DNA from: Acetobacter lovaniensis | Lineage (GTDB): Bacteria > Pseudomonadota > Alphaproteobacteria > Acetobacterales > Acetobacteraceae | Reading direction: 5' to 3' | NCBI RefSeq assembly: GCF_014207635.1 | Contig: NZ_JACHIE010000002.1 | Location: 124,001-188,000 of the forward strand | DNA: 64,000 nucleotides | Part shown: in pieces, positions 1-64,000 of the stretch | Numbering within the stretch: position 1 is the stretch's first letter | Layout of the letters: each line of letters begins with the position of its first letter | Notes under the pieces: generated by a model | Database searches by the model: none | Told to the model about the DNA's origin: nothing | What the model saw: the letters and a program-made list of their open reading frames with translations, nothing else | Program-made: the position numbers and the translations under genes

Positions 1-2
1 AG

Positions 3-548
3 TTGCTTATTCTGGACGAACCCACCAACCATCTGGACCTCGACGCGCGTGATGCGCTGATCCGCGCACTGGCGGATTTTGAAGGGGCGGTGGTGCTGAT
101 CAGCCATGACCCGCATCTGGTGGAACTGGTGGCGGACCGGCTGTGGCTGGTGGCAGATGGGCAGGTCACCCCGTTTGAAGGGGATATGGCCGAATACCGC
201 ACATGGCTGCTTGAGCGTAGCCGCGCCAGCAACCGCCCCAGACAGGACGCCACAAGCCAGAACAGCCGCAAGGACGAACGCCGCGACCGGGCCGAAATCC
301 GCAAGGCGCAGGCTCCCTTGCGTAAAATTGTCAAGGATGCGGAAGCCAAGCTGGCCAAGCTGGCCCTTGAACGCACAAAGCTGGAAGCCGCTCTGGCTGA
401 CCCGGCTCTGTACGAACCGGGCAAGGCAGCAGAAGTAACCCGCCTGAACACCCGGCTGGCCACCATTGCCAGAGAGGAATCCGAAGCCGAAGAACGCTGG
501 CTGACCGCCGAAGCCCAGATGGAAGAAGACACGACCAGCGCCCCATAA
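3..548 (+). CDS. ABC-F family ATP-binding protein, C-terminal part (5' end outside window)
   Basis: The gene runs in from the left edge and only 181 residues are visible. They begin at the Walker B segment LILDEPTNHLD, whose DEPTNHLD form is characteristic of soluble ABC-F ATPases, followed by the H-loop SHDPHLV about 25 residues later. Residues 75-175 are rich in Lys, Glu, Ala and Arg (AEIRKAQAPLRK and following) and look like the C-terminal coiled coil of Uup/YheS-type members. There are no membrane segments. ABC-F proteins act on the ribosome rather than in transport. Which subfamily this is cannot be decided without the N-terminal half. Confidence 0.9.
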   Translation: MLILDEPTNHLDLDARDALIRALADFEGAVVLISHDPHLVELVADRLWLVADGQVTPFEGDMAEYRTWLLERSRASNRPRQDATSQNSRKDERRDRAEIRKAQAPLRKIVKDAEAKLAKLALERTKLEAALADPALYEPGKAAEVTRLNTRLATIAREESEAEERWLTAEAQMEEDTTSAP

Positions 549-608
549 GCGCAGTTCGGCACCCAACCACCCTGTCCCTCCCCTCCGGCTGGAGGGGCAG
601 GTGATCTT

Positions 609-1010
609 TCAGGCCGTTATGGATGTTGTGGAGGTGGTGTAATTCACGTCGTTCTCCTCAAGCACCTTGCGGAGAGACTTAAGCGATTCAATGTTTTGCT
701 GGACGTTGAAGACGCCGTTTTTTTCCTGATAATCCAGTAACGAATCAATCATGGCGTACATGTTGGTTGAGCCACTCACGAGCTTTCCGCCATTCACACC
801 TTCCAGAGCGTAGCCATCCATCAGAGCCATTGTAACACTTTGATGGAGCGAAATCTTGCCCTCCAGCGACAGCTCCCGCCGTGCGGATTCCATTTCCTGC
901 GGTGTCATGTTGCTGAAATCCAGCCCGAGCGACTTCCTGTTCTGGCTTTGCTGGGCCGCGCTCGCCGGGCTGTTCAGGATCTGGTAGGGGCTGCTGATTT
1001 CCATGCTCAC
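609..1010 (-). CDS. Hypothetical protein, 133 aa, not recognised
   Basis: I do not recognise this protein. It is small, soluble and mostly helical in appearance, without signal peptide, membrane segment or cysteine. The N-terminus is Ser/Gln-rich. A charged middle part (TPQEMESARRELSLEGKI) is followed by a helix-like stretch near residues 85-120 (MIDSLLDYQEKNGVF, SLKSLRKVLEEN), and the tail is Thr/Ser-rich. It stands alone between the converging ABC-F gene and the MFS gene, about 160 bases downstream of the latter. Codon use and GC content look native. The size and Ser/Gln-rich ends would fit a small structural or flagellar accessory protein, but that is only an impression. Confidence 0.6.
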   Translation of the reverse strand: MSMEISSPYQILNSPASAAQQSQNRKSLGLDFSNMTPQEMESARRELSLEGKISLHQSVTMALMDGYALEGVNGGKLVSGSTNMYAMIDSLLDYQEKNGVFNVQQNIESLKSLRKVLEENDVNYTTSTTSITA

Positions 1011-1112
1011 ACACCTTCAGTATTGATCTGTTTTTTGCACCTGCCCGCTCAGGGTTATAAATAAACAGCAGGCCAGTCGAGTAAAAACCACGGCAATACC
1101 GCAGTAATGGCC

Positions 1113-1136
1113 CTGTGCGCCCTGCGGGGCGCACAG
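1113..1136. terminator. Strong GC hairpin downstream of the MFS gene
   Basis: A perfect 10-bp stem (CTGTGCGCCC / GGGCGCACAG) with a TGCG tetraloop lies 36 bases beyond the stop codon of the minus-strand MFS gene. There is no obvious U-run after it on the minus strand, so it may be a transcript-end stabilising hairpin rather than a textbook terminator. Confidence 0.5.
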
Positions 1137-1171
1137 CAGCCCTTATGCGCGCGCAAGGCCTATTATTCGGC

Positions 1172-2383
1172 TTACGCAGCCCCACCTTCTGCCAGCGCGG
1201 CTTTTCTGGCATCCAGCGTTTCCACCCGTAGCGAGAGCAGGAAAAGCACCAGCCCCACGAGCGAGAGCGCCATACCAGCCCAGCCTGTGGCTTCCAGCCC
1301 AAACCCCACAGCCAGCACCACCCCGCCCAGCCAAGCCCCAATGGCGTTGGCAAGGTTGAAGGCCGCGTGGTTCATGGAGGCGGCGAGGGTCTGTGCATCG
1401 GCCGCCACATCCATCAGGCGGACCTGCATGGCCGGACCAATGGCAATGCCACCACCAAGCATAAAAACGGCCAGCGCCGTCAGCCAGACCGAATGTGCAA
1501 CCAGCGCAAACAGGCCCAGTGCGGCGGCATTCCACAAAAACGCAAAAATGGTTGCCCATTTCAGGTTCCTGTCCATCAGGTGGCCGCCAGCCCATGCGCC
1601 CGTACACATGCCGACACCCCAGAGCGCCTGAAAAAGCGGCACCCCCCAGAGCGGCACATGGGTGACATCCTGCAACGTTACGGAAAAATAGGTGTACACG
1701 CAGAACATGCCACCACACCCCACCGCCACGGTGCCCATGACGTACCAGACCTGCTTGCGTGAAAACGCGCCAAGCTCCGACAGGGCCGAACGCCCCCGGT
1801 TAGGCGCATCATACGGCACCCATGCCAGCACCATAAGGCAGCACACAACGCCCATAAGGCCGATAAACAGGTAGGACAGCCGCCACCCGAAATAGGACCC
1901 GGCATAGGTGGCAAAGGGAGCGCCGACCACATTGGCAATGGTCAGGCCCGAAAAAACACGCCCCACGGCCCGCCCACGGTAGCCACGGTCCACCAGCCCT
2001 GCGGCAACCAGCGCGGCAACCCCCATAAAGGAGCCATGCGGCAGCCCGGTTACAAAACGCGCCAGATCAAGCATACCCAGCGAGGCGGCAAGTGTACCCA
2101 GTGCATTGGCCACGGCAAACCAGCCCATGAGCAGCACCAGCAACTGCCTGCGCGACATCTGCGCCGCCATGACCGACACAACAGGAGCCCCGACCACAAC
2201 CCCCAGAGCATAGGCCGAAATAGCCTCCCCCGTGCGTGGAATACTGGCATGCATGCTGTCCGCCATCTGGGGCAGCAGCCCCATTGCCGCAAACTCTCCC
2301 GTGCCGATGGCAAACGTGCCCACCGCCAGAGCGAGAATGGCTTTGGAGGCAGCCGCCAGCCCACCGTCGTTCCCGCCAGACAT
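1172..2383 (-). CDS. MFS transporter, DHA1/AraJ-like
   Basis: A 403-residue integral membrane protein with the length and about 12 hydrophobic segments of the major facilitator superfamily, in the style of AraJ/arabinose-efflux drug:H+ antiporters. Typical features are the Gly/Ala-rich first helix (LALAVGTFAIGTGEF), the basic loop after TM2-3 (SRRQLLVL), and TM5 GAPFATYAG. Function is probably proton-driven export of a small molecule across the inner membrane; the substrate cannot be read from sequence. It is monocistronic and divergent from the AI-2E gene downstream. An ATG at 2383 is a good start because the first helix begins about 13 residues later. Confidence 0.9.
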   Translation of the reverse strand: MSGGNDGGLAAASKAILALAVGTFAIGTGEFAAMGLLPQMADSMHASIPRTGEAISAYALGVVVGAPVVSVMAAQMSRRQLLVLLMGWFAVANALGTLAASLGMLDLARFVTGLPHGSFMGVAALVAAGLVDRGYRGRAVGRVFSGLTIANVVGAPFATYAGSYFGWRLSYLFIGLMGVVCCLMVLAWVPYDAPNRGRSALSELGAFSRKQVWYVMGTVAVGCGGMFCVYTYFSVTLQDVTHVPLWGVPLFQALWGVGMCTGAWAGGHLMDRNLKWATIFAFLWNAAALGLFALVAHSVWLTALAVFMLGGGIAIGPAMQVRLMDVAADAQTLAASMNHAAFNLANAIGAWLGGVVLAVGFGLEATGWAGMALSLVGLVLFLLSLRVETLDARKAALAEGGAA

Positions 2384-2543
2384 GTCCGTATTATGCTCCT
2401 GTAACCATACTAAAGAAATTTCTTCTCACATCCGCGCATGAATGGATAAGATTACACAAAAAAGTAAGACATCATGTGCTTACAGATTAACGACACGGAC
2501 AGCCGTTACACAGCCTCCCCCGATCCTGAAAGAATTTTCTTGC

Positions 2544-3644
2544 ATGCCATCTGACAGCGGTTCCTCTTCTTCGCCCATGCCATCACCGGACTCGCCTATA
2601 TTTGGTCCCGAACACATTGCCCGCATTCTGCGCCTGTCCATAGGGACTGTGTGCATTGGCCTGCTCATATGGCTTTTGGGTGATGTGCTTATGGTGGTGT
2701 TTGCCTCCGTGCTGTGCGCGGTGGTGCTGTATGGGCTGGCCCGCATCCTGCGCCGCCACCTTGGCGTGTCGCATGCATGGGCGCTGACCATTGTGGTGCT
2801 GGCCCTGCTGGCGAGTGCGGCCCTGCTGGTCTGGAACAGCGGCCCCGCCATTGTCAGCGAGGTGATCCGCCTGCAAGAAGCCCTGCGCCAGCAGGAAATG
2901 GCCTTGCGGGACACGCTGCAGAGCACCCCCACCGGGCAGATGATCCTGAACTATCTGCCTGCCTCCCTTGGGGGCCGTCATACCGGGGGCGATAGCGGTC
3001 TGGCCTCCCTTGGCTCACGTATTGCCGGGTCCATGACCGGCATACTGGGGTCCGCCTTTGGCGCCATTGGCACGCTGATTGTGGTGCTGATTGCCGGGCT
3101 GTATTTTGCCATGTCCCCCGCCACTTACGCCAATGGACTGCTACGGCTGGTGCCGGAAGAACGTCGCCCGATCATCCGGCAACTGCTGCTGCGGGCGGGG
3201 CAGACCCTGTGGGCATGGGTTGCAGGCCAATCGCTGGACATGCTGGTGGTTGGCACGCTCTCGGGCATCGGGCTGTGGTTTATTGGCGTGCCTCTGGCAC
3301 TGGCGCTGGGTGTGCTGGCGGGGATGTGCAATTTCATTCCCTATATTGGCGCCATCATGGGGGCCGTGCCTGCCCTGCTGCTCGCCCTTTCCCTTGGCAC
3401 GCGCGAGACCATTATGGTGGCGGTGCTGTATGGCGTGATCCAGTTTTTTGAAGGCAACGTGCTTGCCCCCGTTATCCAGCGCCATGCAGTGCAGATGCCA
3501 CCGGCCCTTACCGTGCTGTCCCAGACCCTGTTTGGAGCCATTCTGGGCTTTCCGGGGCTGATTTTTGCATCCCCCCTAACTGCGGTTTTACTGGCAATGC
3601 TTGATTCTCTCACAAAACCCCTAGCCGAAGCAGACCGTATATGA
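2544..3644 (+). CDS. AI-2E family transporter (PerM/YdiK-like)
   Basis: A 366-residue multi-spanning inner-membrane protein of the AI-2E exporter-like family (TqsA, PerM, YdiK). It shows the family layout: two N-terminal helices (SIGTVCIGLLIWLLGDVLMV and the next), a periplasmic amphipathic region (residues about 95-165), then a C-terminal bundle containing GVPLALALGVLAGMCNFIPY and the late motif GLIFASPLTAVLLAMLDS. An upstream in-frame ATG at 2442 would add 34 residues that look unlike the family, so the ATG at 2544 is preferred. The substrate is unknown; few family members really export AI-2. No operon partner. Confidence 0.88.
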   Translation: MPSDSGSSSSPMPSPDSPIFGPEHIARILRLSIGTVCIGLLIWLLGDVLMVVFASVLCAVVLYGLARILRRHLGVSHAWALTIVVLALLASAALLVWNSGPAIVSEVIRLQEALRQQEMALRDTLQSTPTGQMILNYLPASLGGRHTGGDSGLASLGSRIAGSMTGILGSAFGAIGTLIVVLIAGLYFAMSPATYANGLLRLVPEERRPIIRQLLLRAGQTLWAWVAGQSLDMLVVGTLSGIGLWFIGVPLALALGVLAGMCNFIPYIGAIMGAVPALLLALSLGTRETIMVAVLYGVIQFFEGNVLAPVIQRHAVQMPPALTVLSQTLFGAILGFPGLIFASPLTAVLLAMLDSLTKPLAEADRI

Positions 3645-3726
3645 AACATTTCCGCACTAGCCCGTGACAAGAACATATATTTCTTGTAAGAATTTGGTAA
3701 TCCGTTTGGGTAATTGAGGTCTGTCT

Positions 3727-4404
3727 ATGCGTGTTCTTCTAATAGAAGATGATCAAACGGTCCGTAACTTTGTTGCCAAGGGCCTGTCTGAAGCCGGTCA
3801 TCTGGTGGAACAGGCGGCAGACGGCAAGCAGGGCCTTGCCCTTGCCTGCCAGGACAAGTTCGATGTCATCATTCTCGACCGTATGCTCCCCGGTGGGGTA
3901 GAGGGGCTCCATATTCTTGAAACCCTGCGCCGCGAAGGCAACCTGACCCCCGTTCTCCTGCTCTCCGCTCTGGCGGATGTGGACGAAAAAGTGGCCGGGC
4001 TTAAAGCAGGCGGGGATGACTACGTCAGCAAGCCCTTTTCCTTTTCCGAGCTACAGGCCCGGCTGGAAGCCCTTGTGCGCCGCAACCGCAACGAGGCCCA
4101 GCCCCTGACCAAGCTGAGTGTGGGCGATCTGGAAATAGACCTGCTCTCCCGCGCTGTCCGCCGGGGTGGGCAGAAAATAGACCTGCAACCGCGCGAATTC
4201 CGGCTGCTGGAATTTTTAATGCGCCATACCGGACAGGTCGTCACCCGCACCATGCTGCTGGAAGGCGTATGGGACTACCATTTTGATCCGCAGACCAATG
4301 TAATTGACGTCCATATCTCCCGCCTGCGCCAGAAAATAGATAAACCGTTTGAACATGCTCTGGTGCATACGGTGCGCAACGCCGGATACATGCTGCAGGA
4401 ATGA
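3727..4404 (+). CDS. OmpR-family response regulator
   Basis: A 225-residue two-domain regulator. The receiver domain (1-115) has the acidic pair EDD at 7-9, the phospho-acceptor Asp51 in VIILDRMLP, and Lys102 in YVSKPFS. The C-terminal winged helix (about 127-223) reads GDLEIDLLSR...LQPREFRLLEFL...VDVHISRLRQK-type, typical of OmpR/PhoB DNA binding. The stop codon overlaps the start of the downstream histidine kinase by four bases, so the two are translationally coupled and form one two-component system. The nearest relatives by pattern are the QseB/CopR/TctD type; the signal is unknown. Confidence 0.95.
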   Translation: MRVLLIEDDQTVRNFVAKGLSEAGHLVEQAADGKQGLALACQDKFDVIILDRMLPGGVEGLHILETLRREGNLTPVLLLSALADVDEKVAGLKAGGDDYVSKPFSFSELQARLEALVRRNRNEAQPLTKLSVGDLEIDLLSRAVRRGGQKIDLQPREFRLLEFLMRHTGQVVTRTMLLEGVWDYHFDPQTNVIDVHISRLRQKIDKPFEHALVHTVRNAGYMLQE

Positions 4405-5843
4405 CCGGACCAGCACGATTTATGCAGACCATTTTACGCAAGGTCCGCATACAATCCGTCAGCCTGCGTTTCGGTCTTGTTTACAGCGTTCTGTTTATCA
4501 GCTCCGCCATTCTGTTCCTGTCATTTGTATGGTGGGGCACCATTGGCCTGCTGGAGCAGCGCGTACGCCACTCCATAGCGCTTGATGCCCACGCCCTGCT
4601 GACAGAATGGCAGCATGCCGGTATTCCGGGGCTGGAAAACCTGATCAACAACCGTCTGGCGCAGGATATAGATGACAACGCCCTGTACCTGCTGAGTGCG
4701 CCGGACGGCAAACTGCTGGCAGGCAATCTGGCCCACTGGCCCATACGGCTTGATGCCGCCCTGACATGGCAGACCCTGCCTGTACTCCGCGATGGGCAAC
4801 TCAACCTTGCGCAGGTCCGCGTCTGGACCCTGCAAGGCAATTACCTCCTGCTGATCGGACGCGATATTAGTGAGCGCACCCAGATCCAGCGGATGCTCAC
4901 GGACGCCATGCTCTGGACATGCCTTATGGTCGGGCTGCTGGCCGTTGGCGGGGGCTGGGTTGTACGCGTCCTGTTCCGGCGGATCATCCATTCCATCAAC
5001 CGCACAACTCTGGCCATTACGCGGGGCGACATGTCCCGCCGCATTCCCGTATCGGGCATGGGGGACGAGCTGGACGATGTGGCCCTGACCATCAACCAGA
5101 TGCTCGACCGCATTACCCGGCTTATGGATGGGGTCAAACAGGTTTCCAACTCCATTGCCCATGACCTGCGCACCCCCATTGCCCGCGCCCGCGCGGAACT
5201 GGAGGATGCCTCCCGCTCCGCCACAAACGAACTGGCCCTGCGCGCCGCCATTGATCAGGCCGCGGTCAATCTGGATAAGGTGACCGGCATTTGCGAAGCC
5301 CTGCTGCGCATTGCCCAGATTGAGGCTGGCACCCGCCGCTCGGCCTTTGCCATATTCGATCTGGCCACCACCTTGCGGGACATTACGGAATTATATGAAG
5401 CCGTGGCAGATGAGCATGGCCTCAAGCTACAGAGGAATTTCCCTCTCCACCTGCCATTCAGGGGAGATCAGGCCATGTTCCAGCAGGCTTTGGCCAATAT
5501 TCTGGACAACGCCATCAAGTTCTCTCCCCCGCAAGGCACCATAAACCTGAGCGCACAGCACATTCCCGCTGCTTCCTCCGCCGAACATGCACAGACAGGC
5601 ACCATCCGCATTATGGTTGTGGACAGCGGGATTGGTATGAATGACGCGGATCTTGCCCGTGCATCGGAACGCTTTTTCCGGGCCGAGCAGGCACGCCATA
5701 CCCCCGGTTCGGGGCTGGGGCTGGCCCTTGTACAGGCTATTGTGGAACTGCATGGCGGCACATTGCTTTTGTCGCACAACAATCCCGGCCTTGCGGTGAC
5801 TATAGATGTGCCCGCGATATATGATTACCCTGATAAACTTTAA
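4401..5843 (+). CDS. Sensor histidine kinase, HAMP-containing
   Basis: A 480-residue membrane kinase paired with the upstream OmpR-type regulator. It has one N-terminal helix (about 20-45), a periplasmic sensor region of about 110 residues, a second helix (about 172-194, LMVGLLAVGGGWVVRVLF), a HAMP linker, and an H-box SIAHDLRTP with phospho-accepting His254. The ATPase domain follows with N-box NILDNAIKFS, G1 VVDSGIGM and G2 GSGLGLALVQ. Layout and motif wording fit the HisKA/CusS-QseC group. The start overlaps the regulator's stop (ATGA). The stimulus cannot be inferred from the neighbours. Confidence 0.95.
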   Translation: MTGPARFMQTILRKVRIQSVSLRFGLVYSVLFISSAILFLSFVWWGTIGLLEQRVRHSIALDAHALLTEWQHAGIPGLENLINNRLAQDIDDNALYLLSAPDGKLLAGNLAHWPIRLDAALTWQTLPVLRDGQLNLAQVRVWTLQGNYLLLIGRDISERTQIQRMLTDAMLWTCLMVGLLAVGGGWVVRVLFRRIIHSINRTTLAITRGDMSRRIPVSGMGDELDDVALTINQMLDRITRLMDGVKQVSNSIAHDLRTPIARARAELEDASRSATNELALRAAIDQAAVNLDKVTGICEALLRIAQIEAGTRRSAFAIFDLATTLRDITELYEAVADEHGLKLQRNFPLHLPFRGDQAMFQQALANILDNAIKFSPPQGTINLSAQHIPAASSAEHAQTGTIRIMVVDSGIGMNDADLARASERFFRAEQARHTPGSGLGLALVQAIVELHGGTLLLSHNNPGLAVTIDVPAIYDYPDKL

Positions 5844-5949
5844 ACTATACGTAATATTACAATGATGACCTAAATCTATTAACGTTAATAGATCGTTTTT
5901 GGCGGATAGTTTTGTTGAAATAACATGCAATTACGTCTCTTAGTGTCCC

Positions 5950-6300
5950 ATGAAGTTCCGCTCACCCCTTCTTCTGGCTCTGGCGTGCGTTATCACTGGT
6001 GGTTCCGTCACACTTGCCAGTCAGGCACACCTGCCAACATCTGTGCTTTTTGGCTGGGACTTGTTTCCCTCCCCCCGATTATCCTCCCCTATTGTCGTCA
6101 CTTCAGACAGCCTTTCCTTCTGCCTTGAACTTGCCCATTTGATAGATTCATATGCAGCGACAAAAGCTTCTGTCTCCGTCTCGGTCTCTGTCTCCAGATT
6201 AGAAACGGAAGGCATGAATCTTTGCCAAAAAGGGCATATCCGCCCTGGACTGGTGCGGTTGCGCCGCGCCTTACTGAATGCTGAAGGAGCACCATCGTGA
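5950..6300 (+). CDS. Small exported protein of unknown function
   Basis: A 116-residue reading frame whose N-terminus looks like a Sec signal peptide (MKFRSPLLLALACVITGG, cleavage plausible after the Ala/Ser stretch near residue 24). The rest is not recognised: a middle segment has a Ser-Val dipeptide run (SVSVSVSV, about residues 77-85), and the C-terminus is basic. Its last codons overlap the start of the following SIMPL-domain gene by four bases (GTGA), which supports translation and coupling. The ribosome binding site is weak, so the start is uncertain. It may be an envelope partner of the SIMPL protein. Confidence 0.5.
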   Translation: MKFRSPLLLALACVITGGSVTLASQAHLPTSVLFGWDLFPSPRLSSPIVVTSDSLSFCLELAHLIDSYAATKASVSVSVSVSRLETEGMNLCQKGHIRPGLVRLRRALLNAEGAPS

Positions 6301-7028
6301 CTCTTCTCCCATCTTTCAAGCCCATGGGCTTTCTGGCACTCGCTTCAGGCGCGGCTGTACTGGCCCATACGCTCCCTGCCCATGCTCAGAACAATCCCGA
6401 GCCTTATACCCGGCTGGAAATCCATGCCACAGGCACAACAGAGGCCGCACCAGACAAGCTGAGTGCGCGCTTCAGGGCGGAAAGCCAGAACAGGAATGCC
6501 GCCTCCGCTCAGGGGGATGTGAATGCCGTGGTTAAAAAAGCCACAGATGAAGCGGCCAGAAATACCGACATCAAAACCGCAGTGCTCCAGTATTCCGTTT
6601 ACGAGACACAGCCCGAAAAAGCCCGCCCTTACTGGACCGCCAGCCAGACCCTGAGCCTTTCCGCCACGGATGGGAAAAGCCTTTTACCTCTGGCCGGACA
6701 GTTGCAGGCACAGGGGCTTATTCTGGAAGGGCTGGAGTGGTCACTCTCGGACGAAAAACGCCAGAGTCTGTTTCTGGAAGCCGAGAAAAAAGCCATAACG
6801 GAACTGAAAAAACAGGCCGATACACTCGCCCAATCCCTTGGCCTCCATGTCGCCCGGTTTGTGCAGATCAGTGTATCTGATCAGGACTATCCCCGCCCCA
6901 TGCCGATCATGCTCCGTGCCGCCGTTGCTGGCGCTGCGAACGATGCTGTCGGCTCCAGCCCTTCCAGTACGGCAGAAGCCCAGACCGTACGCGCCGATCT
7001 GCGGGCAACCGTGCTGCTGGAGCCCTAA
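6297..7028 (+). CDS. SIMPL domain-containing periplasmic protein
   Basis: A 243-residue exported protein of the SIMPL (DUF541) family. Residues 1-31 form a signal peptide ending near AHAQNN. The mature part opens with the family pattern RLEIHATGTTEAAPDKLSAR, continues with YSVYETQ, and ends with the two-strand element VRADLRATVLLEP. Family members (for example the E. coli YggE and BP26/OMP28 of Brucella) are periplasmic oligomers linked to oxidative stress; the molecular role is unsettled. The GTG start at 6297 overlaps the upstream small gene. A strong terminator follows 90 bases after the stop. Confidence 0.9.
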   Translation: MTLLPSFKPMGFLALASGAAVLAHTLPAHAQNNPEPYTRLEIHATGTTEAAPDKLSARFRAESQNRNAASAQGDVNAVVKKATDEAARNTDIKTAVLQYSVYETQPEKARPYWTASQTLSLSATDGKSLLPLAGQLQAQGLILEGLEWSLSDEKRQSLFLEAEKKAITELKKQADTLAQSLGLHVARFVQISVSDQDYPRPMPIMLRAAVAGAANDAVGSSPSSTAEAQTVRADLRATVLLEP

Positions 7029-7117
7029 AGCATAGCTTTGAGGCCATGTGCATTACCAGTCAGCCCTGCTCCCCTTTGACCCGGCCAGATCAATACCAGA
7101 CGGAATGGTCAGCGCAT

Positions 7118-7155
7118 AAAAAAACCGCCCGGAGTTCAGCCCCGGGCGGTTTTTG
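7118..7155. terminator. Bidirectional intrinsic terminator between SIMPL gene and infC
   Basis: A 12-bp perfect stem, AAAACCGCCCGG (7121-7132) with CCGGGCGGTTTT (7142-7153), and a 9-base loop. T-rich bases follow on the plus strand and A-rich bases precede it, so it can end both converging transcripts, the SIMPL gene and thrS-infC. Confidence 0.92.
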
Positions 7156-7180
7156 GTAGCCAGTCCAGAAAGACAAAGGT

Positions 7181-7717
7181 CTAGCGCGGTGCCAGCACCA
7201 TAATCATCTGGCGGTTTTCAAGGCGGGGCATCTGCTCCACCTTGGCCAGTTCATCAATTTCTGTCCGAATCCGTTCCAGAACCTTGATCCCCAGTTCCTG
7301 ATGCGCCATTTCGCGCCCACGGAAACGCAGTGTGACCTTGACCTTATCCCCGTCGCCAATAAAGCTTTTCACAGAACGCATCTTAACCTGGTAGTCATTT
7401 TCGTCGATGTTCGGACGAACCTTGACTTCCTTGATTTCAATAACTTTCTGTTTTTTCTTGGCTTCGTTGCGCTTTTTCTGCTGCTCGTACTTGAACTTGC
7501 CGTAGTCGAGAATCTTTACAACCGGCGGCTCAGCATTGGGGCTTATTTCCAGCAGGTCCAGCCCAACGCCATAGGCACGGGCAAGCGCATCACGCACGGA
7601 CATAACGCCCGCCATTTCGCCTGTTTCATCAATCAGGCGAACCTGCGGCACACGAATTTCTTCATTCACGCGCGGCCCTTCTTTGCTGGGTGCCGCGGGG
7701 TAAGGGGATCTGACTAT
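7181..7717 (-). CDS. infC: Translation initiation factor IF-3
   Basis: Binds the 30S subunit and controls start-codon fidelity. The protein has the two IF-3 domains: the N-terminal part with [21 protein letters not shown], the Lys-rich linker ([14 protein letters not shown]), and the C-terminal domain with IKEVKVRP and [12 protein letters not shown]. The usual length of about 178 residues is only reached if translation starts at the ATA codon at 7717-7715: an AGGAG sits six bases upstream of it, and the in-frame stretch [15 protein letters not shown] joins directly to VNEEIRV. The GTG at 7669 has no comparable site. AUU/AUA starts are known in infC of other bacteria and support autoregulation. 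It lies downstream of thrS, as is usual; rpmI and rplT are not here. Confidence 0.95.
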
Positions 7718-7754
7718 GGTCGGCTCCTGTAGTACATTTCAAAAACAAACAGAG

Positions 7755-7771
7755 GCACCGGTACCCGGTGC
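7755..7771 (-). promoter_or_regulatory. Hairpin with U-rich tail between thrS and infC (possible attenuator)
   Basis: On the minus strand a 7-bp stem GCACCGG / CCGGTGC with a GTA loop is followed by CTCTGTTTGTTTTTG, the look of an intrinsic terminator, placed 38 bases before the infC start. It could attenuate readthrough from thrS or simply separate the genes. Inferred from shape only. Confidence 0.5.
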
Positions 7772-7872
7772 TCCGCCTGCTGTTAGTATGTGCGCAATTC
7801 TCCGCTGTTTATCAAGCGGTCCATGCAATAAATCAGGGGCATTGCAGCATTGCCACAAAAACCCGCCCTGCT

Positions 7873-9804
7873 TCACGCCTTTTTGCGCAGATCGGGAGGA
7901 GTGGCTTCGTGGCTGAGTGCGGCAATGGCCTGATCCAGCGTTAGCACCTCCTGCGCCTGCGAGCCAAGGCGGCGCATGGCCACAGTGCCTTCCTCCGCCT
8001 CGCGCCGCCCAACGACCAGAATAACCGGCACGCGGCCTACGCTATGCTCGCGGACCTTGGCGTTGATCTTGTCGTTACGGACATCCGCCTCGGCCACCAG
8101 CCCGGCATTGCGCAGGGCTGCGGCAACGTCCTGCGCATAGGGCGCGGCATCACTGACAATGGAGGCCACAACCACCTGAACAGGTGCCAGCCACAGCGGG
8201 AAGCGCCCAGCGTGCTGCTCGATCAGAATCCCGAGGAACCGCTCGAACGAGCCCAGAATGGCGCGGTGCAGCATAACGGGGCGGTGCTTGGCCGAGTCCT
8301 CGCCCACATAGCTGGCATCCAGCCGTTCGGGCAGAACAAGGTCCACCTGCAAGGTGCCACACTGCCAGTCGCGGCCAATGGCGTCACGCAGCACGAATTC
8401 GAGCTTGGGACCGTAGAATGCCCCCTCACCCGGATTATATTCGTACTCGACCCCGGCAACGGCGCAGGCTTCCTTGAGTGCGGCTTCGGCCTTGTCCCAC
8501 ACCGCTTCGCTGCCTGCGCGCTGTTCGGGGCGGTCAGCAAACTTGACGCGTACGTGCTCAAACCCGAGGTCCTGGTAAACTTCGTGCAGCATCTTTACAA
8601 ACTGTACGGTCTCGGCCGCGATCTGGTCCTCGGTGCAGAAGATATGCGCATCATCCTGCGTAAAGCCACGCACACGCATCAGGCCATGCAGTGCGCCCGA
8701 GGGTTCGTACCGGTGGCAGGCCCCAAACTCGGCCATGCGGAGCGGCAACTCGCGGTAGGAGCGCAGCCCGTGGCGGAAAATCTGCACATGGCACGGGCAG
8801 TTCATGGGTTTGAGGGCGAGGGTTTTATCCTCATCCTCCACCGTGGCGACAAACATGTGGTGGCGGTATTTGTCCCAGTGGCCCGATGCCTCCCACAGAC
8901 CACGGTCCACAAGCTGGGGGGTGCGCACTTCCTGATACCCGTGGCGGGTCTGTGCGCGGCGCATGTAGTCCTGCAACACGGAATAAACGCGCCAGCCCTT
9001 GGCATGCCAGAAGACCTGACCCACCGCTTCTTCCTGGAAGTGGAACAGACCCATCTCCCGCCCGATCCGGCGGTGGTCACGCTTTTCGGCTTCTTCAAGC
9101 TGGAGCAGGTAGGCGTCGAGTTCCTTCTGGTCGCGCCATGCGGTGCCGTACACGCGGGTCAGCATGGGGTTGCGGTGGTCCCCACGCCAGTAAGCACCGG
9201 CGACCTTCATCAGCTTGAAGGCGGTTCCCACATCCCTGGTGGTGCGCAGGTGGGGTCCACGGCACAGGTCCAGCCACTGGCCCTGCCGGTAGATGGAAAT
9301 ATCTTCCGTTTCCGGCAGATCACGGATCAGCTCGGCCTTGAACGATTCGCCGCGTTCTTCAAAAAACGCAATGGCTGCATCACGCGGCCAGACTTCGCGC
9401 TCGAAGGGCTCCGCCCGTGCCACGATTTCCTTCATCTTGTCTTCGATGGCGGCAAAGTCTTCGGGGGTAAACGGCTCGGCACGGAAAAAGTCGTAATAGA
9501 ACCCGTGTTCAATGGACGGGCCAATGGTCACCTGAGTGCCGGGGAACAGCTCCTGCACGGCCTCGGCCAGCACGTGGGCGGCATCGTGGCGGATCAGCTC
9601 GAGCGATTCCGGGTCTTTTCTGGTAATAAAGCGGACCTTGGCATCGGCTTTTATGGTCTGGCGAATATCGCTGAGCTGGCCGTCCACTTCCATGGCCAAA
9701 GCGGCCTTGGCCAGTCCTGCACCAATGGACTCTGCCACCGTAGTGCCCGTAACTGGCCCGTCAAAACTGCGAACAGAACCGTCGGGCAGGGTGATAGCGG
9801 GCAT
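7873..9804 (-). CDS. thrS: Threonyl-tRNA synthetase
   Basis: Charges tRNA-Thr in the cytoplasm. At 643 residues it has the full bacterial layout: N-terminal TGS domain (1-62, [11 protein letters not shown]), editing/SAD domain with [11 protein letters not shown] and the second zinc-type motif region, class II core with motif 2 [16 protein letters not shown] and the zinc-ligand segment [10 protein letters not shown], motif 3 [15 protein letters not shown], and the C-terminal anticodon-binding domain. Start ATG at 9804. The neighbour infC downstream on the same strand is the classical arrangement. Nothing unusual; no T-box is expected in this group, and none was seen in the short upstream gap. 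Confidence 0.98.
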
Positions 9805-9858
9805 GGGTGCAAGCTCCAGAAGGGTAGGAAGAATAAACGCAAAGAGTGTTTAATGGCG

Positions 9859-10785
9859 CTACCAGAGCGCGGCTGCAACCCTCTGCACCGAAAGGACTGC
9901 AAGATCACGCGCCCATAACACGTCCACCTGCCCCGGCGCGTACCCCAAAGGGGCTGTGCGCGCAGGCGTACTCTCACGCGAAAACAGGACAAGGCAGCGG
10001 CATCCAACCTCGGCGGCCAGATGCATGGGGCCTGTATCGTTCCCCACTGCCCCCCATGCCCGTGCGGCAAGGCCTGCCAGATCGGGCAGGCTGGTCTGGC
10101 CGGTCAGGTCCAGCGCCTGCGGGCAGTGCCGCAGAATCTGTGCTGCCAGAGGCTGCTCCCCGGCACTGCCGACCACAATGGGGGTTATGCCATGCGCCAC
10201 CATCTGGGCCGCCAGCTGGCCGTAATGCCCGGCGGGCCAGCGTTTGGCGGGGCGATGGGGGGCCGCACCGGGCACCAGCAGGGCATAGGGCTGGGGCAGG
10301 CGCGGCCCGCCACCCACCAGCCAGCCAAGGTCGGGCCGGTCCACCGGGGTAACGCCCGCCATGCGCAACTGGTCACGCTGGCGAGGGCGTGTGTGCATGA
10401 TGTTCCGCCACGGATTGGCGTGAGGCAAGGCAGCGCGCCCCACATGCCCGGACCACACCGGCCGCCCCGCCAGCCAGAAATACCGCGCTGTGCGCCCCGA
10501 TGTCTGCAAATCGTAAACCCGGTCATACCCACGTAACTGTCGCCTTAAGGTGCGCAGCCCGGCAAGGTCGGTCCAGCGGGGGCGGTGGTCCACCTCCACT
10601 CGGTCAAACCATGGGGCAAGGCGGGCCAGTTCCACAAAGGGGCGGGTTGTCAGCAGGGTTATGCAGGCGTTGGGGTGTGCGCGCCTTATGGCCTCGAACG
10701 GGCCAAAACTCTGCACAAAATCCCCCAGCGCACTCAGCCGGATAACCAGAATACGCTGCGGGTCCAGTCCCGGCCCTCCGCTCAT
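9859..10785 (-). CDS. Glycosyltransferase family 9 (heptosyltransferase-like)
   Basis: A 308-residue GT9 enzyme, the family of LPS heptosyltransferases, likely adding a sugar during lipopolysaccharide core synthesis on the inner face of the inner membrane. The N-terminal Rossmann half starts ILVIRLSALGDFVQSFGPF, with the conserved Asp in SALGD. The C-terminal half has the PAKRWPAGHYGQLA segment and the nucleotide-sugar motif NDTGPMHLAAEVG. The upstream TPR gene overlaps its start by four bases, so they form one operon. Assigning heptosyltransferase I or II is not possible from sequence alone. Confidence 0.9.
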   Translation of the reverse strand: MSGGPGLDPQRILVIRLSALGDFVQSFGPFEAIRRAHPNACITLLTTRPFVELARLAPWFDRVEVDHRPRWTDLAGLRTLRRQLRGYDRVYDLQTSGRTARYFWLAGRPVWSGHVGRAALPHANPWRNIMHTRPRQRDQLRMAGVTPVDRPDLGWLVGGGPRLPQPYALLVPGAAPHRPAKRWPAGHYGQLAAQMVAHGITPIVVGSAGEQPLAAQILRHCPQALDLTGQTSLPDLAGLAARAWGAVGNDTGPMHLAAEVGCRCLVLFSRESTPARTAPLGYAPGQVDVLWARDLAVLSVQRVAAALW

Positions 10786-11609
10786 GGAGAATCGGGGTCT
10801 GCCGCCATCACGGCCAGATCCTGACGGGCCATGTCTGCCTCGTGGCTGTCGGGGGAGAGGTCCAGCACCTTCTGCCAGTCCTGCTGCGCACCAGTGGCAT
10901 CGCCCTTGCGTTCGCGGATAATCCCGCGCTCCAGCAGGGCGGCTGCACTGTCGGGCGCCACAGCCAGAGCATGGGCAACATGCTGCATGGCAAGGTCAAG
11001 CCGCCCCATCTTGCGCTCGGCCTCGGCCAGCAGAACATAGGCTTCGGGCATGGCACCGGGCTGGTGGGCTATCAGGGCCGTGAGTTCCTGCTCCGCCAGA
11101 TCGGCTCGGTTCTGGGCCAGCACACTGCGCGCCCGGGCAATTTGCAAGGACTGGTTATGGGGCTGGGCCAGCAGCCCGAAATCCGCGCTGGCCTGCGCCT
11201 TGCCCGGCACTCCGGCGGCCAGCCACGCCTCGGCGGCCTCATCCTCCAGAGTTGCACGCAGGGCTGGCGGGGGCACATCCCCCTTGGGCGCGGTCTGGTG
11301 GGCCAGTTCATCCAGTTCGCGTGCGGACTGATCTTCATCTCCGGCCTCAAGCAGGGCCAGAGCGTGGCAGTGCCGGGCATCACGCCCGCCCCCGTGGTGC
11401 TGCCAGTCCAGTGCGTAGTCCCGCGCGCCGTAGGGGTCATCACCAATCATGGCCATGCAGGTGGTCACGGACCAGACCTGCTTTTTATCCCCCGACGCCT
11501 GCTGCGTGCGGGCCTGTGCGACATCTTCAAACGAAGACGCTCCCGCCAGAACAACAGCGCCAGCCAGCATGCAGGGCAAGGACCAACGCGCAGAGAAAAC
11601 TGCTTTCAT
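10782..11609 (-). CDS. TPR-repeat exported protein
   Basis: A 275-residue protein with a signal peptide (residues 1-33; basic MKAVFSARW, then a hydrophobic core ending near AQA) and tetratricopeptide-type repeats in the C-terminal half, for example PEAYVLLAEAERKMGRLDLA followed by ALAVAPDSAAALLERGIIRE and ATGAQQDWQKVLDLSPDS. It is therefore a periplasmic or membrane-attached scaffold protein. Co-transcribed with the GT9 gene downstream, which suggests a link to envelope polysaccharide or LPS assembly, but no enzymatic motif is visible. Confidence 0.8.
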   Translation of the reverse strand: MKAVFSARWSLPCMLAGAVVLAGASSFEDVAQARTQQASGDKKQVWSVTTCMAMIGDDPYGARDYALDWQHHGGGRDARHCHALALLEAGDEDQSARELDELAHQTAPKGDVPPPALRATLEDEAAEAWLAAGVPGKAQASADFGLLAQPHNQSLQIARARSVLAQNRADLAEQELTALIAHQPGAMPEAYVLLAEAERKMGRLDLAMQHVAHALAVAPDSAAALLERGIIRERKGDATGAQQDWQKVLDLSPDSHEADMARQDLAVMAADPDSP

Positions 11610-11709
11610 AGATCATCCATAGCAAACTCTGGCCCATACCGGTCAAGCGCGGACCCTGATATGGTCGGAATATGGCACGTTTACCCCTGTGCGTGATAAT
11701 AGGAGCACC

Positions 11710-12939
11710 ATGGCCAGTTCTCTAAGCTCTCCTGTTATTTTGCAAATTCTTCCTGCCCTGCAGCAGGGGGGGGTTGAACGCGGCACTCTGGAAATGGCGC
11801 AGGCCATTACTCAGGCCGGGGGCAAAGCCCTTGTCGCCAGCAGCGGGGGCCGCCTTGTGCCCATGCTGCGGAGTCTGGGGGCGGAGCATATTACCCTCCC
11901 CGACTGTGGCAGTCGCAACCCCGCACATATCTGGCAGAACGCCCGTATGCTGGCCCGCATACTGGACCAGCACAATGTGGCTCTGGTGCATGCCCGCTCC
12001 CGCATTCCCGCCTGGACAGCCAGAATGGCATGCAGGCGTACCCGCACCGCGTTTGTCACCACATGGCATGGCGTCCATGCCAACACCATGCCGGGCAAAA
12101 AGCTGTATAATTCCGTGCTGGCCAGCGGGGACCGGGTTATCGCCATAAGCGCGCATATCGGGCGGATGCTTCACAAGGACTACAATGTGCCCGCCACCCG
12201 CCTGCGGGTTATTCCGCGCGGGGCGGATATCGCACAGTTCAGCCTCCATGCGGTCAGCGGGCAGCGTATGCATCAGCTTGCCGAGCAATGGGCCGTTCCC
12301 GCAGGTTCGGCCATTATTCTCATGCCCGGCAGGCTTACCGCATGGAAAGGGCAGGCCCTTGTGCTACAGGCACTGGCTCAACTGGAAGCCGGGCTGCCCG
12401 ACCGGCCATGGCACTGCGTGTTTGCCGGGTCCGACAAGGCGGACGGGCGCTACGTGCGGGAACTCACCCAACTGGCCAGCAGTCTGGGACTGGACGACAG
12501 AATCCGCTTTGCCGGACACTGCGAGGACATGCCCGCCGCCATGGCGCTGGCCACCATGGTGCTTGTGCCCTCCCTCCGCCCCGAACCCTTTGGCCGTGTT
12601 GTGGTGGAAGCGCAGGCCATGTGTCGCCCGGTTATTGTCTCCCACCACGGGGCGGCGGTGGAAACGGTGGAGAATGGTGTCACCGGCCTGTCCGTTCCTC
12701 CCAACAATGTGGCGGCACTGGCCGATGCCATGCTGGCCATACTCAGCGCCCCGGCCGCATCACGCGCCCATATGGGCGCGGCCGCCCGGCAGGCGGTTGT
12801 GGCGCATTACACGACCGAGGCCATGCAGCACGCAACACTGGGAGTGTATGACGAGCTACTGGGCACCCGGCTGGCCCCAGCCTTCCTCCATACCAAAAAT
12901 GAGGCCGCCCCCTTTCAGGACCACGGTCTTGCGGGGTAA
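11710..12939 (+). CDS. Glycosyltransferase family 4
   Basis: A 409-residue GT-B fold enzyme. The N-terminal acceptor domain has QGGVERGTLEMAQAI near residue 20, and the C-terminal donor domain has the GT4 pieces MPGRLTAWKGQALVLQAL, FAGHCEDMPAAMA, and the E-x7-E motif in RPEPFGRVVVEAQAM. The ATG at 11710 has AGGAG nine bases upstream, better than the in-frame GTG at 11689. It transfers a sugar from a nucleotide donor, probably for LPS or exopolysaccharide. The gene is divergent from the TPR-GT9 operon and followed 36 bases later by the NAD kinase gene. Confidence 0.92.
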   Translation: MASSLSSPVILQILPALQQGGVERGTLEMAQAITQAGGKALVASSGGRLVPMLRSLGAEHITLPDCGSRNPAHIWQNARMLARILDQHNVALVHARSRIPAWTARMACRRTRTAFVTTWHGVHANTMPGKKLYNSVLASGDRVIAISAHIGRMLHKDYNVPATRLRVIPRGADIAQFSLHAVSGQRMHQLAEQWAVPAGSAIILMPGRLTAWKGQALVLQALAQLEAGLPDRPWHCVFAGSDKADGRYVRELTQLASSLGLDDRIRFAGHCEDMPAAMALATMVLVPSLRPEPFGRVVVEAQAMCRPVIVSHHGAAVETVENGVTGLSVPPNNVAALADAMLAILSAPAASRAHMGAAARQAVVAHYTTEAMQHATLGVYDELLGTRLAPAFLHTKNEAAPFQDHGLAG

Positions 12940-12975
12940 GACACACTCTTCTTTCCTCCACCCACAGGGCAGAGC

Positions 12976-13788
12976 ATGAGTGCCGCATCCCCCTCCACGC
13001 AGCCCCTTTTTGCCCAGACGCCGCGCAGGCTGGCCTTTATGGCCGCCCCCACGCATGAGGCACGGATGGAGTTTGACCGGCTGGTGGCCCATTACGGCAA
13101 CTGCCACCCCGGAGATGCGGAAGTCATTGTCTGTCTGGGGGGGGACGGCTTCATGCTCGAAACCCTGCGCGTGGTGCTGGAAACACAGCTCACCGCCCCG
13201 GTATATGGCATGAACTGTGGCTCCGTTGGGTTTCTGATGAACCCGATGGACGAAGCAGACCTGCCCCACCGTCTTTTCCACGCACAGGCAGCCACCCTGC
13301 ACCCGCTGCGCATGACCGCCACCACCAGCAGCAATGAAACGCACGAAGCACTCGCCCTGAATGACGTGTATCTGTTCCGCCAGACCCGTCAGGCCGCCAA
13401 GCTCCGCATAGATGTGGATGGGCTGGTCCGTGTGCCTGAACTGATCTGCGATGGCGCGTTACTGGCAACACCGGCGGGCTCCACTGCTTACAATCTTTCC
13501 GCTCACGGGCCTATTGTTCCGCTTTCGGGCAATCTGCTCCCGCTTACCCCCATATGCGCCTTTCGGCCCCGCCGCTGGCGTGGCGCGCTGCTGCCCTCTA
13601 CCGCCCATGTGGGCTTTACGGTCATGGAGGCCGAAAAACGGCCCGTGGCTGCTGTGGCCGATTCGATAGAAGTGCGCAACGTGACCTCGGTTCACGTGCG
13701 TGAAGACCGCAACCTGACTGTAACCTTGCTGTTTGATCCGGGGCAGACACTCTCCGAACGTATTGCAGAAGAGCAGTTTTCCGCATGA
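12976..13788 (+). CDS. nadK: NAD kinase
   Basis: Phosphorylates NAD to NADP. At 270 residues it has the typical length of the short alphaproteobacterial form. The diagnostic GGDG motif is in [13 protein letters not shown] (about residues 53-65), and the second motif is in [18 protein letters not shown], followed by the C-terminal beta-rich part. The sequence of the start (ATG at 12976) and native codon use raise no doubts. It follows the GT4 gene at short distance on the same strand and is followed by the OmpA-like gene; no functional link with either is obvious. Confidence 0.95.
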
Positions 13789-13864
13789 CGGCACATCTTT
13801 CTGCCCCACCTTGCCAGAATACCCCGTTTTATCTCTCCCACCTTCTGGGCTAGTCTGCACTGCA

Positions 13865-14929
<1,065 letters not shown>

Positions 14930-14958
14930 CGCGGCATAAGCCGCTACGGTGCACGGGT

Positions 14959-14980
14959 CGCCCCCGGCCTACCGGGGGCG
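14959..14980. terminator. GC-rich hairpin between OmpA-like gene and rnhA
   Basis: A 9-bp stem CGCCCCCGG / CCGGGGGCG with a CCTA loop, 30 bases after the OmpA-like stop and between two converging genes. No clear U-run, so efficiency is uncertain. Confidence 0.6.
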
Positions 14981-15028
14981 ATACACAAACCACTCAGATT
15001 ATAAGGTAAAGGTGGTCATCAGGCGGGA

Positions 15029-15517
15029 TTATGCGCCTGCTTTCTGCTCTTCCATGCGGATACGGGCCTGTGTGGCCAACTGGTCCACCAGTTCGTTCTC
15101 CGGCACGCCAGAGTGGCCCTTGACCCAATGCCACGACACATCATGCGGTTTGGCCGCATCCAGCAGGCGCCGCCATAAATCCATATTGGCAACAGGGTCC
15201 CCCGCCGCGTTGCGCCAGTTACGGCGAACCCAGCCCGTATGCCAACGCGTAATGCCGTTCCGCACATATTCGCTATCGGTATGCAGGTTAACGGTGCAGG
15301 GCTTGGTCAGCGCTTCCAGCGCTTCAGCGGCTGCTGTCAGTTCCATGCGGTTATTGGTGGTGGCCAGTTCCCCGCCCGAAAGTTCGCGCTCAACGCCCTT
15401 GCAGCGCAGCAACACCCCCCAGCCACCGGGGCCGGGGTTGGGCTTGCATCCACCATCTGTCCAGATTTCAACCTGCATCCGGTTTTCCGGAGTTGGGGAA
15501 GAAGGTTCAGAGTCCAT
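15029..15517 (-). CDS. rnhA: Ribonuclease HI
   Basis: Degrades RNA in RNA-DNA hybrids. The 162-residue protein carries the RNase H core: first catalytic Asp in [18 protein letters not shown], Glu in [13 protein letters not shown], second Asp in LHTDSEYV, the basic/handle region [12 protein letters not shown], and the last Asp in ENELVDQLA. The ATG at 15517 gives a short N-terminal extension and overlaps the end of thrB by 11 bases; an ATG at 15475 is a possible alternative nearer the fold. It is the last gene of an ispH-thrB-rnhA run on the minus strand, an arrangement common in alphaproteobacteria. Confidence 0.95.
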
Positions 15518-16481
15518 AACCACCCACAGTCTGCGTTGCCAGATGGAACCTGAGCCGTTTGAGGTAATCCAGCGGGTTTTTGGGTGTGACCAGCGCATCG
15601 GCCGGGGTGTTGATCCAGTCGTACAGCCGGGTCAGCAAAAAGCGCATGGCCGCACCCTGCGCCAGAACCGGCATGGCACGGCACTCGGCCTCATCAAGCT
15701 TCCGCACGTCCTCATACCCCAGCAGCATCTGGCGGGCGAAGGTCACGTTAAACGCGCCATCAGGCTGGAAGCACCATGCGTTCAGGCAGATGGCCACGTC
15801 GTATGCAAGGTAGTCCGTGCAGGCAAAATAGAAATCAATCAGCCCCGATACACCGTGGTTGAGGAAAAACACGTTATCGGGGAACAGGTCGGCATGAATT
15901 TGCCCGCGCGGCAGAGTTGGGTTGCCCTCGTGGCCCGGCCATGCGGGCACAATACGGGCAAGGGCCTGCTCCAGCTCCGCCTGTAAACCCGGCAGCACCA
16001 TGTTGGCCCCACCCGCGCAGCTTTGCAGCAGGGGTGCCCATGCGGTTGGCCCCAGCGCATTGGCGCGCTCTGGTGCATAGGAACGGCCTGCCGCATGCAA
16101 TTGCGCCAGCGCACGACCAAGGGGGCGGCAATGCTCGCCCCGCACCGTACGCGGCCAGACACCGGGTAAAAACGTGGTAATGGCCGCAGGACGGCCCGCA
16201 AGGGTTTTTAGCGTTTCCCCCCGCCGGTCTGCCACCGGCTGCGGGCAGGTAACCCCTTCCCGCGCAAGGTGCTGCATCAGACCCAGAAACCAGGGCAGTT
16301 CGCGCGCATTCACCCGCTTTTCGTACAGAGTGAGAATAAAATCCCCCTCGGTTGTACGCAGCTGGAAGTTGGTGTTCTCCACCCCCTCGGCAATGCCACG
16401 GAACGACACCAGATCCCCAATGGCAAAATCTGCCAGAAAATCCTGCAGCGCCTCGTCGCTAACGTCCGTGTAAACGGCCAT
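15507..16481 (-). CDS. thrB: Homoserine kinase (APH-fold type)
   Basis: Phosphorylates L-homoserine on the way to threonine. The 324-residue enzyme is the aminoglycoside-phosphotransferase-fold form, not the GHMP form. It shows the N-terminal [19 protein letters not shown], the ENTNFQL segment, the catalytic loop [14 protein letters not shown] and the metal-binding LIDFYFA. It sits nine bases downstream of ispH and overlaps rnhA, so the three are probably one transcript. Confidence 0.95.
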
Positions 16482-16490
16482 AAACCACCT

Positions 16491-17504
16491 TTAGCCCAAG
16501 GGTGCGGGAAGACGGAACGTTACGTTTTCTTCCTTCACGATCCGTTCTTCAATGCACAGGGTGTAACGCTTGGCCATTTCTGCCAGCATTTCCTGCACCA
16601 GTGCTTCCGGTGCGGAGGCACCCGCCGTAATGCCCAGCGTACCCACGCCATCAAGCACGGACCAGTCCAGCGCATCCAGACGGGGCACCAGCAGGGCACG
16701 GGCAGCACCGGAGCGTTCGGCCACTTCCCGCAGACGCTGGGAGTTGGATGAGTTGGGCGAGCCAATAACAATAACCAGATCGCACTCGGGGGCTATGGTC
16801 TTGACCGCTTCCTGCCGGTTGGTGGTGGCGTAGCAGATATCCTCGCGCTTTGGCCCTTCGATCAGGGGGAAGCGCTCACGCAGGATGTCCACGATTTCTG
16901 CCGTATCATCAACCGAGAGGGTGGTCTGGGTAATAAACGCCAGCATGCTCGGGTCCGCAGGCTGCACACTGCGGGCTTCGTCTGCATCGTTGATCAGGGT
17001 TACGGCCCCGGCGGGGAGTTGGCCCATGGTGCCCACAACCTCGGGGTGACCGGCATGACCGATCATGAGGATATGGCGGCTTTCCGGGCCACCTGCGGCA
17101 TAATGGCGCTCGGCCTCGCGGTGGACCTTGGATACCAGCGGGCATGTGGCATCCAGATACAGAAGATTGCGGCGCTCGGCTTCGGCTGGCACGGTCTTGG
17201 GCACGCCATGGGCGGAAAAAACAACGTGACCATCCGCGGGAACTTCGTCCAGTTCCTCCACAAAGATGGCGCCCTGTGCCTCCAGCTCCTCTACGACGGT
17301 GCGGTTATGAACGATCTCGTGTCGGACATAGACCGGCGCGCCGTAACGGCGGATGGCTTCCTCCACCACACGGATGGCGCGGTCCACCCCGGCACAAAAG
17401 CCGCGCGGGCCAGCCAGAAGGACCTTGAGTGAGCGGCCATGCTGCGTATCCGCGGTCTGGGTGGTGGTCAGGGTGTCAGTTTGATCGGGCATGGTGTTCC
17501 CCAA
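16491..17504 (-). CDS. ispH: 4-hydroxy-3-methylbut-2-enyl diphosphate reductase
   Basis: Last enzyme of the non-mevalonate isoprenoid pathway, an iron-sulfur reductase giving IPP and DMAPP. The three cluster-ligand cysteines appear in order: [21 protein letters not shown] and [11 protein letters not shown]. The substrate-binding SNSSNSQRL-like segment (residues about 250) and [13 protein letters not shown] are also present. The length of 337 is slightly longer than E. coli because of an N-terminal tail; ATG at 17492 is an equally plausible start. First gene of the ispH-thrB-rnhA run. Confidence 0.96.
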
Positions 17505-17719
17505 AGTTGCAGCGGACTGTATAGAGAAGATAACTGGCTATGAAGACGCATACTGAAAACAGGCTACGCCCGAAACCCGGTAAAGGCCGTGGCAGTTGTG
17601 GCCTACGCAAAGGACGCATGTGATGCAACCCGTTTTGCAGCATTCAAGACGTGAAACACGCGCGCTGCCGGGCGTTGCGGGTTGGTGCGTCACCTATTTT
17701 TGTTCCTCCACCCCTTATA

Positions 17720-18325
17720 ATGCCGGATCACTCCATGCCTTATGATCTTACCCGCCTGCGCCACCAGCTCCCCCGCGTAACCGCCTGTGGCGCACTGGCC
17801 ATGGGCCTGCTGACAACTCTGGCGGCCTGTAGTGGCGGGGAAAGCGCCTCCATGGAGTTCGCACCTGCCTGCCCCGTGACACATATCCCTTCCGAGGCCG
17901 GAGACTACTACCTGTATAACGGGAAAGGCACCGGTTTTGGTGATCTGGTGGCGCGGGCCAGTATTGTCAAGCTGGAGGGCGAATGCTCCGCCGGTGGCCC
18001 CAAGGACCTGAAGACCCGAGTCGTACTGCACATTACCGTTGAACGCGGCCCAGCCTCCTCTACCGAGACACTGAACATACCGTGGTTTATTGCCGTGCTG
18101 CATGGGGACCGGATTGTGAACAAGCACATCTTCCGCCACACCGTGACGTTCCCGGCCAACCTTGCAACGTTTGACACCACCAGCAAGGTGGTCACGATCG
18201 ACCTGCCGATCCCCCCCCGCAATGTCGATTCCGACTACCGGTTCGAGGTAGGATTCCAGCTAAGCCCGCGCCAGCTTGAATATAACCAGACGCACCTCAA
18301 GCAGACGACCTATAAAGCGTACTGA
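17720..18325 (+). CDS. Predicted lipoprotein of unknown function
   Basis: A protein of about 201 residues with a lipoprotein signal: hydrophobic GALAMGLLTTLA followed by the lipobox LAAC, then Ser-Gly-Gly. The mature part has two further cysteines (PACPVTHIP and EGECSAGG) that could form a disulfide, followed by a beta-strand-rich region. It resembles the small conserved lipoproteins of acetic acid bacteria, but I cannot name a family. Starts at 17720 and 17735 are both possible; the far upstream in-frame ATG at 17651 would put the signal too deep. It stands alone, convergent with the ABC1 kinase gene. Confidence 0.75.
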   Translation: MPDHSMPYDLTRLRHQLPRVTACGALAMGLLTTLAACSGGESASMEFAPACPVTHIPSEAGDYYLYNGKGTGFGDLVARASIVKLEGECSAGGPKDLKTRVVLHITVERGPASSTETLNIPWFIAVLHGDRIVNKHIFRHTVTFPANLATFDTTSKVVTIDLPIPPRNVDSDYRFEVGFQLSPRQLEYNQTHLKQTTYKAY

Positions 18326-18401
18326 ACCCGTTAGGGTGTGCAGGGGAGCATCCGCCCTTGCGCACCCCGCCTTTGCATGCCTGTAACGCCCTGCCCGCCC
18401 G

Positions 18402-19766
18402 TCAGGTGGCGGGCGGCGCATCGGGGGGGAAGCGGGCCTCTTTTATGGCGGCATTCTGCCGGTCGGTCAGGGCCTGCTCATCAAAGCCTTCCACAATTTC
18501 GTGGAACAGTTCGCTCCAGTTCATTTTAACCTTGAGCCGCATGAACACCGACCCAAGCCCAATGGCCGAGCGGTCCACCAGCACAAATTCGCGCGGCAGG
18601 CGCACGCCCCCTGTTTTTTGCAGCCCTTCATGCACGCGGCTCAGCACCTCGCGCCCGTGTTCTGGGGTGTTCTCTTCCTGAATATACCGCTCGCGGTTAT
18701 CCATGAGCGGGGCATAAAGCAGGCTTGCCCATTCATTGAGCACACGCACCTTCTCGCGCGAGAGGTCCTTGAAGCCCCATGCCTCGTACGCATGGGCCGC
18801 CAGGTCCTCGTCCTTCGTGCGCAGGGCGTTGTACAGGTCGATATTACCCTTGATGAACGAGGGCCGGAAAATGCGGATCGCCCCAAAATCCAGCAGGTTC
18901 AGCCCGCCATCCTCACGCACGGTAAAGTTGCCCATATGCGGGTCGCCATGCACCACACCATACTGGTAGAGTGGCACGTACCAGCCCCGGAACAGGGCAC
19001 GGGCAATTTTCTTTTTCTGCTCGTCTGAAAGCCCTGCCTTGATGGCGGCATTCAGGTTCTGGCCAGCAACCCATTCCATGGTCAGCAGGCGGCGGGTGCT
19101 CAGTTCATCTACCGGCAGCGGTACGGTTACATCCGGGCAGTCGCGCAAAATGGCGTGATAGAGGCGCATATTGGCGGCCTCACGCCGGTAATCCAGCTCT
19201 TCCCGCAGGCGTTCGGCCAGTTCTTCCACCACATCATCCTGACGGATGGCATTGTCGAGCTTGTGGTAAACACCAATGGCCATGCGGAACTGCTTGAGGT
19301 CCGCCTCCACCGCCGAGTTCATATCCGGGTACTGAAGCTTGCAGGCCACGCGGCGGCCATCAGCCAGAACCGCCTGATGCACCTGCCCAAGGCTGGCCGC
19401 AGCGGCGGCCTCCTTGCCAAAGGCGCGGAAGTTTTTCTCCCACCCCGCTCCAAGTTCCGCCGTCATGCGGCGGCGCACAAAGTTCCAGCCCATGGGTGGC
19501 GCATTGGACTGGAGCTGGGCCAGCTCCTCCGCATATTCTTCAGGCAATGCGCCGGGTATGGTGGCCAGAAGCTGTGCTGCCTTCATGAGCGGACCTTTAA
19601 GCCCCCCCAGCACGGATTTAAGGTCTTCCGCATGGGTCAGGCCCGTAGTGCGGATCCCCATTTTGTGCCCGGCCATCCGTGCGGCAATGCCCCCCACCGT
19701 GCCGGTAGTCTGCACCATACGCCGCAATTCCCCGAACATGCCGGAGTTATCAAGATCACGCGCCAT
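18402..19766 (-). CDS. ABC1/UbiB-family atypical kinase
   Basis: A 454-residue member of the ABC1 (UbiB/ADCK/AarF) family. Diagnostic elements are the N-terminal KxGQ-like segment GPLMKAAQLLATIPG, the Ala-rich nucleotide loop AAAAASLGQVHQA, the lysine in VACKLQYP, the catalytic loop HGDPHMGNF and the DFG-like LLDFGAI. Family members support ubiquinone synthesis or lipid handling as ATPases; since there is no C-terminal membrane anchor here, it looks like the second alphaproteobacterial clade rather than canonical UbiB. The start overlaps the end of the upstream peptidase gene by 11 bases, so the two are co-transcribed. Confidence 0.9.
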   Translation of the reverse strand: MARDLDNSGMFGELRRMVQTTGTVGGIAARMAGHKMGIRTTGLTHAEDLKSVLGGLKGPLMKAAQLLATIPGALPEEYAEELAQLQSNAPPMGWNFVRRRMTAELGAGWEKNFRAFGKEAAAAASLGQVHQAVLADGRRVACKLQYPDMNSAVEADLKQFRMAIGVYHKLDNAIRQDDVVEELAERLREELDYRREAANMRLYHAILRDCPDVTVPLPVDELSTRRLLTMEWVAGQNLNAAIKAGLSDEQKKKIARALFRGWYVPLYQYGVVHGDPHMGNFTVREDGGLNLLDFGAIRIFRPSFIKGNIDLYNALRTKDEDLAAHAYEAWGFKDLSREKVRVLNEWASLLYAPLMDNRERYIQEENTPEHGREVLSRVHEGLQKTGGVRLPREFVLVDRSAIGLGSVFMRLKVKMNWSELFHEIVEGFDEQALTDRQNAAIKEARFPPDAPPAT

Positions 19767-21612
19767 GCTCTGCCTGCTCCAACTGCTCAATAAAGCCGGA
19801 GATCACATCCAGCCCCTTGCGCCAGAAACCGGGGTCCGAGGCATCCAGCCCGAAGGGAGCCAGCAGTTCCTTGTGGCGCAGCGTGCCACCGGCTTCCAGC
19901 ATGGCGATGTATTTGTCCTGAAAACCCGGAGCCCCTTCGCTGAACACCTTGTACAGCGCGTTTACCAGACAATCCCCGAACGCATAGGCGTACACATAGA
20001 AGGGGGAATGGATAAAGTGCGGGATATACGCCCAGAACACATCGTAATCGGGGGTAAAGTTAAAGGCCGGACCAAGGCTTTCGGTCTGCACAGCGCGCCA
20101 GATTTCACCAATCCGTTCGGGCAGAAGTTCGCCTTTTTTCCGCTCGTCATGCACGCGGGTTTCAAACTCGTAGAACGCAATCTGGCGCACCACGGTGTTG
20201 AGCATATCCTCCACCTTGCCCGCCAGCAGCAGGCGGCGGCGGGCAGGGTCTTTTTCCCCGTCCAGAAGGGACTGGAAGGTGAGCATCTCACCAAACACAC
20301 TGGCGGTTTCGGCCAGCGTGAGCGGGGTGTCGGACATCAGATAACCCTGCTTCGCCGCCAGAACCTGATGTACGCCGTGCCCCAGTTCGTGCGCCAGCGT
20401 CATCACATCCCGAATGCGGCCGTGGTAGTTAAGCAGGATATACGGGTGGGCCGACGGCACGGTGGGGTGGGCAAACGCGCCGGGAGACTTGCCGGGAGCG
20501 GGCGGCACATCAATCCACGGGCTGGTCAGGAAGGTGTTGATCACCTTGCCCATGCGCGGGTCAAACCCGTCATACGCCTTCTGCACAATGGATTTGGCCT
20601 CGGTCCACGGAATCTGGCGGTCCTCGCAGCCGGGCAGAGGGGCGTTGCGGTCCCAGTGCTCCAGCTTGTCCAGCCCCATCCATTTGGCCTTGAGCGCATA
20701 ATAACGGTGGGACAGACGCGGATAATCCGTGCGCACGGCTGAAACCAGCGCATCCACCACGCCATCTTCCACCATGTTGGACAGATTGCGCGAGGATGTG
20801 GGGCGGGCATAATGCCGCAGCCCGTCGGATATGGATTTGTCCTTGGCCAGCGTGTTGGTAATGAGCGCAAACAGGCGGACATTGCCTTCAAACACGCTCC
20901 CCACGGCCTTGCCTGCGCGCTCACGCACGCCACGGTCTGTGTCGGACAGGCGGTTAAGCGCATCGCCCACCGTCATGGTCTGCCCGTCCACCGTCACCCG
21001 CAGGGCGGCTATGGTTTCATCAAACAGGCGGCACCATGCCTGCGCGCCGGTTACGGATTTTTCCAGCAGCACTTTTTCCACGTCATCGCCAAGCTGGTGG
21101 GGGCGGTACATGCGCACATCACGCAGGTAAGGCTGCCAGCGGGCAAGAGCGGGATCATCCATTTTGGCCTGAAGATCGGCCTCTTCCAGCCGGTTGAGTT
21201 CCAGCCCGAAGAACAGGAGGTCGGTGGAAATATCGGTCAGCCGTTCGTTAATGGACTGGCTGAAGCGGCTGATGGACGGGTTGGACGAATCCGCAGCAAA
21301 CAGCAGCGAGGCATAGGAGCCTGCCCGGCCCAGTTTTTCCTCGATCTCTTCAAACTCGCTCATGGCCTGCGCCAGTTGCCCGCCGTCCAGGCTGTTCAGG
21401 CGGCCCTGATACAGCTTGGCAAAGCTTTTGGCGGCCGCGGCAGTTCCTGCCAGATCGGCCTCCAGTTGCGGGTCGTCCATGCCCGCGTACAGGGCCGACA
21501 GGTCCCAGCGCGGCAGGGCAGCAGCGCTCTGGTCGGAGGAAGGGGCAGGTCCGGCTTCCGCCGCCATGAGCGGAAGTGACAGCGAACGGGAAAAATGCGC
21601 GGTATGTTCCAT
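19756..21612 (-). CDS. M3-family oligoendopeptidase (PepF-like)
   Basis: A cytoplasmic zinc metallopeptidase of 618 residues in the M3/PepF group, which cuts oligopeptides. The zinc-binding HExxH is in MTLAHELGHGVHQVL, with the third ligand Glu in TLAETASVFGEML about 25 residues later. The N-terminal domain is helical, as in the family (LYAGMDDPQLEADL), and the C-terminus has the substrate-pocket segment FIHSPFYVYAYAFGD. The ATG start at 21612 gives the expected length; a later ATG (MAAEAG) is possible. It is followed directly by the ABC1 kinase gene. Confidence 0.93.
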   Translation of the reverse strand: MEHTAHFSRSLSLPLMAAEAGPAPSSDQSAAALPRWDLSALYAGMDDPQLEADLAGTAAAAKSFAKLYQGRLNSLDGGQLAQAMSEFEEIEEKLGRAGSYASLLFAADSSNPSISRFSQSINERLTDISTDLLFFGLELNRLEEADLQAKMDDPALARWQPYLRDVRMYRPHQLGDDVEKVLLEKSVTGAQAWCRLFDETIAALRVTVDGQTMTVGDALNRLSDTDRGVRERAGKAVGSVFEGNVRLFALITNTLAKDKSISDGLRHYARPTSSRNLSNMVEDGVVDALVSAVRTDYPRLSHRYYALKAKWMGLDKLEHWDRNAPLPGCEDRQIPWTEAKSIVQKAYDGFDPRMGKVINTFLTSPWIDVPPAPGKSPGAFAHPTVPSAHPYILLNYHGRIRDVMTLAHELGHGVHQVLAAKQGYLMSDTPLTLAETASVFGEMLTFQSLLDGEKDPARRRLLLAGKVEDMLNTVVRQIAFYEFETRVHDERKKGELLPERIGEIWRAVQTESLGPAFNFTPDYDVFWAYIPHFIHSPFYVYAYAFGDCLVNALYKVFSEGAPGFQDKYIAMLEAGGTLRHKELLAPFGLDASDPGFWRKGLDVISGFIEQLEQAEHGA

Positions 21613-21745
21613 GCCCCCACTCTACCGCGCAAATCCACCAGAGGCGAGAGCCCTTGCATGCAAAGGCAGGGCACCAGAACGACAAAACGGGCCGGAGCCA
21701 TAAGCCCCCGCCCGTTTTGTGTCCGCATACCCTGTAAAGGCTGGT

Positions 21746-24700
21746 TCAGGCCGATTTGGCCTGCTCTGCGCCTTCAACATCAAAGCCGATGATTCTGGCG
21801 TAGTCGCGGGGCACAATCTGCCAGAACTGGGGCAGAACCTCGTCCCACTTATGCAGCAGCATGGAGGCGTAGGCCGAGCCGGTTTCCTCCACGTGGCGTT
21901 CCACCAGAGCGCGCAGACTTTCGGCCCATCTGGGGTCGGTTACACGCGACCACAGCAGGGATTCGGGGTTGATGCGCTTGGTAAAGCCCCCATTGCTGTC
22001 CAGCACAAAGGCCATGCCGCCGGTAAAGCCTGCGCCAAAGTTGTCGCCCACTTCACCCAGCACCACAACAGTACCACCGGTCATGTATTCGCAGCAGTTG
22101 GAACCGCAGCCTTCAACAACCGCCGTAGCGCCAGAGTTCCGCACGGCAAAGCGTTCGCCCGCCTGCCCTGCGGCATACAGTTCGCCCGCCGTAGCCCCAT
22201 ACAGTACCGTGTTGCCAATAATGGCGTTCTGGTTGGACACGAGCGTAGAGGACGAAGACGGACGAACCGTAATGGTCGCGCCCGAAAGGCCCTTACCCAC
22301 GTAGTCGTTTGCATCGCCCAGCACTTCCAGCTTGAGGCCCTGCACCGCAAACGCTCCAAGGGACTGCCCGGCCGAACCGCGCAGGCGCACGGTCAGGTGG
22401 CCCGGAGCCAGCGTTTTCATGCCGAACTGGCGCACGATGAGAGAGGAAATGCGTGTACCAATGGCGCGCTGGGTGTTCTGCACATTGTAGTGCAGCTGCA
22501 TTTTCTCACCATGGTCAAACAGCGGACGGGCATCGTCGATCATCTGCGCGTCCAGCGTATCGGGCACCTCGTTACGGCCTTCAAGCGTGCAGTAACGGGC
22601 AAACGGCCCCGGGTCTGCCTGCGAAAGCAGGGAGTTCAGGTCCAGATCGTCCAGATAATCCGCCCCGCGGGAAACCTGACGCAGCAGGTCCGTGCGACCG
22701 ATAATCTCGTTCAGCGTACGGAAGCCAAGGGAGGCCAGAATGTTCCGCACATCCTCCGCAATGAACGAGAACAGGTTGATCACCTTTTCCGGCGTGCCTT
22801 CAAACTTGGCGCGCATGGCCGGGTCCTGCGAGCACACGCCAACCGGGCAGGTGTTGGAGTGGCACTGGCGCACCATAATGCAGCCCATGGCCACAAGGCT
22901 GGCCGTGCCAATACCAAACTCTTCCGCACCCAGCATGGCGGCGATCACCACATCACGCCCGGTCTTGATGCCACCATCGGCACGCAGGCGCACGCGGTGG
23001 CGCAGACGGTTGAGCATGAGAACCTGATGCGTTTCCGCCAGCCCCAGCTCCCACGGCAGACCCGCGTATTTGATGGAGCTGACCGGGCTTGCCCCCGTAC
23101 CACCGGAATGGCCGGAAATAAGAATGGCGTCGGCCTTGGCCTTGGCCACACCCGCGGCAATGGTGCCAATACCCGAACGGGCCACCAGTTTAACGGTTAC
23201 GCTGGCATCAGGGTTGATCTGCTTGAGGTCATAAATAAGCTGGGCCAGATCCTCGATGGAATAAATATCGTGGTGCGGCGGCGGGGAGATCAGCGTGACC
23301 CCCGGCGTTGCATGGCGCAGCTTGGCAATAAGCTCGGTTACCTTGAAGCCGGGCAACTGCCCGCCCTCACCCGGCTTGGCCCCCTGGGCCACCTTGATTT
23401 CCAGCTCGCGGCAGTCGTTCAGATACTGCGCGGTCACCCCAAAGCGGCCAGACGCCACCTGTTTGATGGCGGAGGATGCGTTATCCCCATTCGGGCGTGG
23501 CTTGGCGCGTGCCGGATCTTCCCCACCCTCACCGGAATCGGATTTTGCGCCAATCCGGTTCATGGCGATGGAAAGGGTCTCATGCGCTTCAGGGCTGAGG
23601 GCGCCGAGCGAAATGGCAGGCGAGATCAGGCGTTTACGCAGCTGCGTAATGCTTTCCACCTCTTCTACCGGAATGGGCGTGCGCCCTTCGCGGAAGTCGA
23701 GCAGGTCACGCAGGGCCACGGGCGGCTGGGCACGCACGGCATCGGCATAACGCTGGTAAATGGTAAAGCTGTCTGTTGCCACGGCGGTCTGGAGCATATG
23801 GATCAGCCCGCCATCAAATGCGTGCTGCTCCCCACTGCGGCGCAGTTTGTACAGCCCGCCAACCGGCAGGGTAAGCGCGGAAGCCGAACCCCATGCCTGC
23901 TCGTGGAAGCTGAGCGCGTTGCGGGCAATACCCGACAGGCCAATACCGGAAATGCGCGAAGGCATACCGGGGAAGAACTCCGCCGTAAGCGCGCGGGACA
24001 GGCCCACGGCTTCAAAGTTGCAGCCACCACGGTAGGACGCCACAATGGAAATACCCATTTTGGACATGATCTTGAGCAGACCCTTGTCCACCGCCTTGCG
24101 GTAGCGCTCCATGCACTCACGCAGGCTACGGCTGCCAAACAGGCCACGACGATGGCGGTCTGCAATGCTTTCCTGCGCCAGATACGGGTTAACCGTTGTG
24201 GCCCCCACACCAATGGTCACGGCAATGGCATGCACATCCAGCGCCGTGGAGGTGCGCACGTTAAGCGAGGTAAAGGTACGCAGGGACGTCCGTACCAGAT
24301 GCGTATGCACGGCCCCGGTGGCCAGAATCATGGGGATGGAAGCCCGGTCGGGGGACTGGCCTTCATCCGTCAGGAAGACATGGGTGCAGCCACCCCGCAC
24401 GCTTTCCTCCGCTTCGCGGCGGATGCGGGCAATGGCCTCACGCAGACCGGCCTCACCATCCTTTGCGGGGAAGGTGCAGTCAATCACACTGGCAGACGCA
24501 CCGCAGAAGCCGCGCAGGGCCTCATACTCGCCCGAGGTCAGAACCGGGCTGGGCAGTTGCAGCATGTCGCACTGCTCGGCCGACTGGTCGAGAATGTTGC
24601 CAAGGTTACCCAGACGCGTGGCAAGGCTCATCACCCCCGATTCACGCAGGCTGTCGATGGGCGGGTTGGTCACCTGGCTGAACATCTGGCGGAAATAGTG

Positions 24701-26302
24701 CGACAGGCCACGGTAACGGGGCGACAGCACGGCCAGAGGTGTATCATCCCCCATGGAGCCGATGGCTTCGCTCGCGTCTTCCACCATCGGGTGGAGCAGG
24801 GTTTCCAGCTCTTCCAGCGTGGTGCCTACGGCCAGCTGGCGGCGGCGCAGCTCATCGCCCGTGTAGTAAACCGGCTCGGTCACTTCGGAGCGGACAAGAT
24901 GGCCGATCTTCTGGGTGCGTTTGATCCAGTCAGAAAAATCCTGACGGGAGGACAGCACATCCAGCAGGGCGCTGTTGCCGTAGAGTTTGGCGTCGTCCAG
25001 ATCCACACCAATCATCTCGCCCGGGCCAAGGCGGCCACGGCTGACAATGGCGTTTTCAGGCACGCGCACCATACCGGTTTCGGAACCCACAATCAGCAGG
25101 TTATCCGTTGTCACCGTATAGCGCAGCGGGCGCAGGCCGGAACGGTCCAGCCCGGCCACAACCCAGCGGCCATCGGTCGCGCACAGGGCGGCGGGGCCGT
25201 CCCACGGTTCCATAACCGCGTTGCAGTAGGTGAACATGTCCCGGTGTTCGGGCTTCATGGTCGCATTGCCGCCCACGCTGGCGGGGATCATCAGCGCCTT
25301 GGCAGCGGGCGCATCCCGCCCGCCAAAGGTCAGCAGTTCAAACACGTTATCCAGCGTTGCCGTATCCGACCCACCAGCCTGCACCAGCGGCTTGATGTCC
25401 GCCATCCACGGGTCCAGATCCGGGTGAGACAGCCGTGTTTCGTGGCTTTTCATCCAGTTGATGTTGCCCGAAATGGTGTTGATTTCACCATTATGGGCAA
25501 GGCGGCGGAACGGCTGAGCCAGCTTCCATGTGGGGAAGGTGTTGGTCGAATACCGCTGGTGGTAAATGGCAAAGCGGCTGACAAAACGCGCATCCAGCAG
25601 ATCCGGGTAGAACTCGGTCAGATGCTCGGCAAGGAACATGCCCTTATAGATAAGGGAGCGGCAGGAGAGCGAGCAGATATACAGATCCACCTGCGCCGCA
25701 ATGGCGGCCTTTTCTATTCTGCGGCGAATAACGTAGAGGTCGCGCTCAAACGCTTCCTCCGTTTTGCCCGGCAGGTTGCGGATAAGGATCTGCTCGATTT
25801 CGGGCCGGGTTGCATTGGCTTTTTCACCAATGCAGGAGGTGTCGATCGGCACCTGACGCCAGCCGTAAATGCCATAGCCAAAGGCCAGAATCTGGGTTTC
25901 GATAATCTGGCGGCACTGTTCCTGCGCCACAAAATCGGTCTTGGGCAAAAACACCTGCCCCACGGCAATGGGGCCATCGCTCGGGCGGTCGCCCGTGCTG
26001 GTGATGGCGTCAGCAAAAAACTCCTGCGGGATTTCTACATGAATGCCCGCGCCGTCGCCCGTTTTGCCATCGGCATCCACCGCGCCACGGTGCCAGATGG
26101 CTTTAAGCGCGGCTATACCAGCTTCCACCACCTCACGCCGACGCTTGCCGTCCAGTGCCGCCACAAGACCCACACCGCAGGAATCGCGCTCGTCCGCCGG
26201 GTCATACACCCCATCCAGCGCCTGTACGTTGGCGTCCCACGCCTTGAGAAACTCTTCACCGCTTTCAGCGGAAACAGTGTGCGAAAACTGTTCCATATCC
26301 AT
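21746..26302 (-). CDS. gltB: Glutamate synthase (NADPH) large subunit
   Basis: Makes glutamate from 2-oxoglutarate and glutamine in ammonium assimilation. At 1518 residues it has the full architecture: a 41-residue propeptide cleaved before Cys42 (DSCGVGL), which becomes the N-terminal nucleophile of the class II amidotransferase domain (to about 440); central and FMN domains; the 3Fe-4S cysteines in MVRQCHSNTCPVGVC; and the C-terminal right-handed beta-helix (GSAGQSLGAFAVQGL, GGTVVVLGEVG). The ATG at 26302 overlaps the last base of the gltD stop codon, so translation is coupled. The subunit order gltD then gltB is the reverse of E. coli. Confidence 0.98.
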   Translation of the reverse strand: MDMEQFSHTVSAESGEEFLKAWDANVQALDGVYDPADERDSCGVGLVAALDGKRRREVVEAGIAALKAIWHRGAVDADGKTGDGAGIHVEIPQEFFADAITSTGDRPSDGPIAVGQVFLPKTDFVAQEQCRQIIETQILAFGYGIYGWRQVPIDTSCIGEKANATRPEIEQILIRNLPGKTEEAFERDLYVIRRRIEKAAIAAQVDLYICSLSCRSLIYKGMFLAEHLTEFYPDLLDARFVSRFAIYHQRYSTNTFPTWKLAQPFRRLAHNGEINTISGNINWMKSHETRLSHPDLDPWMADIKPLVQAGGSDTATLDNVFELLTFGGRDAPAAKALMIPASVGGNATMKPEHRDMFTYCNAVMEPWDGPAALCATDGRWVVAGLDRSGLRPLRYTVTTDNLLIVGSETGMVRVPENAIVSRGRLGPGEMIGVDLDDAKLYGNSALLDVLSSRQDFSDWIKRTQKIGHLVRSEVTEPVYYTGDELRRRQLAVGTTLEELETLLHPMVEDASEAIGSMGDDTPLAVLSPRYRGLSHYFRQMFSQVTNPPIDSLRESGVMSLATRLGNLGNILDQSAEQCDMLQLPSPVLTSGEYEALRGFCGASASVIDCTFPAKDGEAGLREAIARIRREAEESVRGGCTHVFLTDEGQSPDRASIPMILATGAVHTHLVRTSLRTFTSLNVRTSTALDVHAIAVTIGVGATTVNPYLAQESIADRHRRGLFGSRSLRECMERYRKAVDKGLLKIMSKMGISIVASYRGGCNFEAVGLSRALTAEFFPGMPSRISGIGLSGIARNALSFHEQAWGSASALTLPVGGLYKLRRSGEQHAFDGGLIHMLQTAVATDSFTIYQRYADAVRAQPPVALRDLLDFREGRTPIPVEEVESITQLRKRLISPAISLGALSPEAHETLSIAMNRIGAKSDSGEGGEDPARAKPRPNGDNASSAIKQVASGRFGVTAQYLNDCRELEIKVAQGAKPGEGGQLPGFKVTELIAKLRHATPGVTLISPPPHHDIYSIEDLAQLIYDLKQINPDASVTVKLVARSGIGTIAAGVAKAKADAILISGHSGGTGASPVSSIKYAGLPWELGLAETHQVLMLNRLRHRVRLRADGGIKTGRDVVIAAMLGAEEFGIGTASLVAMGCIMVRQCHSNTCPVGVCSQDPAMRAKFEGTPEKVINLFSFIAEDVRNILASLGFRTLNEIIGRTDLLRQVSRGADYLDDLDLNSLLSQADPGPFARYCTLEGRNEVPDTLDAQMIDDARPLFDHGEKMQLHYNVQNTQRAIGTRISSLIVRQFGMKTLAPGHLTVRLRGSAGQSLGAFAVQGLKLEVLGDANDYVGKGLSGATITVRPSSSSTLVSNQNAIIGNTVLYGATAGELYAAGQAGERFAVRNSGATAVVEGCGSNCCEYMTGGTVVVLGEVGDNFGAGFTGGMAFVLDSNGGFTKRINPESLLWSRVTDPRWAESLRALVERHVEETGSAYASMLLHKWDEVLPQFWQIVPRDYARIIGFDVEGAEQAKSA

Positions 26303-27747
26303 TATCCCTGCTCCGCCGTACGAGCCATTGCATCGGCCCTGATCCACTCATGGATGCTCTGGGCGGCTTCCCGCCCGTCCTTGATCGCCCACACGACCAG
26401 ACTGGCCCCACGCACAATATCCCCTGCTGCAAACACACCGGGCAGCGAGGTCATAAAGCTTTTCTGGTCCACCTTGAGCGTACCCCAGCGCGATGCCGCC
26501 AGAGCGGGCTCATCCCACAACTGCGGCAGGGGTTCGGGGTCAAAGCCGAGGGCTGCGATCACCAGATCCGCTTCCAGCGTAAAGGAAGAGCCTTCCAGCG
26601 GTTCCACCGACTGGCGGCCAGAGGCATCGGGCAGGCCCAGCTTCATGCGGGATGCGCGCACGCCTGTTACGTGGGTGTCGCCCAGAAACGCTTCGGGGGC
26701 GGCCAGCCATTCAAACTGCACGCCTTCTTCTTCCGCGTTCTTCACCTCACGCGTGGAGCCGGGCATGTTCGCACGGTCGCGGCGATAGAGGCAGCGCACC
26801 GATCTGGCACCCTGGCGGATAGCCGTGCGTACGCAGTCCATGGCCGTGTCACCACCACCCAGCACCACCACGTTTTTACCCGCGGCATCCAGCGCCTGCG
26901 CCTCATCGGGCAGGACATCCCCAAGAGAGCGACGGTTGGAGGCGGTCAGGTAATCCAGCGCCTTTTCAATCCCCGCAAGGCCCGCACCGGGGCCACCAAT
27001 TGCGCGGGACTTGTACACGCCTGTTGCGATCAGCAGCGCATTATGCCGCCCACGCAGTTCGGCAAAGGACAACTCGCCCGGACCGTTGCCAATGCCCTGC
27101 CCCAGATGGAAGACAACACCGCCCTCCACCAGCAGTTCATGCCTGCGGGCCACAATATGCTTTTCAAGCTTGAAGCCGGGAATACCATACACCAGCAGGC
27201 CGCCCACGCGGTCATACCGGTCATAGACATGGACCTGATAACCCTGCGCACGCAACTGGTCTGCCGCGGCCAGCCCTGCGGGGCCAGCCCCGACGATCCC
27301 TACGGATTCGGCGCGCTCACGCAGGGGGCTGACCGGCTTGACCCAGCCGTTTTCAAACGCCGTGTCCGTTACAAACCGCTCAACCGCGCCAATGGTCACG
27401 CTCTCGAACCCCGGCTCGATCACGCAGCTTCCTTCGCACAGGCGATCCTGCGGGCAGATGCGGCCACAGATTTCGGGGAAGGTGTTGGTAGCGGAGGAGA
27501 CACCATAAGCCTCCTCCAGCCGGCCCTGAGCCGTGAGCATCAGCCAGTCGGGAATGTTGTTCCCCAACGGGCAGTGAACAGAGCAAAACGGAACGCCACA
27601 CTGCGAGCAGCGGCTAGCCTGTTCGGTGGCCTGTTCTGGCTTAAAGTCATCGTAAATTTCGTCAAAATCCGTCCGCCGCTCAGCCGCCGTGCGCTTTTGT
27701 GGCTGCTTTTGCGGAACGGAGACAAATTTCAGCATCTTGGTTGTCAT
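26302..27747 (-). CDS. gltD: Glutamate synthase (NADPH) small subunit
   Basis: FAD and 4Fe-4S subunit that passes electrons from NADPH to GltB. The 481-residue protein has N-terminal cluster cysteines (CSQCGVPFCSVHCPLGNN and CGRICPQDRLCEGSC), the FAD-binding GAGPAGLAAADQLRAQG, the NADPH-binding VLGGGDTAMDC and the C-terminal FAD motif FAAGDIVRGASLVVWA. ATG at 27747 fits the usual MxxxKMLKF-type N-terminus. First gene of the gltD-gltB operon; the 196 bases upstream are AT-rich and probably hold its promoter. Confidence 0.97.
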   Translation of the reverse strand: MTTKMLKFVSVPQKQPQKRTAAERRTDFDEIYDDFKPEQATEQASRCSQCGVPFCSVHCPLGNNIPDWLMLTAQGRLEEAYGVSSATNTFPEICGRICPQDRLCEGSCVIEPGFESVTIGAVERFVTDTAFENGWVKPVSPLRERAESVGIVGAGPAGLAAADQLRAQGYQVHVYDRYDRVGGLLVYGIPGFKLEKHIVARRHELLVEGGVVFHLGQGIGNGPGELSFAELRGRHNALLIATGVYKSRAIGGPGAGLAGIEKALDYLTASNRRSLGDVLPDEAQALDAAGKNVVVLGGGDTAMDCVRTAIRQGARSVRCLYRRDRANMPGSTREVKNAEEEGVQFEWLAAPEAFLGDTHVTGVRASRMKLGLPDASGRQSVEPLEGSSFTLEADLVIAALGFDPEPLPQLWDEPALAASRWGTLKVDQKSFMTSLPGVFAAGDIVRGASLVVWAIKDGREAAQSIHEWIRADAMARTAEQG

Positions 27748-27943
27748 ACGCCATCCCCGGCTAACAAGGGCGCGGCAGACAGTCCTCGCCCCCCTAAAAT
27801 CAAGCAGGAGGGAAAGTGCCTGTTATCCTTCCAGATAAAAAGACAGCATTACTTACCTATTTTAATTTTAGGCCCGGAATAGCGTTAAATGGCGTATTTT
27901 TTATAAAATAATCGGTTCCATTCCGGACCTTTATGAACCCAAC

Positions 27944-28900
27944 CTACCGTTGTGGAACAAAAACCCCGGACCGACCGCCGCCAGCCCTGTACCGTTCCAG
28001 ATAGAAGGGCACACAGGCCGCCACGCTGCGCGGCACAATACCCAGCACCTCGAACCCCGTTTCCGTTGGCGGCACAACATTATCCTGCGAGAGCATGAGC
28101 AACTGGTCACGTGTGAGCAGCTTGCCGGGCAGGCGCTCCAGCACCGCTGCCTGCAACCGTGCCAGCGCCAGAGGCACACGCATAACGGGCCTGTCACGCT
28201 GCGTCTGCTGCAATGCGAACTCGGCAATATCCTGCATGGTCATAATATCCGGCCCGCCAAGCTGCCATTCCCGCCCAGCCAGTTCGGGTGTGGTCGCCAA
28301 CTGCGCCACGGCCTGCGCCACATCCCCCACATAAACAGGCTGCACGCGGGTGGTTGCCCCATAGACCGGCATAAACGGCAGGTAGCGTGCCAGCGCACCA
28401 AACAGATTAAAGAATTTGTCTTCCGGCCCAAAAATGACCGAAGGGCGAACAAGGGAGGCATCCGGGCGGAACTGCCTGACCAGCGCTTCCCCCGCGGCAC
28501 GGCTCCGCCCGTAGGCAGAGGGCGCATCGGCCGAAGCACCAAGGGCGGACATGTGCACATAGCGCGCAACCCCGGCTTCCGCCGCAAGGCGGGCCACACG
28601 CCCCGCCCCTTCCACATTGACCGCCTGAAGGCTCTGCGCGGAGGAGGAGGACAGAACCGCCGCAAGGTTGACCACCACATCCGCCCCGCGCACGACGCAG
28701 GCTACCGTGCTGTCATCCAGCACCGAGGCATAAAAGGGCGCAACCTGCCCTACCCGCCCCAAGGGCCGCAGCAGGGCACTCTGGTCCGGCCTTCGGCTGG
28801 CGACACGCACCGTGTACCCGGCCTGCGCCAGACACTGCACAACATACTGGCCGACAAAGCCATTCCCGCCCAGCACGGCCGCAGTCTTGTTCCCACTCAT
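27944..28900 (-). CDS. Complex I NDUFA9-like NAD(P)-binding protein
   Basis: A 318-residue extended short-chain dehydrogenase/atypical SDR, matching the style of the NDUFA9-family proteins that associate with respiratory complex I in alphaproteobacteria. The N-terminal nucleotide loop is VLGGNGFVGQYVV. Residues about 95-160 hold the SDR active-site area (HMSALGASADAPSAYGRSRAAGE, a YxxxK variant with Arg in place of Lys), and the C-terminus has a long helical part. The start is set at 28900, where MSGNKTAAV leads straight to the glycine loop; an upstream in-frame ATG would add 23 unrelated residues. Monocistronic; whether it is truly complex I-bound is an inference. Confidence 0.8.
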   Translation of the reverse strand: MSGNKTAAVLGGNGFVGQYVVQCLAQAGYTVRVASRRPDQSALLRPLGRVGQVAPFYASVLDDSTVACVVRGADVVVNLAAVLSSSSAQSLQAVNVEGAGRVARLAAEAGVARYVHMSALGASADAPSAYGRSRAAGEALVRQFRPDASLVRPSVIFGPEDKFFNLFGALARYLPFMPVYGATTRVQPVYVGDVAQAVAQLATTPELAGREWQLGGPDIMTMQDIAEFALQQTQRDRPVMRVPLALARLQAAVLERLPGKLLTRDQLLMLSQDNVVPPTETGFEVLGIVPRSVAACVPFYLERYRAGGGRSGVFVPQR

Positions 28901-29021
28901 GCCCGCATTCCCTTGCTTCAGTCTTTTGCGCTTCACGCAATCCATGCACTGTGTTGCATTCGCCCCCAACAGGCCAGAGGAGGGGCCGACACAAATTCGT
29001 CAAAAAAAATCATTTTACCTG

Positions 29022-29050
29022 TTGACGGTAGCATATGTGCGGGGTAAATG
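29022..29050 (+). promoter_or_regulatory. Promoter of tRNA-Leu
   Basis: A -35 box TTGACG (29022-29027), a 17-base spacer and a -10 box TAAATG (29045-29050), about 40 bases upstream of tRNA-Leu. Sigma-70 type. Confidence 0.65.
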
Positions 29051-29089
29051 CCTCTTCACCAGCCCGGAACACTCCGGGTTGCCATTTGA

Positions 29090-29176
29090 GCCCAGATGGC
29101 GGAATTGGTAGACGCGCAGGTTTCAGGTACCTGTGACCGAAAGGTTGTGGAAGTTCGAGTCTTCTTCTGGGCACCA
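29090..29176 (+). tRNA. tRNA-Leu (anticodon CAG)
   Basis: An 87-base tRNA with acceptor stem GCCCAGA / TCTGGGC, encoded CCA, a long variable arm as expected for leucine, and anticodon loop TTCAGGT between CAGGT and ACCTG. The anticodon CAG reads CUG. The T arm TTCGAGT is normal. Confidence 0.97.
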
Positions 29177-29204
29177 AATTCTCCCCCGGGAATTTGTCAA
29201 GCAA

Positions 29205-29234
29205 AGCAGCCCCCGCAAGGGGGCTTCTGCTTTT
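29205..29234 (+). terminator. Intrinsic terminator after tRNA-Leu
   Basis: A 7-bp stem AGCCCCC (29208-29214) / GGGGGCT (29219-29225) with a GCAA loop, followed by T-rich bases. It also lies in the right place to end the amidase transcript from the other side. Confidence 0.8.
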
Positions 29235-29356
29235 CTGGCCTCCCGCTTTACTTTCCCCTTCTTCAAAAATCCTGATGCTCCGGGCGTGAGCCGCCAGTAA
29301 TTTGGCCGCAGGCTATTTCTGCCGTTCCCTGCAACAGCACACGCCCAAAAACGCTC

Positions 29357-30268
29357 CTAGCCTGCCAGCCCCGCACCAGCAGAGGCAAAATACAGGTTAA
29401 CGGCATGGCACATGGCCCCTGCCACCATGGCTCTGTGCCCGGCCTGCCGTAGTGCGGCCTCATCCAGCCGGTTGGACATAAAGCCCATTTCCACCAGAAC
29501 CGAGGGAATCTGTGCGGATTTAAGCACCGCAAACGCGGCATGACGGTGCGGATGCGTTAAAAGCTGCACGCGGGACTGAAAAGCCGATACCACCGCCTGC
29601 GCCATATGCGAGGACCCCTTACGGGTTTCCTCCGTTACCAGACTGGCCAGAATACGCTGCACTTCGGGCGAGGCCCCGTGCACCATGGGACCACCAAACC
29701 GGTCCGCACTATTTTCTGTACGGGCCAGATCCGCCGTCTGGCTGTCCGATGCCCCGTGGGCATGGGTGTACACGCTCGCCCCACGCACGCTGGCATCGTG
29801 CAGCGCATCGGCGTGCATGGACACAAAGAGAGAGGCCCCGTGCTGCTGGGCCATGTCCACCCGCCCGTCCAGCGGAATAAAATGGTCACTCGAACGCGTA
29901 AGGGCCACACGGTAGCGCCCCGTTGCCAGCAACTGCCGTGCAAGCTCCTGCGCTGCGGCCTCTGCCACGTGCTTTTCATAGGTGCCGGAAAAACCAATAG
30001 CTCCAGGGTCCTTGCCCCCATGCCCCGGGTCCAGCATGACCAGCGGCTTGGGGGGCTGGGCAAGGCCGACCACGGCAGGTGCGTGCACAGCAGTAGCGTG
30101 GGACGCCGTACGCGCGCGCGCCGGGGCACTGAGCAGAACACCAGCTCCAACCACCCCGCCAGCCACATTGGTCAGGAAGGTTCTGCGTGGCACGGACAGG
30201 CTCTGGGGTACAGGGAGCAGCAGGTGCGTGTCCGACCAAACATGGTCCGGCCTGTGCGGTGCCATCAA
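29357..30268 (-). CDS. N-acetylmuramoyl-L-alanine amidase (Amidase_3), Tat-exported
   Basis: Cuts the amide bond between MurNAc and the stem peptide in the wall during cell separation. The 303-residue protein has a twin-arginine signal (PRRTFLTNVAGG near residue 27, then a hydrophobic core ending at ARA). The catalytic domain opens with VMLDPGHGGKDPGAIG (zinc His), continues with a Glu in GTYEKHVAE, and has the second zinc His in FVSMHADAL. There is no AMIN domain before it. Tat export of the E. coli amidases AmiA and AmiC is known. It is divergent from rne, with 486 bases between them. Confidence 0.93.
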   Translation of the reverse strand: MMAPHRPDHVWSDTHLLLPVPQSLSVPRRTFLTNVAGGVVGAGVLLSAPARARTASHATAVHAPAVVGLAQPPKPLVMLDPGHGGKDPGAIGFSGTYEKHVAEAAAQELARQLLATGRYRVALTRSSDHFIPLDGRVDMAQQHGASLFVSMHADALHDASVRGASVYTHAHGASDSQTADLARTENSADRFGGPMVHGASPEVQRILASLVTEETRKGSSHMAQAVVSAFQSRVQLLTHPHRHAAFAVLKSAQIPSVLVEMGFMSNRLDEAALRQAGHRAMVAGAMCHAVNLYFASAGAGLAG

Positions 30269-30754
30269 GCGTGCCTTTATCCTTGAGTTGTCTGCTCAAC
30301 ACTGTGCCCGAAAAATGGCAAAAAAATAACCACTCATTTACACCCCAAAGCCTTTGTTACGAATAGCTTGCAGTCTTGCTGTATTTGGGTCATGCTTAAT
30401 GTGCATGGCATCTGGGCATTAGTGTACCTGCCGTGCGCCCTGCCTGTAGCTTTTCGGGCGTTGTGTCTGCGCGGCATGCCCCGCCACCACCCAACACCGG
30501 AAAGCCGAGCAAAGTGATGATTGAAGGATACACGACCATAGCTCGCCCCATTGCCCTGAGTATCTCGGCCAGACCACAGGCACCAGCATGCCTGCCGGGG
30601 ACTGGCGCGCGGCTGTCAGCGGACGTTGGGTGCACCTTCGGTTTTCCATTTCACGCCTGTTTATACCCGCTGGAAGCGCCCCTGCTCCGTGCTGCGCCAT
30701 GTTGGCAAAAGCACCGCTCAGGCTGGCCACCAGCGCACCGGAGTTTTTCTTTTT
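30269..30754 (+). other. Long leader / intergenic region upstream of rne
   Basis: 486 bases between the divergent amidase gene and rne. No gene is evident. The last 129 bases are in frame with rne but do not look like RNase E. A long 5' leader is known in E. coli rne, where it serves autoregulation; a similar role here is possible. A weak 5-bp GC hairpin (CGCCC...GGGCG) lies near 30434-30458. No riboswitch pattern was recognised. Confidence 0.4.
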
Positions 30755-33508
30755 ATGTCAAAGCGGATGCTGATCGACGCAACACACGCGGAAGAAACGC
30801 GTGTTGTTGTCATGGACGGAAATAGACTTGAAGATTACGATGTTGAATCTGCTTCAAAAAAGCAGCTTAAAGGCAATATCTACCTCGCTCGCGTTATTCG
30901 CGTAGAACCCAGCCTGCAGGCCGCCTTTGTGGAATATGGCGGCAACCGGCACGGTTTTCTCGCCTTTAGCGAAATTCATCCGGATTACTACCAGATTCCG
31001 GTTGCCGACCGTGAAAAACTTCTGGCCCTTCAGGCGGAAGAAGAAACACTGCTCGACGACTCTGATGAGGACGAAGCCACCGCCCACAACGCGGACGCCG
31101 AAGCGGATGAAACCTCCAGCACCGCCGATCATGACGGGGCCGAAGGGGATGAAGACCGGCAGGAAACGCCCGAATACGTCAGCGGTGAAACCGATACGGG
31201 TGAGGAAGCGCTTATCCAGAAGCGGATTGCCCGCTTCCTGCGCAACTACCGCATTCAGGAAGTTATCCGCCGCCGTCAGGTTCTGCTGGTGCAGGTCGTC
31301 AAGGAAGAACGTGGCAACAAGGGTGCAGCGCTCACCACCTACGTCTCGCTCGCTGGCCGTTACTGCGTGCTCATGCCCAACGCGCTGCGTGGGGGCGGTG
31401 TTTCCCGCAAGATTACATCCGTGGCCGACCGCCGCCGCCTGCGCGATATTGTAAGCAGCCTGAACCTGCCGCGCGGCATGGCCATGATCGTCCGCACTGC
31501 TGGTGCCCAGCGCCCCGGCCCCGAAATTACGCGTGACTGCGAGTACCTGCTCCATCTGTGGGACGACATTCGCGAACATACGCTCCAGTCCATGGCCCCC
31601 GCTCTGATTTATGAGGAAGCCAGTCTGGTCAAACGCGCCATCCGCGATGTGTACACGCGCGATGTCAGCGAGATTGTGGTGGACGGTGAAAGCGGATGGA
31701 AAGCCGCGCGCGACTTCATGCGCATGCTCATGCCCCAGCATGCAGAAAAAGTCCGTCTATGGAGCAAGGAACACCAGCCGCTCTTTACCCACTACAATGT
31801 GGAAGGGCATCTGGACGCCATGTTCTCCCCCGTGGTGGCGCTGCGCTCGGGTGGGTATCTGGTCATCAACCAGACCGAAGCACTCGTCGCCATTGACGTG
31901 AACTCCGGCAAGGCCACCAGCCAGCGGAACATTGAAGAAACCGCCTTCCGCACCAATCAGGAAGCCGCGGACGAGGTGGCCCGCCAGCTCCGCCTGCGCG
32001 ATCTGGCCGGGTTGATTGTCATTGACTTTATTGACATGGAATCCCGCCGCCACAACGCCACCATCGAACGCCGCCTGAAGGACGCCCTGCGCCACGACCG
32101 CGCCCGTATCCAGATCGGCTCCATATCGCATTTTGGCCTGCTGGAAATGTCCCGCCAGAGGCTGCGTCCTTCTGTGGCGGAAGCGGCCTTTACGGTCTGC
32201 CCGCACTGCAACGGCACCGGCATGACCCGCAGCGTGGAAAGCTCCGCCCTGCATGTGCTGCGCTCCGTGGAAGAAGAAGGCGCACGCCGCCGTGCTGGCG
32301 CCATTACGGTGCATGTGGCGGCTGAAATTGCCTTCTACATCCTCAACAACAAACGCGACTGGCTGGCCAATATTGAGCAGCGCCACCAGATGGACGTGCT
32401 GTTCTCCCCCGACAACACACTCCCCGCGCCGGAAATCCGCATCGAACGCCGCTCCCCACCCCGCCCCATGGCGGCAGTACAGCAGCAGGCACTACCTCCG
32501 GTCGAAAATGTGGATGTGGACGTGGATGCGGACATTCCCACACCTGCACCCGCGGCTCTCCCCTCCAGCGCCACCCCCGACACGGCAGAAACCGCCAGCG
32601 GGGATGAAGAACCACGCCGCCGTCGCCGTCGCCGTCGCCGCCGTGGCGGGAATGGCAACGCCAATGCACAGGGGCAGAATGGCGCTCCCGCTTCCACCCA
32701 AGCGGACGCGGAAGACACCGACGAGCCAGCAGCGGCTGAGTCCACCCCCGCTCCGCAGCAGGGCACGGATGGGCAGCACCTTGTTCCCGGCCGCCGCCGC
32801 ACTCGTCACTCCCGCGTGCAGCGTCAGGCTCCCGAATCGGGGTCAGAACAGCGCGTGGCCATAGAGGAAGGCCCAGCCCCACGCCCGCAACGCGCGGTCT
32901 GGACCGGGCCAACCCCTGCCAACCCGTTTGGTGATGGACCGGATATTTTTGAACTGCTGGAAAACAGTGCGCAGGCCCGCCCTGCTCCCGCAGCCAGAGA
33001 ACCCAGCCGTAAGGATATGGTGGCCGAAGCCGCACCTGCCCCGCAGGCAGATGCGCAGGTTGATGAGCAGGAAGCGCCCAGAAAGCCCGGCCGCCGCCGC
33101 CCTACGCGCAAACCGGCCGTAGCCAGAGCCAACGCGCCGGGCGCGGACACGGCGGACGCACCGGCGGAACCCAAAGCGCCGACCTCAGCGGTCGATGCGG
33201 GTGAAGCCACCGAAGCCGCGCCCCAAAAACCGGCCCGCCGCCGCGCACCACGCGGCAGAACCGCTGCCGCAGGCACGGAAGCCGAAACGGTGCAGGATAC
33301 CCCTGCCGCACAGGGCGCGGAGGAAGAGGCCCCAAAAAAGCCGACCCGCCGCCGCACCACGCGCAAAACCAGCGCAGAGGCCGCACCGCAGGCTGACGCC
33401 ACGACCGCCCCTGCAACAGAGGAAAAAGCCGAACCTCTGGTGCAGCCGATCGTGATTGAGGACAGCCCGCCCGCTACCCGCCGCCGTACCGGGTGGTGGA
33501 AGCGCTAA
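30755..33508 (+). CDS. rne: Ribonuclease E
   Basis: Essential single-strand endoribonuclease, core of the RNA degradosome. The 917-residue protein starts with the S1-like region (MSKRMLIDATHAEETRVV and GNIYLARVIRVEPSLQAAFV), carrying an acidic insert around 100-150 typical of alphaproteobacteria. The catalytic Asp381 (AIDVNSG) and Asp424 (VIDFIDM) lie 43 residues apart, as do Asp303 and Asp346 in E. coli. The Zn-link is CPHC at 482-485. From about 570 on the protein is disordered: a run of ten arginines near 620, then Ala/Pro/Arg/Glu-rich blocks (KKPTRRRTTRKT) that probably bind RNA and degradosome partners. Confidence 0.97.
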   Translation: MSKRMLIDATHAEETRVVVMDGNRLEDYDVESASKKQLKGNIYLARVIRVEPSLQAAFVEYGGNRHGFLAFSEIHPDYYQIPVADREKLLALQAEEETLLDDSDEDEATAHNADAEADETSSTADHDGAEGDEDRQETPEYVSGETDTGEEALIQKRIARFLRNYRIQEVIRRRQVLLVQVVKEERGNKGAALTTYVSLAGRYCVLMPNALRGGGVSRKITSVADRRRLRDIVSSLNLPRGMAMIVRTAGAQRPGPEITRDCEYLLHLWDDIREHTLQSMAPALIYEEASLVKRAIRDVYTRDVSEIVVDGESGWKAARDFMRMLMPQHAEKVRLWSKEHQPLFTHYNVEGHLDAMFSPVVALRSGGYLVINQTEALVAIDVNSGKATSQRNIEETAFRTNQEAADEVARQLRLRDLAGLIVIDFIDMESRRHNATIERRLKDALRHDRARIQIGSISHFGLLEMSRQRLRPSVAEAAFTVCPHCNGTGMTRSVESSALHVLRSVEEEGARRRAGAITVHVAAEIAFYILNNKRDWLANIEQRHQMDVLFSPDNTLPAPEIRIERRSPPRPMAAVQQQALPPVENVDVDVDADIPTPAPAALPSSATPDTAETASGDEEPRRRRRRRRRRGGNGNANAQGQNGAPASTQADAEDTDEPAAAESTPAPQQGTDGQHLVPGRRRTRHSRVQRQAPESGSEQRVAIEEGPAPRPQRAVWTGPTPANPFGDGPDIFELLENSAQARPAPAAREPSRKDMVAEAAPAPQADAQVDEQEAPRKPGRRRPTRKPAVARANAPGADTADAPAEPKAPTSAVDAGEATEAAPQKPARRRAPRGRTAAAGTEAETVQDTPAAQGAEEEAPKKPTRRRTTRKTSAEAAPQADATTAPATEEKAEPLVQPIVIEDSPPATRRRTGWWKR

Positions 33509-33521
33509 AACCCGCACTGTC

Positions 33522-33556
33522 TTTTCCGGGTGGAGGAACGTCTTCCACCCGGAAAA
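33522..33556. terminator. Hairpin between rne and hisG
   Basis: A perfect 13-bp stem TTTTCCGGGTGGA (33522-33534) / TCCACCCGGAAAA (33544-33556) with a 9-base loop, 13 bases after the rne stop. No extra U-run follows on the plus strand, so it may terminate partially. Confidence 0.7.
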
Positions 33557-33636
33557 CAGGCTGCCGGTTTTTCTTCCCGGCCACCTTGTGCTAGGAGAGC
33601 AGGCCGCATTTTATTGCCTTGCCTGCCGGAGTTTGC

Positions 33637-34362
33637 ATGAACCAGCCCTTTCCAGACCCCCAGACCGCCAACGCGCTCGGTGCGGGCCATGACGGGCAGA
33701 TGGTTCTGGCCCTGCCCAAGGGCCGTATTCTCAAGGCCGTAACCCCCCTTATGGCGGGTACCGGCATGGCCCCTTCGGCCGATTGCCTTGGCGATAGCAG
33801 CCGTAAGCTGCGTTTTTCCACCGAAGACCCCGGCGTGGACATCGTGCGCGTTCGCTCGTTTGACGTAGCCACCTTTGTTGCCGCAGGCGGCGCGCAGGTT
33901 GGCATTTGCGGCTCTGACGTGCTGATGGAATTTGACTACCCCGAAATTTATGCACCGCTGGACCTTGGCATAGGGGCGTGCCGCATTGCCGTGGCCCAGC
34001 CAGCCCACCTGCCGCATGACCCGCAGGAATGGGCGCGCTGGTCGGAAGTTCGGGTGGCGACCAAATACCCCGCCATTACCCGCCGCTTTTTTGCCGCACG
34101 CGGTATTAACGCCACCATTGTGCACCTGCACGGTGCGATGGAACTGGCCCCCATGCTTGGCCTGTCCCGCCTGATTGTGGATCTGGTGGACACCGGCTCC
34201 ACACTGCGGGCCAACGGGCTGAAAGAAGTTGAAACCATTGCGCAGGTTTCCAGCCGCCTGATTATCAACCGCACGGCGCTCAAAACCCGCCCTGACCAGA
34301 TTGACTGCATTCTCTCCCGCTTCCGCACGGCGCTTGCGGGCACCACAACCGCTGCAAAATAA
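33637..34362 (+). CDS. hisG: ATP phosphoribosyltransferase, short form
   Basis: First step of histidine synthesis, joining ATP and PRPP. At 241 residues it is the short HisG that lacks the C-terminal regulatory domain and needs the HisRS-like partner HisZ, which is not in this window. Recognisable parts are LALPKGRILKAVTPLM, the mid segment GICGSDVLMEFDYPEIYAPLD and the PRPP loop IVDLVDTGSTLRANGL. The start is taken at the ATG at 33637; an in-frame ATG at 33619 would add six residues. hisD follows 22 bases later. Confidence 0.96.
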   Translation: MNQPFPDPQTANALGAGHDGQMVLALPKGRILKAVTPLMAGTGMAPSADCLGDSSRKLRFSTEDPGVDIVRVRSFDVATFVAAGGAQVGICGSDVLMEFDYPEIYAPLDLGIGACRIAVAQPAHLPHDPQEWARWSEVRVATKYPAITRRFFAARGINATIVHLHGAMELAPMLGLSRLIVDLVDTGSTLRANGLKEVETIAQVSSRLIINRTALKTRPDQIDCILSRFRTALAGTTTAAK

Positions 34363-34384
34363 TGTGTAAGGCAGATCGGATTCC

Positions 34385-35698
34385 ATGAAACGGCTTAATA
34401 CGCGTGATGCCGGTTTTGAGAGCGCCTTCAACGCGCTGCTGACCAACCGGGAAGAACAGGGGCAGGAAGTTACAACCCCCGTGGCCAATATTCTGGCCTC
34501 CGTGCGCAAGGAAGGCGACACCGCCCTGTGCGCCCTGACCGAACGCTTTGACCGCCTGCCCGTAACCCCGGCCACACTGGCCTTTACAGCGCAGGAAATT
34601 GCCGAAGCCACGGCACAGGTCAGCCCCGAACTGCTTGAGGCACTGGACGTGGCGGCCCGGCGGATTGAAAGCTTCCACCAAAAGCAGCTTCCATCCGACA
34701 TGCGCTACACGGATGCCGAGGGCATGACCCTGGGCATGCGCTGGATTCCGCTGGATGCGGCGGGGCTGTATGTGCCCGGTGGCAAGGCGGCTTATCCCTC
34801 CTCCGTGCTGATGAACGCCATTCCCGCCAAGGTAGCCGGGGTCAGTCGGCTGGCCATGTGTGTGCCAACGCCTGACGGGGTGATCAACCCGCTGGTGCTC
34901 GCCGCAGCCGCACGCGCAGGCGTGACCGAAATCTACCGGGTAGGTGGCGCACAGGCCGTTGGGGCCATGGCTTACGGCACCCAGACCATCCGCCCCGTTG
35001 ACCGCATTGTTGGCCCCGGCAACGCCTATGTGGCCGAAGCCAAGCGGCAGGTCTTTGGCCATGTGGGGATTGATAGCATTGCAGGACCGTCCGATGTGGT
35101 GGTCATTGCCGATTCGGGGTCCGACCCGCGTGTGATCGCACTCGACCTGCTAGCGCAGGCCGAGCATGACGAACTTGCACAGGCCACCCTGATTACCCCC
35201 GATTCAGCTTTTGCCGACAAGGTCATTGCGGCTGTGGATGCAGAACTTAAGGTTCTCTCCCGCACGGCCATTGCCAGTGCAAGCTGGGCCCGTAACGGGG
35301 CTGTGCTGATCACGCGCGATCTGCTGGAAGCCGTGGAACTGGCCAACCGTCTGGCACCCGAACATCTGGAACTGATGGTGGATGACCCCGAGGCCCTTTT
35401 TGTCCATGTCCGGCACGCGGGAGCCGCATTCCTTGGCCGTTTCTGCCCAGAAGCGGTAGGCGATTACGTGGGGGGACCAAACCATGTTCTGCCCACATCA
35501 CGCACCGCGCGCTTTGCCTCCGGCCTGTCGATTTACGACTTCATGAAGCGCACCACTTTCCTTTCCGGCGGGCCGGATGCCCTGCGCCGGATTGGCCCTT
35601 CCGCCGTGGCTCTGGCCCATGCCGAAGGGCTGCAAGCCCACGCCTTTAGCGTTTCTGCCCGGCTGGATGCCCTGGCAGAGCACACACCTAATGCTTGA
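34385..35698 (+). CDS. hisD: Histidinol dehydrogenase
   Basis: Final two oxidation steps of histidine synthesis, zinc- and NAD-dependent. The 437-residue protein has the family stretches YVPGGKAAYPSSVLMNAIPA, VDRIVGPGNAYVAEAKRQVFG and IAGPSDVVVIAD, the zinc/catalytic region AEHDELAQA, and later GPNHVLPTSRTARFASGLS with the catalytic Glu-His pair APEHLELM upstream. Length and start (ATG at 34385 after AGATCGGATT) are standard. It forms a hisG-hisD pair separated from the rest of the pathway. Confidence 0.97.
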   Translation: MKRLNTRDAGFESAFNALLTNREEQGQEVTTPVANILASVRKEGDTALCALTERFDRLPVTPATLAFTAQEIAEATAQVSPELLEALDVAARRIESFHQKQLPSDMRYTDAEGMTLGMRWIPLDAAGLYVPGGKAAYPSSVLMNAIPAKVAGVSRLAMCVPTPDGVINPLVLAAAARAGVTEIYRVGGAQAVGAMAYGTQTIRPVDRIVGPGNAYVAEAKRQVFGHVGIDSIAGPSDVVVIADSGSDPRVIALDLLAQAEHDELAQATLITPDSAFADKVIAAVDAELKVLSRTAIASASWARNGAVLITRDLLEAVELANRLAPEHLELMVDDPEALFVHVRHAGAAFLGRFCPEAVGDYVGGPNHVLPTSRTARFASGLSIYDFMKRTTFLSGGPDALRRIGPSAVALAHAEGLQAHAFSVSARLDALAEHTPNA

Positions 35699-35767
35699 CC
35701 GCCAAGCGCCCCTCAACCATATCTGCTGACCAAACTCCCGTCAGTTTCAACATACACGAAGGATGCA

Positions 35768-35986
35768 ATGTCTAAAGAAGACATGATCGAATTTAGCGGC
35801 ACAGTCACCGAACTGCTGCCTAATGCCATGTTCCGCGTAAAGCTGGACAACGAACACGTTATTCTCGCCCATACCAGCGGCAAGATGCGCAAGAACCGCA
35901 TTCGCGTTCTGGCGGGTGACCGGGTGAATGTGGAAATGACCCCTTATGACCTGTCCAAAGGTCGTATCACCTTCCGCTTCAAGTAA
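35768..35986 (+). CDS. infA: Translation initiation factor IF-1
   Basis: The 72-residue OB-fold initiation factor that occupies the ribosomal A site. The sequence is nearly invariant in proteobacteria: [47 protein letters not shown]. It starts a tight series infA-maf-(RNase E/G paralogue)-yacG with gaps or overlaps of only a few bases, an arrangement common in alphaproteobacteria. Confidence 0.98.
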
Positions 35987-35988
35987 GC

Positions 35989-36621
35989 ATGACTTCCTCC
36001 GGGCAGACACAGGCGGGGCAGACTACAGCCCCTCTACTGGTTCTTGCGTCCGCCTCCCCCCGCCGTATTGCGTTGCTGGAACAGATCGGGCTTGTGCCCG
36101 ACCGCGTTCTGCCTGCCAATATTGACGAAACACCCACAAAGGGTGAAACGCCAAGGGCCTATGCCCAGCGCGTGGCCACCGAAAAAGCCAGATGCGTTGC
36201 CGCAACGCTGGAAGACCCTGCTCTGGTACTGGCAGCCGATACGGTGGTGGCCCTTGGCCGACGTATTCTGCCCAAGGCCGAAGACCGGGAGAGTGCGCGC
36301 TTCTGTCTGGAGCGTCTCTCTGGCAGGCGGCACACCGTGCTGACCTGCGTTGTGGTTGCCCCCACAGCCAGTTGGCCCCTTGGGCGGCATGGCACACGGC
36401 TGGTGGAAACCGCCGTAACATTCTCACGCCTGACACCCTACCAGATTGATGCCCTGCTGGATGCGGGGGACTGGTCTGGCAAAGCGGGCGGATATGCCCT
36501 GCAAGGCCATGCGGCAGGTTTTATCCGGGCTCTGTCCGGGAGTGCCTCGGGCGTTATTGGCCTCCCGTTGTTTGAAACAGGCCAACTCCTGCGCGGCCAA
36601 CCCGGTAGCTGGCTAGCGTGA
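35989..36621 (+). CDS. maf: Maf-like nucleotide pyrophosphatase
   Basis: A 210-residue Maf-family enzyme that hydrolyses non-canonical or excess nucleoside triphosphates to the monophosphate and pyrophosphate. Signature parts are LVLASASPRRIALLEQIG, the KA(R)CVA loop after TPRAYAQRVATEKAR, LAADTVVALG and the late SGKAGGYALQGHAAGF. The ATG follows infA by two bases and the stop overlaps the next gene by four. The YhdE or YceF type cannot be separated with certainty. Confidence 0.93.
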   Translation: MTSSGQTQAGQTTAPLLVLASASPRRIALLEQIGLVPDRVLPANIDETPTKGETPRAYAQRVATEKARCVAATLEDPALVLAADTVVALGRRILPKAEDRESARFCLERLSGRRHTVLTCVVVAPTASWPLGRHGTRLVETAVTFSRLTPYQIDALLDAGDWSGKAGGYALQGHAAGFIRALSGSASGVIGLPLFETGQLLRGQPGSWLA

Positions 36622-37703
36622 GCCTGTTCCTGCGCATTGCCACCTTCCCCGGCGAAATGCGCATTGCCGTTACCAGAAACGACACGTTGCTGGATTTTGC
36701 GCTCTGGCGCCCCGCTGCCCCGGACATGGTGGGCAGCGTGTACCACGCCCGCATAGAAGCCCTGACCCCAGCCATGGGGGGCGCTTTTGTTGCACTTGGT
36801 GGTAACCAGAGCGGTTTTTTACCCTTGCAGAACAACGCCCCTAAACTAACGGAAGGGCAGGCCGTCACGGTGGAGGTCAGCCGTGCCGCGCAGGGTGGCA
36901 AGGGCCTGCGCCTGCGCCTGCTGGCCGCTGATGTGGCCTCGGAGCAAAAGGGGCTTGTAACCCCCGGCCCCACACCACTGGCCCGGCTGGCAGCTTTGTG
37001 GCCTACTGCCGCTGTGGTGGTGGACAGCCCGGCAGCAGCAGCTCTTATTCCACCCGCACTCCGTGACCGGCGTGAACCGGGTTTTGCCCCCTACCCCGAC
37101 TCCATAGCCGCAGCCTGTGATGCGCTGGAGGAACCGCTTGTTGCCCTGCCCGGTGGCATGGAAGCGACCATAACCCCCACCCCGGCCCTGATCGCGATTG
37201 ATATGGACGCGCCCCCCGCACAAACGGGCCATACCAAACAGACCGCGCAGTTTGCTGCCAACCGCGACGCCCTGCCCGCGCTTATGCGCCAGATCCGGCT
37301 ACGCAACCTGTCTGGTGCCATTCTGATAGACCCGGCAGGCCTTGCCACCCGCAAGCGCCACGCCTTGCTGGAGCCGGTTAATGCCGCACTCAAGCCAGAC
37401 CCGCTTAACCCGCGCTGCCTGGGCATTACTGCCCTTGGGCTGATAGAAATTGTGCGTGCCCGTATTTACCCTTCCCTGCCCGAGTTGCTGAACAGCCCGC
37501 ACGGCCGCGCGCTGCGGGTGCTCCGGCATATTCTGGTGCATGCCCCTCAGACAACGCAGATAACGGGTGGAGCAGGCATTATCCGCGCACTGGAGCAGGA
37601 CCCCGAAGCCGTGGCCGACTGCGCACGCCAGCTTGGCCACAAACTGAGCCTGCACACAAACCACGCCCTGCCCGATTTGACATGGACTGTTCAGGAATCC
37701 TGA
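36618..37703 (+). CDS. Short RNase E/G-family ribonuclease
   Basis: A 361-residue paralogue of the RNase E/G catalytic domain. The N-terminal S1-like part reads FLRIATFPGEMRIAVTRND and GSVYHARIEALTPAMGGAFV. Asp195 (IAIDMD) and Asp238 (ILIDPAG) are 43 residues apart, the same spacing as the catalytic pair of E. coli RNase E, so cleavage is plausible. The neighbouring Asn is replaced by Asp, and there is no CPxC zinc link nor a disordered tail. GTG start at 36618 overlaps maf; the stop overlaps the yacG start. It probably acts like RNase G or is a specialised relative. Confidence 0.85.
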   Translation: MSLFLRIATFPGEMRIAVTRNDTLLDFALWRPAAPDMVGSVYHARIEALTPAMGGAFVALGGNQSGFLPLQNNAPKLTEGQAVTVEVSRAAQGGKGLRLRLLAADVASEQKGLVTPGPTPLARLAALWPTAAVVVDSPAAAALIPPALRDRREPGFAPYPDSIAAACDALEEPLVALPGGMEATITPTPALIAIDMDAPPAQTGHTKQTAQFAANRDALPALMRQIRLRNLSGAILIDPAGLATRKRHALLEPVNAALKPDPLNPRCLGITALGLIEIVRARIYPSLPELLNSPHGRALRVLRHILVHAPQTTQITGGAGIIRALEQDPEAVADCARQLGHKLSLHTNHALPDLTWTVQES

Positions 37704-37885
37704 TGAGCAAAGCCGCCAAATGCCCGATCTGCGGGCAACCCAGCACCCCTGACTACCGCCCTTTCTGCTCCCGCCGCTGTGCGGATGTGGACCTTGGCCG
37801 CTGGTTTGGCGGCAACTATCGCATCCCCGGCGAACCTGTGCAGGAAACGGATGGTGAAAAACCTGAAATAAATGATGAAACATGA
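37703..37885 (+). CDS. yacG: DNA gyrase inhibitor YacG (zinc-binding)
   Basis: A 60-residue zinc-ribbon protein. The four cysteines are in CPICG and CSRRC, followed by the family motif ADVDLGRWFGGNYRIPGE. E. coli YacG binds the GyrB C-terminal domain and blocks gyrase. The ATG at 37703 overlaps the stop of the preceding gene (TGATG), so the upstream in-frame ATG at 37682 is unlikely. Last gene of the infA-led run, just before tRNA-Phe. Confidence 0.92.
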   Translation: MSKAAKCPICGQPSTPDYRPFCSRRCADVDLGRWFGGNYRIPGEPVQETDGEKPEINDET

Positions 37886-37886
37886 C

Positions 37887-37915
37887 TTGATCTCAACAGC
37901 GAGCTGAGATAAATC
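37887..37915 (+). promoter_or_regulatory. Probable promoter of tRNA-Phe
   Basis: TTGATC (37887-37892), a 17-base spacer and TAAATC (37910-37915), 26 bases upstream of the tRNA. The spacer contains half of an inverted repeat ATCTCA/TGAGAT. Confidence 0.45.
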
Positions 37916-37940
37916 CTCTCTCACGCCGCAAGGCTGCGGT

Positions 37941-38016
37941 GCCCAAGTAGCTCAGTTGGTAGAGCATGCGACTGAAAATCGCAGTGTCACTGGTTCGATC
38001 CCGGTCTTGGGCACCA
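37941..38016 (+). tRNA. tRNA-Phe (anticodon GAA)
   Basis: A 76-base tRNA with acceptor stem GCCCAAG / CTTGGGC, D arm AGCTCAGTTGGTAGAGC, anticodon loop CTGAAAA (GAA), T loop TTCGATC and encoded CCA. Its 3' side borders the accessory region. Confidence 0.97.
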
Positions 38017-38598
38017 TTATAACGCAGTAAGCTGCATCTCCCATGACAATTTGATGTAATTTGCGTTTATCGCTCTTTGTGCATGTTTGCATTTTCACAC
38101 CCGCCTACAAGGGCACTGCGACAGTTGGAACAACACTGGCTCCTGTTGGTTGCCATTTCCTTACTCATTTCCAGAGCGATGGAAGCAACTTCAACAGCAA
38201 GAAACCCAAGTGTTCGTTCAATAGTAGACACTCTTCCCGCCCGGTTGAGAGTGGCATCTGTCTGGCTTCTCCTGAGTGCTGCCTCCCAATGCGGAAACTG
38301 CATTCGTAAGACTTGTTCATCATTACACTGAGGGGAAGTCTGCGTGTTCGGGTCACTGCGCTGTAGGGCAGCCCACAGGCAACAGCGTGCGCCGAGACCG
38401 CTGGACTCCACGCTATCGCTGCCCCCAAGCCAGAAACGACTATATTCCCATGTCCCGGGACCGCCATGCCAGCGCCTTCGGCCGCCCCAAGCAAAGTACG
38501 ACCGTAATTGGCCTTCCAGTTGGCTTCGTCAAATATTGTGACTAAACTCTGATAACTTCTTATTTAATAAATGATTTTTCGAATTTCCTATTGACTTT
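38017..38598. other. Gene-poor stretch downstream of tRNA-Phe, possible element relic
   Basis: 582 bases without a credible gene. Several frames of 80-115 codons stay open on both strands between 38061 and 38545, but none has a sensible start context, known motif or native codon pattern. Its composition is intermediate between the GC-rich housekeeping DNA on the left and the AT-rich gene on the right. No repeat of the tRNA 3' end was found. It may be decayed mobile DNA. Confidence 0.4.
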
Positions 38599-39039
38599 TT
38601 ATTCTTGGATTTTATTGATTTTATCTAGAAAATTAACAAATGACTGTATGTCGGTTTCCCACGTTGATATTTTTTGATCATCTTCATTGGTAAACCTTAA
38701 ATCTCCCAAATCAGCCTCATTAGAAATTATTTTATCCAATGGATGTTGATCAGCAAGAATCATCTTATTTTGCAAATAAACAATATCGTCTTGTAAATAA
38801 CACGGCCAAGACATAAAGAAATTAGATGTGTTCGGATTATGAACATCAACAAGAAAGTAAGATTTTTTCTTCTTTAAAAGTAATTCGGCTGCATGCCGCC
38901 ATTGCTTCTGGTAAGAAGCCTTATCGAAAAAAGTTGTATTCGAAAAAAACCTTTCATTGAAATCATTGATGATTATTTTCCCCCAGTACCCGTCTTCATC
39001 ATAGAAATTACCACTTTTTTCTAAAAACAGGTCAAACAT
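38599..39039 (-). CDS. Immunity protein-like (CdiI-type), orphan
   Basis: A 146-residue acidic protein from visibly AT-rich DNA. Its layout recalls a family of CDI/polymorphic-toxin immunity proteins: an early G-Y-W-G-K-I-x-I-N-D-F segment, aromatic F-x-S-x-x-x-F-x-K-x-x-Y-x-x-Q-W (FFDKASYQKQWRHA), a strand YFLVDVHNP, the WPCYLQDDIVYLQN element, and a C-terminal E-D-x-x-K-I-S-x-W (EDDQKISTWETDI). Such proteins neutralise a toxin domain delivered by a neighbouring cell. No toxin gene or CdiA fragment is next to it, so it is an orphan. Family assignment rests on remembered motif style and is moderate. Confidence 0.6.
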   Translation of the reverse strand: MFDLFLEKSGNFYDEDGYWGKIIINDFNERFFSNTTFFDKASYQKQWRHAAELLLKKKKSYFLVDVHNPNTSNFFMSWPCYLQDDIVYLQNKMILADQHPLDKIISNEADLGDLRFTNEDDQKISTWETDIQSFVNFLDKINKIQE

Positions 39040-39293
39040 GACTAGCCCTTTATCGGGTTGAGTGAAAAATCGAATACATCTGATTTCTTGTCTTTTCTGT
39101 CAGACATGCTTCATCCGCTCCCCACGTTATGAGCGTCACTCTTTCTTGTAATATATTGTCTTCCATTTCAAAATTCTGTCTGCACTCCATAAATTGCATA
39201 GCAGGTTCTGTTCCACTTTGCTGTGGTGCATCTCCACTGATTGCGCCCCACTATACCAACCAGAGAATTCGCACAGAAGCATGCCATCATTGC

Positions 39294-40262
39294 TTAAAAC
39301 AACAATGGCACGTTCCATTTTTCTTCCAGAAAACTGTGTTCTGTTTGAGTGATCCAGCCCAGCCCCTGCATGTCATCCAGCATCCACGCCACGTTCCCTG
39401 CCTCTGTATGACTATGGATGTAATGTGTTTTTTCCGTAAAGTCTTCGCCATTCAAGGTTTTAAGGGTTGCGGCTTCGGGCAGGTTTAATCCTTTCTCTTC
39501 CAGCGGTGCGGCCAGGTCATGTGCAACAGTCTGTCTGTTTTCCGCATTGCGCAAAAAAATCATGGCATCGTTCAGCGCGTTGATAATTGCTTTGCAGACA
39601 TCCTGATTTTGAGACGTGCCTTGTGGCACAACAAACTGCTTTTCAATATGACGCGGCATAACGGTTTGAGAACCACCGGCCAGAAAAGCAAGGTTTTGCA
39701 GGCATGCTTCTGTCCCCCATGGTGGACCGACACACCCGCCATCTATGGAGCCATTCATCAGGGCGCTGATAATATCAGGTGGGGGCATGACCTGAATTTC
39801 AATATCCTGCTCCATGTTCACCCCTATGGATAGCAGGAACCGCTTGAGGATAAGAAAATGGGTTGAATACATATGCACAACAGAAAGCTTTGGACGGCGG
39901 CCGATTGTAGCGCGCCATGTCTCAAAGGCCTCACGCCCCTTATCCCCCGTGGGCCACTGGCCCATCAGCGGGTTGGTGCCACGCAGTATAACAGTGTTGC
40001 CGCCATAGCTTAACGTCGCAAGGGGCTTGAGTGCTGGCATATGCCCACGCCTACCCAAAGAGGTCATCATGGCCAGTGGCGCAAACATAATGGCTGCATC
40101 CAGTGTTTTCCAGACCAGACCATCTGCGATATTGGCCCATGAGGGAGAAACCACCAGTTCTGTCCTAAGCCCGTATTGTGCAAACAGGCCCGCATTATGG
40201 GCAAGCATAACGGGCGCACTATCAGACAGGCGCAGCAACCCGATACGGAGAGGTCTGGTCAT
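39294..40262 (-). CDS. nasS: NasS-like nitrate/nitrite sensor (NrtA-type fold, no signal peptide)
   Basis: A 322-residue periplasmic-binding-protein-like domain of the nitrate NrtA/NasS family. It starts directly with RPLRIGLLRLSDSAPVMLAHNAG and lacks a signal peptide, which marks the cytosolic sensor NasS, not a transporter subunit. Further signature parts are IMFAPLAMMTSLG and GGCVGPPWGTEA. In the known NasS-NasT system the sensor holds the antiterminator NasT inactive until nitrate or nitrite binds. The start overlaps the nasT stop by four bases. It is the last gene of the nitrate cluster. Confidence 0.9.
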   Translation of the reverse strand: MTRPLRIGLLRLSDSAPVMLAHNAGLFAQYGLRTELVVSPSWANIADGLVWKTLDAAIMFAPLAMMTSLGRRGHMPALKPLATLSYGGNTVILRGTNPLMGQWPTGDKGREAFETWRATIGRRPKLSVVHMYSTHFLILKRFLLSIGVNMEQDIEIQVMPPPDIISALMNGSIDGGCVGPPWGTEACLQNLAFLAGGSQTVMPRHIEKQFVVPQGTSQNQDVCKAIINALNDAMIFLRNAENRQTVAHDLAAPLEEKGLNLPEAATLKTLNGEDFTEKTHYIHSHTEAGNVAWMLDDMQGLGWITQTEHSFLEEKWNVPLLF

Positions 40263-40879
40263 GGTGTGTCGCTTTTCTGCTGCGCGGCGAGGTACTGTGT
40301 GGCCACAGTGACAATACGCTGGGATGTTTGCATCGCCCGCCCTCGGAACCAGCGATATGCCTGTGTTTCATTTGTTTTTTCATTTTTCATGAACAGCTTT
40401 TTGGCCTGATCAATAATCCTGCGCTCTTCAATTTCCTGCTGTGCGGCGCTGAGTTCCGCCCGTGTGCGCTGAAAACGCTCATAGAGCGCAATGGCTGCAC
40501 GAAGCAGCGGCTTAACATCGTCCGGGGGGGCATCCAGAACATTGTAGGAGCATACCCCTGTATCAAACGCGGTTTCCATAAGGCCTACATCGTCCTCATC
40601 CACAAACAGGGCAATGGGCCGTTCCAGTGCTGGAACAGACAGTGCGCGCACGCTATCCAGCGCATCACGGTCTGCGCGGGCCATGTCCACAAGCACAACA
40701 TCGGGGTAGTACTGGTGCACGGCTTCTATCAGGTTCATGCCAACAGGAACGGACTGTACATCAAGCGACGGGTCCGCACGCAGCGTATCGGACAAGGCCT
40801 TTGCCCGTCCGGGGTTTTCATCGGCAACCAGCACCTTGATGGGGGTGCGCATGGGGGATGGGGCAGGATATTTATCCAT
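40259..40879 (-). CDS. nasT: NasT-type ANTAR response regulator
   Basis: A 206-residue RNA-binding antiterminator. The N-terminal receiver-like domain (14-130) has Asp65 in VVLVDMARAD. The C-terminal ANTAR domain (about 140-195) shows EERRIIDQAKKLFM and TQAYRWFRGRAMQTSQ. ANTAR proteins bind paired stem-loops in leader RNA and prevent termination, here presumably in front of nitrate/nitrite genes. It overlaps nasA by one base and nasS by four, so all three are translated from one transcript. Genes nasT and nasS sit at the 3' end of the cluster, after the enzymes. Confidence 0.92.
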   Translation of the reverse strand: MDKYPAPSPMRTPIKVLVADENPGRAKALSDTLRADPSLDVQSVPVGMNLIEAVHQYYPDVVLVDMARADRDALDSVRALSVPALERPIALFVDEDDVGLMETAFDTGVCSYNVLDAPPDDVKPLLRAAIALYERFQRTRAELSAAQQEIEERRIIDQAKKLFMKNEKTNETQAYRWFRGRAMQTSQRIVTVATQYLAAQQKSDTP

Positions 40880-43800
40880 TAATAAATATCTCGCAGGTAG
40901 CGGCCCCCTCTGGTTAGCCCGGCAACATAATCATCTGCCTGGCTTGCTGGCATGGCCCCATGCCGTGCCACAATACGGCGCAATGCGGCATCCACATCAC
41001 GCGCCATACGCGCCGCATCTCCACAGATATAAAGGAAAGCCCCGGCCTGCAACCAGTTCCATAGCTCTGCCCCGGCTTCCTCCATCCTGTCCTGCACATA
41101 TATCCGCTTGGGTTGATCGCGCGAAAACGCGGTATCAAGCCGTGTCAGGCACCCGGTATGTGCAAAGTGGGCCAGTTCCTCCTGATAGTAAAACCCTTCC
41201 TGAGCGTGCCGTTCGCCAAAAAACAGCCAGTTGCGCCCTGTTGCGCCAAGGGCTTCACGCTCCTGCAAAAACCCGCGGAATGGCGCAATACCCGTGCCGG
41301 GGCCGATCATGATCACATCCGTCCCGCCATCTGCGGGAAGATGGAAATGCGTTGTGGGCTGGACAAAAACCGGCACATCGGCCCCTGCTGGCAACCCGGC
41401 AAGCCAGTTTGTGCACACACCGGGCCACGGATCGTTATTAACGCCAACAGTCAGTTCCACCACCCGCCCCGACACGAGCGGGGAGGAAGCTGTGGAATAA
41501 AGCCGGGGCTGCATCCTGCGGAACAGGGCGGGCACGTCCTGTGCCGCAACATCAAGGCGGGCCGCCTGCAACAGTTCGGGCAGATAGCCGCCTTCGGTCC
41601 GGCCCAGTGCGTGCAGCATTGCCGGGTTGGGGCGTGCCAGATCAAAATGGCGCAACAGGGCATCGTGCAGCCCAACGGTGCCTGCGCCTTTTAGGGTCAC
41701 GGGAGTGTCCGCAGGCAGGCCCAGTGCCGCCAGAGCGGTTTTGACAACCTCCACGGCATTGCAGGGCCATATCCCCAGCGCATCTCCGGGCTTCCAGTCC
41801 AGACCGCTCCTGCCCAGGTCCAGACCAATACGACGTGTATCCTTGCTGGCAGCGCCCTGACACAAGCGTTCATTCAGCGCAAGGCGGGCAATAACCGGCG
41901 CATCCCTTGTGCCAACTCTGGGCTCGGGCTGCGTGGGGATGGATGCGGCCTCCCCTCCGGGGGGTAGGGGCACTGGAGGTGTTGTGCTGTCCAGCACAGC
42001 CAGAAGCTGGCCACGCCAGACTTCTACCGTGTCCTCAAAATCCGGCTCGCAATCCACGCGGTCCATGATCATACAGGCACCCAGTTCCCGCAGGCGGCCA
42101 TCCAGCGCACAGCCAAACCCGCAGAAACTGGCATAGGAGGAATCCCCCAACGCCAGAACCGCGCAGGAGAGGCCAGTCAGTGCCTCCTTACGCGCACGCA
42201 GGGTGTCCCAGAATGGGGTTGCACAATCGGGGGGGTCACCATCCCCAAAAGTGGAGACAACAAAAATCGCCTTCCCCTGCCCGAGGTCCGCATCCTTGCA
42301 GTGATCGAGACAGGCAAGTTCCACCGTATATCCAGCCTCCCGCAGCCAGACAGCCACGGTAGAGGCCAGCGCTTCCGCCCGACCAGTCTGCGATGCCCAC
42401 CAAACCCGGATGCTCTGCCGCACGGCAAGAACATTCGGGGGAAGAGGCTGGGCACACCCCTCCCCCACACGGCTGAACAGGCCCGCCAGCAGGCCGTTTA
42501 CATAACTCCGCGCCTCCACAGGCAGGGGGGCGGATGCGGGTACATCCGGCACCAGACCGGGTTGTGGGGGCACCATACGCAACCCTTCCAGAAAACCTTT
42601 CAGCCATATTCTGGCCTGTTCGGGCAAATCTGGCTGAAGGGCTGGATCATCAAGGGAGAAATGGCGCATCAGGGTATCAAGCGGCATAGGGGCACTTCCT
42701 TCTTCCTGACGGGGGGCTGGGAGCGGCAACACATCTGGCGCAACCCGCTCCAGCTTAACGGCACAGAGCTTGAAGCCGGGCTGGAGGGAGAGCGGGTCCA
42801 CATCATCCGACGTAACTGCATTGACGGCCATGTCCGGGCCAAAGCGGTCATTCCAGTGGAATGGGGCAAAGCACTGCCCCGCCCCCACGCGCTGGCTGAT
42901 TTGAACAGGCAGAACAATGTGCCCACGGCGGGACGTCACCCTGACACGATCATCCGCCTGCAACCCAAGTAACTGTGCATCCTGTACCGAAACCTCCACA
43001 AATGGGCCGGGGTTCAGGCGGTTCAGGCTGGCAACACGGCCTGTTTTGGTCAGGGTATGCCACTGGTGTTGCAGTCGGCCACTGTTGAGCACAAAGGGGA
43101 ACTGCTCATCTGGCCATTCCTGCGGGCGCATCCACGGGCGCGCGTAAAAAATCGCACGCCCATCGGGGGTGGGGAAAACCGGCAGCACCTGCCCGGCCGG
43201 TACGTAGCGCACCGGGTGGCGGGCCTGTGTATCCCCCACAGGGGCAGGCCACTGCACCGGGCCCTGACGCAGGCGCTCATAACTCACTCCGGCGCAGTCA
43301 TAGCCGGTTTTGGGGTTTGTAAAACGGCTGAGTTCTGCAAACACTTCGGAGGATGAGGTAAAGGAAAAACCCTGCTCAAACCCCATGGCGCACGCAACGC
43401 GGGCAATAAGCTCCCAGTCGGCCAGTGCTTCCCCCGGCGGAGCAACCGCTTTTTGCGCCAAGGTCATGGTCCGGTCGGAATTCACCTGCACGCCATCCGC
43501 TTCTGCCCAAAGGGCGGCTGGAAGCAGACTATCGGCAAATCCTGTGGTTTCACTATCTGCAAAGGCATCCTGCACAACCACGTAATCCGCTTTTTCCAAT
43601 GCCCGTATGACATGGCCGCGATTGGCAACAGTAGCCACAGGGTTGGTGCAGATAATCCAGCAGGCTTTTATGCGGCCTTCTTCCATGGCCTCAAACATGG
43701 CAATGGCGCCATTGCCCCCTACATCCCGCAGGGTGCCGGGGGGGAGCTTCCACTGCGCCTCCACAAACGCGCGGTCTTCCGCCACCAGCGCGCTGCGCTG

Positions 43801-44859
43801 CCCCGGCAGCCCCGGCCCCATATAGCCCATTTCGCGCCCACCCATGGCGTTGGGCTGGCCGGTCAGGGAAAACGGGCCGCAACCGGGCCTGCACAGCGTG
43901 CCTGTGGCAAGGTGCAGGTTGCATAGCGCATTGGTGTTCCATGTTCCCGCAACACTCTGGTTCAGACCCATGGTCCACAGGCTCATCCAGTCCCCGGCCT
44001 GAGCAATCCAGCGGGCGGCGGTCATAATATCCGCAACAGGCAGGCCTGTTATTTCGGCAACAGTGCTGGGCGCATACTCTGCCAGAAAAGCAGGCATGGC
44101 GTCCCACCCACGGGTTGCCTGCGCGATAAACTGTTTGTCGATGTCTCCATTTTCAACAAGAATATGCAAAAGACCGTTCAGCAGGGCCAGGTCTGTTCCC
44201 GGGCGGATGGGCAGGTACAGGTCCGCTTTTTCCGCCGTTGCCGTTTTGCGTGGGTCCACCACAATCAGCTTTGCCCCGGCTCTTTTCCGCTCCATCAGAC
44301 GCAGGAACAGGATCGGGTGGCAATCGGCCATGTTGGACCCGATAACAAAAAACAGGTTGGTGGAGTCCATATCCTCATAACTGCCCGGTGGTGCGTCTGC
44401 CCCGAACGAGAGCTTGTAGCCCGTGCCTGCCGCTGCCATGCACAGGCGGGAATTGGATTCCATATACTGGCTGCCAACATACCCCTTTGCCAGTTTGTTA
44501 ATGAGGTACTGTGCCTCCAGAGACATCTGGCCGGACACATAAAACGCAAGTGCGTCCGGCCCATGTGTATCCAGAATACTGCGTAACCTTGCCGCCGTTG
44601 TGCCAATAGCCTGTTCAAGCGGAACCGCCACGGCATCCGCTCCACGTTGCGGGCGCAACAAGGCCGTTTTTAAACGTTCCTGCGCGTATACAGGCTTATC
44701 GCAGGAAGCGCCTTTGGTGCATAAACGACCGGCATTGGCAGGGTGCGTGGCATCACCCCGCACCTTTGCAATTTTTCCATCCTTGACATCCAGAATAATC
44801 CCGCACCCAACGCCACAGTACGGGCAGGCAGAGCGGAAGGCAGAATCAGGCATGGCCAC
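40879..44859 (-). CDS. nasA: Assimilatory nitrate reductase fused to diflavin reductase
   Basis: A 1326-residue fusion. Residues about 1-720 are the Mo-bisPGD nitrate reductase, with 4Fe-4S ligands in CPYCGVGCG and the later LCTKGASC, and the region NAMGGREMGYMGPGLPG. From about 815 to 965 comes a flavodoxin-like FMN domain (SQTGRAEALA, STFGDGDPPD, LALGDSSYASFCGFG). From about 990 to the end comes a CysJ-type FAD/NADPH reductase (RLYSTASSP, MIGPGTGIAPFRGFLQER, C-terminal RYLRDIY). One chain can thus take electrons from NADPH to nitrate, giving nitrite. It starts one base after the nirB stop and overlaps nasT. Confidence 0.95.
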   Translation of the reverse strand: MAMPDSAFRSACPYCGVGCGIILDVKDGKIAKVRGDATHPANAGRLCTKGASCDKPVYAQERLKTALLRPQRGADAVAVPLEQAIGTTAARLRSILDTHGPDALAFYVSGQMSLEAQYLINKLAKGYVGSQYMESNSRLCMAAAGTGYKLSFGADAPPGSYEDMDSTNLFFVIGSNMADCHPILFLRLMERKRAGAKLIVVDPRKTATAEKADLYLPIRPGTDLALLNGLLHILVENGDIDKQFIAQATRGWDAMPAFLAEYAPSTVAEITGLPVADIMTAARWIAQAGDWMSLWTMGLNQSVAGTWNTNALCNLHLATGTLCRPGCGPFSLTGQPNAMGGREMGYMGPGLPGQRSALVAEDRAFVEAQWKLPPGTLRDVGGNGAIAMFEAMEEGRIKACWIICTNPVATVANRGHVIRALEKADYVVVQDAFADSETTGFADSLLPAALWAEADGVQVNSDRTMTLAQKAVAPPGEALADWELIARVACAMGFEQGFSFTSSSEVFAELSRFTNPKTGYDCAGVSYERLRQGPVQWPAPVGDTQARHPVRYVPAGQVLPVFPTPDGRAIFYARPWMRPQEWPDEQFPFVLNSGRLQHQWHTLTKTGRVASLNRLNPGPFVEVSVQDAQLLGLQADDRVRVTSRRGHIVLPVQISQRVGAGQCFAPFHWNDRFGPDMAVNAVTSDDVDPLSLQPGFKLCAVKLERVAPDVLPLPAPRQEEGSAPMPLDTLMRHFSLDDPALQPDLPEQARIWLKGFLEGLRMVPPQPGLVPDVPASAPLPVEARSYVNGLLAGLFSRVGEGCAQPLPPNVLAVRQSIRVWWASQTGRAEALASTVAVWLREAGYTVELACLDHCKDADLGQGKAIFVVSTFGDGDPPDCATPFWDTLRARKEALTGLSCAVLALGDSSYASFCGFGCALDGRLRELGACMIMDRVDCEPDFEDTVEVWRGQLLAVLDSTTPPVPLPPGGEAASIPTQPEPRVGTRDAPVIARLALNERLCQGAASKDTRRIGLDLGRSGLDWKPGDALGIWPCNAVEVVKTALAALGLPADTPVTLKGAGTVGLHDALLRHFDLARPNPAMLHALGRTEGGYLPELLQAARLDVAAQDVPALFRRMQPRLYSTASSPLVSGRVVELTVGVNNDPWPGVCTNWLAGLPAGADVPVFVQPTTHFHLPADGGTDVIMIGPGTGIAPFRGFLQEREALGATGRNWLFFGERHAQEGFYYQEELAHFAHTGCLTRLDTAFSRDQPKRIYVQDRMEEAGAELWNWLQAGAFLYICGDAARMARDVDAALRRIVARHGAMPASQADDYVAGLTRGGRYLRDIY

Positions 44860-44860
44860 G

Positions 44861-47758
44861 TCAGGCAGGTGTCAGTTCAGGCGTGCCCTGACCGGCGCGC
44901 ACCCTGATCTGCACCTTGCCGTCCACCAGCCGTGCATCCCATGTGCGCAGCCGGACAGACGCATCCTCCAGACACTGGCCATCTTCCAGACGGAAGTGCT
45001 GCTTGTACAGTGGTGAGGCCACAACCCGCTGCCCCTTGATCTCCCCTATCAGCCCACGGCCAATAATGTTGGCATGCGAAAACGGGTCATGGTTATCCAG
45101 CGCATACACACAGGCAGGCTCGGCCTGCGTGGCCGGAACATAGAACAGGGCAACCTGATTGCCCTCGCACCATGCGACCACACCGGATTTTTCCACAAGG
45201 TCCGTTTGCGCGCACAGTTCCGTCCATGCCTGCGGACCTGCAAGGCTCCCTGCTTCGGGCAGGTTGGCAGCGGGCCGGACCTGATCGCGCTCGGCCACGG
45301 TGCGAATGTTGGGGTCTGGGCGGGCATCGTTTACAAATGTGCGGAAGCGCTTGAGTTTATCCTTGTCACTCAGTGCGTCCCGCCATTCGCAATGGTAGCG
45401 GTCCACCACCAGTTGCATCTGACGTTCCAGCTCTTCGGCAATGCCAAGACTGTCGTTGATGATCACGTCCTTGAGGTAATCCAGCCCGCCTTCCAGATTT
45501 TCACGCCAGACAGAGGTCCGCTGGAGTTTATCGGCCGTGCGGATATAGAACATGAGAAAACGATCTATATATTTTATCAGAGTTTCTGAATCGATGTCGG
45601 TTGCAAACAGTTCCGCATGGCGCGGCCGCATACCGCCATTACCGCAGACATAAAGGTTCCAGCCGTTTTCTGTGGCGATAACCCCCACATCCTTGCTCTG
45701 TGCCTCCGCACATTCACGCGTGCAGCCAGAAACCGCAAACTTGAGTTTGTGGGGCGAGCGTAACCCCTTGTAGCGGTTTTCCAGATCAAGGGCCTTGCCC
45801 ACACTATCCTGCACGCCGTAACGGCACCATGTGCTCCCCACGCATGATTTTACGGTGCGGGTGGATTTGCCGTAAGCCTGCCCCGTTTCAAACCCTGCAT
45901 CGAGCAGTTCTGTCCAGATTTCTGGCAACTGGTGCAGTTGCGCGCCAAACAGGTCGATCCTCTGCCCACCAGTAATTTTGGTGTAGAGATCATATTTTTT
46001 TGCAACCTGACCAAGCACGATCAGCTTGTCCGGTGTAATTTCCCCACCGGCTATGCGTGGCACAACCGAGTAGGTGCCGTTCTTTTGCATATTGGCCATG
46101 AACGTGTCGTTCGTGTCCTGCAGGGGAATATACAGCGGGTCGGTTATGGGCTTGTTCCAGGCCGAAGCAAGAATGGACCCAACCGCAGGTTTGCAGATGT
46201 CGCACCCCAGACCGCCATGACCATACTGCTGCATCAGCTCTTCAAATGTCTGGATACCGTGCACCCGGACCAGAGAATACAGCTCCTGCCGAGTATGGGA
46301 AAAATGCTCGCACAGGCTGCGATCAACCGTAATGCCCCGGCTTTCCAGCTCCGTTTCAAAAACACTTTTCAAAAGGGCGGCACACCCGCCGCACCCTGTG
46401 CTGGCTTTTGTGGTCTGCTTGAGTTCCCCCAGATCGGTGCACCCGGCATCTATTGTTGCGCAGATCGCCCCTTTGGTCACGTTATGGCATGAGCAGACCA
46501 TGGCCGTATCGGGCAGGGCATCGGCCCCAAGCAGTTCCGCCCCTTCCCCACGCGGGAGAATCAGTACTGCCGGGTCGGCCGGAGGTTTGATCGCATTCTG
46601 CACGTACTGGAGAATGGTGTCGTAATACGAATTATCGCCCACCAGCACGGCACCCAGAACACGGGTGCCATCACCAGACAGCACGAGCCGCCTGTAAGTG
46701 CCATCTGCCTCGCCAATAAAGCGGTAGCTCCTGCTCCCCGGCGTTGCCCCGTAGGCATCGCCAATGGAGCCTACATCCACGCCCTGCAATTTGAGCTTGG
46801 TGGACATGTCCGCCCCGGTAAACGCGGCCTCCTCGCCTGCCAGAATGGCCGCAACGGTGCGGGCCATGGCATAACCGGGCGCAACCAGACCAAAAACCTG
46901 CCCCTGCCAGGAGGCACATTCCCCAATGGCAAAAATGGCCGGGTCTGACGTACGGCAGCTCTGGTCAATAACAATTCCGCCGCGCGCCTGCACCTCCAGC
47001 CCGCACTCACGCCCAAGCTGGTCCTGTGCGCAAATACCAGCAGAAAACACCACCATATCGGTTTCCAGAAACGTATCGTCTGCAAAAATCAGGCGGTGTC
47101 GGCTGGTCTGACCCGGTACAATCTGCTTTGTGACATGGGATGTGCGCACATCTATCCCCAATGCCTCAATCCGGCATTTGAGCGCATCCCCGCCTTCCTT
47201 ATCCAGCTGAGCGGGCATAAGATGCCCCCCAAGCTGGATAACGCTTGTATGCAAGCCCAGTATTCTCAGGGCGTTGGCGGCCTCCAGCCCAAGCAGGCCA
47301 CCCCCGATAACCGTACCGTGCCGCGCCCCCTGTGCTGCTGCGCGGATAAGGTCCAGATCTTCCAGATTACGGTAAACAAGCCCAGCCGTACCGGTGTTGC
47401 CGGGCACCGGGGGCACAAAGGGGGTGGAACCGGTTGCCAGAATCAGGGTTGTGTACTGCAAAGCACCTTCTGCACTGTGTACGGTCTGCGCCTGCCGGTC
47501 GATGCGGTTTACGCGCACCCCACGGTGCAGGGTAATGCCGTGTGCCGCGTGAAAATCTTCCGCATGCAGGCGCAGGGCCAGTGCATCCTGCCCGGTCATG
47601 TATTCGGTCAGGTGCACGCGGTCATATGCATCGTGCAGTTCCTCGCCAAATACATGGATGGCACAATTTTCATTCAGGCCGTGCATGACAAGCTGTTCCG
47701 CACAGTAGTGCCCCACCATGCCATTGCCGATGATAACGATAGTGCCGGAAATGGCCAT
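44861..47758 (-). CDS. nirB: Assimilatory nitrite reductase, NirB-NirD fusion
   Basis: A 965-residue siroheme nitrite reductase (nitrite to ammonium, NADH or NADPH as donor). The N-terminal FAD/NAD domain starts GTIVIIGNGMVGHYC. Two BFD-like cluster regions follow (MVCSCHNVTKGAIC and later GLGCDICKP). The sulfite/nitrite reductase core has the 4Fe-4S/siroheme cysteines in SCVGSTWCRYG and CTRECAEAQSKD. The last about 115 residues are a NirD domain (WTELCAQTDL to KVQIRVRAG) without Rieske Cys/His ligands, as usual for NirD. The ATG at 47758 is chosen because the Rossmann strand begins at residue 5; an earlier start would add 17 unrelated residues. Confidence 0.95.
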   Translation of the reverse strand: MAISGTIVIIGNGMVGHYCAEQLVMHGLNENCAIHVFGEELHDAYDRVHLTEYMTGQDALALRLHAEDFHAAHGITLHRGVRVNRIDRQAQTVHSAEGALQYTTLILATGSTPFVPPVPGNTGTAGLVYRNLEDLDLIRAAAQGARHGTVIGGGLLGLEAANALRILGLHTSVIQLGGHLMPAQLDKEGGDALKCRIEALGIDVRTSHVTKQIVPGQTSRHRLIFADDTFLETDMVVFSAGICAQDQLGRECGLEVQARGGIVIDQSCRTSDPAIFAIGECASWQGQVFGLVAPGYAMARTVAAILAGEEAAFTGADMSTKLKLQGVDVGSIGDAYGATPGSRSYRFIGEADGTYRRLVLSGDGTRVLGAVLVGDNSYYDTILQYVQNAIKPPADPAVLILPRGEGAELLGADALPDTAMVCSCHNVTKGAICATIDAGCTDLGELKQTTKASTGCGGCAALLKSVFETELESRGITVDRSLCEHFSHTRQELYSLVRVHGIQTFEELMQQYGHGGLGCDICKPAVGSILASAWNKPITDPLYIPLQDTNDTFMANMQKNGTYSVVPRIAGGEITPDKLIVLGQVAKKYDLYTKITGGQRIDLFGAQLHQLPEIWTELLDAGFETGQAYGKSTRTVKSCVGSTWCRYGVQDSVGKALDLENRYKGLRSPHKLKFAVSGCTRECAEAQSKDVGVIATENGWNLYVCGNGGMRPRHAELFATDIDSETLIKYIDRFLMFYIRTADKLQRTSVWRENLEGGLDYLKDVIINDSLGIAEELERQMQLVVDRYHCEWRDALSDKDKLKRFRTFVNDARPDPNIRTVAERDQVRPAANLPEAGSLAGPQAWTELCAQTDLVEKSGVVAWCEGNQVALFYVPATQAEPACVYALDNHDPFSHANIIGRGLIGEIKGQRVVASPLYKQHFRLEDGQCLEDASVRLRTWDARLVDGKVQIRVRAGQGTPELTPA

Positions 47759-48141
47759 GGTCAGTAACTCCTCGCAATTTGGGAACAGGGGATGGCAACG
47801 CGGGCGCACCTATGCACGCATGACTGCCCAGAAGCGTGCAACCGCCCCCGCAGGAGACTTGCGCACAGGGGAAGATAATGCACGTTACAAAAAACAGAAT
47901 GTGAAAAACGCTGCACCATTATGGAACGGTTCCTGCGTTTGCACTGTGTGCAAACACGCCTTGCTCAGGCCAAGGAGCCGCCGTTGACCCCTGAACAACT
48001 CGCCGTTAACCCGTTACCACCGCCGCTGACGGTAACTGTTATGGGATGCTTCCAATTAGTTCCCTACACGAAATAAAATCAATAGGGAACCACAGATCAC
48101 AACAGGGCAGACCCTCACCCACATCGTTCCGGCACATGGAC
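47759..48141 (-). promoter_or_regulatory. nirB leader with several inverted repeats
   Basis: 383 bases between the broken porin gene and nirB, without a gene. On the minus strand, in order: GTTCCCTA...TAGGGAAC (48090-48059, 16-base loop); GTTACC...GGTAAC (48036-48013); the dyad GTTTGCAC-ACA-GTGCAAAC (47955-47937); and a 6-bp stem AAACGC...GCGTTT (47940-47906) followed by further T. The last two overlap by four bases and cannot form together, a layout like an antiterminator/terminator switch. It is a candidate RNA target for NasT; the hexanucleotide loops typical of ANTAR sites were not clearly seen. Confidence 0.5.
47937..47955. promoter_or_regulatory. 8-bp perfect dyad in nirB leader
   Basis: GTTTGCAC-TGT-GTGCAAAC, about 180 bases before nirB. 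It could act as an RNA hairpin or as a DNA operator (TTGCA...TGCAA, Crp/Fnr-like halves with one base too much spacing). Confidence 0.5.
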
Positions 48142-49818
48142 CTAGAACTTGAACTCCATGGTCTGCATGTAAAACATGCCGCTTTTTGCTCCGGCCTCAC
48201 GCATGCCGTGGGATGAGGCAAAGCCTGCGATATCATGTGTCCAGGTAAAATGCGGGGCAAAGCTCCATGCAACCTGCACCTGAGGAGAAACACCAACAAA
48301 GCCCCCATGCAGGTTATTCCGCCAGGCATAGGTCTTGCCTGTTCCATACACGGCATCCTGCGTGCTCTCACGCCAGAAGGCGGGAACATGAAGCCTCAGG
48401 CGCAGATTTGGCTTTGGTGCGGCTGTAATCACTGGACCGACCCCCACAAGGTTCTGGGAGGTCAGGGCGAGTGTGACGTCGTTATAGTAAGGCAGTGCGA
48501 CATAAGGTGTTACAAAAGTCCCGACCGCGCCATTTTTGCTGTTATAATTACCACCGGAAAACACATCCCCCTGAATCCCGAAAGATGGTTTACCCAGAAG
48601 GTTTTTTGCACTCCAGCTAATACTGCCGTTAACCGCGAACGCGCGGACAGGGCGGGTTTGCGCGCTCTCCTGCGCGGGACGAAACTGCCCACCCTGAAAA
48701 ACCCCGGTCAGATTAACATCAAACGGACCGGCATTCCCCCACAGACGCCCGCCTATATTATCCCGGCGGGTGGAGCCTGCTTCCGTCTTGCCTGCCTGAG
48801 CAAGAGGCAGGGCCGCATTGGCACCGTTAAACAGGTAGCCAAGAAAAAACACATCGGCAAAAAGCTGGCTCTTCTGCTTCATAAAAGAAAATGATGGCAG
48901 TGCCGTGGATGTGTAGGCCCCATACATGCGGGCATTATAACTTGTGCCATCCGCAAATACATCAACCGGCGTTTTATTGGTCTGCATGAAGTCAAACAGG
49001 TCAACACGGAAGGACTTCCACACCGCGTAGCCACGCACGCCGTCCCATGTCTGCTGCACGTTGGGCAGGTCACGGGCTGACTGCATGGAAACCGGTGCAT
49101 CCACAAACACCTGCCGCCCGCCGATAACCCCCATGCCGGCCCCCAGCAACCGCCCCTTTACCTCCAGAATCCCTTGCTGAAGGTCCAGCCGCTCGCGCTG
49201 TGTGCCTGCCTGATACCCGTAGTAATTGGAACCCCCGGCCACACCCCACAAAAACTCGGCATAGGCGCGCACATGTTCACCAAGATGCAGGTCTGCACCA
49301 TACATGTTGCGCAACAGCACGCGGCTGGAATTGGTTTTGCCTGCTGTACCCATCATGGGCTGGTTTTCAAATATATAGCGTAGCCGTTCCTCTCCACTCA
49401 GGGAGAGCCAGATACTACCTGTATTATTCAGGCGTATGTATTTAAGACGATTGAACCAGTCCTTGTTTCTTTTTGCCAGCGGAACATTTGCAAGATCGCT
49501 CCAGTCCTCCGCCCAGCGGACCTACCCATAGCCTGCCATTGTTCCAAAGCCGCTGGCTGCCTGCTTGCCTGCGTTGAACACCCCCCAATCCTGTGTATGC
49601 GGGATACGCTCCGCAGCTTTTACGGGTTTGGGGGTGTTTTTTTTCTCTACCGCCATAATGGTCTGGCGCGCACTCGGGGCGGTATCCTGTGCTGGAACAC
49701 TGACTGTCTGCGCCAAAGCGGGGTGTATCCCCACAGTGCCCAGCAGCACAGCCGCATGAACCGAGATTGGCCAGCTCTGAAAAAGGACGCACCTGAGGTG
49801 CTTACAATTCTTGTTCAT
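48142..49818 (-). pseudogene. Alginate-export-family outer-membrane porin, interrupted by an amber codon
   Basis: One reading frame of about 558 codons with a single TAG at 49524-49522. Before the stop: a signal peptide (hydrophobic VHAAVLLGTVGI, cleavage near ALAQ) and a short N-terminal part ending TMAGYG. After the stop the same frame continues with VRWAEDWSDLANVPLAKR, RLKYIRLNNTG and beta-barrel strands such as RVLLRNMYGADLHLGEHVRAY and AGMGVIGGRQVF, to a C-terminal Phe (MEFKF) as in outer-membrane proteins. It matches the alginate-export (AlgE-like) porin family often found in nitrate clusters. CAG to TAG is the simplest origin. The gene starts about 35 bases after narK and would pass nitrate or another anion. 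Confidence 0.8.
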
Positions 49819-49852
49819 GGTCACGTCTTATAATCCATAGCTAAAAGGGAAA

Positions 49853-51073
49853 TCAGGAAATTGCGGAAAAGCCGGTCGTGTCAGTCCCCTGTGCGCCCGC
49901 TGGTTTGTTCCAGCTTCTGCGGCAGATGGATACACAGACAAGCGCCACCAGAGCAATACCGGCAAAAGCCAGAAACCCCAGACTATAAGACCCCGTGGCC
50001 TGCCGTGCGGCACCCAGCGAAGATGCCAGGTAAAACCCGCCAACCCCACCGCTCATGCCGACCAGCCCGGTCAATATACCCACCTGTTGCGCAAAACGTG
50101 TGGGAACCAGTTGAAAAACGGCACCATTTCCCAGACCCAGCACCAGCATGCCCACAAAAAAAGCGGGAAACGCCAGCCAGATCGTAGGCAGTCCAAAACC
50201 GATCAGGCCAAAAATAACGGTTGCCGCCCCGTAGAGTATGCATAGCGCGCGCTCGCCCCCAATACGGTCTGCCAGCGCGCCACCCAGCGGGCGGATAAAA
50301 GAACCTGCAAACACAACCAGCGCGGTGCAGCTCCCCGCCACTGCGGGGGAAAGACCATACTGGTCATTAAAATAGATGGTCAGGAAGGAGGCCAGCCCGA
50401 CAAAGCCGCCAAATGTTACGCCGTAAAAGAACATCAGTGCCCAGCAATCGGCTTTTTTCAAAACCGGGAGCCATGCCACAAGGCCGGCACTCGGGTGGCG
50501 GGGCGGTTCTTTGGCAAGGTAGATAAAGGCACACAGCACAAGAACAAGCGGCAGCGTGGCCAGCCCGAACACGTTGGTCCAGCCATAAAGGGCCGCAAGC
50601 CCGGGCGCGAACAGGGAGGCAAGTGCCGTGCCGGAATTACCAGCCCCGGCAATACCCAGCGCCGTACCCTGATACTGCGGAGGGTACCAGCCCGATGCCA
50701 GCGGCAGCGCCACCGCAAAGGAAGCCCCGGCCACACCCAGAACAAAAGCCACCGGGAACAGGCCGATATAACTGTGTGGTGCCAGCATCCATGTTGCCGC
50801 AAGACCGGCAATAACAAAGGACTGCATGCCTATGGCAACGCGGCGCGGGCCATAATGGTCAACCAGTGCGCCAGCAACAACCCGCAACAAGGCCCCTGCG
50901 AGCACTGGCATGGCCACCAGCAGCCCTTTCTGGGCGGAATTCAGGTGCAGATCATGCGATATGGCTATGCCCAGTGGTCCAAGCAGCACCCAGACCATGA
51001 ACGACACATCAAAATATAGAAAAGCGGCAAGAAGAGTGCGGGGATTACCAGCTTTGAGGAAACCTCTATCCAT
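49853..51073 (-). CDS. narK: Nitrate/nitrite transporter, NarK/NasA type MFS
   Basis: A 406-residue, 12-helix MFS permease of the nitrate/nitrite porter family, likely bringing in nitrate for assimilation. The nitrate-signature helices are the Gly-rich FALGNGAVFQLVPTRFAQQVG-type segment in the second half and GVTFGGFVGLASFLTIYF; the Asp-Arg loop ADRIGGERALCILYG follows TM8. It begins the nitrate cluster, transcribed towards the porin, nirB and nasA. The 317-base region upstream holds several palindromes that may be operator sites. Confidence 0.93.
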   Translation of the reverse strand: MDRGFLKAGNPRTLLAAFLYFDVSFMVWVLLGPLGIAISHDLHLNSAQKGLLVAMPVLAGALLRVVAGALVDHYGPRRVAIGMQSFVIAGLAATWMLAPHSYIGLFPVAFVLGVAGASFAVALPLASGWYPPQYQGTALGIAGAGNSGTALASLFAPGLAALYGWTNVFGLATLPLVLVLCAFIYLAKEPPRHPSAGLVAWLPVLKKADCWALMFFYGVTFGGFVGLASFLTIYFNDQYGLSPAVAGSCTALVVFAGSFIRPLGGALADRIGGERALCILYGAATVIFGLIGFGLPTIWLAFPAFFVGMLVLGLGNGAVFQLVPTRFAQQVGILTGLVGMSGGVGGFYLASSLGAARQATGSYSLGFLAFAGIALVALVCVSICRRSWNKPAGAQGTDTTGFSAIS

Positions 51074-51390
51074 AATACCTATACCTAGTGCCGGACTGAA
51101 CGTCAGACACGCCCACTATGGGCAAGAAGGCCATCATTGGCCCCCAATGTAGATATCATCATGACCTTATGGATCGGATGCCTGCGTTGACATCTACCCT
51201 ATCTGTTTCAAGGATGACGTCATGTTATTCCGATGTCAAAATGTTTTTATGCGCAGACTGCCCTTCGCTGACCACTGTTCGGTTTTTGCCACACCGAAGG
51301 CGCATGTCTGACAAAACTGCAACTTTTCCGCATAGTCTGGAAGGGCCATAGAAGAGTCTGGGAATAATGCGTGTCCTGCACTCTGTTTTT
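51074..51390. promoter_or_regulatory. narK upstream region with palindromes
   Basis: 317 bases between narK and the Crp/Fnr gene, both on the minus strand, with no gene visible. Seen here: the 15-base palindrome CATTGG-CCC-CCAATG (51135-51149), 62 bases before the narK start; the 8-bp palindrome TGACGTCA (51215-51222); and the inverted pair TTGACATC (51187-51194) / GATGTCAA (51232-51239) enclosing it. They are likely operator and promoter elements of narK. Confidence 0.5.
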
Positions 51391-52107
51391 CTACGAAAGT
51401 TCACCCTGTGCAATCCTGCGCAACCTGCTTGCATCACGCACAGCCAGCATCTGGCGTGAGCGGGCAAGGAGCCCCGCTTTCTCCCACGCGGTCAGCACGC
51501 GGCTGGCGGTATGAAGCGTTGTGCCAGCCAGTTCCGCCACATCCCTGCGGCGTAGGGGCACACAGATCACACCGGTCTCAGCCTGCACGGCACCACTCTG
51601 CTCAACCAGCATGAGCAGGGCATGGGCAATGCGCTGTTCTGCACTCTGGGTTGCCATTTCACGCAGGCGATTTTGAACATTGGCAAGCCGCTGCCCGACC
51701 ATGCCGATAATGTTGATCGCAATTTGCGGGTGGTTCATGGTCAGCGCCAGAAAATCCGCTTTTGACCAGCTTGCAATATGCGAAGGCATCGCTGTTTCAG
51801 CGTCCGCCGGGTAATACCCTTCGGTAAACAGCGCGACGGTGCCAAACATTTCCCCCGGCGCAATCATGCGCATCAGTGCCTGCGCGCCATCGCTCCCGAT
51901 CTGGCGGATACGCACAGCCCCCACAAGCACCGCATAGGCACGCTGCGCCTGCGCCCCCTGCGTGAGAACACTGACCCCACCCGGTAAAACATCAACCCGC
52001 GCCAAAGAGATAACATGCGCCTTGACCCCGGACGGCAGTCCCTTCACCAGATCAAGTGCGCAAATGGCCTTGGCCGTATCCTCTGGACGCGTTTTTTGCT
52101 CAGACAT
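51391..52107 (-). CDS. Crp/Fnr-family regulator without FNR cysteines (NnrR/Dnr-like candidate)
   Basis: A 238-residue transcription factor: cyclic-nucleotide-type beta barrel (about 20-130, GGVSVLTQGAQAQRAYAV and MIAPGEMFGTVAL), long dimer helix (NIIGMVGQRLANVQNRL) and a winged HTH (about 180-232, LRRRDVAELAGTTLHTASRVL). It has no N-terminal cysteine cluster, with only one early Cys, so it is not an oxygen-sensing FNR; heme-type NO sensors of the Dnr/NnrR group look like this. It lies 54 bases downstream of the CopD-like gene on the same strand and next to the nitrate cluster, so control by NO or nitrite is a reasonable inference. Confidence 0.88.
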   Translation of the reverse strand: MSEQKTRPEDTAKAICALDLVKGLPSGVKAHVISLARVDVLPGGVSVLTQGAQAQRAYAVLVGAVRIRQIGSDGAQALMRMIAPGEMFGTVALFTEGYYPADAETAMPSHIASWSKADFLALTMNHPQIAINIIGMVGQRLANVQNRLREMATQSAEQRIAHALLMLVEQSGAVQAETGVICVPLRRRDVAELAGTTLHTASRVLTAWEKAGLLARSRQMLAVRDASRLRRIAQGELS

Positions 52108-52161
52108 GCCATGACCTTTACACCCCTTATGCCGCGCAGGGTATTCCTGCCATGCGCACGA

Positions 52162-52638
52162 TCAGAACAGTGACCAGCCATGACTGCCTGCCACGGCACC
52201 AAAAATGGTCACAAGACCCAGCACCAGCAGTACAGCATGCACGCGTTGCAGGACGGCAAAAGCAGCCTCCGGGTCGCGCTTTGCCCAGACGTTAAAATGC
52301 CGGTGGAGAACAAGAGGCTCCGCAACAAACAGAACAAGGGCAAAAACCAGCCACAGCCCCACCATAGCGTGCATCCACCAGAAACCGGGTTCAGAAAAAC
52401 GGGACCAGAGGTCCATTTTCATGACCATAAAAAGCCCGCTCAGCCCGACAAGCACCACAGCACTGCGCGCCTGCCACACAAAACGGCGCTCAAAAGCCTG
52501 AAAAGCCGCAAGTCTGTCAGGCCCGAACACACCATGACGCAGGGCAGGCAAAGCCGCTGTGGTGGCCATTGAGACCCCGCCAATCCAGATCACGACCCCA
52601 ATCACATGCAGTGCTCGGGCGATTGCCAGCTCGTCCAT
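52162..52638 (-). CDS. CopD-like four-helix membrane protein
   Basis: A 158-residue inner-membrane protein with four hydrophobic helices (about 7-25, 52-72, 84-103, 131-150) and conserved-looking histidines (ALHVIGVVIWIGG, WWMHAMVG, VHAVLLVLG), resembling the CopD/DUF2269-type family. The ATG at 52638 follows AAGGAGG closely, so the upstream in-frame ATG is rejected. Probably co-transcribed with the Crp/Fnr gene downstream and divergent from the truncated haemoglobin gene. The histidines could bind heme or metal; function unknown, perhaps in NO or copper handling. Confidence 0.8.
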   Translation of the reverse strand: MDELAIARALHVIGVVIWIGGVSMATTAALPALRHGVFGPDRLAAFQAFERRFVWQARSAVVLVGLSGLFMVMKMDLWSRFSEPGFWWMHAMVGLWLVFALVLFVAEPLVLHRHFNVWAKRDPEAAFAVLQRVHAVLLVLGLVTIFGAVAGSHGWSLF

Positions 52639-52711
52639 CCATTCCTCCTTGGGAAAGTTGCCATTTTTATCAGTCAAACCGCATTTCTAGTGCATTCTTG
52701 CCCTGCCGGGT

Positions 52712-52725
52712 TTGCGCTGGCGCAA
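52712..52725. promoter_or_regulatory. NnrR/FNR-type box in the divergent CopD-like / trHb promoter
   Basis: TTGCG-CTGG-CGCAA, a perfect 14-bp dyad with the TTG-N8-CAA geometry of Crp/Fnr-family sites. The half-site TTGCG is the form described for NnrR targets in Rhodobacter-type bacteria (TTGCG-N4-CACAA). It lies 60 bases before the haemoglobin start and 74 bases before the CopD-like start. Confidence 0.65.
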
Positions 52726-52785
52726 CCTTTCTGCCAGTCGCATCAGATAGAATATGCTCAACACCCAGTTAAGGAGGCCCATGTC

Positions 52786-53187
52786 ATGAGCAGACCGCCA
52801 CTGAACGAAGACGGGCTGACGATGCTTGTCGAAGCCTTTTACACGCGTGTCCGGGCCGATCCTGACCTCGGCCCCATTTTTGAAGATGTCGTGACCGACT
52901 GGCCGGAGCACCTGCAGACACTAACGGCTTTCTGGTCTTCCGTCATGCTGGGTACCGGGCGCTACAAAGGCCAGCCAGTACCGGCGCATATGCAGTTCCG
53001 TGACAGGATCACGCCAGAACTGTTCGATCGGTGGCTGGCCCTGTGGCGCGAGACCACATCCACACACATGCCAGCAGATGTTGCCGCCACTCTTCAGGAC
53101 AAGGCGGCCAACATTGCCAGAAGTCTGCAATTTGCCCTCTCTTTTTACGCCAGACGTGCTGTACCCCAACACAACACAGTGCCCTGA
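52786..53187 (+). CDS. Group III truncated haemoglobin
   Basis: A 133-residue truncated haemoglobin of group III (Ctb type). Conserved parts are the N-terminal LVEAFYTRVRADPDLGPIF, the Trp in FWSSVMLGTGRYKGQP, the proximal His68 in PVPAHMQF and the late ITPELFDRWLALWRETT. Such globins bind O2, NO and related ligands; in Campylobacter Ctb responds to nitrosative stress. The ATG at 52786 has AAGGAGG eight bases upstream. It is divergent from the CopD-like/Crp genes with an NnrR-like box between, and followed 28 bases later by the DUF1971 gene. Confidence 0.93.
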   Translation: MSRPPLNEDGLTMLVEAFYTRVRADPDLGPIFEDVVTDWPEHLQTLTAFWSSVMLGTGRYKGQPVPAHMQFRDRITPELFDRWLALWRETTSTHMPADVAATLQDKAANIARSLQFALSFYARRAVPQHNTVP

Positions 53188-53215
53188 CGCAAAACACTTC
53201 AGAAAAGTCACGCCC

Positions 53216-53518
53216 ATGACCGAAGTCGAGCCATATCGTTCCACACCCGTGTTCGATCAGGACACGCTGCCTGCCGCCTTGCGCACGCGCCATAATACCA
53301 GAGCAGGTGTGTGGGGAGTGATCCGGGTGCTTGAAGGAGCCCTGAAGCTCACTTACCTCGACCCGCCATCCGAACTCCTGCTGACACCACTCACCCCCGG
53401 TCTGATCCTGCCGCAGCAGCCACATTTTGTGACACCCGTCGGCACCATGACAATGAGAGTGGATTTTTACGATCAGTCACCACCCGATGCTCTTTTTTCC
53501 CGCCCCGTTCACATATGA
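53216..53518 (+). CDS. DUF1971 domain protein (cupin-like, TehB-associated type)
   Basis: A 100-residue protein with the DUF1971 pattern: STPVFDQDTLPAALRTRHNTRAGVWG at the start, VIRVLEGALKLTYLDP, GLILPQQPHFVTPVG and RVDFYDQSP at the end. These small cupin-like domains accompany truncated haemoglobins or TehB-type methyltransferases; the reaction is not established. The gene follows the haemoglobin gene closely in the same direction and should share its promoter. ATG at 53216 is used, since the upstream in-frame sequence overlaps the haemoglobin gene. Confidence 0.85.
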   Translation: MTEVEPYRSTPVFDQDTLPAALRTRHNTRAGVWGVIRVLEGALKLTYLDPPSELLLTPLTPGLILPQQPHFVTPVGTMTMRVDFYDQSPPDALFSRPVHI

Positions 53519-53646
53519 GCAACTCCGCTCATACGCGTCATGCTCCACCCGCTCCGCGCGGCTCTGCGCGGCTCTGGCCACCGGCTGCCCTACGGCACCC
53601 ATTCTACAGAATTGCTTGTTCTATCACCATCTTTCAGGTTTTATTC

Positions 53647-54159
53647 CTAAAGATGCAGGCGCATATGGGTGCGCAGATCATTACACCGCCTGGCATACTG
53701 GGACGCCTTGGATGCCGTGAAATAATTGATCAGAAACGCACCCAGCAGGGAGCCGAACGAAATGACGGTCAGCAGTTCCCCTGTAAACAGGATGGGGGCA
53801 TCATAATGCAGGGCGGAATACCACAGCAGCCCTATGCTCAGCACCGCGCCACAAAACCCGAGTACGCCGGTTGATTTGAGCAAGGAGTCCTCAACACTTT
53901 CAAACGCCGATGTCTCCCGCCACAGGTCGAACAGCTTGCGGTCCACATCATCCACGGCGGCGGCGTGTTCCTTGATTTCGGCTTCGGTACGCTTATTGGG
54001 GTTTTTACGATGAATATCGAGTTCCTGCCGCGCCTTGGCAAACACGCGCCGCCGCTCCTTGATGGCGGGCAGGCTGATGTCCACAAAGCTGAGAATAGCC
54101 ACGTTAAGACCAGCCGATAACTGCACAACGGCCTGAAAATCGCCCCATGTCACACTCAT
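53647..54159 (-). CDS. Hypothetical membrane protein, 170 aa
   Basis: I do not recognise this protein. It has an N-terminal hydrophobic or amphipathic stretch (about 10-32), a charged middle part rich in Lys/Glu/Arg (residues 33-90, KERRRVFAKARQELDIHRK), and two membrane helices at about 96-116 and 124-146. The ending is basic. It stands alone between the DUF1971 gene and the RNA methyltransferase gene, and its codon use looks native. The pattern suggests a small inner-membrane protein with a cytoplasmic coiled segment. Confidence 0.65.
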   Translation of the reverse strand: MSVTWGDFQAVVQLSAGLNVAILSFVDISLPAIKERRRVFAKARQELDIHRKNPNKRTEAEIKEHAAAVDDVDRKLFDLWRETSAFESVEDSLLKSTGVLGFCGAVLSIGLLWYSALHYDAPILFTGELLTVISFGSLLGAFLINYFTASKASQYARRCNDLRTHMRLHL

Positions 54160-54280
54160 TTTCTGGCACCTTACCCCTGGCTCACCTGCTGATCGGGCTT
54201 CTTTTTATAAAGCAGGGTGCGGGAAATAAAGGGGGAGTGCGGGCATGTCCGTCATGCCCGCACCCCTACCACACCATCCC

Positions 54281-55396
54281 CTATGGCAACGGTGCGGTCT
54301 GGTACAACGAAACACGCAGCCCCCCATGGGGCACGGGGGCTTCGGGCGGCAAAAATGGCAGGCCGGTCCCGTGGGCAAGTTTTGCCTCGGTCGTGACAAT
54401 AGCCACACGCCAGCCCGGAAAATGCGCCAGCATGGTCTGCCCAAACGCACTGTAAAGGGGGAGCAGGCTCTGCTTGTCCCCGATGCGGGTGCCATAGGGT
54501 GGGTTGGCAATAACCAGCCCCGCAGGCCCCGGTGGTGGCCGCAGGGCGCTGATTGGGGTCTGTGCAAAGGTTATGTAGTCCTGCACACCCGCGCGTTCGG
54601 CGTTGGCGCGGCTCATGGTTATGGCGCCCGCATCCCGGTCGCTCCCATAAAAATGGACCGACGGTGTGCGTTCGCTTTTAACCGCGCGCATCTGCTGCCA
54701 TGCCTGCGCATCAAAGGTCGCCAGTTGTTCAAAGGCAAAATGGCGCGCCCGGCCGGGGTTAAGGCGGGCGGCAATTTCGGCGGCCTCAATCACAAACGTA
54801 CCCGAGCCACACATGGGGTCCAGCACTGGCTCCTGCCCGTTATAGCCACACTGGCGCAGGAACAGGGCCGCCATTGTCTCCCGCAGGGGGGCGCGGTTAA
54901 TCGCCTGTTTGTAGCCGCGCCTGTGCAGCAGATCGCCCGATGTATCCACGCTTATGGTGCAGATATTCTGCTCAATCCGCGCACGCACCAGCACCGGCGC
55001 GTCATCCGCCTGTGTGGCACCCAGCGTCTGGGTAATGGCTTTGCCTATGCGTTCAGCCGCAGCACCGGCATGGTACACGCGTGAGCCCGCACAGCTTGCC
55101 TCCACCCGAAAGGGCACATCCGGGCGCAGAACGTCCTGCCACGCAACCTGCCGCGCGCGCCGGTCGAGCTGGGACAGATGCAGAGCAGGAAAAGACGCTA
55201 TGCGCGCCAGAACCCGGCTGCTCCCACGCACCCACAGGTTTGCGCGCCAGACCTCCGGCCACCCGCCGCGGATAACAACCCCGCCGGGCACGGCCACGGG
55301 CTGCCTGAACCCTTTAAGCCGCACCTCCGCGCACAACACGGATTCCAGCCCCGGCACGGTGGCTAAAAAGATCTCAAAGTCCTTGTCTTTCGTCAT
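54281..55396 (-). CDS. RlmL-like 23S rRNA (guanine-N2) methyltransferase
   Basis: A 371-residue SAM-dependent RNA methyltransferase of the THUMP/RlmK-L group. The N-terminal THUMP-like part (1-160) starts FEIFLATVPGLESVLCAEV and includes RRGYKQAINRAPLRETMAA. The catalytic domain has the SAM motif DPMCGSGTFVIEAAEIA and the catalytic NPPYGTRIGD (motif IV), as in m2G enzymes. It lacks the second, RlmK domain, so only the RlmL-type m2G activity (E. coli G2445) is expected. It is divergent from the cytochrome c gene. Confidence 0.92.
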   Translation of the reverse strand: MTKDKDFEIFLATVPGLESVLCAEVRLKGFRQPVAVPGGVVIRGGWPEVWRANLWVRGSSRVLARIASFPALHLSQLDRRARQVAWQDVLRPDVPFRVEASCAGSRVYHAGAAAERIGKAITQTLGATQADDAPVLVRARIEQNICTISVDTSGDLLHRRGYKQAINRAPLRETMAALFLRQCGYNGQEPVLDPMCGSGTFVIEAAEIAARLNPGRARHFAFEQLATFDAQAWQQMRAVKSERTPSVHFYGSDRDAGAITMSRANAERAGVQDYITFAQTPISALRPPPGPAGLVIANPPYGTRIGDKQSLLPLYSAFGQTMLAHFPGWRVAIVTTEAKLAHGTGLPFLPPEAPVPHGGLRVSLYQTAPLP

Positions 55397-55476
55397 GACG
55401 CCTGAATGACAGGAAGCCAGCCCAACGGCAACTTTATCCTTGCCCCATCCGTACGCGGGTCTGTGCGCAAGGGGAG

Positions 55477-55504
55477 TTGAGATACGGTCAAACCCGTGTA
55501 TAAT
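55477..55504 (+). promoter_or_regulatory. Sigma-70-like promoter of the cytochrome c gene
   Basis: TTGAGA (55477-55482), a 16-base spacer and a consensus TATAAT (55499-55504), 35 bases before the start codon. A GAGCAGGAG ribosome site follows. Confidence 0.7.
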
Positions 55505-55539
55505 TATTGCGCAACCGAACGATTGAGCAGGAGCTTTTC

Positions 55540-56010
55540 ATGAAAAAAACCATTCTGGCTGTGCTGGCAGCGACTGCGGGCCTGTCTGGCCTTGCAGGGA
55601 ACGCACACGCAGCAGCCGATGGTGCGCAACTGTTCGCAACACACTGCGCCATGTGCCACCAGAGCACCGGCAGCGGCGTGCCCGGGCAGTTCCCTCCGCT
55701 TAAAGGCCGTATCAACCAGATTGCAGCCACCCCCGAGGGCAAAACCTACGTCATTCACGTCATGCTCAACGGTCTGGCAGGCAGCCTGAAGGTTGGTGGC
55801 ATGTCCTATATGGGCTACATGCCCTCCATGGCCGCCATGTCGGATGATGATCTTGCAGCACTGCTGAGCTATGTTTCCGCCCTGTCGGGCGATGCCTCCG
55901 CCCCGGCCTTTACTGCGGACGAAATCAAGAACGCACGGGCAACCCCCTTCCAGCCGGGCCAGATTCTGGAAGAACGCAATACGCTTAACGCCGCCCACCC
56001 GCTGCCATAA
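55540..56010 (+). CDS. Small class I cytochrome c, periplasmic
   Basis: A 156-residue exported monoheme cytochrome. The signal peptide is residues 1-25 (KKTILAVLAATAGLSG, cleavage near AHA). The heme-binding CxxCH is CAMCH around residue 44, with the axial Met later in GGMSYMGYMPS or nearby. It fits the mono-heme subunits associated with alcohol/aldehyde oxidation and terminal oxidases in acetic acid bacteria, but no such enzyme gene is adjacent. ATG at 55540 has a good ribosome site. A strong terminator follows. Confidence 0.9.
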   Translation: MKKTILAVLAATAGLSGLAGNAHAAADGAQLFATHCAMCHQSTGSGVPGQFPPLKGRINQIAATPEGKTYVIHVMLNGLAGSLKVGGMSYMGYMPSMAAMSDDDLAALLSYVSALSGDASAPAFTADEIKNARATPFQPGQILEERNTLNAAHPLP

Positions 56011-56036
56011 GCCGCTGCCCCATTGCGGGCAGACCA

Positions 56037-56078
56037 CAAAAAAAGCCTCCCGCAGCACTGTGCGGGAGGCTTTTTTTG
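56037..56078. terminator. Bidirectional terminator between cytochrome c and SDR genes
   Basis: A 10-bp stem GCCTCCCGCA (56045-56054) / TGCGGGAGGC (56061-56070) flanked by A-runs on the left and T-runs on the right, serving both converging genes. Confidence 0.93.
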
Positions 56079-56118
56079 TTGCCCCCGGCCCGTTCAGGCA
56101 CCGGGGGTGCAAAATGGT

Positions 56119-56880
56119 TTACTGGGCCGTGTAACCACCATCAATCACCAGTTCGCTCCCGGTCATGAACTTGGATTCGTCAGACGCCAGATACAGAATA
56201 CCGTAAGCAATATCGTCCGGTTCACCCAGATGACCAAGCGGGTGCAGGTCCACCAGCTTCTGGCGTGCGTCTGCTGCATCCTTGGTCAGCCCCTGCACCA
56301 TGGGGGTCCAGATATAGCCCGGATGCACGGAATTGACCCGAATCCTGTAGCCCGACTTGGCACAGTGCAATGCGGCGGATTTGGTAAACAGGCGCACGCC
56401 GCCCTTGCTGGCGTTATAGGCTGCAAGGGTGGGGTCGCCGACCAGCCCTTCAATGGAGGACAGGTTGATAATGGACCCGCCCCCCGCTTTTTTCATGGCT
56501 TCAACCGCATATTTGGTGCCAAGGAACACACCATTGAGGTTGATGGACTGCACACGCTGCCAGTCTTCCAGGCTCGTGCTTTCCACCGTGCCATTATAGG
56601 CGATACCGGCATTGTTGACCGCAATATCCAGTTTGCCAAAAGTCTGCTCGGCCAGATTTACGGCATTCTGCCAGTCCGCTTCCTGCGTAACGTTGAGTTT
56701 GACAAAAAGGGCCTCGCCCCCGGCGGCCTTGATTTCGGCTACCGTGTTGTGCCCCGCTTCTTCCTGCAAATCGGCGACGACAACCCTGGCACCTTCCTTG
56801 GCCAGCAGAATTGCGGTGGCCTTGCCAATACCGTTGGCGGCCCCTGTCACAATGGCGACTTTTCCTGCTACGCGGGTCAT
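56119..56880 (-). CDS. Short-chain dehydrogenase/reductase (SDR)
   Basis: A 253-residue classical SDR. The cofactor loop is VTGAANGIGKATA, the acidic turn ADLQ after strand 2 points to NAD preference, then NNAGIA, the catalytic Ser in NLSSIEG, and the active-site YxxxK in AYNASKGG. The C-terminus reads TGSELVIDGGYTAQ, as in glucose 1-dehydrogenase-like and R-alcohol dehydrogenase-like members. The substrate cannot be fixed; sugars or secondary alcohols/ketones are the usual guesses in acetic acid bacteria. ATG at 56880 is preferred since an upstream in-frame ATG would add 11 unrelated residues. Confidence 0.9.
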   Translation of the reverse strand: MTRVAGKVAIVTGAANGIGKATAILLAKEGARVVVADLQEEAGHNTVAEIKAAGGEALFVKLNVTQEADWQNAVNLAEQTFGKLDIAVNNAGIAYNGTVESTSLEDWQRVQSINLNGVFLGTKYAVEAMKKAGGGSIINLSSIEGLVGDPTLAAYNASKGGVRLFTKSAALHCAKSGYRIRVNSVHPGYIWTPMVQGLTKDAADARQKLVDLHPLGHLGEPDDIAYGILYLASDESKFMTGSELVIDGGYTAQ

Positions 56881-57046
56881 GTATCTGCTCCATGGTTTGT
56901 TCTGTCCTGTCATGACAAACGCAAACCGAAGCCTTTGGCCTTGATGCCCGTCAAAAAAATTATTTTCTTCACCATATTTTCAAAAAATCAGGCTTTTACC
57001 CTTCACTCCCCGGGTAAGTCAGGCACAAGACCAGTACGGACCTTGT

Positions 57047-58477
57047 TCATATCCCGCTTTTTTGCGCGTTCCATGCCGCCAGTGCCCGTGCGCGCGCCAC
57101 GCCATGGTCCACAATGGGGCTGGGGTAGCCGGTCGGCTGCAACAGGGTTGCCTGCCATGGGGTATGAATATCCGGACCATGCAGCCCCGCCAGTTCGGGC
57201 ACCCATGTCCGGATATACACCCCATCGGGGTCGAATTTCTGCGATTGCAGGATGGGGTTCATAATCCGGAAAAAAGGTGCCGATTCCACCCCGGTCCCGG
57301 CATTCCATTGCCAGTTCATAGGGTTGCTTGCGGGGTCATGATCCACCAGCGTATGGGCAAACCAGCGTTCGCCCTCGCGCCAGTCAATCAGCAGGTGTTT
57401 GACCAGAAAGGACGCCACAACCATACGCACCCGGTTGTGCATAAGACCTGTCTGCCAGAGCTGACGCATGCCCGCATCAACCAGCGGGTAACCCGTGCGC
57501 CCCTTTTGCCAGCATTCCAGCCCCTTAGGGTCTACCCGCCATGGCATTGTATCAAACTCGGGCCTGAGGTTGCGTGTGCTCATATCCGGGTGTTCCCATA
57601 GCAAGGACCACGCAAATTCCCGCCACCCGATTTCGGAGAGAAATTTAGCCCCTCCATCCTGCGCATCTGCCGCCGCCACGGCGTGCCAGATCTGTGCGGG
57701 TGTTATCTGGCCCGTGCGCAAAAAGGGAGAAAGCTCGGACGTTGCATCCCTGCTGGGAAAATCCCTGTCCTGTGCATAGTTTTGCAGGGCATGGGCCATA
57801 AAGTCATGCAGTTGCGCATACGCGTCCTGCTCGGCAAAAGCATGGTAGGGCTGCATGGCCTCCGCCCAGCCCGGCAGGTTCTGCACCGCGGCATCGGGCA
57901 ATATCTGTGCGTCTGGCAAAGCCGTGCATGGTGCAAACGCCATACTTGGGGGAACCGGCAAGGGGGCCGGGTAATGGGCCGTAGCACTGGCCGCACGCCA
58001 GAATGCACCAAAGACCTGAAAAGGCTGCCCGGCCTTGCTCCGCACGGTCCATGGCTCATGCAGCAGGCTGCCCGGCGTACTGTGCACCACCACACCCATC
58101 TGTTTAAGCTGGGCCTTGAGCCGGGTATCCGTCGCTTTACCCGCCGGGTCGTAACGACGGTTCCAGAACACCTGCGTACACCCGCCTTCACGCACCAGAT
58201 CAGGCAGAATCTGCTCCGCCTGCCCCACAAACAGATGCAGGCGGCCACCATATGCGCGCAAGGCATGGTCCAGCGCCTGCACACTCCGGGTCTGCCACCA
58301 GTCCAGAGCCGTTGTGCAGGCCGCGCCAGCAGGGCGCACATATACACACCACAGGGGCTGGCCGCTCCGCACGGCGTTGGTCAGGGCAAGGTTGTCGGCC
58401 AGTCGCAGGTCATCGCGGAACCAGACCACAACGGGGGGTAGGCTGGTCTTACCCACACCGGCACCTGCTGCGTACAT
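57047..58477 (-). CDS. phrB: Deoxyribodipyrimidine photolyase (class I)
   Basis: Light-dependent repair of cyclobutane pyrimidine dimers. The 476-residue flavoprotein has the N-terminal antenna-binding domain (VVWFRDDLRLADNLALT) and the C-terminal FAD domain, with SELSPFLRTGQITPAQIW, REFAWSLLWEHPDMST, WQKGRTGYPLVDAGMRQLW and the FAD-binding/Trp region DHDPASNPMNWQWNAGTGVE. The C-terminal fragment YPSPIVDHGVARARAL is also typical. It runs on the minus strand, followed by the SDR gene; no operon link beyond proximity. Confidence 0.95.
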   Translation of the reverse strand: MYAAGAGVGKTSLPPVVVWFRDDLRLADNLALTNAVRSGQPLWCVYVRPAGAACTTALDWWQTRSVQALDHALRAYGGRLHLFVGQAEQILPDLVREGGCTQVFWNRRYDPAGKATDTRLKAQLKQMGVVVHSTPGSLLHEPWTVRSKAGQPFQVFGAFWRAASATAHYPAPLPVPPSMAFAPCTALPDAQILPDAAVQNLPGWAEAMQPYHAFAEQDAYAQLHDFMAHALQNYAQDRDFPSRDATSELSPFLRTGQITPAQIWHAVAAADAQDGGAKFLSEIGWREFAWSLLWEHPDMSTRNLRPEFDTMPWRVDPKGLECWQKGRTGYPLVDAGMRQLWQTGLMHNRVRMVVASFLVKHLLIDWREGERWFAHTLVDHDPASNPMNWQWNAGTGVESAPFFRIMNPILQSQKFDPDGVYIRTWVPELAGLHGPDIHTPWQATLLQPTGYPSPIVDHGVARARALAAWNAQKSGI

Positions 58478-58487
58478 GGTGACCGCG

Positions 58488-59072
58488 TTAGTTCACCGGA
58501 CCATCGGACAGACGCACAAGCACCTTGACCGGGTTGCCGTTATCATCTGGTCCTACGTAAAAATCACGCCATGTGTTGCGCGTAAAGATCCATGTTTTGG
58601 CAAGGTTAACCCCAAGGGCGCTGCTTTTGCACGGCGGGCTGCCATCCCCCGGCTGACTGTTGGCACACTGGGCACCGCCCCCGTTAGTAGGCAGGTACAC
58701 ATTGGTCTCCAGCGTTGCCGTGCGACCATTCAGGCGGATTGTGCCCTCCACCCCGACTTTTTTACTGACCTCCAGCGGCGCCCCCCCCTGCGGCGGTGCG
58801 CCCTGCACCACAACATCGGAAAAATTGGCAGGATTAACCGAGCACACCTCAGACGCCGCAGTGCTGATTGTGTGTTCCACATCGTTCACGGTCACCACCA
58901 CATGCACATCAATAATGTAAACCGGGCCGGACACACACAATGTGCTCTCACCATCATTGGCGGCATAGGGCGATCGGGGCACAGAAGCCGCCTGGGCGCT
59001 GACGGCAGGCAGGAACGCAGCGACTGATGCAATAAACAGGCAGGATGCCACAACAAAAAGTTTCCGCTTCAT
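58488..59072 (-). CDS. Exported protein of unknown function with four cysteines
   Basis: A 194-residue protein with a signal peptide (residues 1-28; KLFVVASCLFIASVAAFLPA, cleavage near AQA). The mature part has four or more cysteines arranged as two pairs (LCVSGP and VCSVN; AQCANSQPGD and PPCKSS), likely two disulfides, and a beta-strand pattern (VYIIDVHVVVTVNDVEHTI). No family was recognised. It is transcribed in the photolyase direction, 10 bases before it, so the two may share a transcript. ATG at 59072 fits the signal peptide; a further upstream start would bury it. Confidence 0.65.
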   Translation of the reverse strand: MKRKLFVVASCLFIASVAAFLPAVSAQAASVPRSPYAANDGESTLCVSGPVYIIDVHVVVTVNDVEHTISTAASEVCSVNPANFSDVVVQGAPPQGGAPLEVSKKVGVEGTIRLNGRTATLETNVYLPTNGGGAQCANSQPGDGSPPCKSSALGVNLAKTWIFTRNTWRDFYVGPDDNGNPVKVLVRLSDGPVN

Positions 59073-59292
59073 CACCACTGCCGCGCCCTTTATCCACCGT
59101 TTGTAAAAAAGCTGTCCTGAATACCACGCGCAATCTGGCATGAATGGCCGAGAATAAACAGTCTGTCCGCGCGCGAGAAGCACTTACCCGCAGCATAAAC
59201 AGGGGAGAACAGCCCGGATGGGTCTAACCCAAAACGGGAAAGTGTCTAACCCGGCCTATAAACCGCAGTTTCTGGCTATTTTTACAGGGAAA

Positions 59293-59369
59293 TGGTGGAC
59301 CCGACGCGATTCGAACGCGTGACCTTTGCCTTCGGAGGGCAACGCTCTATCCAGCTGAGCTACGGGTCC
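59293..59369 (-). tRNA. tRNA-Arg (anticodon CCG)
   Basis: A 77-base tRNA on the minus strand with acceptor stem GGACCCG / CGGGTCC, encoded CCA, D arm AGCTCAGCTGGATAGAGC, anticodon loop CTCCGAA (CCG, reads CGG) and T loop TTCGAAT. Confidence 0.97.
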
Positions 59370-59482
59370 GTTGGCCCATCTCCTAACCTAAAGCGGGGGG
59401 CGTTGCCAAGCCTTTATCTTTCATATCCGCCCGAACAGGCCAGCACCGGCAGAATAACCCCTGCAAGGCGCCACCACAGAAC

Positions 59483-60625
59483 TTAGGGAGGAACAACACC
59501 ATCCAGTCTGGCAGGCAGGAACCATGCCGGGCTGCGCCCACCCAGCCCACTGGCGCCCTGCTCCTGCGCCAGCCATACGGCGGCGGTTATATCGCCCCCC
59601 GATGGCAAAAAACGTTCTGGCTGGTTGATCCAGCTGGCAATATCCCCCTGCGCCCGCGCGCCGCGCCGGTCACGCAGCAGCAGGTGGTGCCCTCCGGTTA
59701 TCAGGTCCAGCCGGGCTGACGGCGGCAGTTTCCCCCATGCCTGCGCCATGGCCTGCGGAGGCACAAACTGGTCCTGATCTCCATACAGGCACAAGACGGG
59801 GCCACGCACCTCTGGTGCCGCACCCGCTGCGCTGCGCATGAGGGCCACCAGCCCGCGCAGGGCTTCCAGCCGGGTCTGGCGCAGGGTGAGCGGGTCATAA
59901 TACAGGCGGATAAGGGCTGCGGGGTTGTCGCTGGCCACAACATGCACCGGCAGTTCGTGCCCCGTTACAAAACGCTTGGGAAAAAATGTGGCTAGAACAT
60001 CCAGAGGAATATCCGCCCCCACTCCAAGGTCCCACACAGCGGGGGCCAGCAGTATGGTCCCCGCGACCTTGGGAGCATCCGGGCCGGACATGAGCAGCAT
60101 CAGCACAGCGCCCCCCATGCTCTCCCCCATAAGGTAAAGCGGCACGTTGGGGTGGGTCTGGCGGGTCTGTGCTTCCTCCTCACGCGCATCGGCAACCAGT
60201 TGGGCACTTCCTGCCCAGCCCCCACGCAGGGGAGCCGCCCCAAAGCCACGTATGTCGGGGGCGACAAGCGTAATCCCCTGCGCTGCCAGAGCCGGGGCGG
60301 AAGACTCCCATGCGTCCCTGCTGTCATTAAACCCATGCAGGGCCAGCACAACCGCGCGTTCACGCCCATGGGCCTGCCACACCCGCACGGGTATGGCCGC
60401 ACCATCGTGCAGGGTCATCACCCCATCAGGCGGAACAAGGCGGGCAGCGGCGGCATACCGGGGGGGAGGAACAGGTGCGGGGGGTGGCACACTGGCGCAG
60501 CCTCCAAGCAGAGTCAGCCCACATGCGAACAGGGGCAAAGCCCTGCTCCAGCGCCGAAGCACGCCTTTGCTCACGCGTATGGGAAAAGATGCCTGCTGCA
60601 CAACCACGGCTACAATGCGTATCAT
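59483..60625 (-). CDS. Alpha/beta hydrolase lipoprotein (lysophospholipase-like)
   Basis: A 380-residue hydrolase with a lipoprotein signal ([12 protein letters not shown], lipobox LGGC, then AS), tethering it to a membrane. The fold shows the oxyanion HGFN in [13 protein letters not shown], the nucleophile Ser in the elbow GESMGG, the acid Asp in [10 protein letters not shown] and the His in GGHHLLLRD, in the style of monoacylglycerol lipases and lysophospholipases. A Pro-rich linker follows the lipid site. The substrate is probably an acyl ester; the exact one is unknown. Divergent from the zinc-finger gene. Confidence 0.88.
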
Positions 60626-60684
60626 CCTCCCAGACTTTGCGCCACACCCGTACCTGCCAACCTGATACGAGGCTTTTTGAATCC

Positions 60685-60900
60685 ATGCTTATCCAACCGG
60701 CAAACCCCATCCCCCGCCCCCGTCTGGGGCATGTGGAAACCATTCTGGTCGATCAGCGCAAAATTGCCTGCGATGGCGGGCTGGGCCAGTTGGGCCATCC
60801 GCGCGTCTGGCTCAGGATCGGTGGGCACCAGACGGTGTGTCCCTACTGCTCACGCCTGTTTGTGCTCCAGCCCGGTGCAGCAGCCGACTCCGGGCATTAA
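60685..60900 (+). CDS. CHCC zinc-finger protein (NDUFS6-like)
   Basis: A 71-residue protein with the CHCC zinc-finger pattern: Cys in KIACDGG, His in LGHPRVWL, then CPYC in VCPYCSRLF. This is the zf-CHCC family, related to the complex I accessory subunit NDUFS6 and common in alphaproteobacteria. It is probably a small structural or assembly factor. Start ATG at 60685; the gene lies alone between the hydrolase and the DsbD-like gene. Confidence 0.9.
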   Translation: MLIQPANPIPRPRLGHVETILVDQRKIACDGGLGQLGHPRVWLRIGGHQTVCPYCSRLFVLQPGAAADSGH

Positions 60901-60992
60901 TCCGGCGGCGGGCACACGATCCATTTCCCACACAGCCAGGCTTTGCGTATGCTGGCCCTCTGGACCCATACCTGTGCTGAAAGCTGACGTTG

Positions 60993-63398
60993 ATGCGCCG
61001 CTCTGCCACCCACCCTCCTGCCCCCAAGGTTGCGTGCTCCGCACCAGCGGCTGCCAGCACGCATGCACCCCGTCCCCTGTTTTTGCGTGGTTCTGAACGG
61101 GTGGCACGGCTGGCGGGAGGACTGGCGGGAGGACTGGCAACGGGGCTGGCTGGACTACTGGGGGTAGCACTGGCCTGCACCGGCAGCCTGCCCCATGCCG
61201 CACAGGCTGCGCAGAGTGCGCCTGTGGTCAGTGCCCACAGCACCGCCACCCTGATTACGGACGCCAGCACCGCCAGCGCCACTGCCCCGCTCCATGTTGC
61301 CCTGCGCCTGCAACTCAGGCCCGGATGGCACACATACTGGCTCAACCCCGGAGATGCGGGGGACCCTGCCAGCCTGAGCGTCACCGCATCGGGCGCATTA
61401 CAGGGCACCGCCCAGACCATTATCTGGCCCACCCCCCAGCGCATAAGGGATGCCTCCCTTATGTCCTACGCCTATACGGGGGATGTTGTGCTGCCGGTTA
61501 CGCTGCACCTGCAATCCAGCACGGCAGACGTCCATGGCTGGACAACCCTGAACGCGCAGGCAAGCTGGCTTGTATGCGAGCAGTCCTGCATTCCCGAAGA
61601 CGGTACGTTTACCCTGACCCTGCCCACAGGGGCTCCGCTGGCCTCTGCTCAGGCATCTCTTTTTGTGCAGGCGGCCCAGCATACGCCTGTGCCTTCCCCC
61701 TACCCGGTTACAGTCAGCCCTGACGGTGTCCTGCATGTGCTGGCACCCGGCCTGAACCGGCAATCCGTGGGGAATGCGTGGTTCATGCCCCAAGAACGCG
61801 GGCAGATTGCCGAAGCCGCACCACAGGCCCTGACATTTGATGCCAATGGGCTGTCCCTCCGCCTTGAACCCACAACAGGTTTTGCCAGCAACAGGCCTCT
61901 GGCGGGTATTCTGGTCCTGCAGGCACCAGACGGAGCCGAACGCGCCCTGAGCATACAGGCCACCCCACAGGCGGAGGCACCAGCCCCGGCACAGACCGCT
62001 GCCTTGGGTGGAATGCCACGCGCAATACCGGCGGCAACTCCACCATCAGGCACACCCCAACCCACCCCCACACTGCCCGAAGAGCAAGGTGCCGCCAGTC
62101 AGGCCAGCCCCGCCCCCGACACAGCCGCCCCTACAGGTAACGCACTGGCTGAGGGTGGCAACACAACGGGCGACCTGCTCCGCTTTATCGTACTGGGGTT
62201 ACTGGGCGGGCTGGTGCTGAACCTGATGCCCTGTGTTTTTCCCATTCTGGCGATGAAGGCGCTGGCCGTGGCCCGTATGGGCCAAAGCGAGCGCAAGCAC
62301 CAAAAACAGAGTGCCATAGCGTACGCTGCCGGGGTTATTGCAGGTTTTACAGCCCTTGGCGCACTGGTCATGGCGCTGCGGGTTGGGGGGAGTGCTACGG
62401 GTTGGGGGTTCCAGTTCCAGTCCACCGTGTTTGTGAGCATGATCACCTGGCTGCTGTTTGCCATGGCGCTCAACCTGCTGGATGTATTTGCCTTTCTCCC
62501 CCCCGCTCTGGGCAATGCCGCCCCCCGCCAACACGGGCTTGCGCATGATGTGCTGACCGGCCTGCTGGCTGTGGTTGTGGCCTCCCCCTGCACGGCCCCG
62601 TTCATGGGGGTTGCCATTGCTGGAGCCCTTGCAGGCCCGCCGCTTACCGGGCTGGTGGTGTTTGCGGCCCTTGGCGTTGGGCTGGCAGCCCCCTACGTGC
62701 TGCTGGCCTTTAGCCCCGCACTGGCCAGCCACCTGCCGCGCCCCGGTGCATGGATGGACTATTTACGCCAGTTTCTGGCCTTCCCCCTGCTCGGGACCTG
62801 CGTGTGGCTGCTCTGGGTTGCCACGGTAGAGGGAGGCGCCACAACAGTATTGCTGCTGTGTTCGGGCATGGTGTGTCTGGCGTTTGCTGCATGGGTGTAT
62901 GGCATTGCCCAAAAGCGCCAGCGCCACATGGGCCACAGCCGGAGTTGCACGGCCCTGTATGGTGTGGCCCTGCTGGGGCTGCTGGGGGCCATGGCGCTGC
63001 TCCCTGCCCTGCAACAGCAGGCGGCACAGCAGCCCGGCACGGTGCAGGCTTTACCCAGCGGGACAGAGGCTTTTTCGCAAAAGCGGCTGGACGCCCTGCA
63101 TGCCGCCGGTAAACCCGTGTTTGTGGATATGACAGCGGCATGGTGCATTACCTGCCTAGTGAACGAGCGCGTGGCCCTGAACACCGATGCCACAAAAGCC
63201 GCCATGACCCGCTACGGCGTAACGGTCCTGCGCGGGGACTGGACCCGGCGAGACCCGGCCATAACGGCTTTTCTGCACGCGCATGGGCGCGACGGTGTGC
63301 CGTTTTATCTGTTTGTGCCCGCACAGGGTGATGCCGTGGTGCTCCCCCAGATTCTGACACAGGGACTGGTGCTCCGCACCATAACCCCCAAACCCTGA
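60993..63398 (+). CDS. Protein-disulfide reductase, DsbD/ScsB-like
   Basis: An 801-residue inner-membrane thiol-electron carrier that moves reducing power from cytoplasmic thioredoxin to the periplasm. After a Gly/Leu/Ala-rich signal region (to about residue 70) comes a DsbD-N-like beta domain (QLRPGWHTYWLNPGDAG, VCEQSCIPEDG). The membrane domain has the Cys-Pro pairs NLMPCVFPILAMKALAVARM and SPCTAPFMGVAIAGAL. The C-terminal thioredoxin-like domain has AAWCITCLVNERVAL. The extended Pro/Ala linker (about 330-385) is larger than in E. coli DsbD, pointing to the ScsB-like type. The ATG at 60993 is used rather than the TTG before it. Confidence 0.93.
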   Translation: MRRSATHPPAPKVACSAPAAASTHAPRPLFLRGSERVARLAGGLAGGLATGLAGLLGVALACTGSLPHAAQAAQSAPVVSAHSTATLITDASTASATAPLHVALRLQLRPGWHTYWLNPGDAGDPASLSVTASGALQGTAQTIIWPTPQRIRDASLMSYAYTGDVVLPVTLHLQSSTADVHGWTTLNAQASWLVCEQSCIPEDGTFTLTLPTGAPLASAQASLFVQAAQHTPVPSPYPVTVSPDGVLHVLAPGLNRQSVGNAWFMPQERGQIAEAAPQALTFDANGLSLRLEPTTGFASNRPLAGILVLQAPDGAERALSIQATPQAEAPAPAQTAALGGMPRAIPAATPPSGTPQPTPTLPEEQGAASQASPAPDTAAPTGNALAEGGNTTGDLLRFIVLGLLGGLVLNLMPCVFPILAMKALAVARMGQSERKHQKQSAIAYAAGVIAGFTALGALVMALRVGGSATGWGFQFQSTVFVSMITWLLFAMALNLLDVFAFLPPALGNAAPRQHGLAHDVLTGLLAVVVASPCTAPFMGVAIAGALAGPPLTGLVVFAALGVGLAAPYVLLAFSPALASHLPRPGAWMDYLRQFLAFPLLGTCVWLLWVATVEGGATTVLLLCSGMVCLAFAAWVYGIAQKRQRHMGHSRSCTALYGVALLGLLGAMALLPALQQQAAQQPGTVQALPSGTEAFSQKRLDALHAAGKPVFVDMTAAWCITCLVNERVALNTDATKAAMTRYGVTVLRGDWTRRDPAITAFLHAHGRDGVPFYLFVPAQGDAVVLPQILTQGLVLRTITPKP

Positions 63399-63455
63399 GA
63401 GCGGCGGCACGGCTCCGGCCTGCACCAAGCCCCTGCCAGCAAAGCTGCGGAAGGC

Positions 63456-63791
63456 TTAATGCGTGGTGGAGGAAAACAGGTTGATGACCACCACACCGGC
63501 CAGAATAAGCGCGATGCCTGCAATGGCCGGGGCATCAAGCGTCTGTTTTAAAAACACCGCGCCAATAACCGAGATCAGCACAATGCCAACGCCCGACCAC
63601 AAGGCGTACACAACGCCTGCAGGCAGGGTTTTGAGCGGGATGGACAGGAAGTAAAACGCACACCCATAAGCCAGCAGGCTGATGGTCGCAGGCAGCCAGC
63701 GCGCAAACCCCTGAGACGCGGCAAGACAGGCCGTGCCAATCACTTCCGCCACAATGGCAATGCCCAACAGCAGCAGGGGTTTATGGGTCAT
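63456..63791 (-). CDS. Small multidrug resistance (SMR) efflux protein
   Basis: A 111-residue four-helix protein of the SMR family. The essential membrane Glu is in LLLGIAIVAEVIGTACLAAS (TM1), TM2 is GFARWLPATISLLAYG, TM3 includes GVVYALWSGVGIVLI, the family signature, and TM4 is AGIALILAGVVVINLF. It pairs with itself to export lipophilic cations or guanidinium by proton exchange. The resemblance is closer to EmrE/QacE than to SugE, but the substrate is open. ATG at 63791 is preferred over the in-frame GTG at 63797. serS precedes it by about 40 bases in the same orientation. Confidence 0.92.
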   Translation of the reverse strand: MTHKPLLLLGIAIVAEVIGTACLAASQGFARWLPATISLLAYGCAFYFLSIPLKTLPAGVVYALWSGVGIVLISVIGAVFLKQTLDAPAIAGIALILAGVVVINLFSSTTH

Positions 63792-63827
63792 CCCCACAAA
63801 CCCGAAGCAGGGGTGGCACGCCAGACG

Positions 63828-64000
<173 letters not shown>

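Follow-up and report, generated by a model that had tools for sequence, protein, structure and literature searches.

A predicted NnrR-controlled nitric oxide defence divergon beside the nitrate-assimilation genes of Acetobacter lovaniensis

Why should a Crp/Fnr-type regulator, a small membrane protein, a truncated haemoglobin and a DUF1971 protein stand together next to the nitrate-assimilation genes of an acetic acid bacterium? The first-pass annotation of this locus had predicted protection against nitric oxide (NO) beside nitrate assimilation, and our analysis of the window (the whole 64 kb stretch of DNA) agrees with it, given the NnrR-type regulator, an exact regulator box, the CopD-like, qNOR, NnrS and globin genes that neighbour related loci, and similar effectors behind NsrR boxes elsewhere. 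As a whole, we consider the four genes likely to be a divergon for NO defence with an NnrR-type regulator of its own. All four open reading frames were confirmed with the coordinates first assigned to them, and the nitrate cluster (NarK-type transporter, NirB-NirD and nitrate reductase) does lie directly next to them. The features are as follows.

39294..40879, minus strand: ANTAR regulator (40259-40879) and substrate-binding protein (39294-40262), open reading frames named after their syntenic counterparts in A. ascendens; we take them to be a NasT/NasS-like pair
40879..44859, minus strand: assimilatory nitrate reductase fused to a CysJ-like flavoprotein (context; proposed nitrite source)
44861..47809, minus strand: NirB-NirD fusion, assimilatory nitrite reductase (context)
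49853..51073, minus strand: NarK-type nitrate/nitrite MFS transporter (neighbour, synteny kept)
51391..52107, minus strand: NnrR-type Crp/Fnr regulator, 238 aa (Pfam, recognition helix, tree)
52162..52638, minus strand: CopD-like, distantly HemJ-like membrane protein, 158 aa (Pfam below cut-off; helix prediction)
52639..52785, no strand: divergent promoter region of 147 bp between the CopD-like and globin genes
52712..52725, no strand: NnrR box TTGCGCTGGCGCAA, upstream of both start codons (60 bp from that of the globin gene, 73 bp from that of the CopD-like gene)
52786..53187, plus strand: group III truncated haemoglobin, 133 aa (Pfam, kinship to 2ig3, alignment)
53216..53518, plus strand: DUF1971 (YeaR/TehB-N-like) protein, 100 aa (Pfam, alignment)

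The regulator scores above the Pfam cut-offs for both cNMP_binding (58 bits) and HTH_Crp_2 (53.2 bits). Since its translation holds two cysteines in all (positions 16 and 182), the FNR iron-sulfur cluster is absent, as first annotated. Its recognition helix reads GTTLHTASR, against GTTLHTVSR in nirK-linked NnrR, and in our tree it falls with nirK-linked NnrR, in a 19-row group with copies from Ensifer, Gemmobacter and pSymA (support 91/92, not starred), the pSymA regulator being identified from similarity alone in a record that carries no annotation. The NnrR grouping was recovered in a second tree (SH-aLRT 91), from which 12 of 86 rows were dropped for lack of a match of more than 140 residues in the chosen open reading frame. 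Judged from its sequence, the regulator belongs to the NnrR clade of NO-responsive Crp/Fnr proteins.

NnrR is reported to act at target promoters through a TTGCG-N4-CGCAA box (PMC1274295), and an exact match to this consensus lies in the intergenic region from which the CopD-like and globin genes diverge. It is the single exact copy in the window, where 0.07 would be expected; the whole genome holds 10 exact copies, against 4 for the reversed control. A window scan allowing one mismatch gave 4 matches versus 5.5 expected and is by itself uninformative. Control of the set by NsrR was considered and rejected, the closest NsrR-like site in the promoter having three mismatches.

On the rightward arm, the identification of a group III truncated haemoglobin holds well: the protein scores 23.5 bits for Bac_globin (cut-off 21), its closest solved structure is the group III truncated haemoglobin 2ig3 (E 2e-17), and Tyr19, His42, His68 and Trp83, which we take to be the haem-pocket residues B10 Tyr, E7 His, F8 His and G8 Trp, are conserved in nine other group III rows of the alignment. 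The second protein is DUF1971 (PF09313) as first called, at 82.2 bits with a cut-off of 23.1. The E. coli control genome carries this family, and YeaR is presumably its DUF1971 protein. YeaR is NO/nitrate-induced and NsrR-regulated (excerpts of PMC5320621), so that the role of DUF1971 is not wholly unknown, as the earlier annotation had it. DUF1971 is scarcely named in the literature among the matches listed.

The CopD-like protein is the least tractable of the four. That it is a membrane protein was confirmed, with four predicted long helices and invariant His11 and His134, but its Pfam CopD (PF05425) score of 27.6 bits falls below the cut-off of 32.1, and "distantly HemJ-like" describes it as well. 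It could supply or handle haem for the globin and qNOR when NO is present or oxygen is low, instead of acting on NO or transferring electrons, a role compatible with the rest of the preferred explanation. We regard this as possible though somewhat unlikely. UPF0093/HemJ matches occur in 13 of 24 CopD-like members (best E 6e-6), the protein aligns collinearly but weakly with the HemJ of the genome (P 0.03), and hemN genes belong to NnrR regulons (PMC1274295; excerpts of PMC6710368). Its own UPF0093 (PF03653) score, however, is 12.8 bits against a cut-off of 34.2, CopD and DUF4149 match equally many of the 24 members, and the genome has its own HemJ elsewhere (on C9, 195.8 bits), leaving the HemJ identity weak. 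Foldseek with the model of the CopD-like protein gave no match at E 0.001, and sequence search found no solved relative; in fold comparison cytochrome bd reached Z 9.4 at most, among unrelated bundles that reached 11.1. Most likely, the CopD-like protein is a small haem- or metal-binding protein that would serve NO-consuming haem enzymes (globin, Hmp, qNOR). A bolder idea, which we hold to be unlikely, is that it represents a new family of small membrane proteins with haem b (or copper) that act directly in NO defence, for example by handing electrons from quinol to globins that lack a reductase, or by binding NO at the membrane, with DUF1971 as soluble partner; its NnrR- and NsrR-linked branches would have been recruited separately, in a tree where rows fetched via NnrR count as NO-linked by construction.

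Does the set answer to NO, or rather to nitrite or nitrate? It adjoins NarK, NirBD and nitrate reductase, an arrangement kept in Acetobacter, and it could serve nitrite handling in assimilation, with the globin as a nitrite-reacting or redox protein. We find this quite unlikely, since the regulator and box are of the NnrR type and relatives keep company with qNOR, NnrS and Hmp and are also found behind NsrR boxes, in many cases where nitrate-assimilation genes are missing. Among loci from named species genomes, the CopD-like gene lies at most 2 kb from an NnrR-type regulator in 36 of 52, loci that are not independent but include near-copies (four from Acetobacter, four with identical sphingomonad regulators). 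At 32 of the 36 NnrR-CopD loci the promoter stretch (about 270 bp long, or about 720 bp in the four from Acetobacter) holds a box with at most one mismatch. Among 3600 random stretches of 270 bp, which could include the promoter itself, 4.6% do. Within 6.5 kb of NnrR, the 52 loci hold qNorB (17), NnrS (12), group III truncated haemoglobin (11) and DUF1971 (9), many of the contigs stopping before that distance; 15 of the 36 have no further counted NO gene inside it. Overlapping effectors (group III truncated haemoglobin, DUF1971, Hmp, CopD-like) also stand behind an NsrR box on sphingomonad, Paracoccus and Roseomonas plasmids, the box being exact at seven of eight loci; for two of the eight (L151, L170) the stretch seen holds no Rrf2 gene. 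In annotated plasmid surroundings of the CopD-like gene, N-oxide genes occur in 13 of 14 cases. In a class-wide sample, 2 of 20 CopD-like genes have an N-oxide neighbour and 18 have no counted marker at all, so the family has other settings too.

These recurrences also bear on whether unrelated genes were simply grouped by chance, which we judge very improbable. In its favour, among the genomes searched no genus but Acetobacter yielded all four genes together, the set is absent from two genomes of that genus, and CopD-like and DUF1971 genes co-occur in 5 of 337 genomes class-wide, adjacent only in that of the window. But two or three of these families stand together in other genera too, accompanied by NnrR or NsrR boxes, and markers were found in none of 20 control regions. 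Moreover, the gene order is the same in A. ascendens and four further Acetobacter genomes, which argues against chance; layout and box recur in five other Acetobacter records. As a fixed system, the suggested four-part system finds no support outside the genus, where the arrangement is modular and partners swap (an Hmp-type globin in S. wittichii; Hmp or qNOR added). Copper or tellurite resistance, suggested by the family names CopD and TehB, is rejected as extremely improbable: the CopD score is below cut-off, DUF1971 stands alone at 100 aa without the TehB methyltransferase part, and regulator, box and neighbours indicate NO.

In the NO-defence divergon that we prefer, the gene set is very probably switched on by NO. 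The NO may come from nitrite, either made by the neighbouring nitrate reductase or acidified outside the cell; acetic acid bacteria make acid and may therefore meet NO formed chemically from nitrite. NnrR would bind the box on sensing NO and activate transcription in both directions: rightward, the truncated haemoglobin and DUF1971 genes; leftward, the CopD-like gene and, through read-through, nnrR itself. The haemoglobin would bind and destroy NO in the cytoplasm, and DUF1971 and the CopD-like protein may assist its removal, the latter from the membrane. The genome encodes other NO defences (two Hmp and qNOR), and the four-gene set may thus be dispensable. Two unrelated NO regulators recruiting overlapping gene sets would shorten the list of testable partners, and the locus suggests that acetic acid bacteria couple NO defence to nitrate assimilation, a subject on which no Acetobacter paper was found by title among the matches listed.

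Known systems share parts of this arrangement. With the NnrR regulon of alphaproteobacterial denitrifiers (Rhodobacter, Bradyrhizobium, Sinorhizobium) the window shares the regulator clade, recognition helix and box; it differs in that its regulator lies in a nitrate-assimilation island, no NirK was found in the genome of this organism, and one divergon is the visible target. A group III truncated haemoglobin of B. diazoefficiens depends on NnrR: its box is similar, and its expression is 17-fold lower in an nnrR mutant (excerpts of PMC6710368). Another is the NnrR-hmp-orf1-orf2-norZ cluster on plasmid pSWIT01 of Sphingomonas (Rhizorhabdus) wittichii RW1, where NnrR (Swit_5204) is divergent from globin, DUF1971 (orf1) and CopD-like (orf2) genes with an exact box between. 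Its regulator was already named NnrR by its authors, and globin mRNA rose about 2- to 4-fold with nitrite (both from excerpts of PMC4123721); among the matches listed, the unnamed orf2 of that paper is the one literature link of the CopD-like protein to NnrR or NsrR operons. Unlike the window, this cluster has an Hmp-type globin (alignment led us to reject Swit_5203 as group III) followed by qNOR, another gene order, and no nitrate-assimilation genes across the 12.5 kb seen. In the NsrR plasmid operons, group III truncated haemoglobin, DUF1971 and CopD-like genes belong to the same families as those of the window, but an Rrf2 regulator and NsrR box replace NnrR and Hmp is usually added; the Paracoccus operon has Hmp and CopD-like genes only. 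For the NssR system of Campylobacter jejuni, we know of no DUF1971 or CopD-like partner. There too a Crp/Fnr protein governs a group III truncated haemoglobin (Ctb, beside Cgb) under NO, although NssR, unlike the window regulator, is presumed to carry an iron-sulfur centre (excerpts of a review, PMC3820574). The yeaR-yoaG genes of E. coli have a different partner gene and different regulators. In the narK-bjgb-flp-nasC operon of B. japonicum, an NO-detoxifying haemoglobin likewise accompanies nitrate assimilation, since NO arises from the reductase, but this is a single operon with an Hmp-type globin, the flavoprotein Flp and, per a section heading, NasS-NasT control (excerpts of PMC4724949), whereas the window has a separate NnrR divergon with DUF1971 and CopD-like partners, its group III globin divergent from the nitrate genes and none of its four genes a flavoprotein by Pfam. 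NnrR over a group III globin (Bradyrhizobium), the S. wittichii NnrR-hmp cluster and YeaR under NsrR are therefore already known; what appears new is an NnrR divergon inside a nitrate-assimilation island and the CopD-like protein as a recurrent partner of NO genes.

The four genes that the first-pass annotation had read as one set giving protection from nitrogen oxides beside nitrate assimilation are all present as described, as open reading frames between 51391 and 53518 (the window being 124001-188000 of contig C2, in a genome of 3.46 Mb):

51391-52107, minus strand, Crp/Fnr regulator (NnrR type)
52162-52638, minus strand, CopD-like membrane protein
52786-53187, plus strand, group III truncated haemoglobin (globin)
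53216-53518, plus strand, DUF1971 protein

The regulator and CopD-like genes form a leftward arm reading towards the nitrate genes, and the globin and DUF1971 genes a rightward arm, with 147 bp between them. As had been claimed, the set adjoins a nitrate cluster: to the left of the regulator come a NarK-type transporter, NirB fused to NirD and a nitrate reductase fused to a flavoprotein, and beyond these lie genes for an ANTAR regulator and for a substrate-binding protein (ORFs in the window, product names taken via A. ascendens). Within 39294-47809 the flavoprotein fused to the nitrate reductase is CysJ-like, and the ANTAR regulator and substrate-binding protein next to it presumably resemble NasS-NasT control. 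The nearest named relatives of all four proteins are from Acetobacter. Identity is 86-89% to the counterparts in A. lambici, A. pasteurianus LMG 1262, A. cerevisiae, A. fabarum and the A. ascendens plasmid pAP1447-1, all of which keep the order beside NarK. Against A. fabarum (L275), the module DNA (51397-53485) is 86% identical and the adjoining nitrate genes 93%, which may reflect faster change or a different history of the module. On plasmid pAPA01-011 of A. pasteurianus IFO 3283-01 (L146, 4941-7300), the globin, DUF1971 and NnrR box are retained beside an IS1380 element, with no CopD-like protein among the matches listed in the plasmid protein search and no NnrR annotated near the pair; this is a natural remnant without the regulator.

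The regulator had been described as lacking the iron-sulfur cysteines of FNR, and indeed it can hold no FNR cluster because the whole protein has only two cysteines. In a 46-row tree it groups with the nirK-linked NnrR of Ensifer and Gemmobacter and the Sinorhizobium pSymA copy (19 rows, 91/92, not starred), and within that group it forms a starred subclade (99/100) with the regulators of A. ascendens, S. wittichii and genomes G443, G014 and G034; each of the six members has a CopD-like gene no more than about 1.3 kb away. The recognition helix of the window's regulator, GTTLHTASR, is close to the GTTLHTVSR of nirK-linked NnrR. It differs from GMKPESLSR, the helix of another Crp next to norD in Gemmobacter, and we take that Crp to be of the DNR type.

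The divergent promoter holds the palindrome TTGCGCTGGCGCAA at 52712-52725, 60 bp ahead of the globin ATG and 73 bp ahead of the CopD-like ATG, which matches the NnrR consensus ctTTGcgnnnncgCAAag given in a published study (PMC1274295). The exact box occurs once in the 64 kb, with 0.07 expected from base composition, while the count with one mismatch (4 found versus 5.5 expected) is uninformative. Genome-wide there are 10 exact boxes and 4 occurrences of a reversed control pattern; a rough ORF listing places 7 of these exact boxes within ORFs of at least 90 aa, and the remainder are the window's and one each on contigs C3 and C10. The box is retained in A. ascendens and A. pasteurianus, in G014 between the CopD-like and NnrR genes, and in S. 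wittichii between the NnrR and globin genes. In G034 it carries one mismatch, and the only counterpart in G443 is a looser palindrome that departs at 3 positions.

Scanning GTDB species genomes with a six-row NnrR alignment gave 78 loci, 52 of them with a regulator closer to the window's than to the Ensifer type. Of these 52, 36 have a CopD-like gene no further than 2 kb away (one more has it at 3.3 kb); none of the other 26 has one, and 10 of those have NnrS. Within 6.5 kb, the 52 window-type loci hold qNorB (17), NnrS (12), group III globin (11) and DUF1971 (9). The box stands in the promoter with at most one mismatch at 32 of the 36 NnrR-CopD loci (exactly at 18), compared with 4.6% (1.9% exact) of 3600 random 270-bp stretches from the same loci. 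Mapped onto a tree of 74 rows, the CopD label requires 9 changes, versus 23.5 when labels are shuffled. Fifteen of the 36 loci have no further counted NO gene within 6.5 kb, one of these adjoining narK and narH. A recurrent layout has NnrR divergent from the CopD-like gene, followed by qNorB (L105, L278-L280, L284, L285, L290, L294 and other loci), where the CopD-like protein may be an accessory of the quinol NO reductase (qNOR).

A second, unrelated NO regulator appears on plasmids. The CopD-like gene occurs in 29 plasmid records by protein search; in 13 of the 15 whose surroundings were inspected (one unannotated) it lies among N-oxide genes (nitrate island, nar, nos, nor, hmp or Rrf2), and around that of a Tistrella plasmid no N-oxide gene was seen. 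An Rrf2 gene is divergent from group III globin, DUF1971, hmpA and CopD-like genes in Tardibacter, S. paeninsulae (with an alternative oxidase in addition) and Sphingobium TKS; from the same order without full hmpA, then qNOR, in S. yanoikuyae; from hmpA, globin, fdxA and others, DUF1971 and CopD-like in Roseomonas mucosa; and from hmpA, CopD-like and Crp, adjoining norCBQD-type genes, in Paracoccus aminovorans. The R. mucosa operons (L149, L173, about 4366-6480) also encode the ferredoxin FdxA, a carboxymuconolactone-decarboxylase-like protein and DUF488; A. ascendens, too, has DUF488 close to a DUF1971 gene. The NsrR consensus, gATGyAT-N5-ATrCATc in the same source (PMC1274295), occurs without mismatch ahead of the first gene at 7 of 8 such loci and with 2 mismatches at the R. 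mucosa one, an equally good match arising in 2 to 7 of 200 random 250-bp stretches per locus, true site included; two of the eight (L151, L170) show no Rrf2 gene within the stretch seen. Depending on the genome, overlapping effectors thus stand behind either NnrR or NsrR.

The possibility of a fixed four-part system with new members fared less well. Among 120 family genomes (own included), the globin is found in 38, DUF1971 in 9, CopD-like in 17 and the regulator in 9 (the last two at E below 1e-30); partial sets occur in seven (NnrR and CopD-like in G014 and G034, globin and CopD-like in G078, globin, DUF1971 and CopD-like in G017, DUF1971 and CopD-like in G058, globin and DUF1971 in G041, globin and NnrR-like in G035), and all four were seen together only in the window's own genome. 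Two same-genus genomes had none of the four in this search. Across 337 class genomes, CopD-like is found in 22, DUF1971 in 23 and both in 5, adjacent only in the window's genome. Of the 17 family CopD-like genes, 13 have N-oxide markers nearby (three by a 37-38% Rrf2 match only), compared with 2 of 20 in the class (one a 34% NirK match); none of 20 control regions holds such a marker. In a tree of 74 CopD-like proteins, 27 of the starred 29 around the window's are N-oxide-linked (21 were fetched through NnrR; among the other 8, 6 are linked), a separate sphingomonad and Paracoccus group is linked in 10 of 10, and most unlinked proteins stand apart. We therefore see NO-linked branches within a wider CopD-like family.

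The CopD-like protein scores under the cut-offs of CopD and HemJ, and family members match CopD, DUF4149 and UPF0093 alike (13 of 24 each, E up to 1). Its predicted structure has four long helices (pLDDT 89.7), for which no decisive match came out of a fold search. Across 24 rows His11 and His134 do not vary, and position 90 is His in 20 of them. The globin residues Tyr19, His42, His68 and Trp83, which by alignment to its best solved relative (2ig3) we take to be B10, E7, F8 and G8, are kept in nine other group III rows examined. S. wittichii Swit_5203, with Asn and Ile at two of these pocket positions, looks Hmp-like. The 2ig3 protein is Campylobacter Ctb, named Cj-trHbP in PMC4106858. DUF1971, with 23 residues invariant in 12 rows, matches TehB-type proteins (3m70, 3dl3) in their N-terminal part.

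Elsewhere in the genome, another NO locus lies on contig C33 (L112, 1-8072). It comprises Hmp, a qNOR of 780 aa, a paralogue of DUF1971 and a Crp of the DNR type; judging from translations, it also has a PAS-domain protein, a DUF488-like gene and an apparent NsrR-like start truncated where the contig ends. Also on this contig, the C-terminal end of a globin-like gene adjoins an IS3-type transposase, at which this second globin seems to be cut. A second Hmp lies on C1, and a NirK search of the genome yielded no more than partial, cupredoxin-like matches. Rather than a NirK denitrifier, the organism looks like a nitrate assimilator with defences against NO.

Nitrite from the adjacent nitrate reductase could yield NO, with acid chemistry as a possible additional source; NasC of B. 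japonicum has been reported to produce NO (PMC4724949). NnrR would then activate both arms through the single central box, the globin would clear NO in the cytoplasm, and the CopD-like protein may act in the membrane alongside whichever haem enzyme is present. That it adjoins qNOR, Hmp and globin by turns favours a general function, for instance supplying haem or electrons, over a partnership with one enzyme. The earlier interpretation stands, its parts better named: the NnrR-clade regulator, exact box, recurrent NO-gene neighbours and overlapping effectors behind NsrR all point, at the level of sequence, to NO protection beside nitrate assimilation.

The NnrR regulon itself is already known. 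From published work, an nnrR mutant of B. diazoefficiens shows a 17-fold drop in a group III globin (PMC6710368), the S. wittichii cluster comprises NnrR and unnamed orf1 and orf2, with nitrite raising its globin mRNA (PMC4123721), YeaR is under NsrR (PMC5320621), and a haemoglobin within a nitrate-assimilation operon has been described (PMC4724949). As far as literature listings show, what is new is the divergon in the nitrate island of Acetobacter, the recognition that S. wittichii orf2 belongs to a CopD-like family, some branches of which are NO-linked, and the use of this family behind two regulators.
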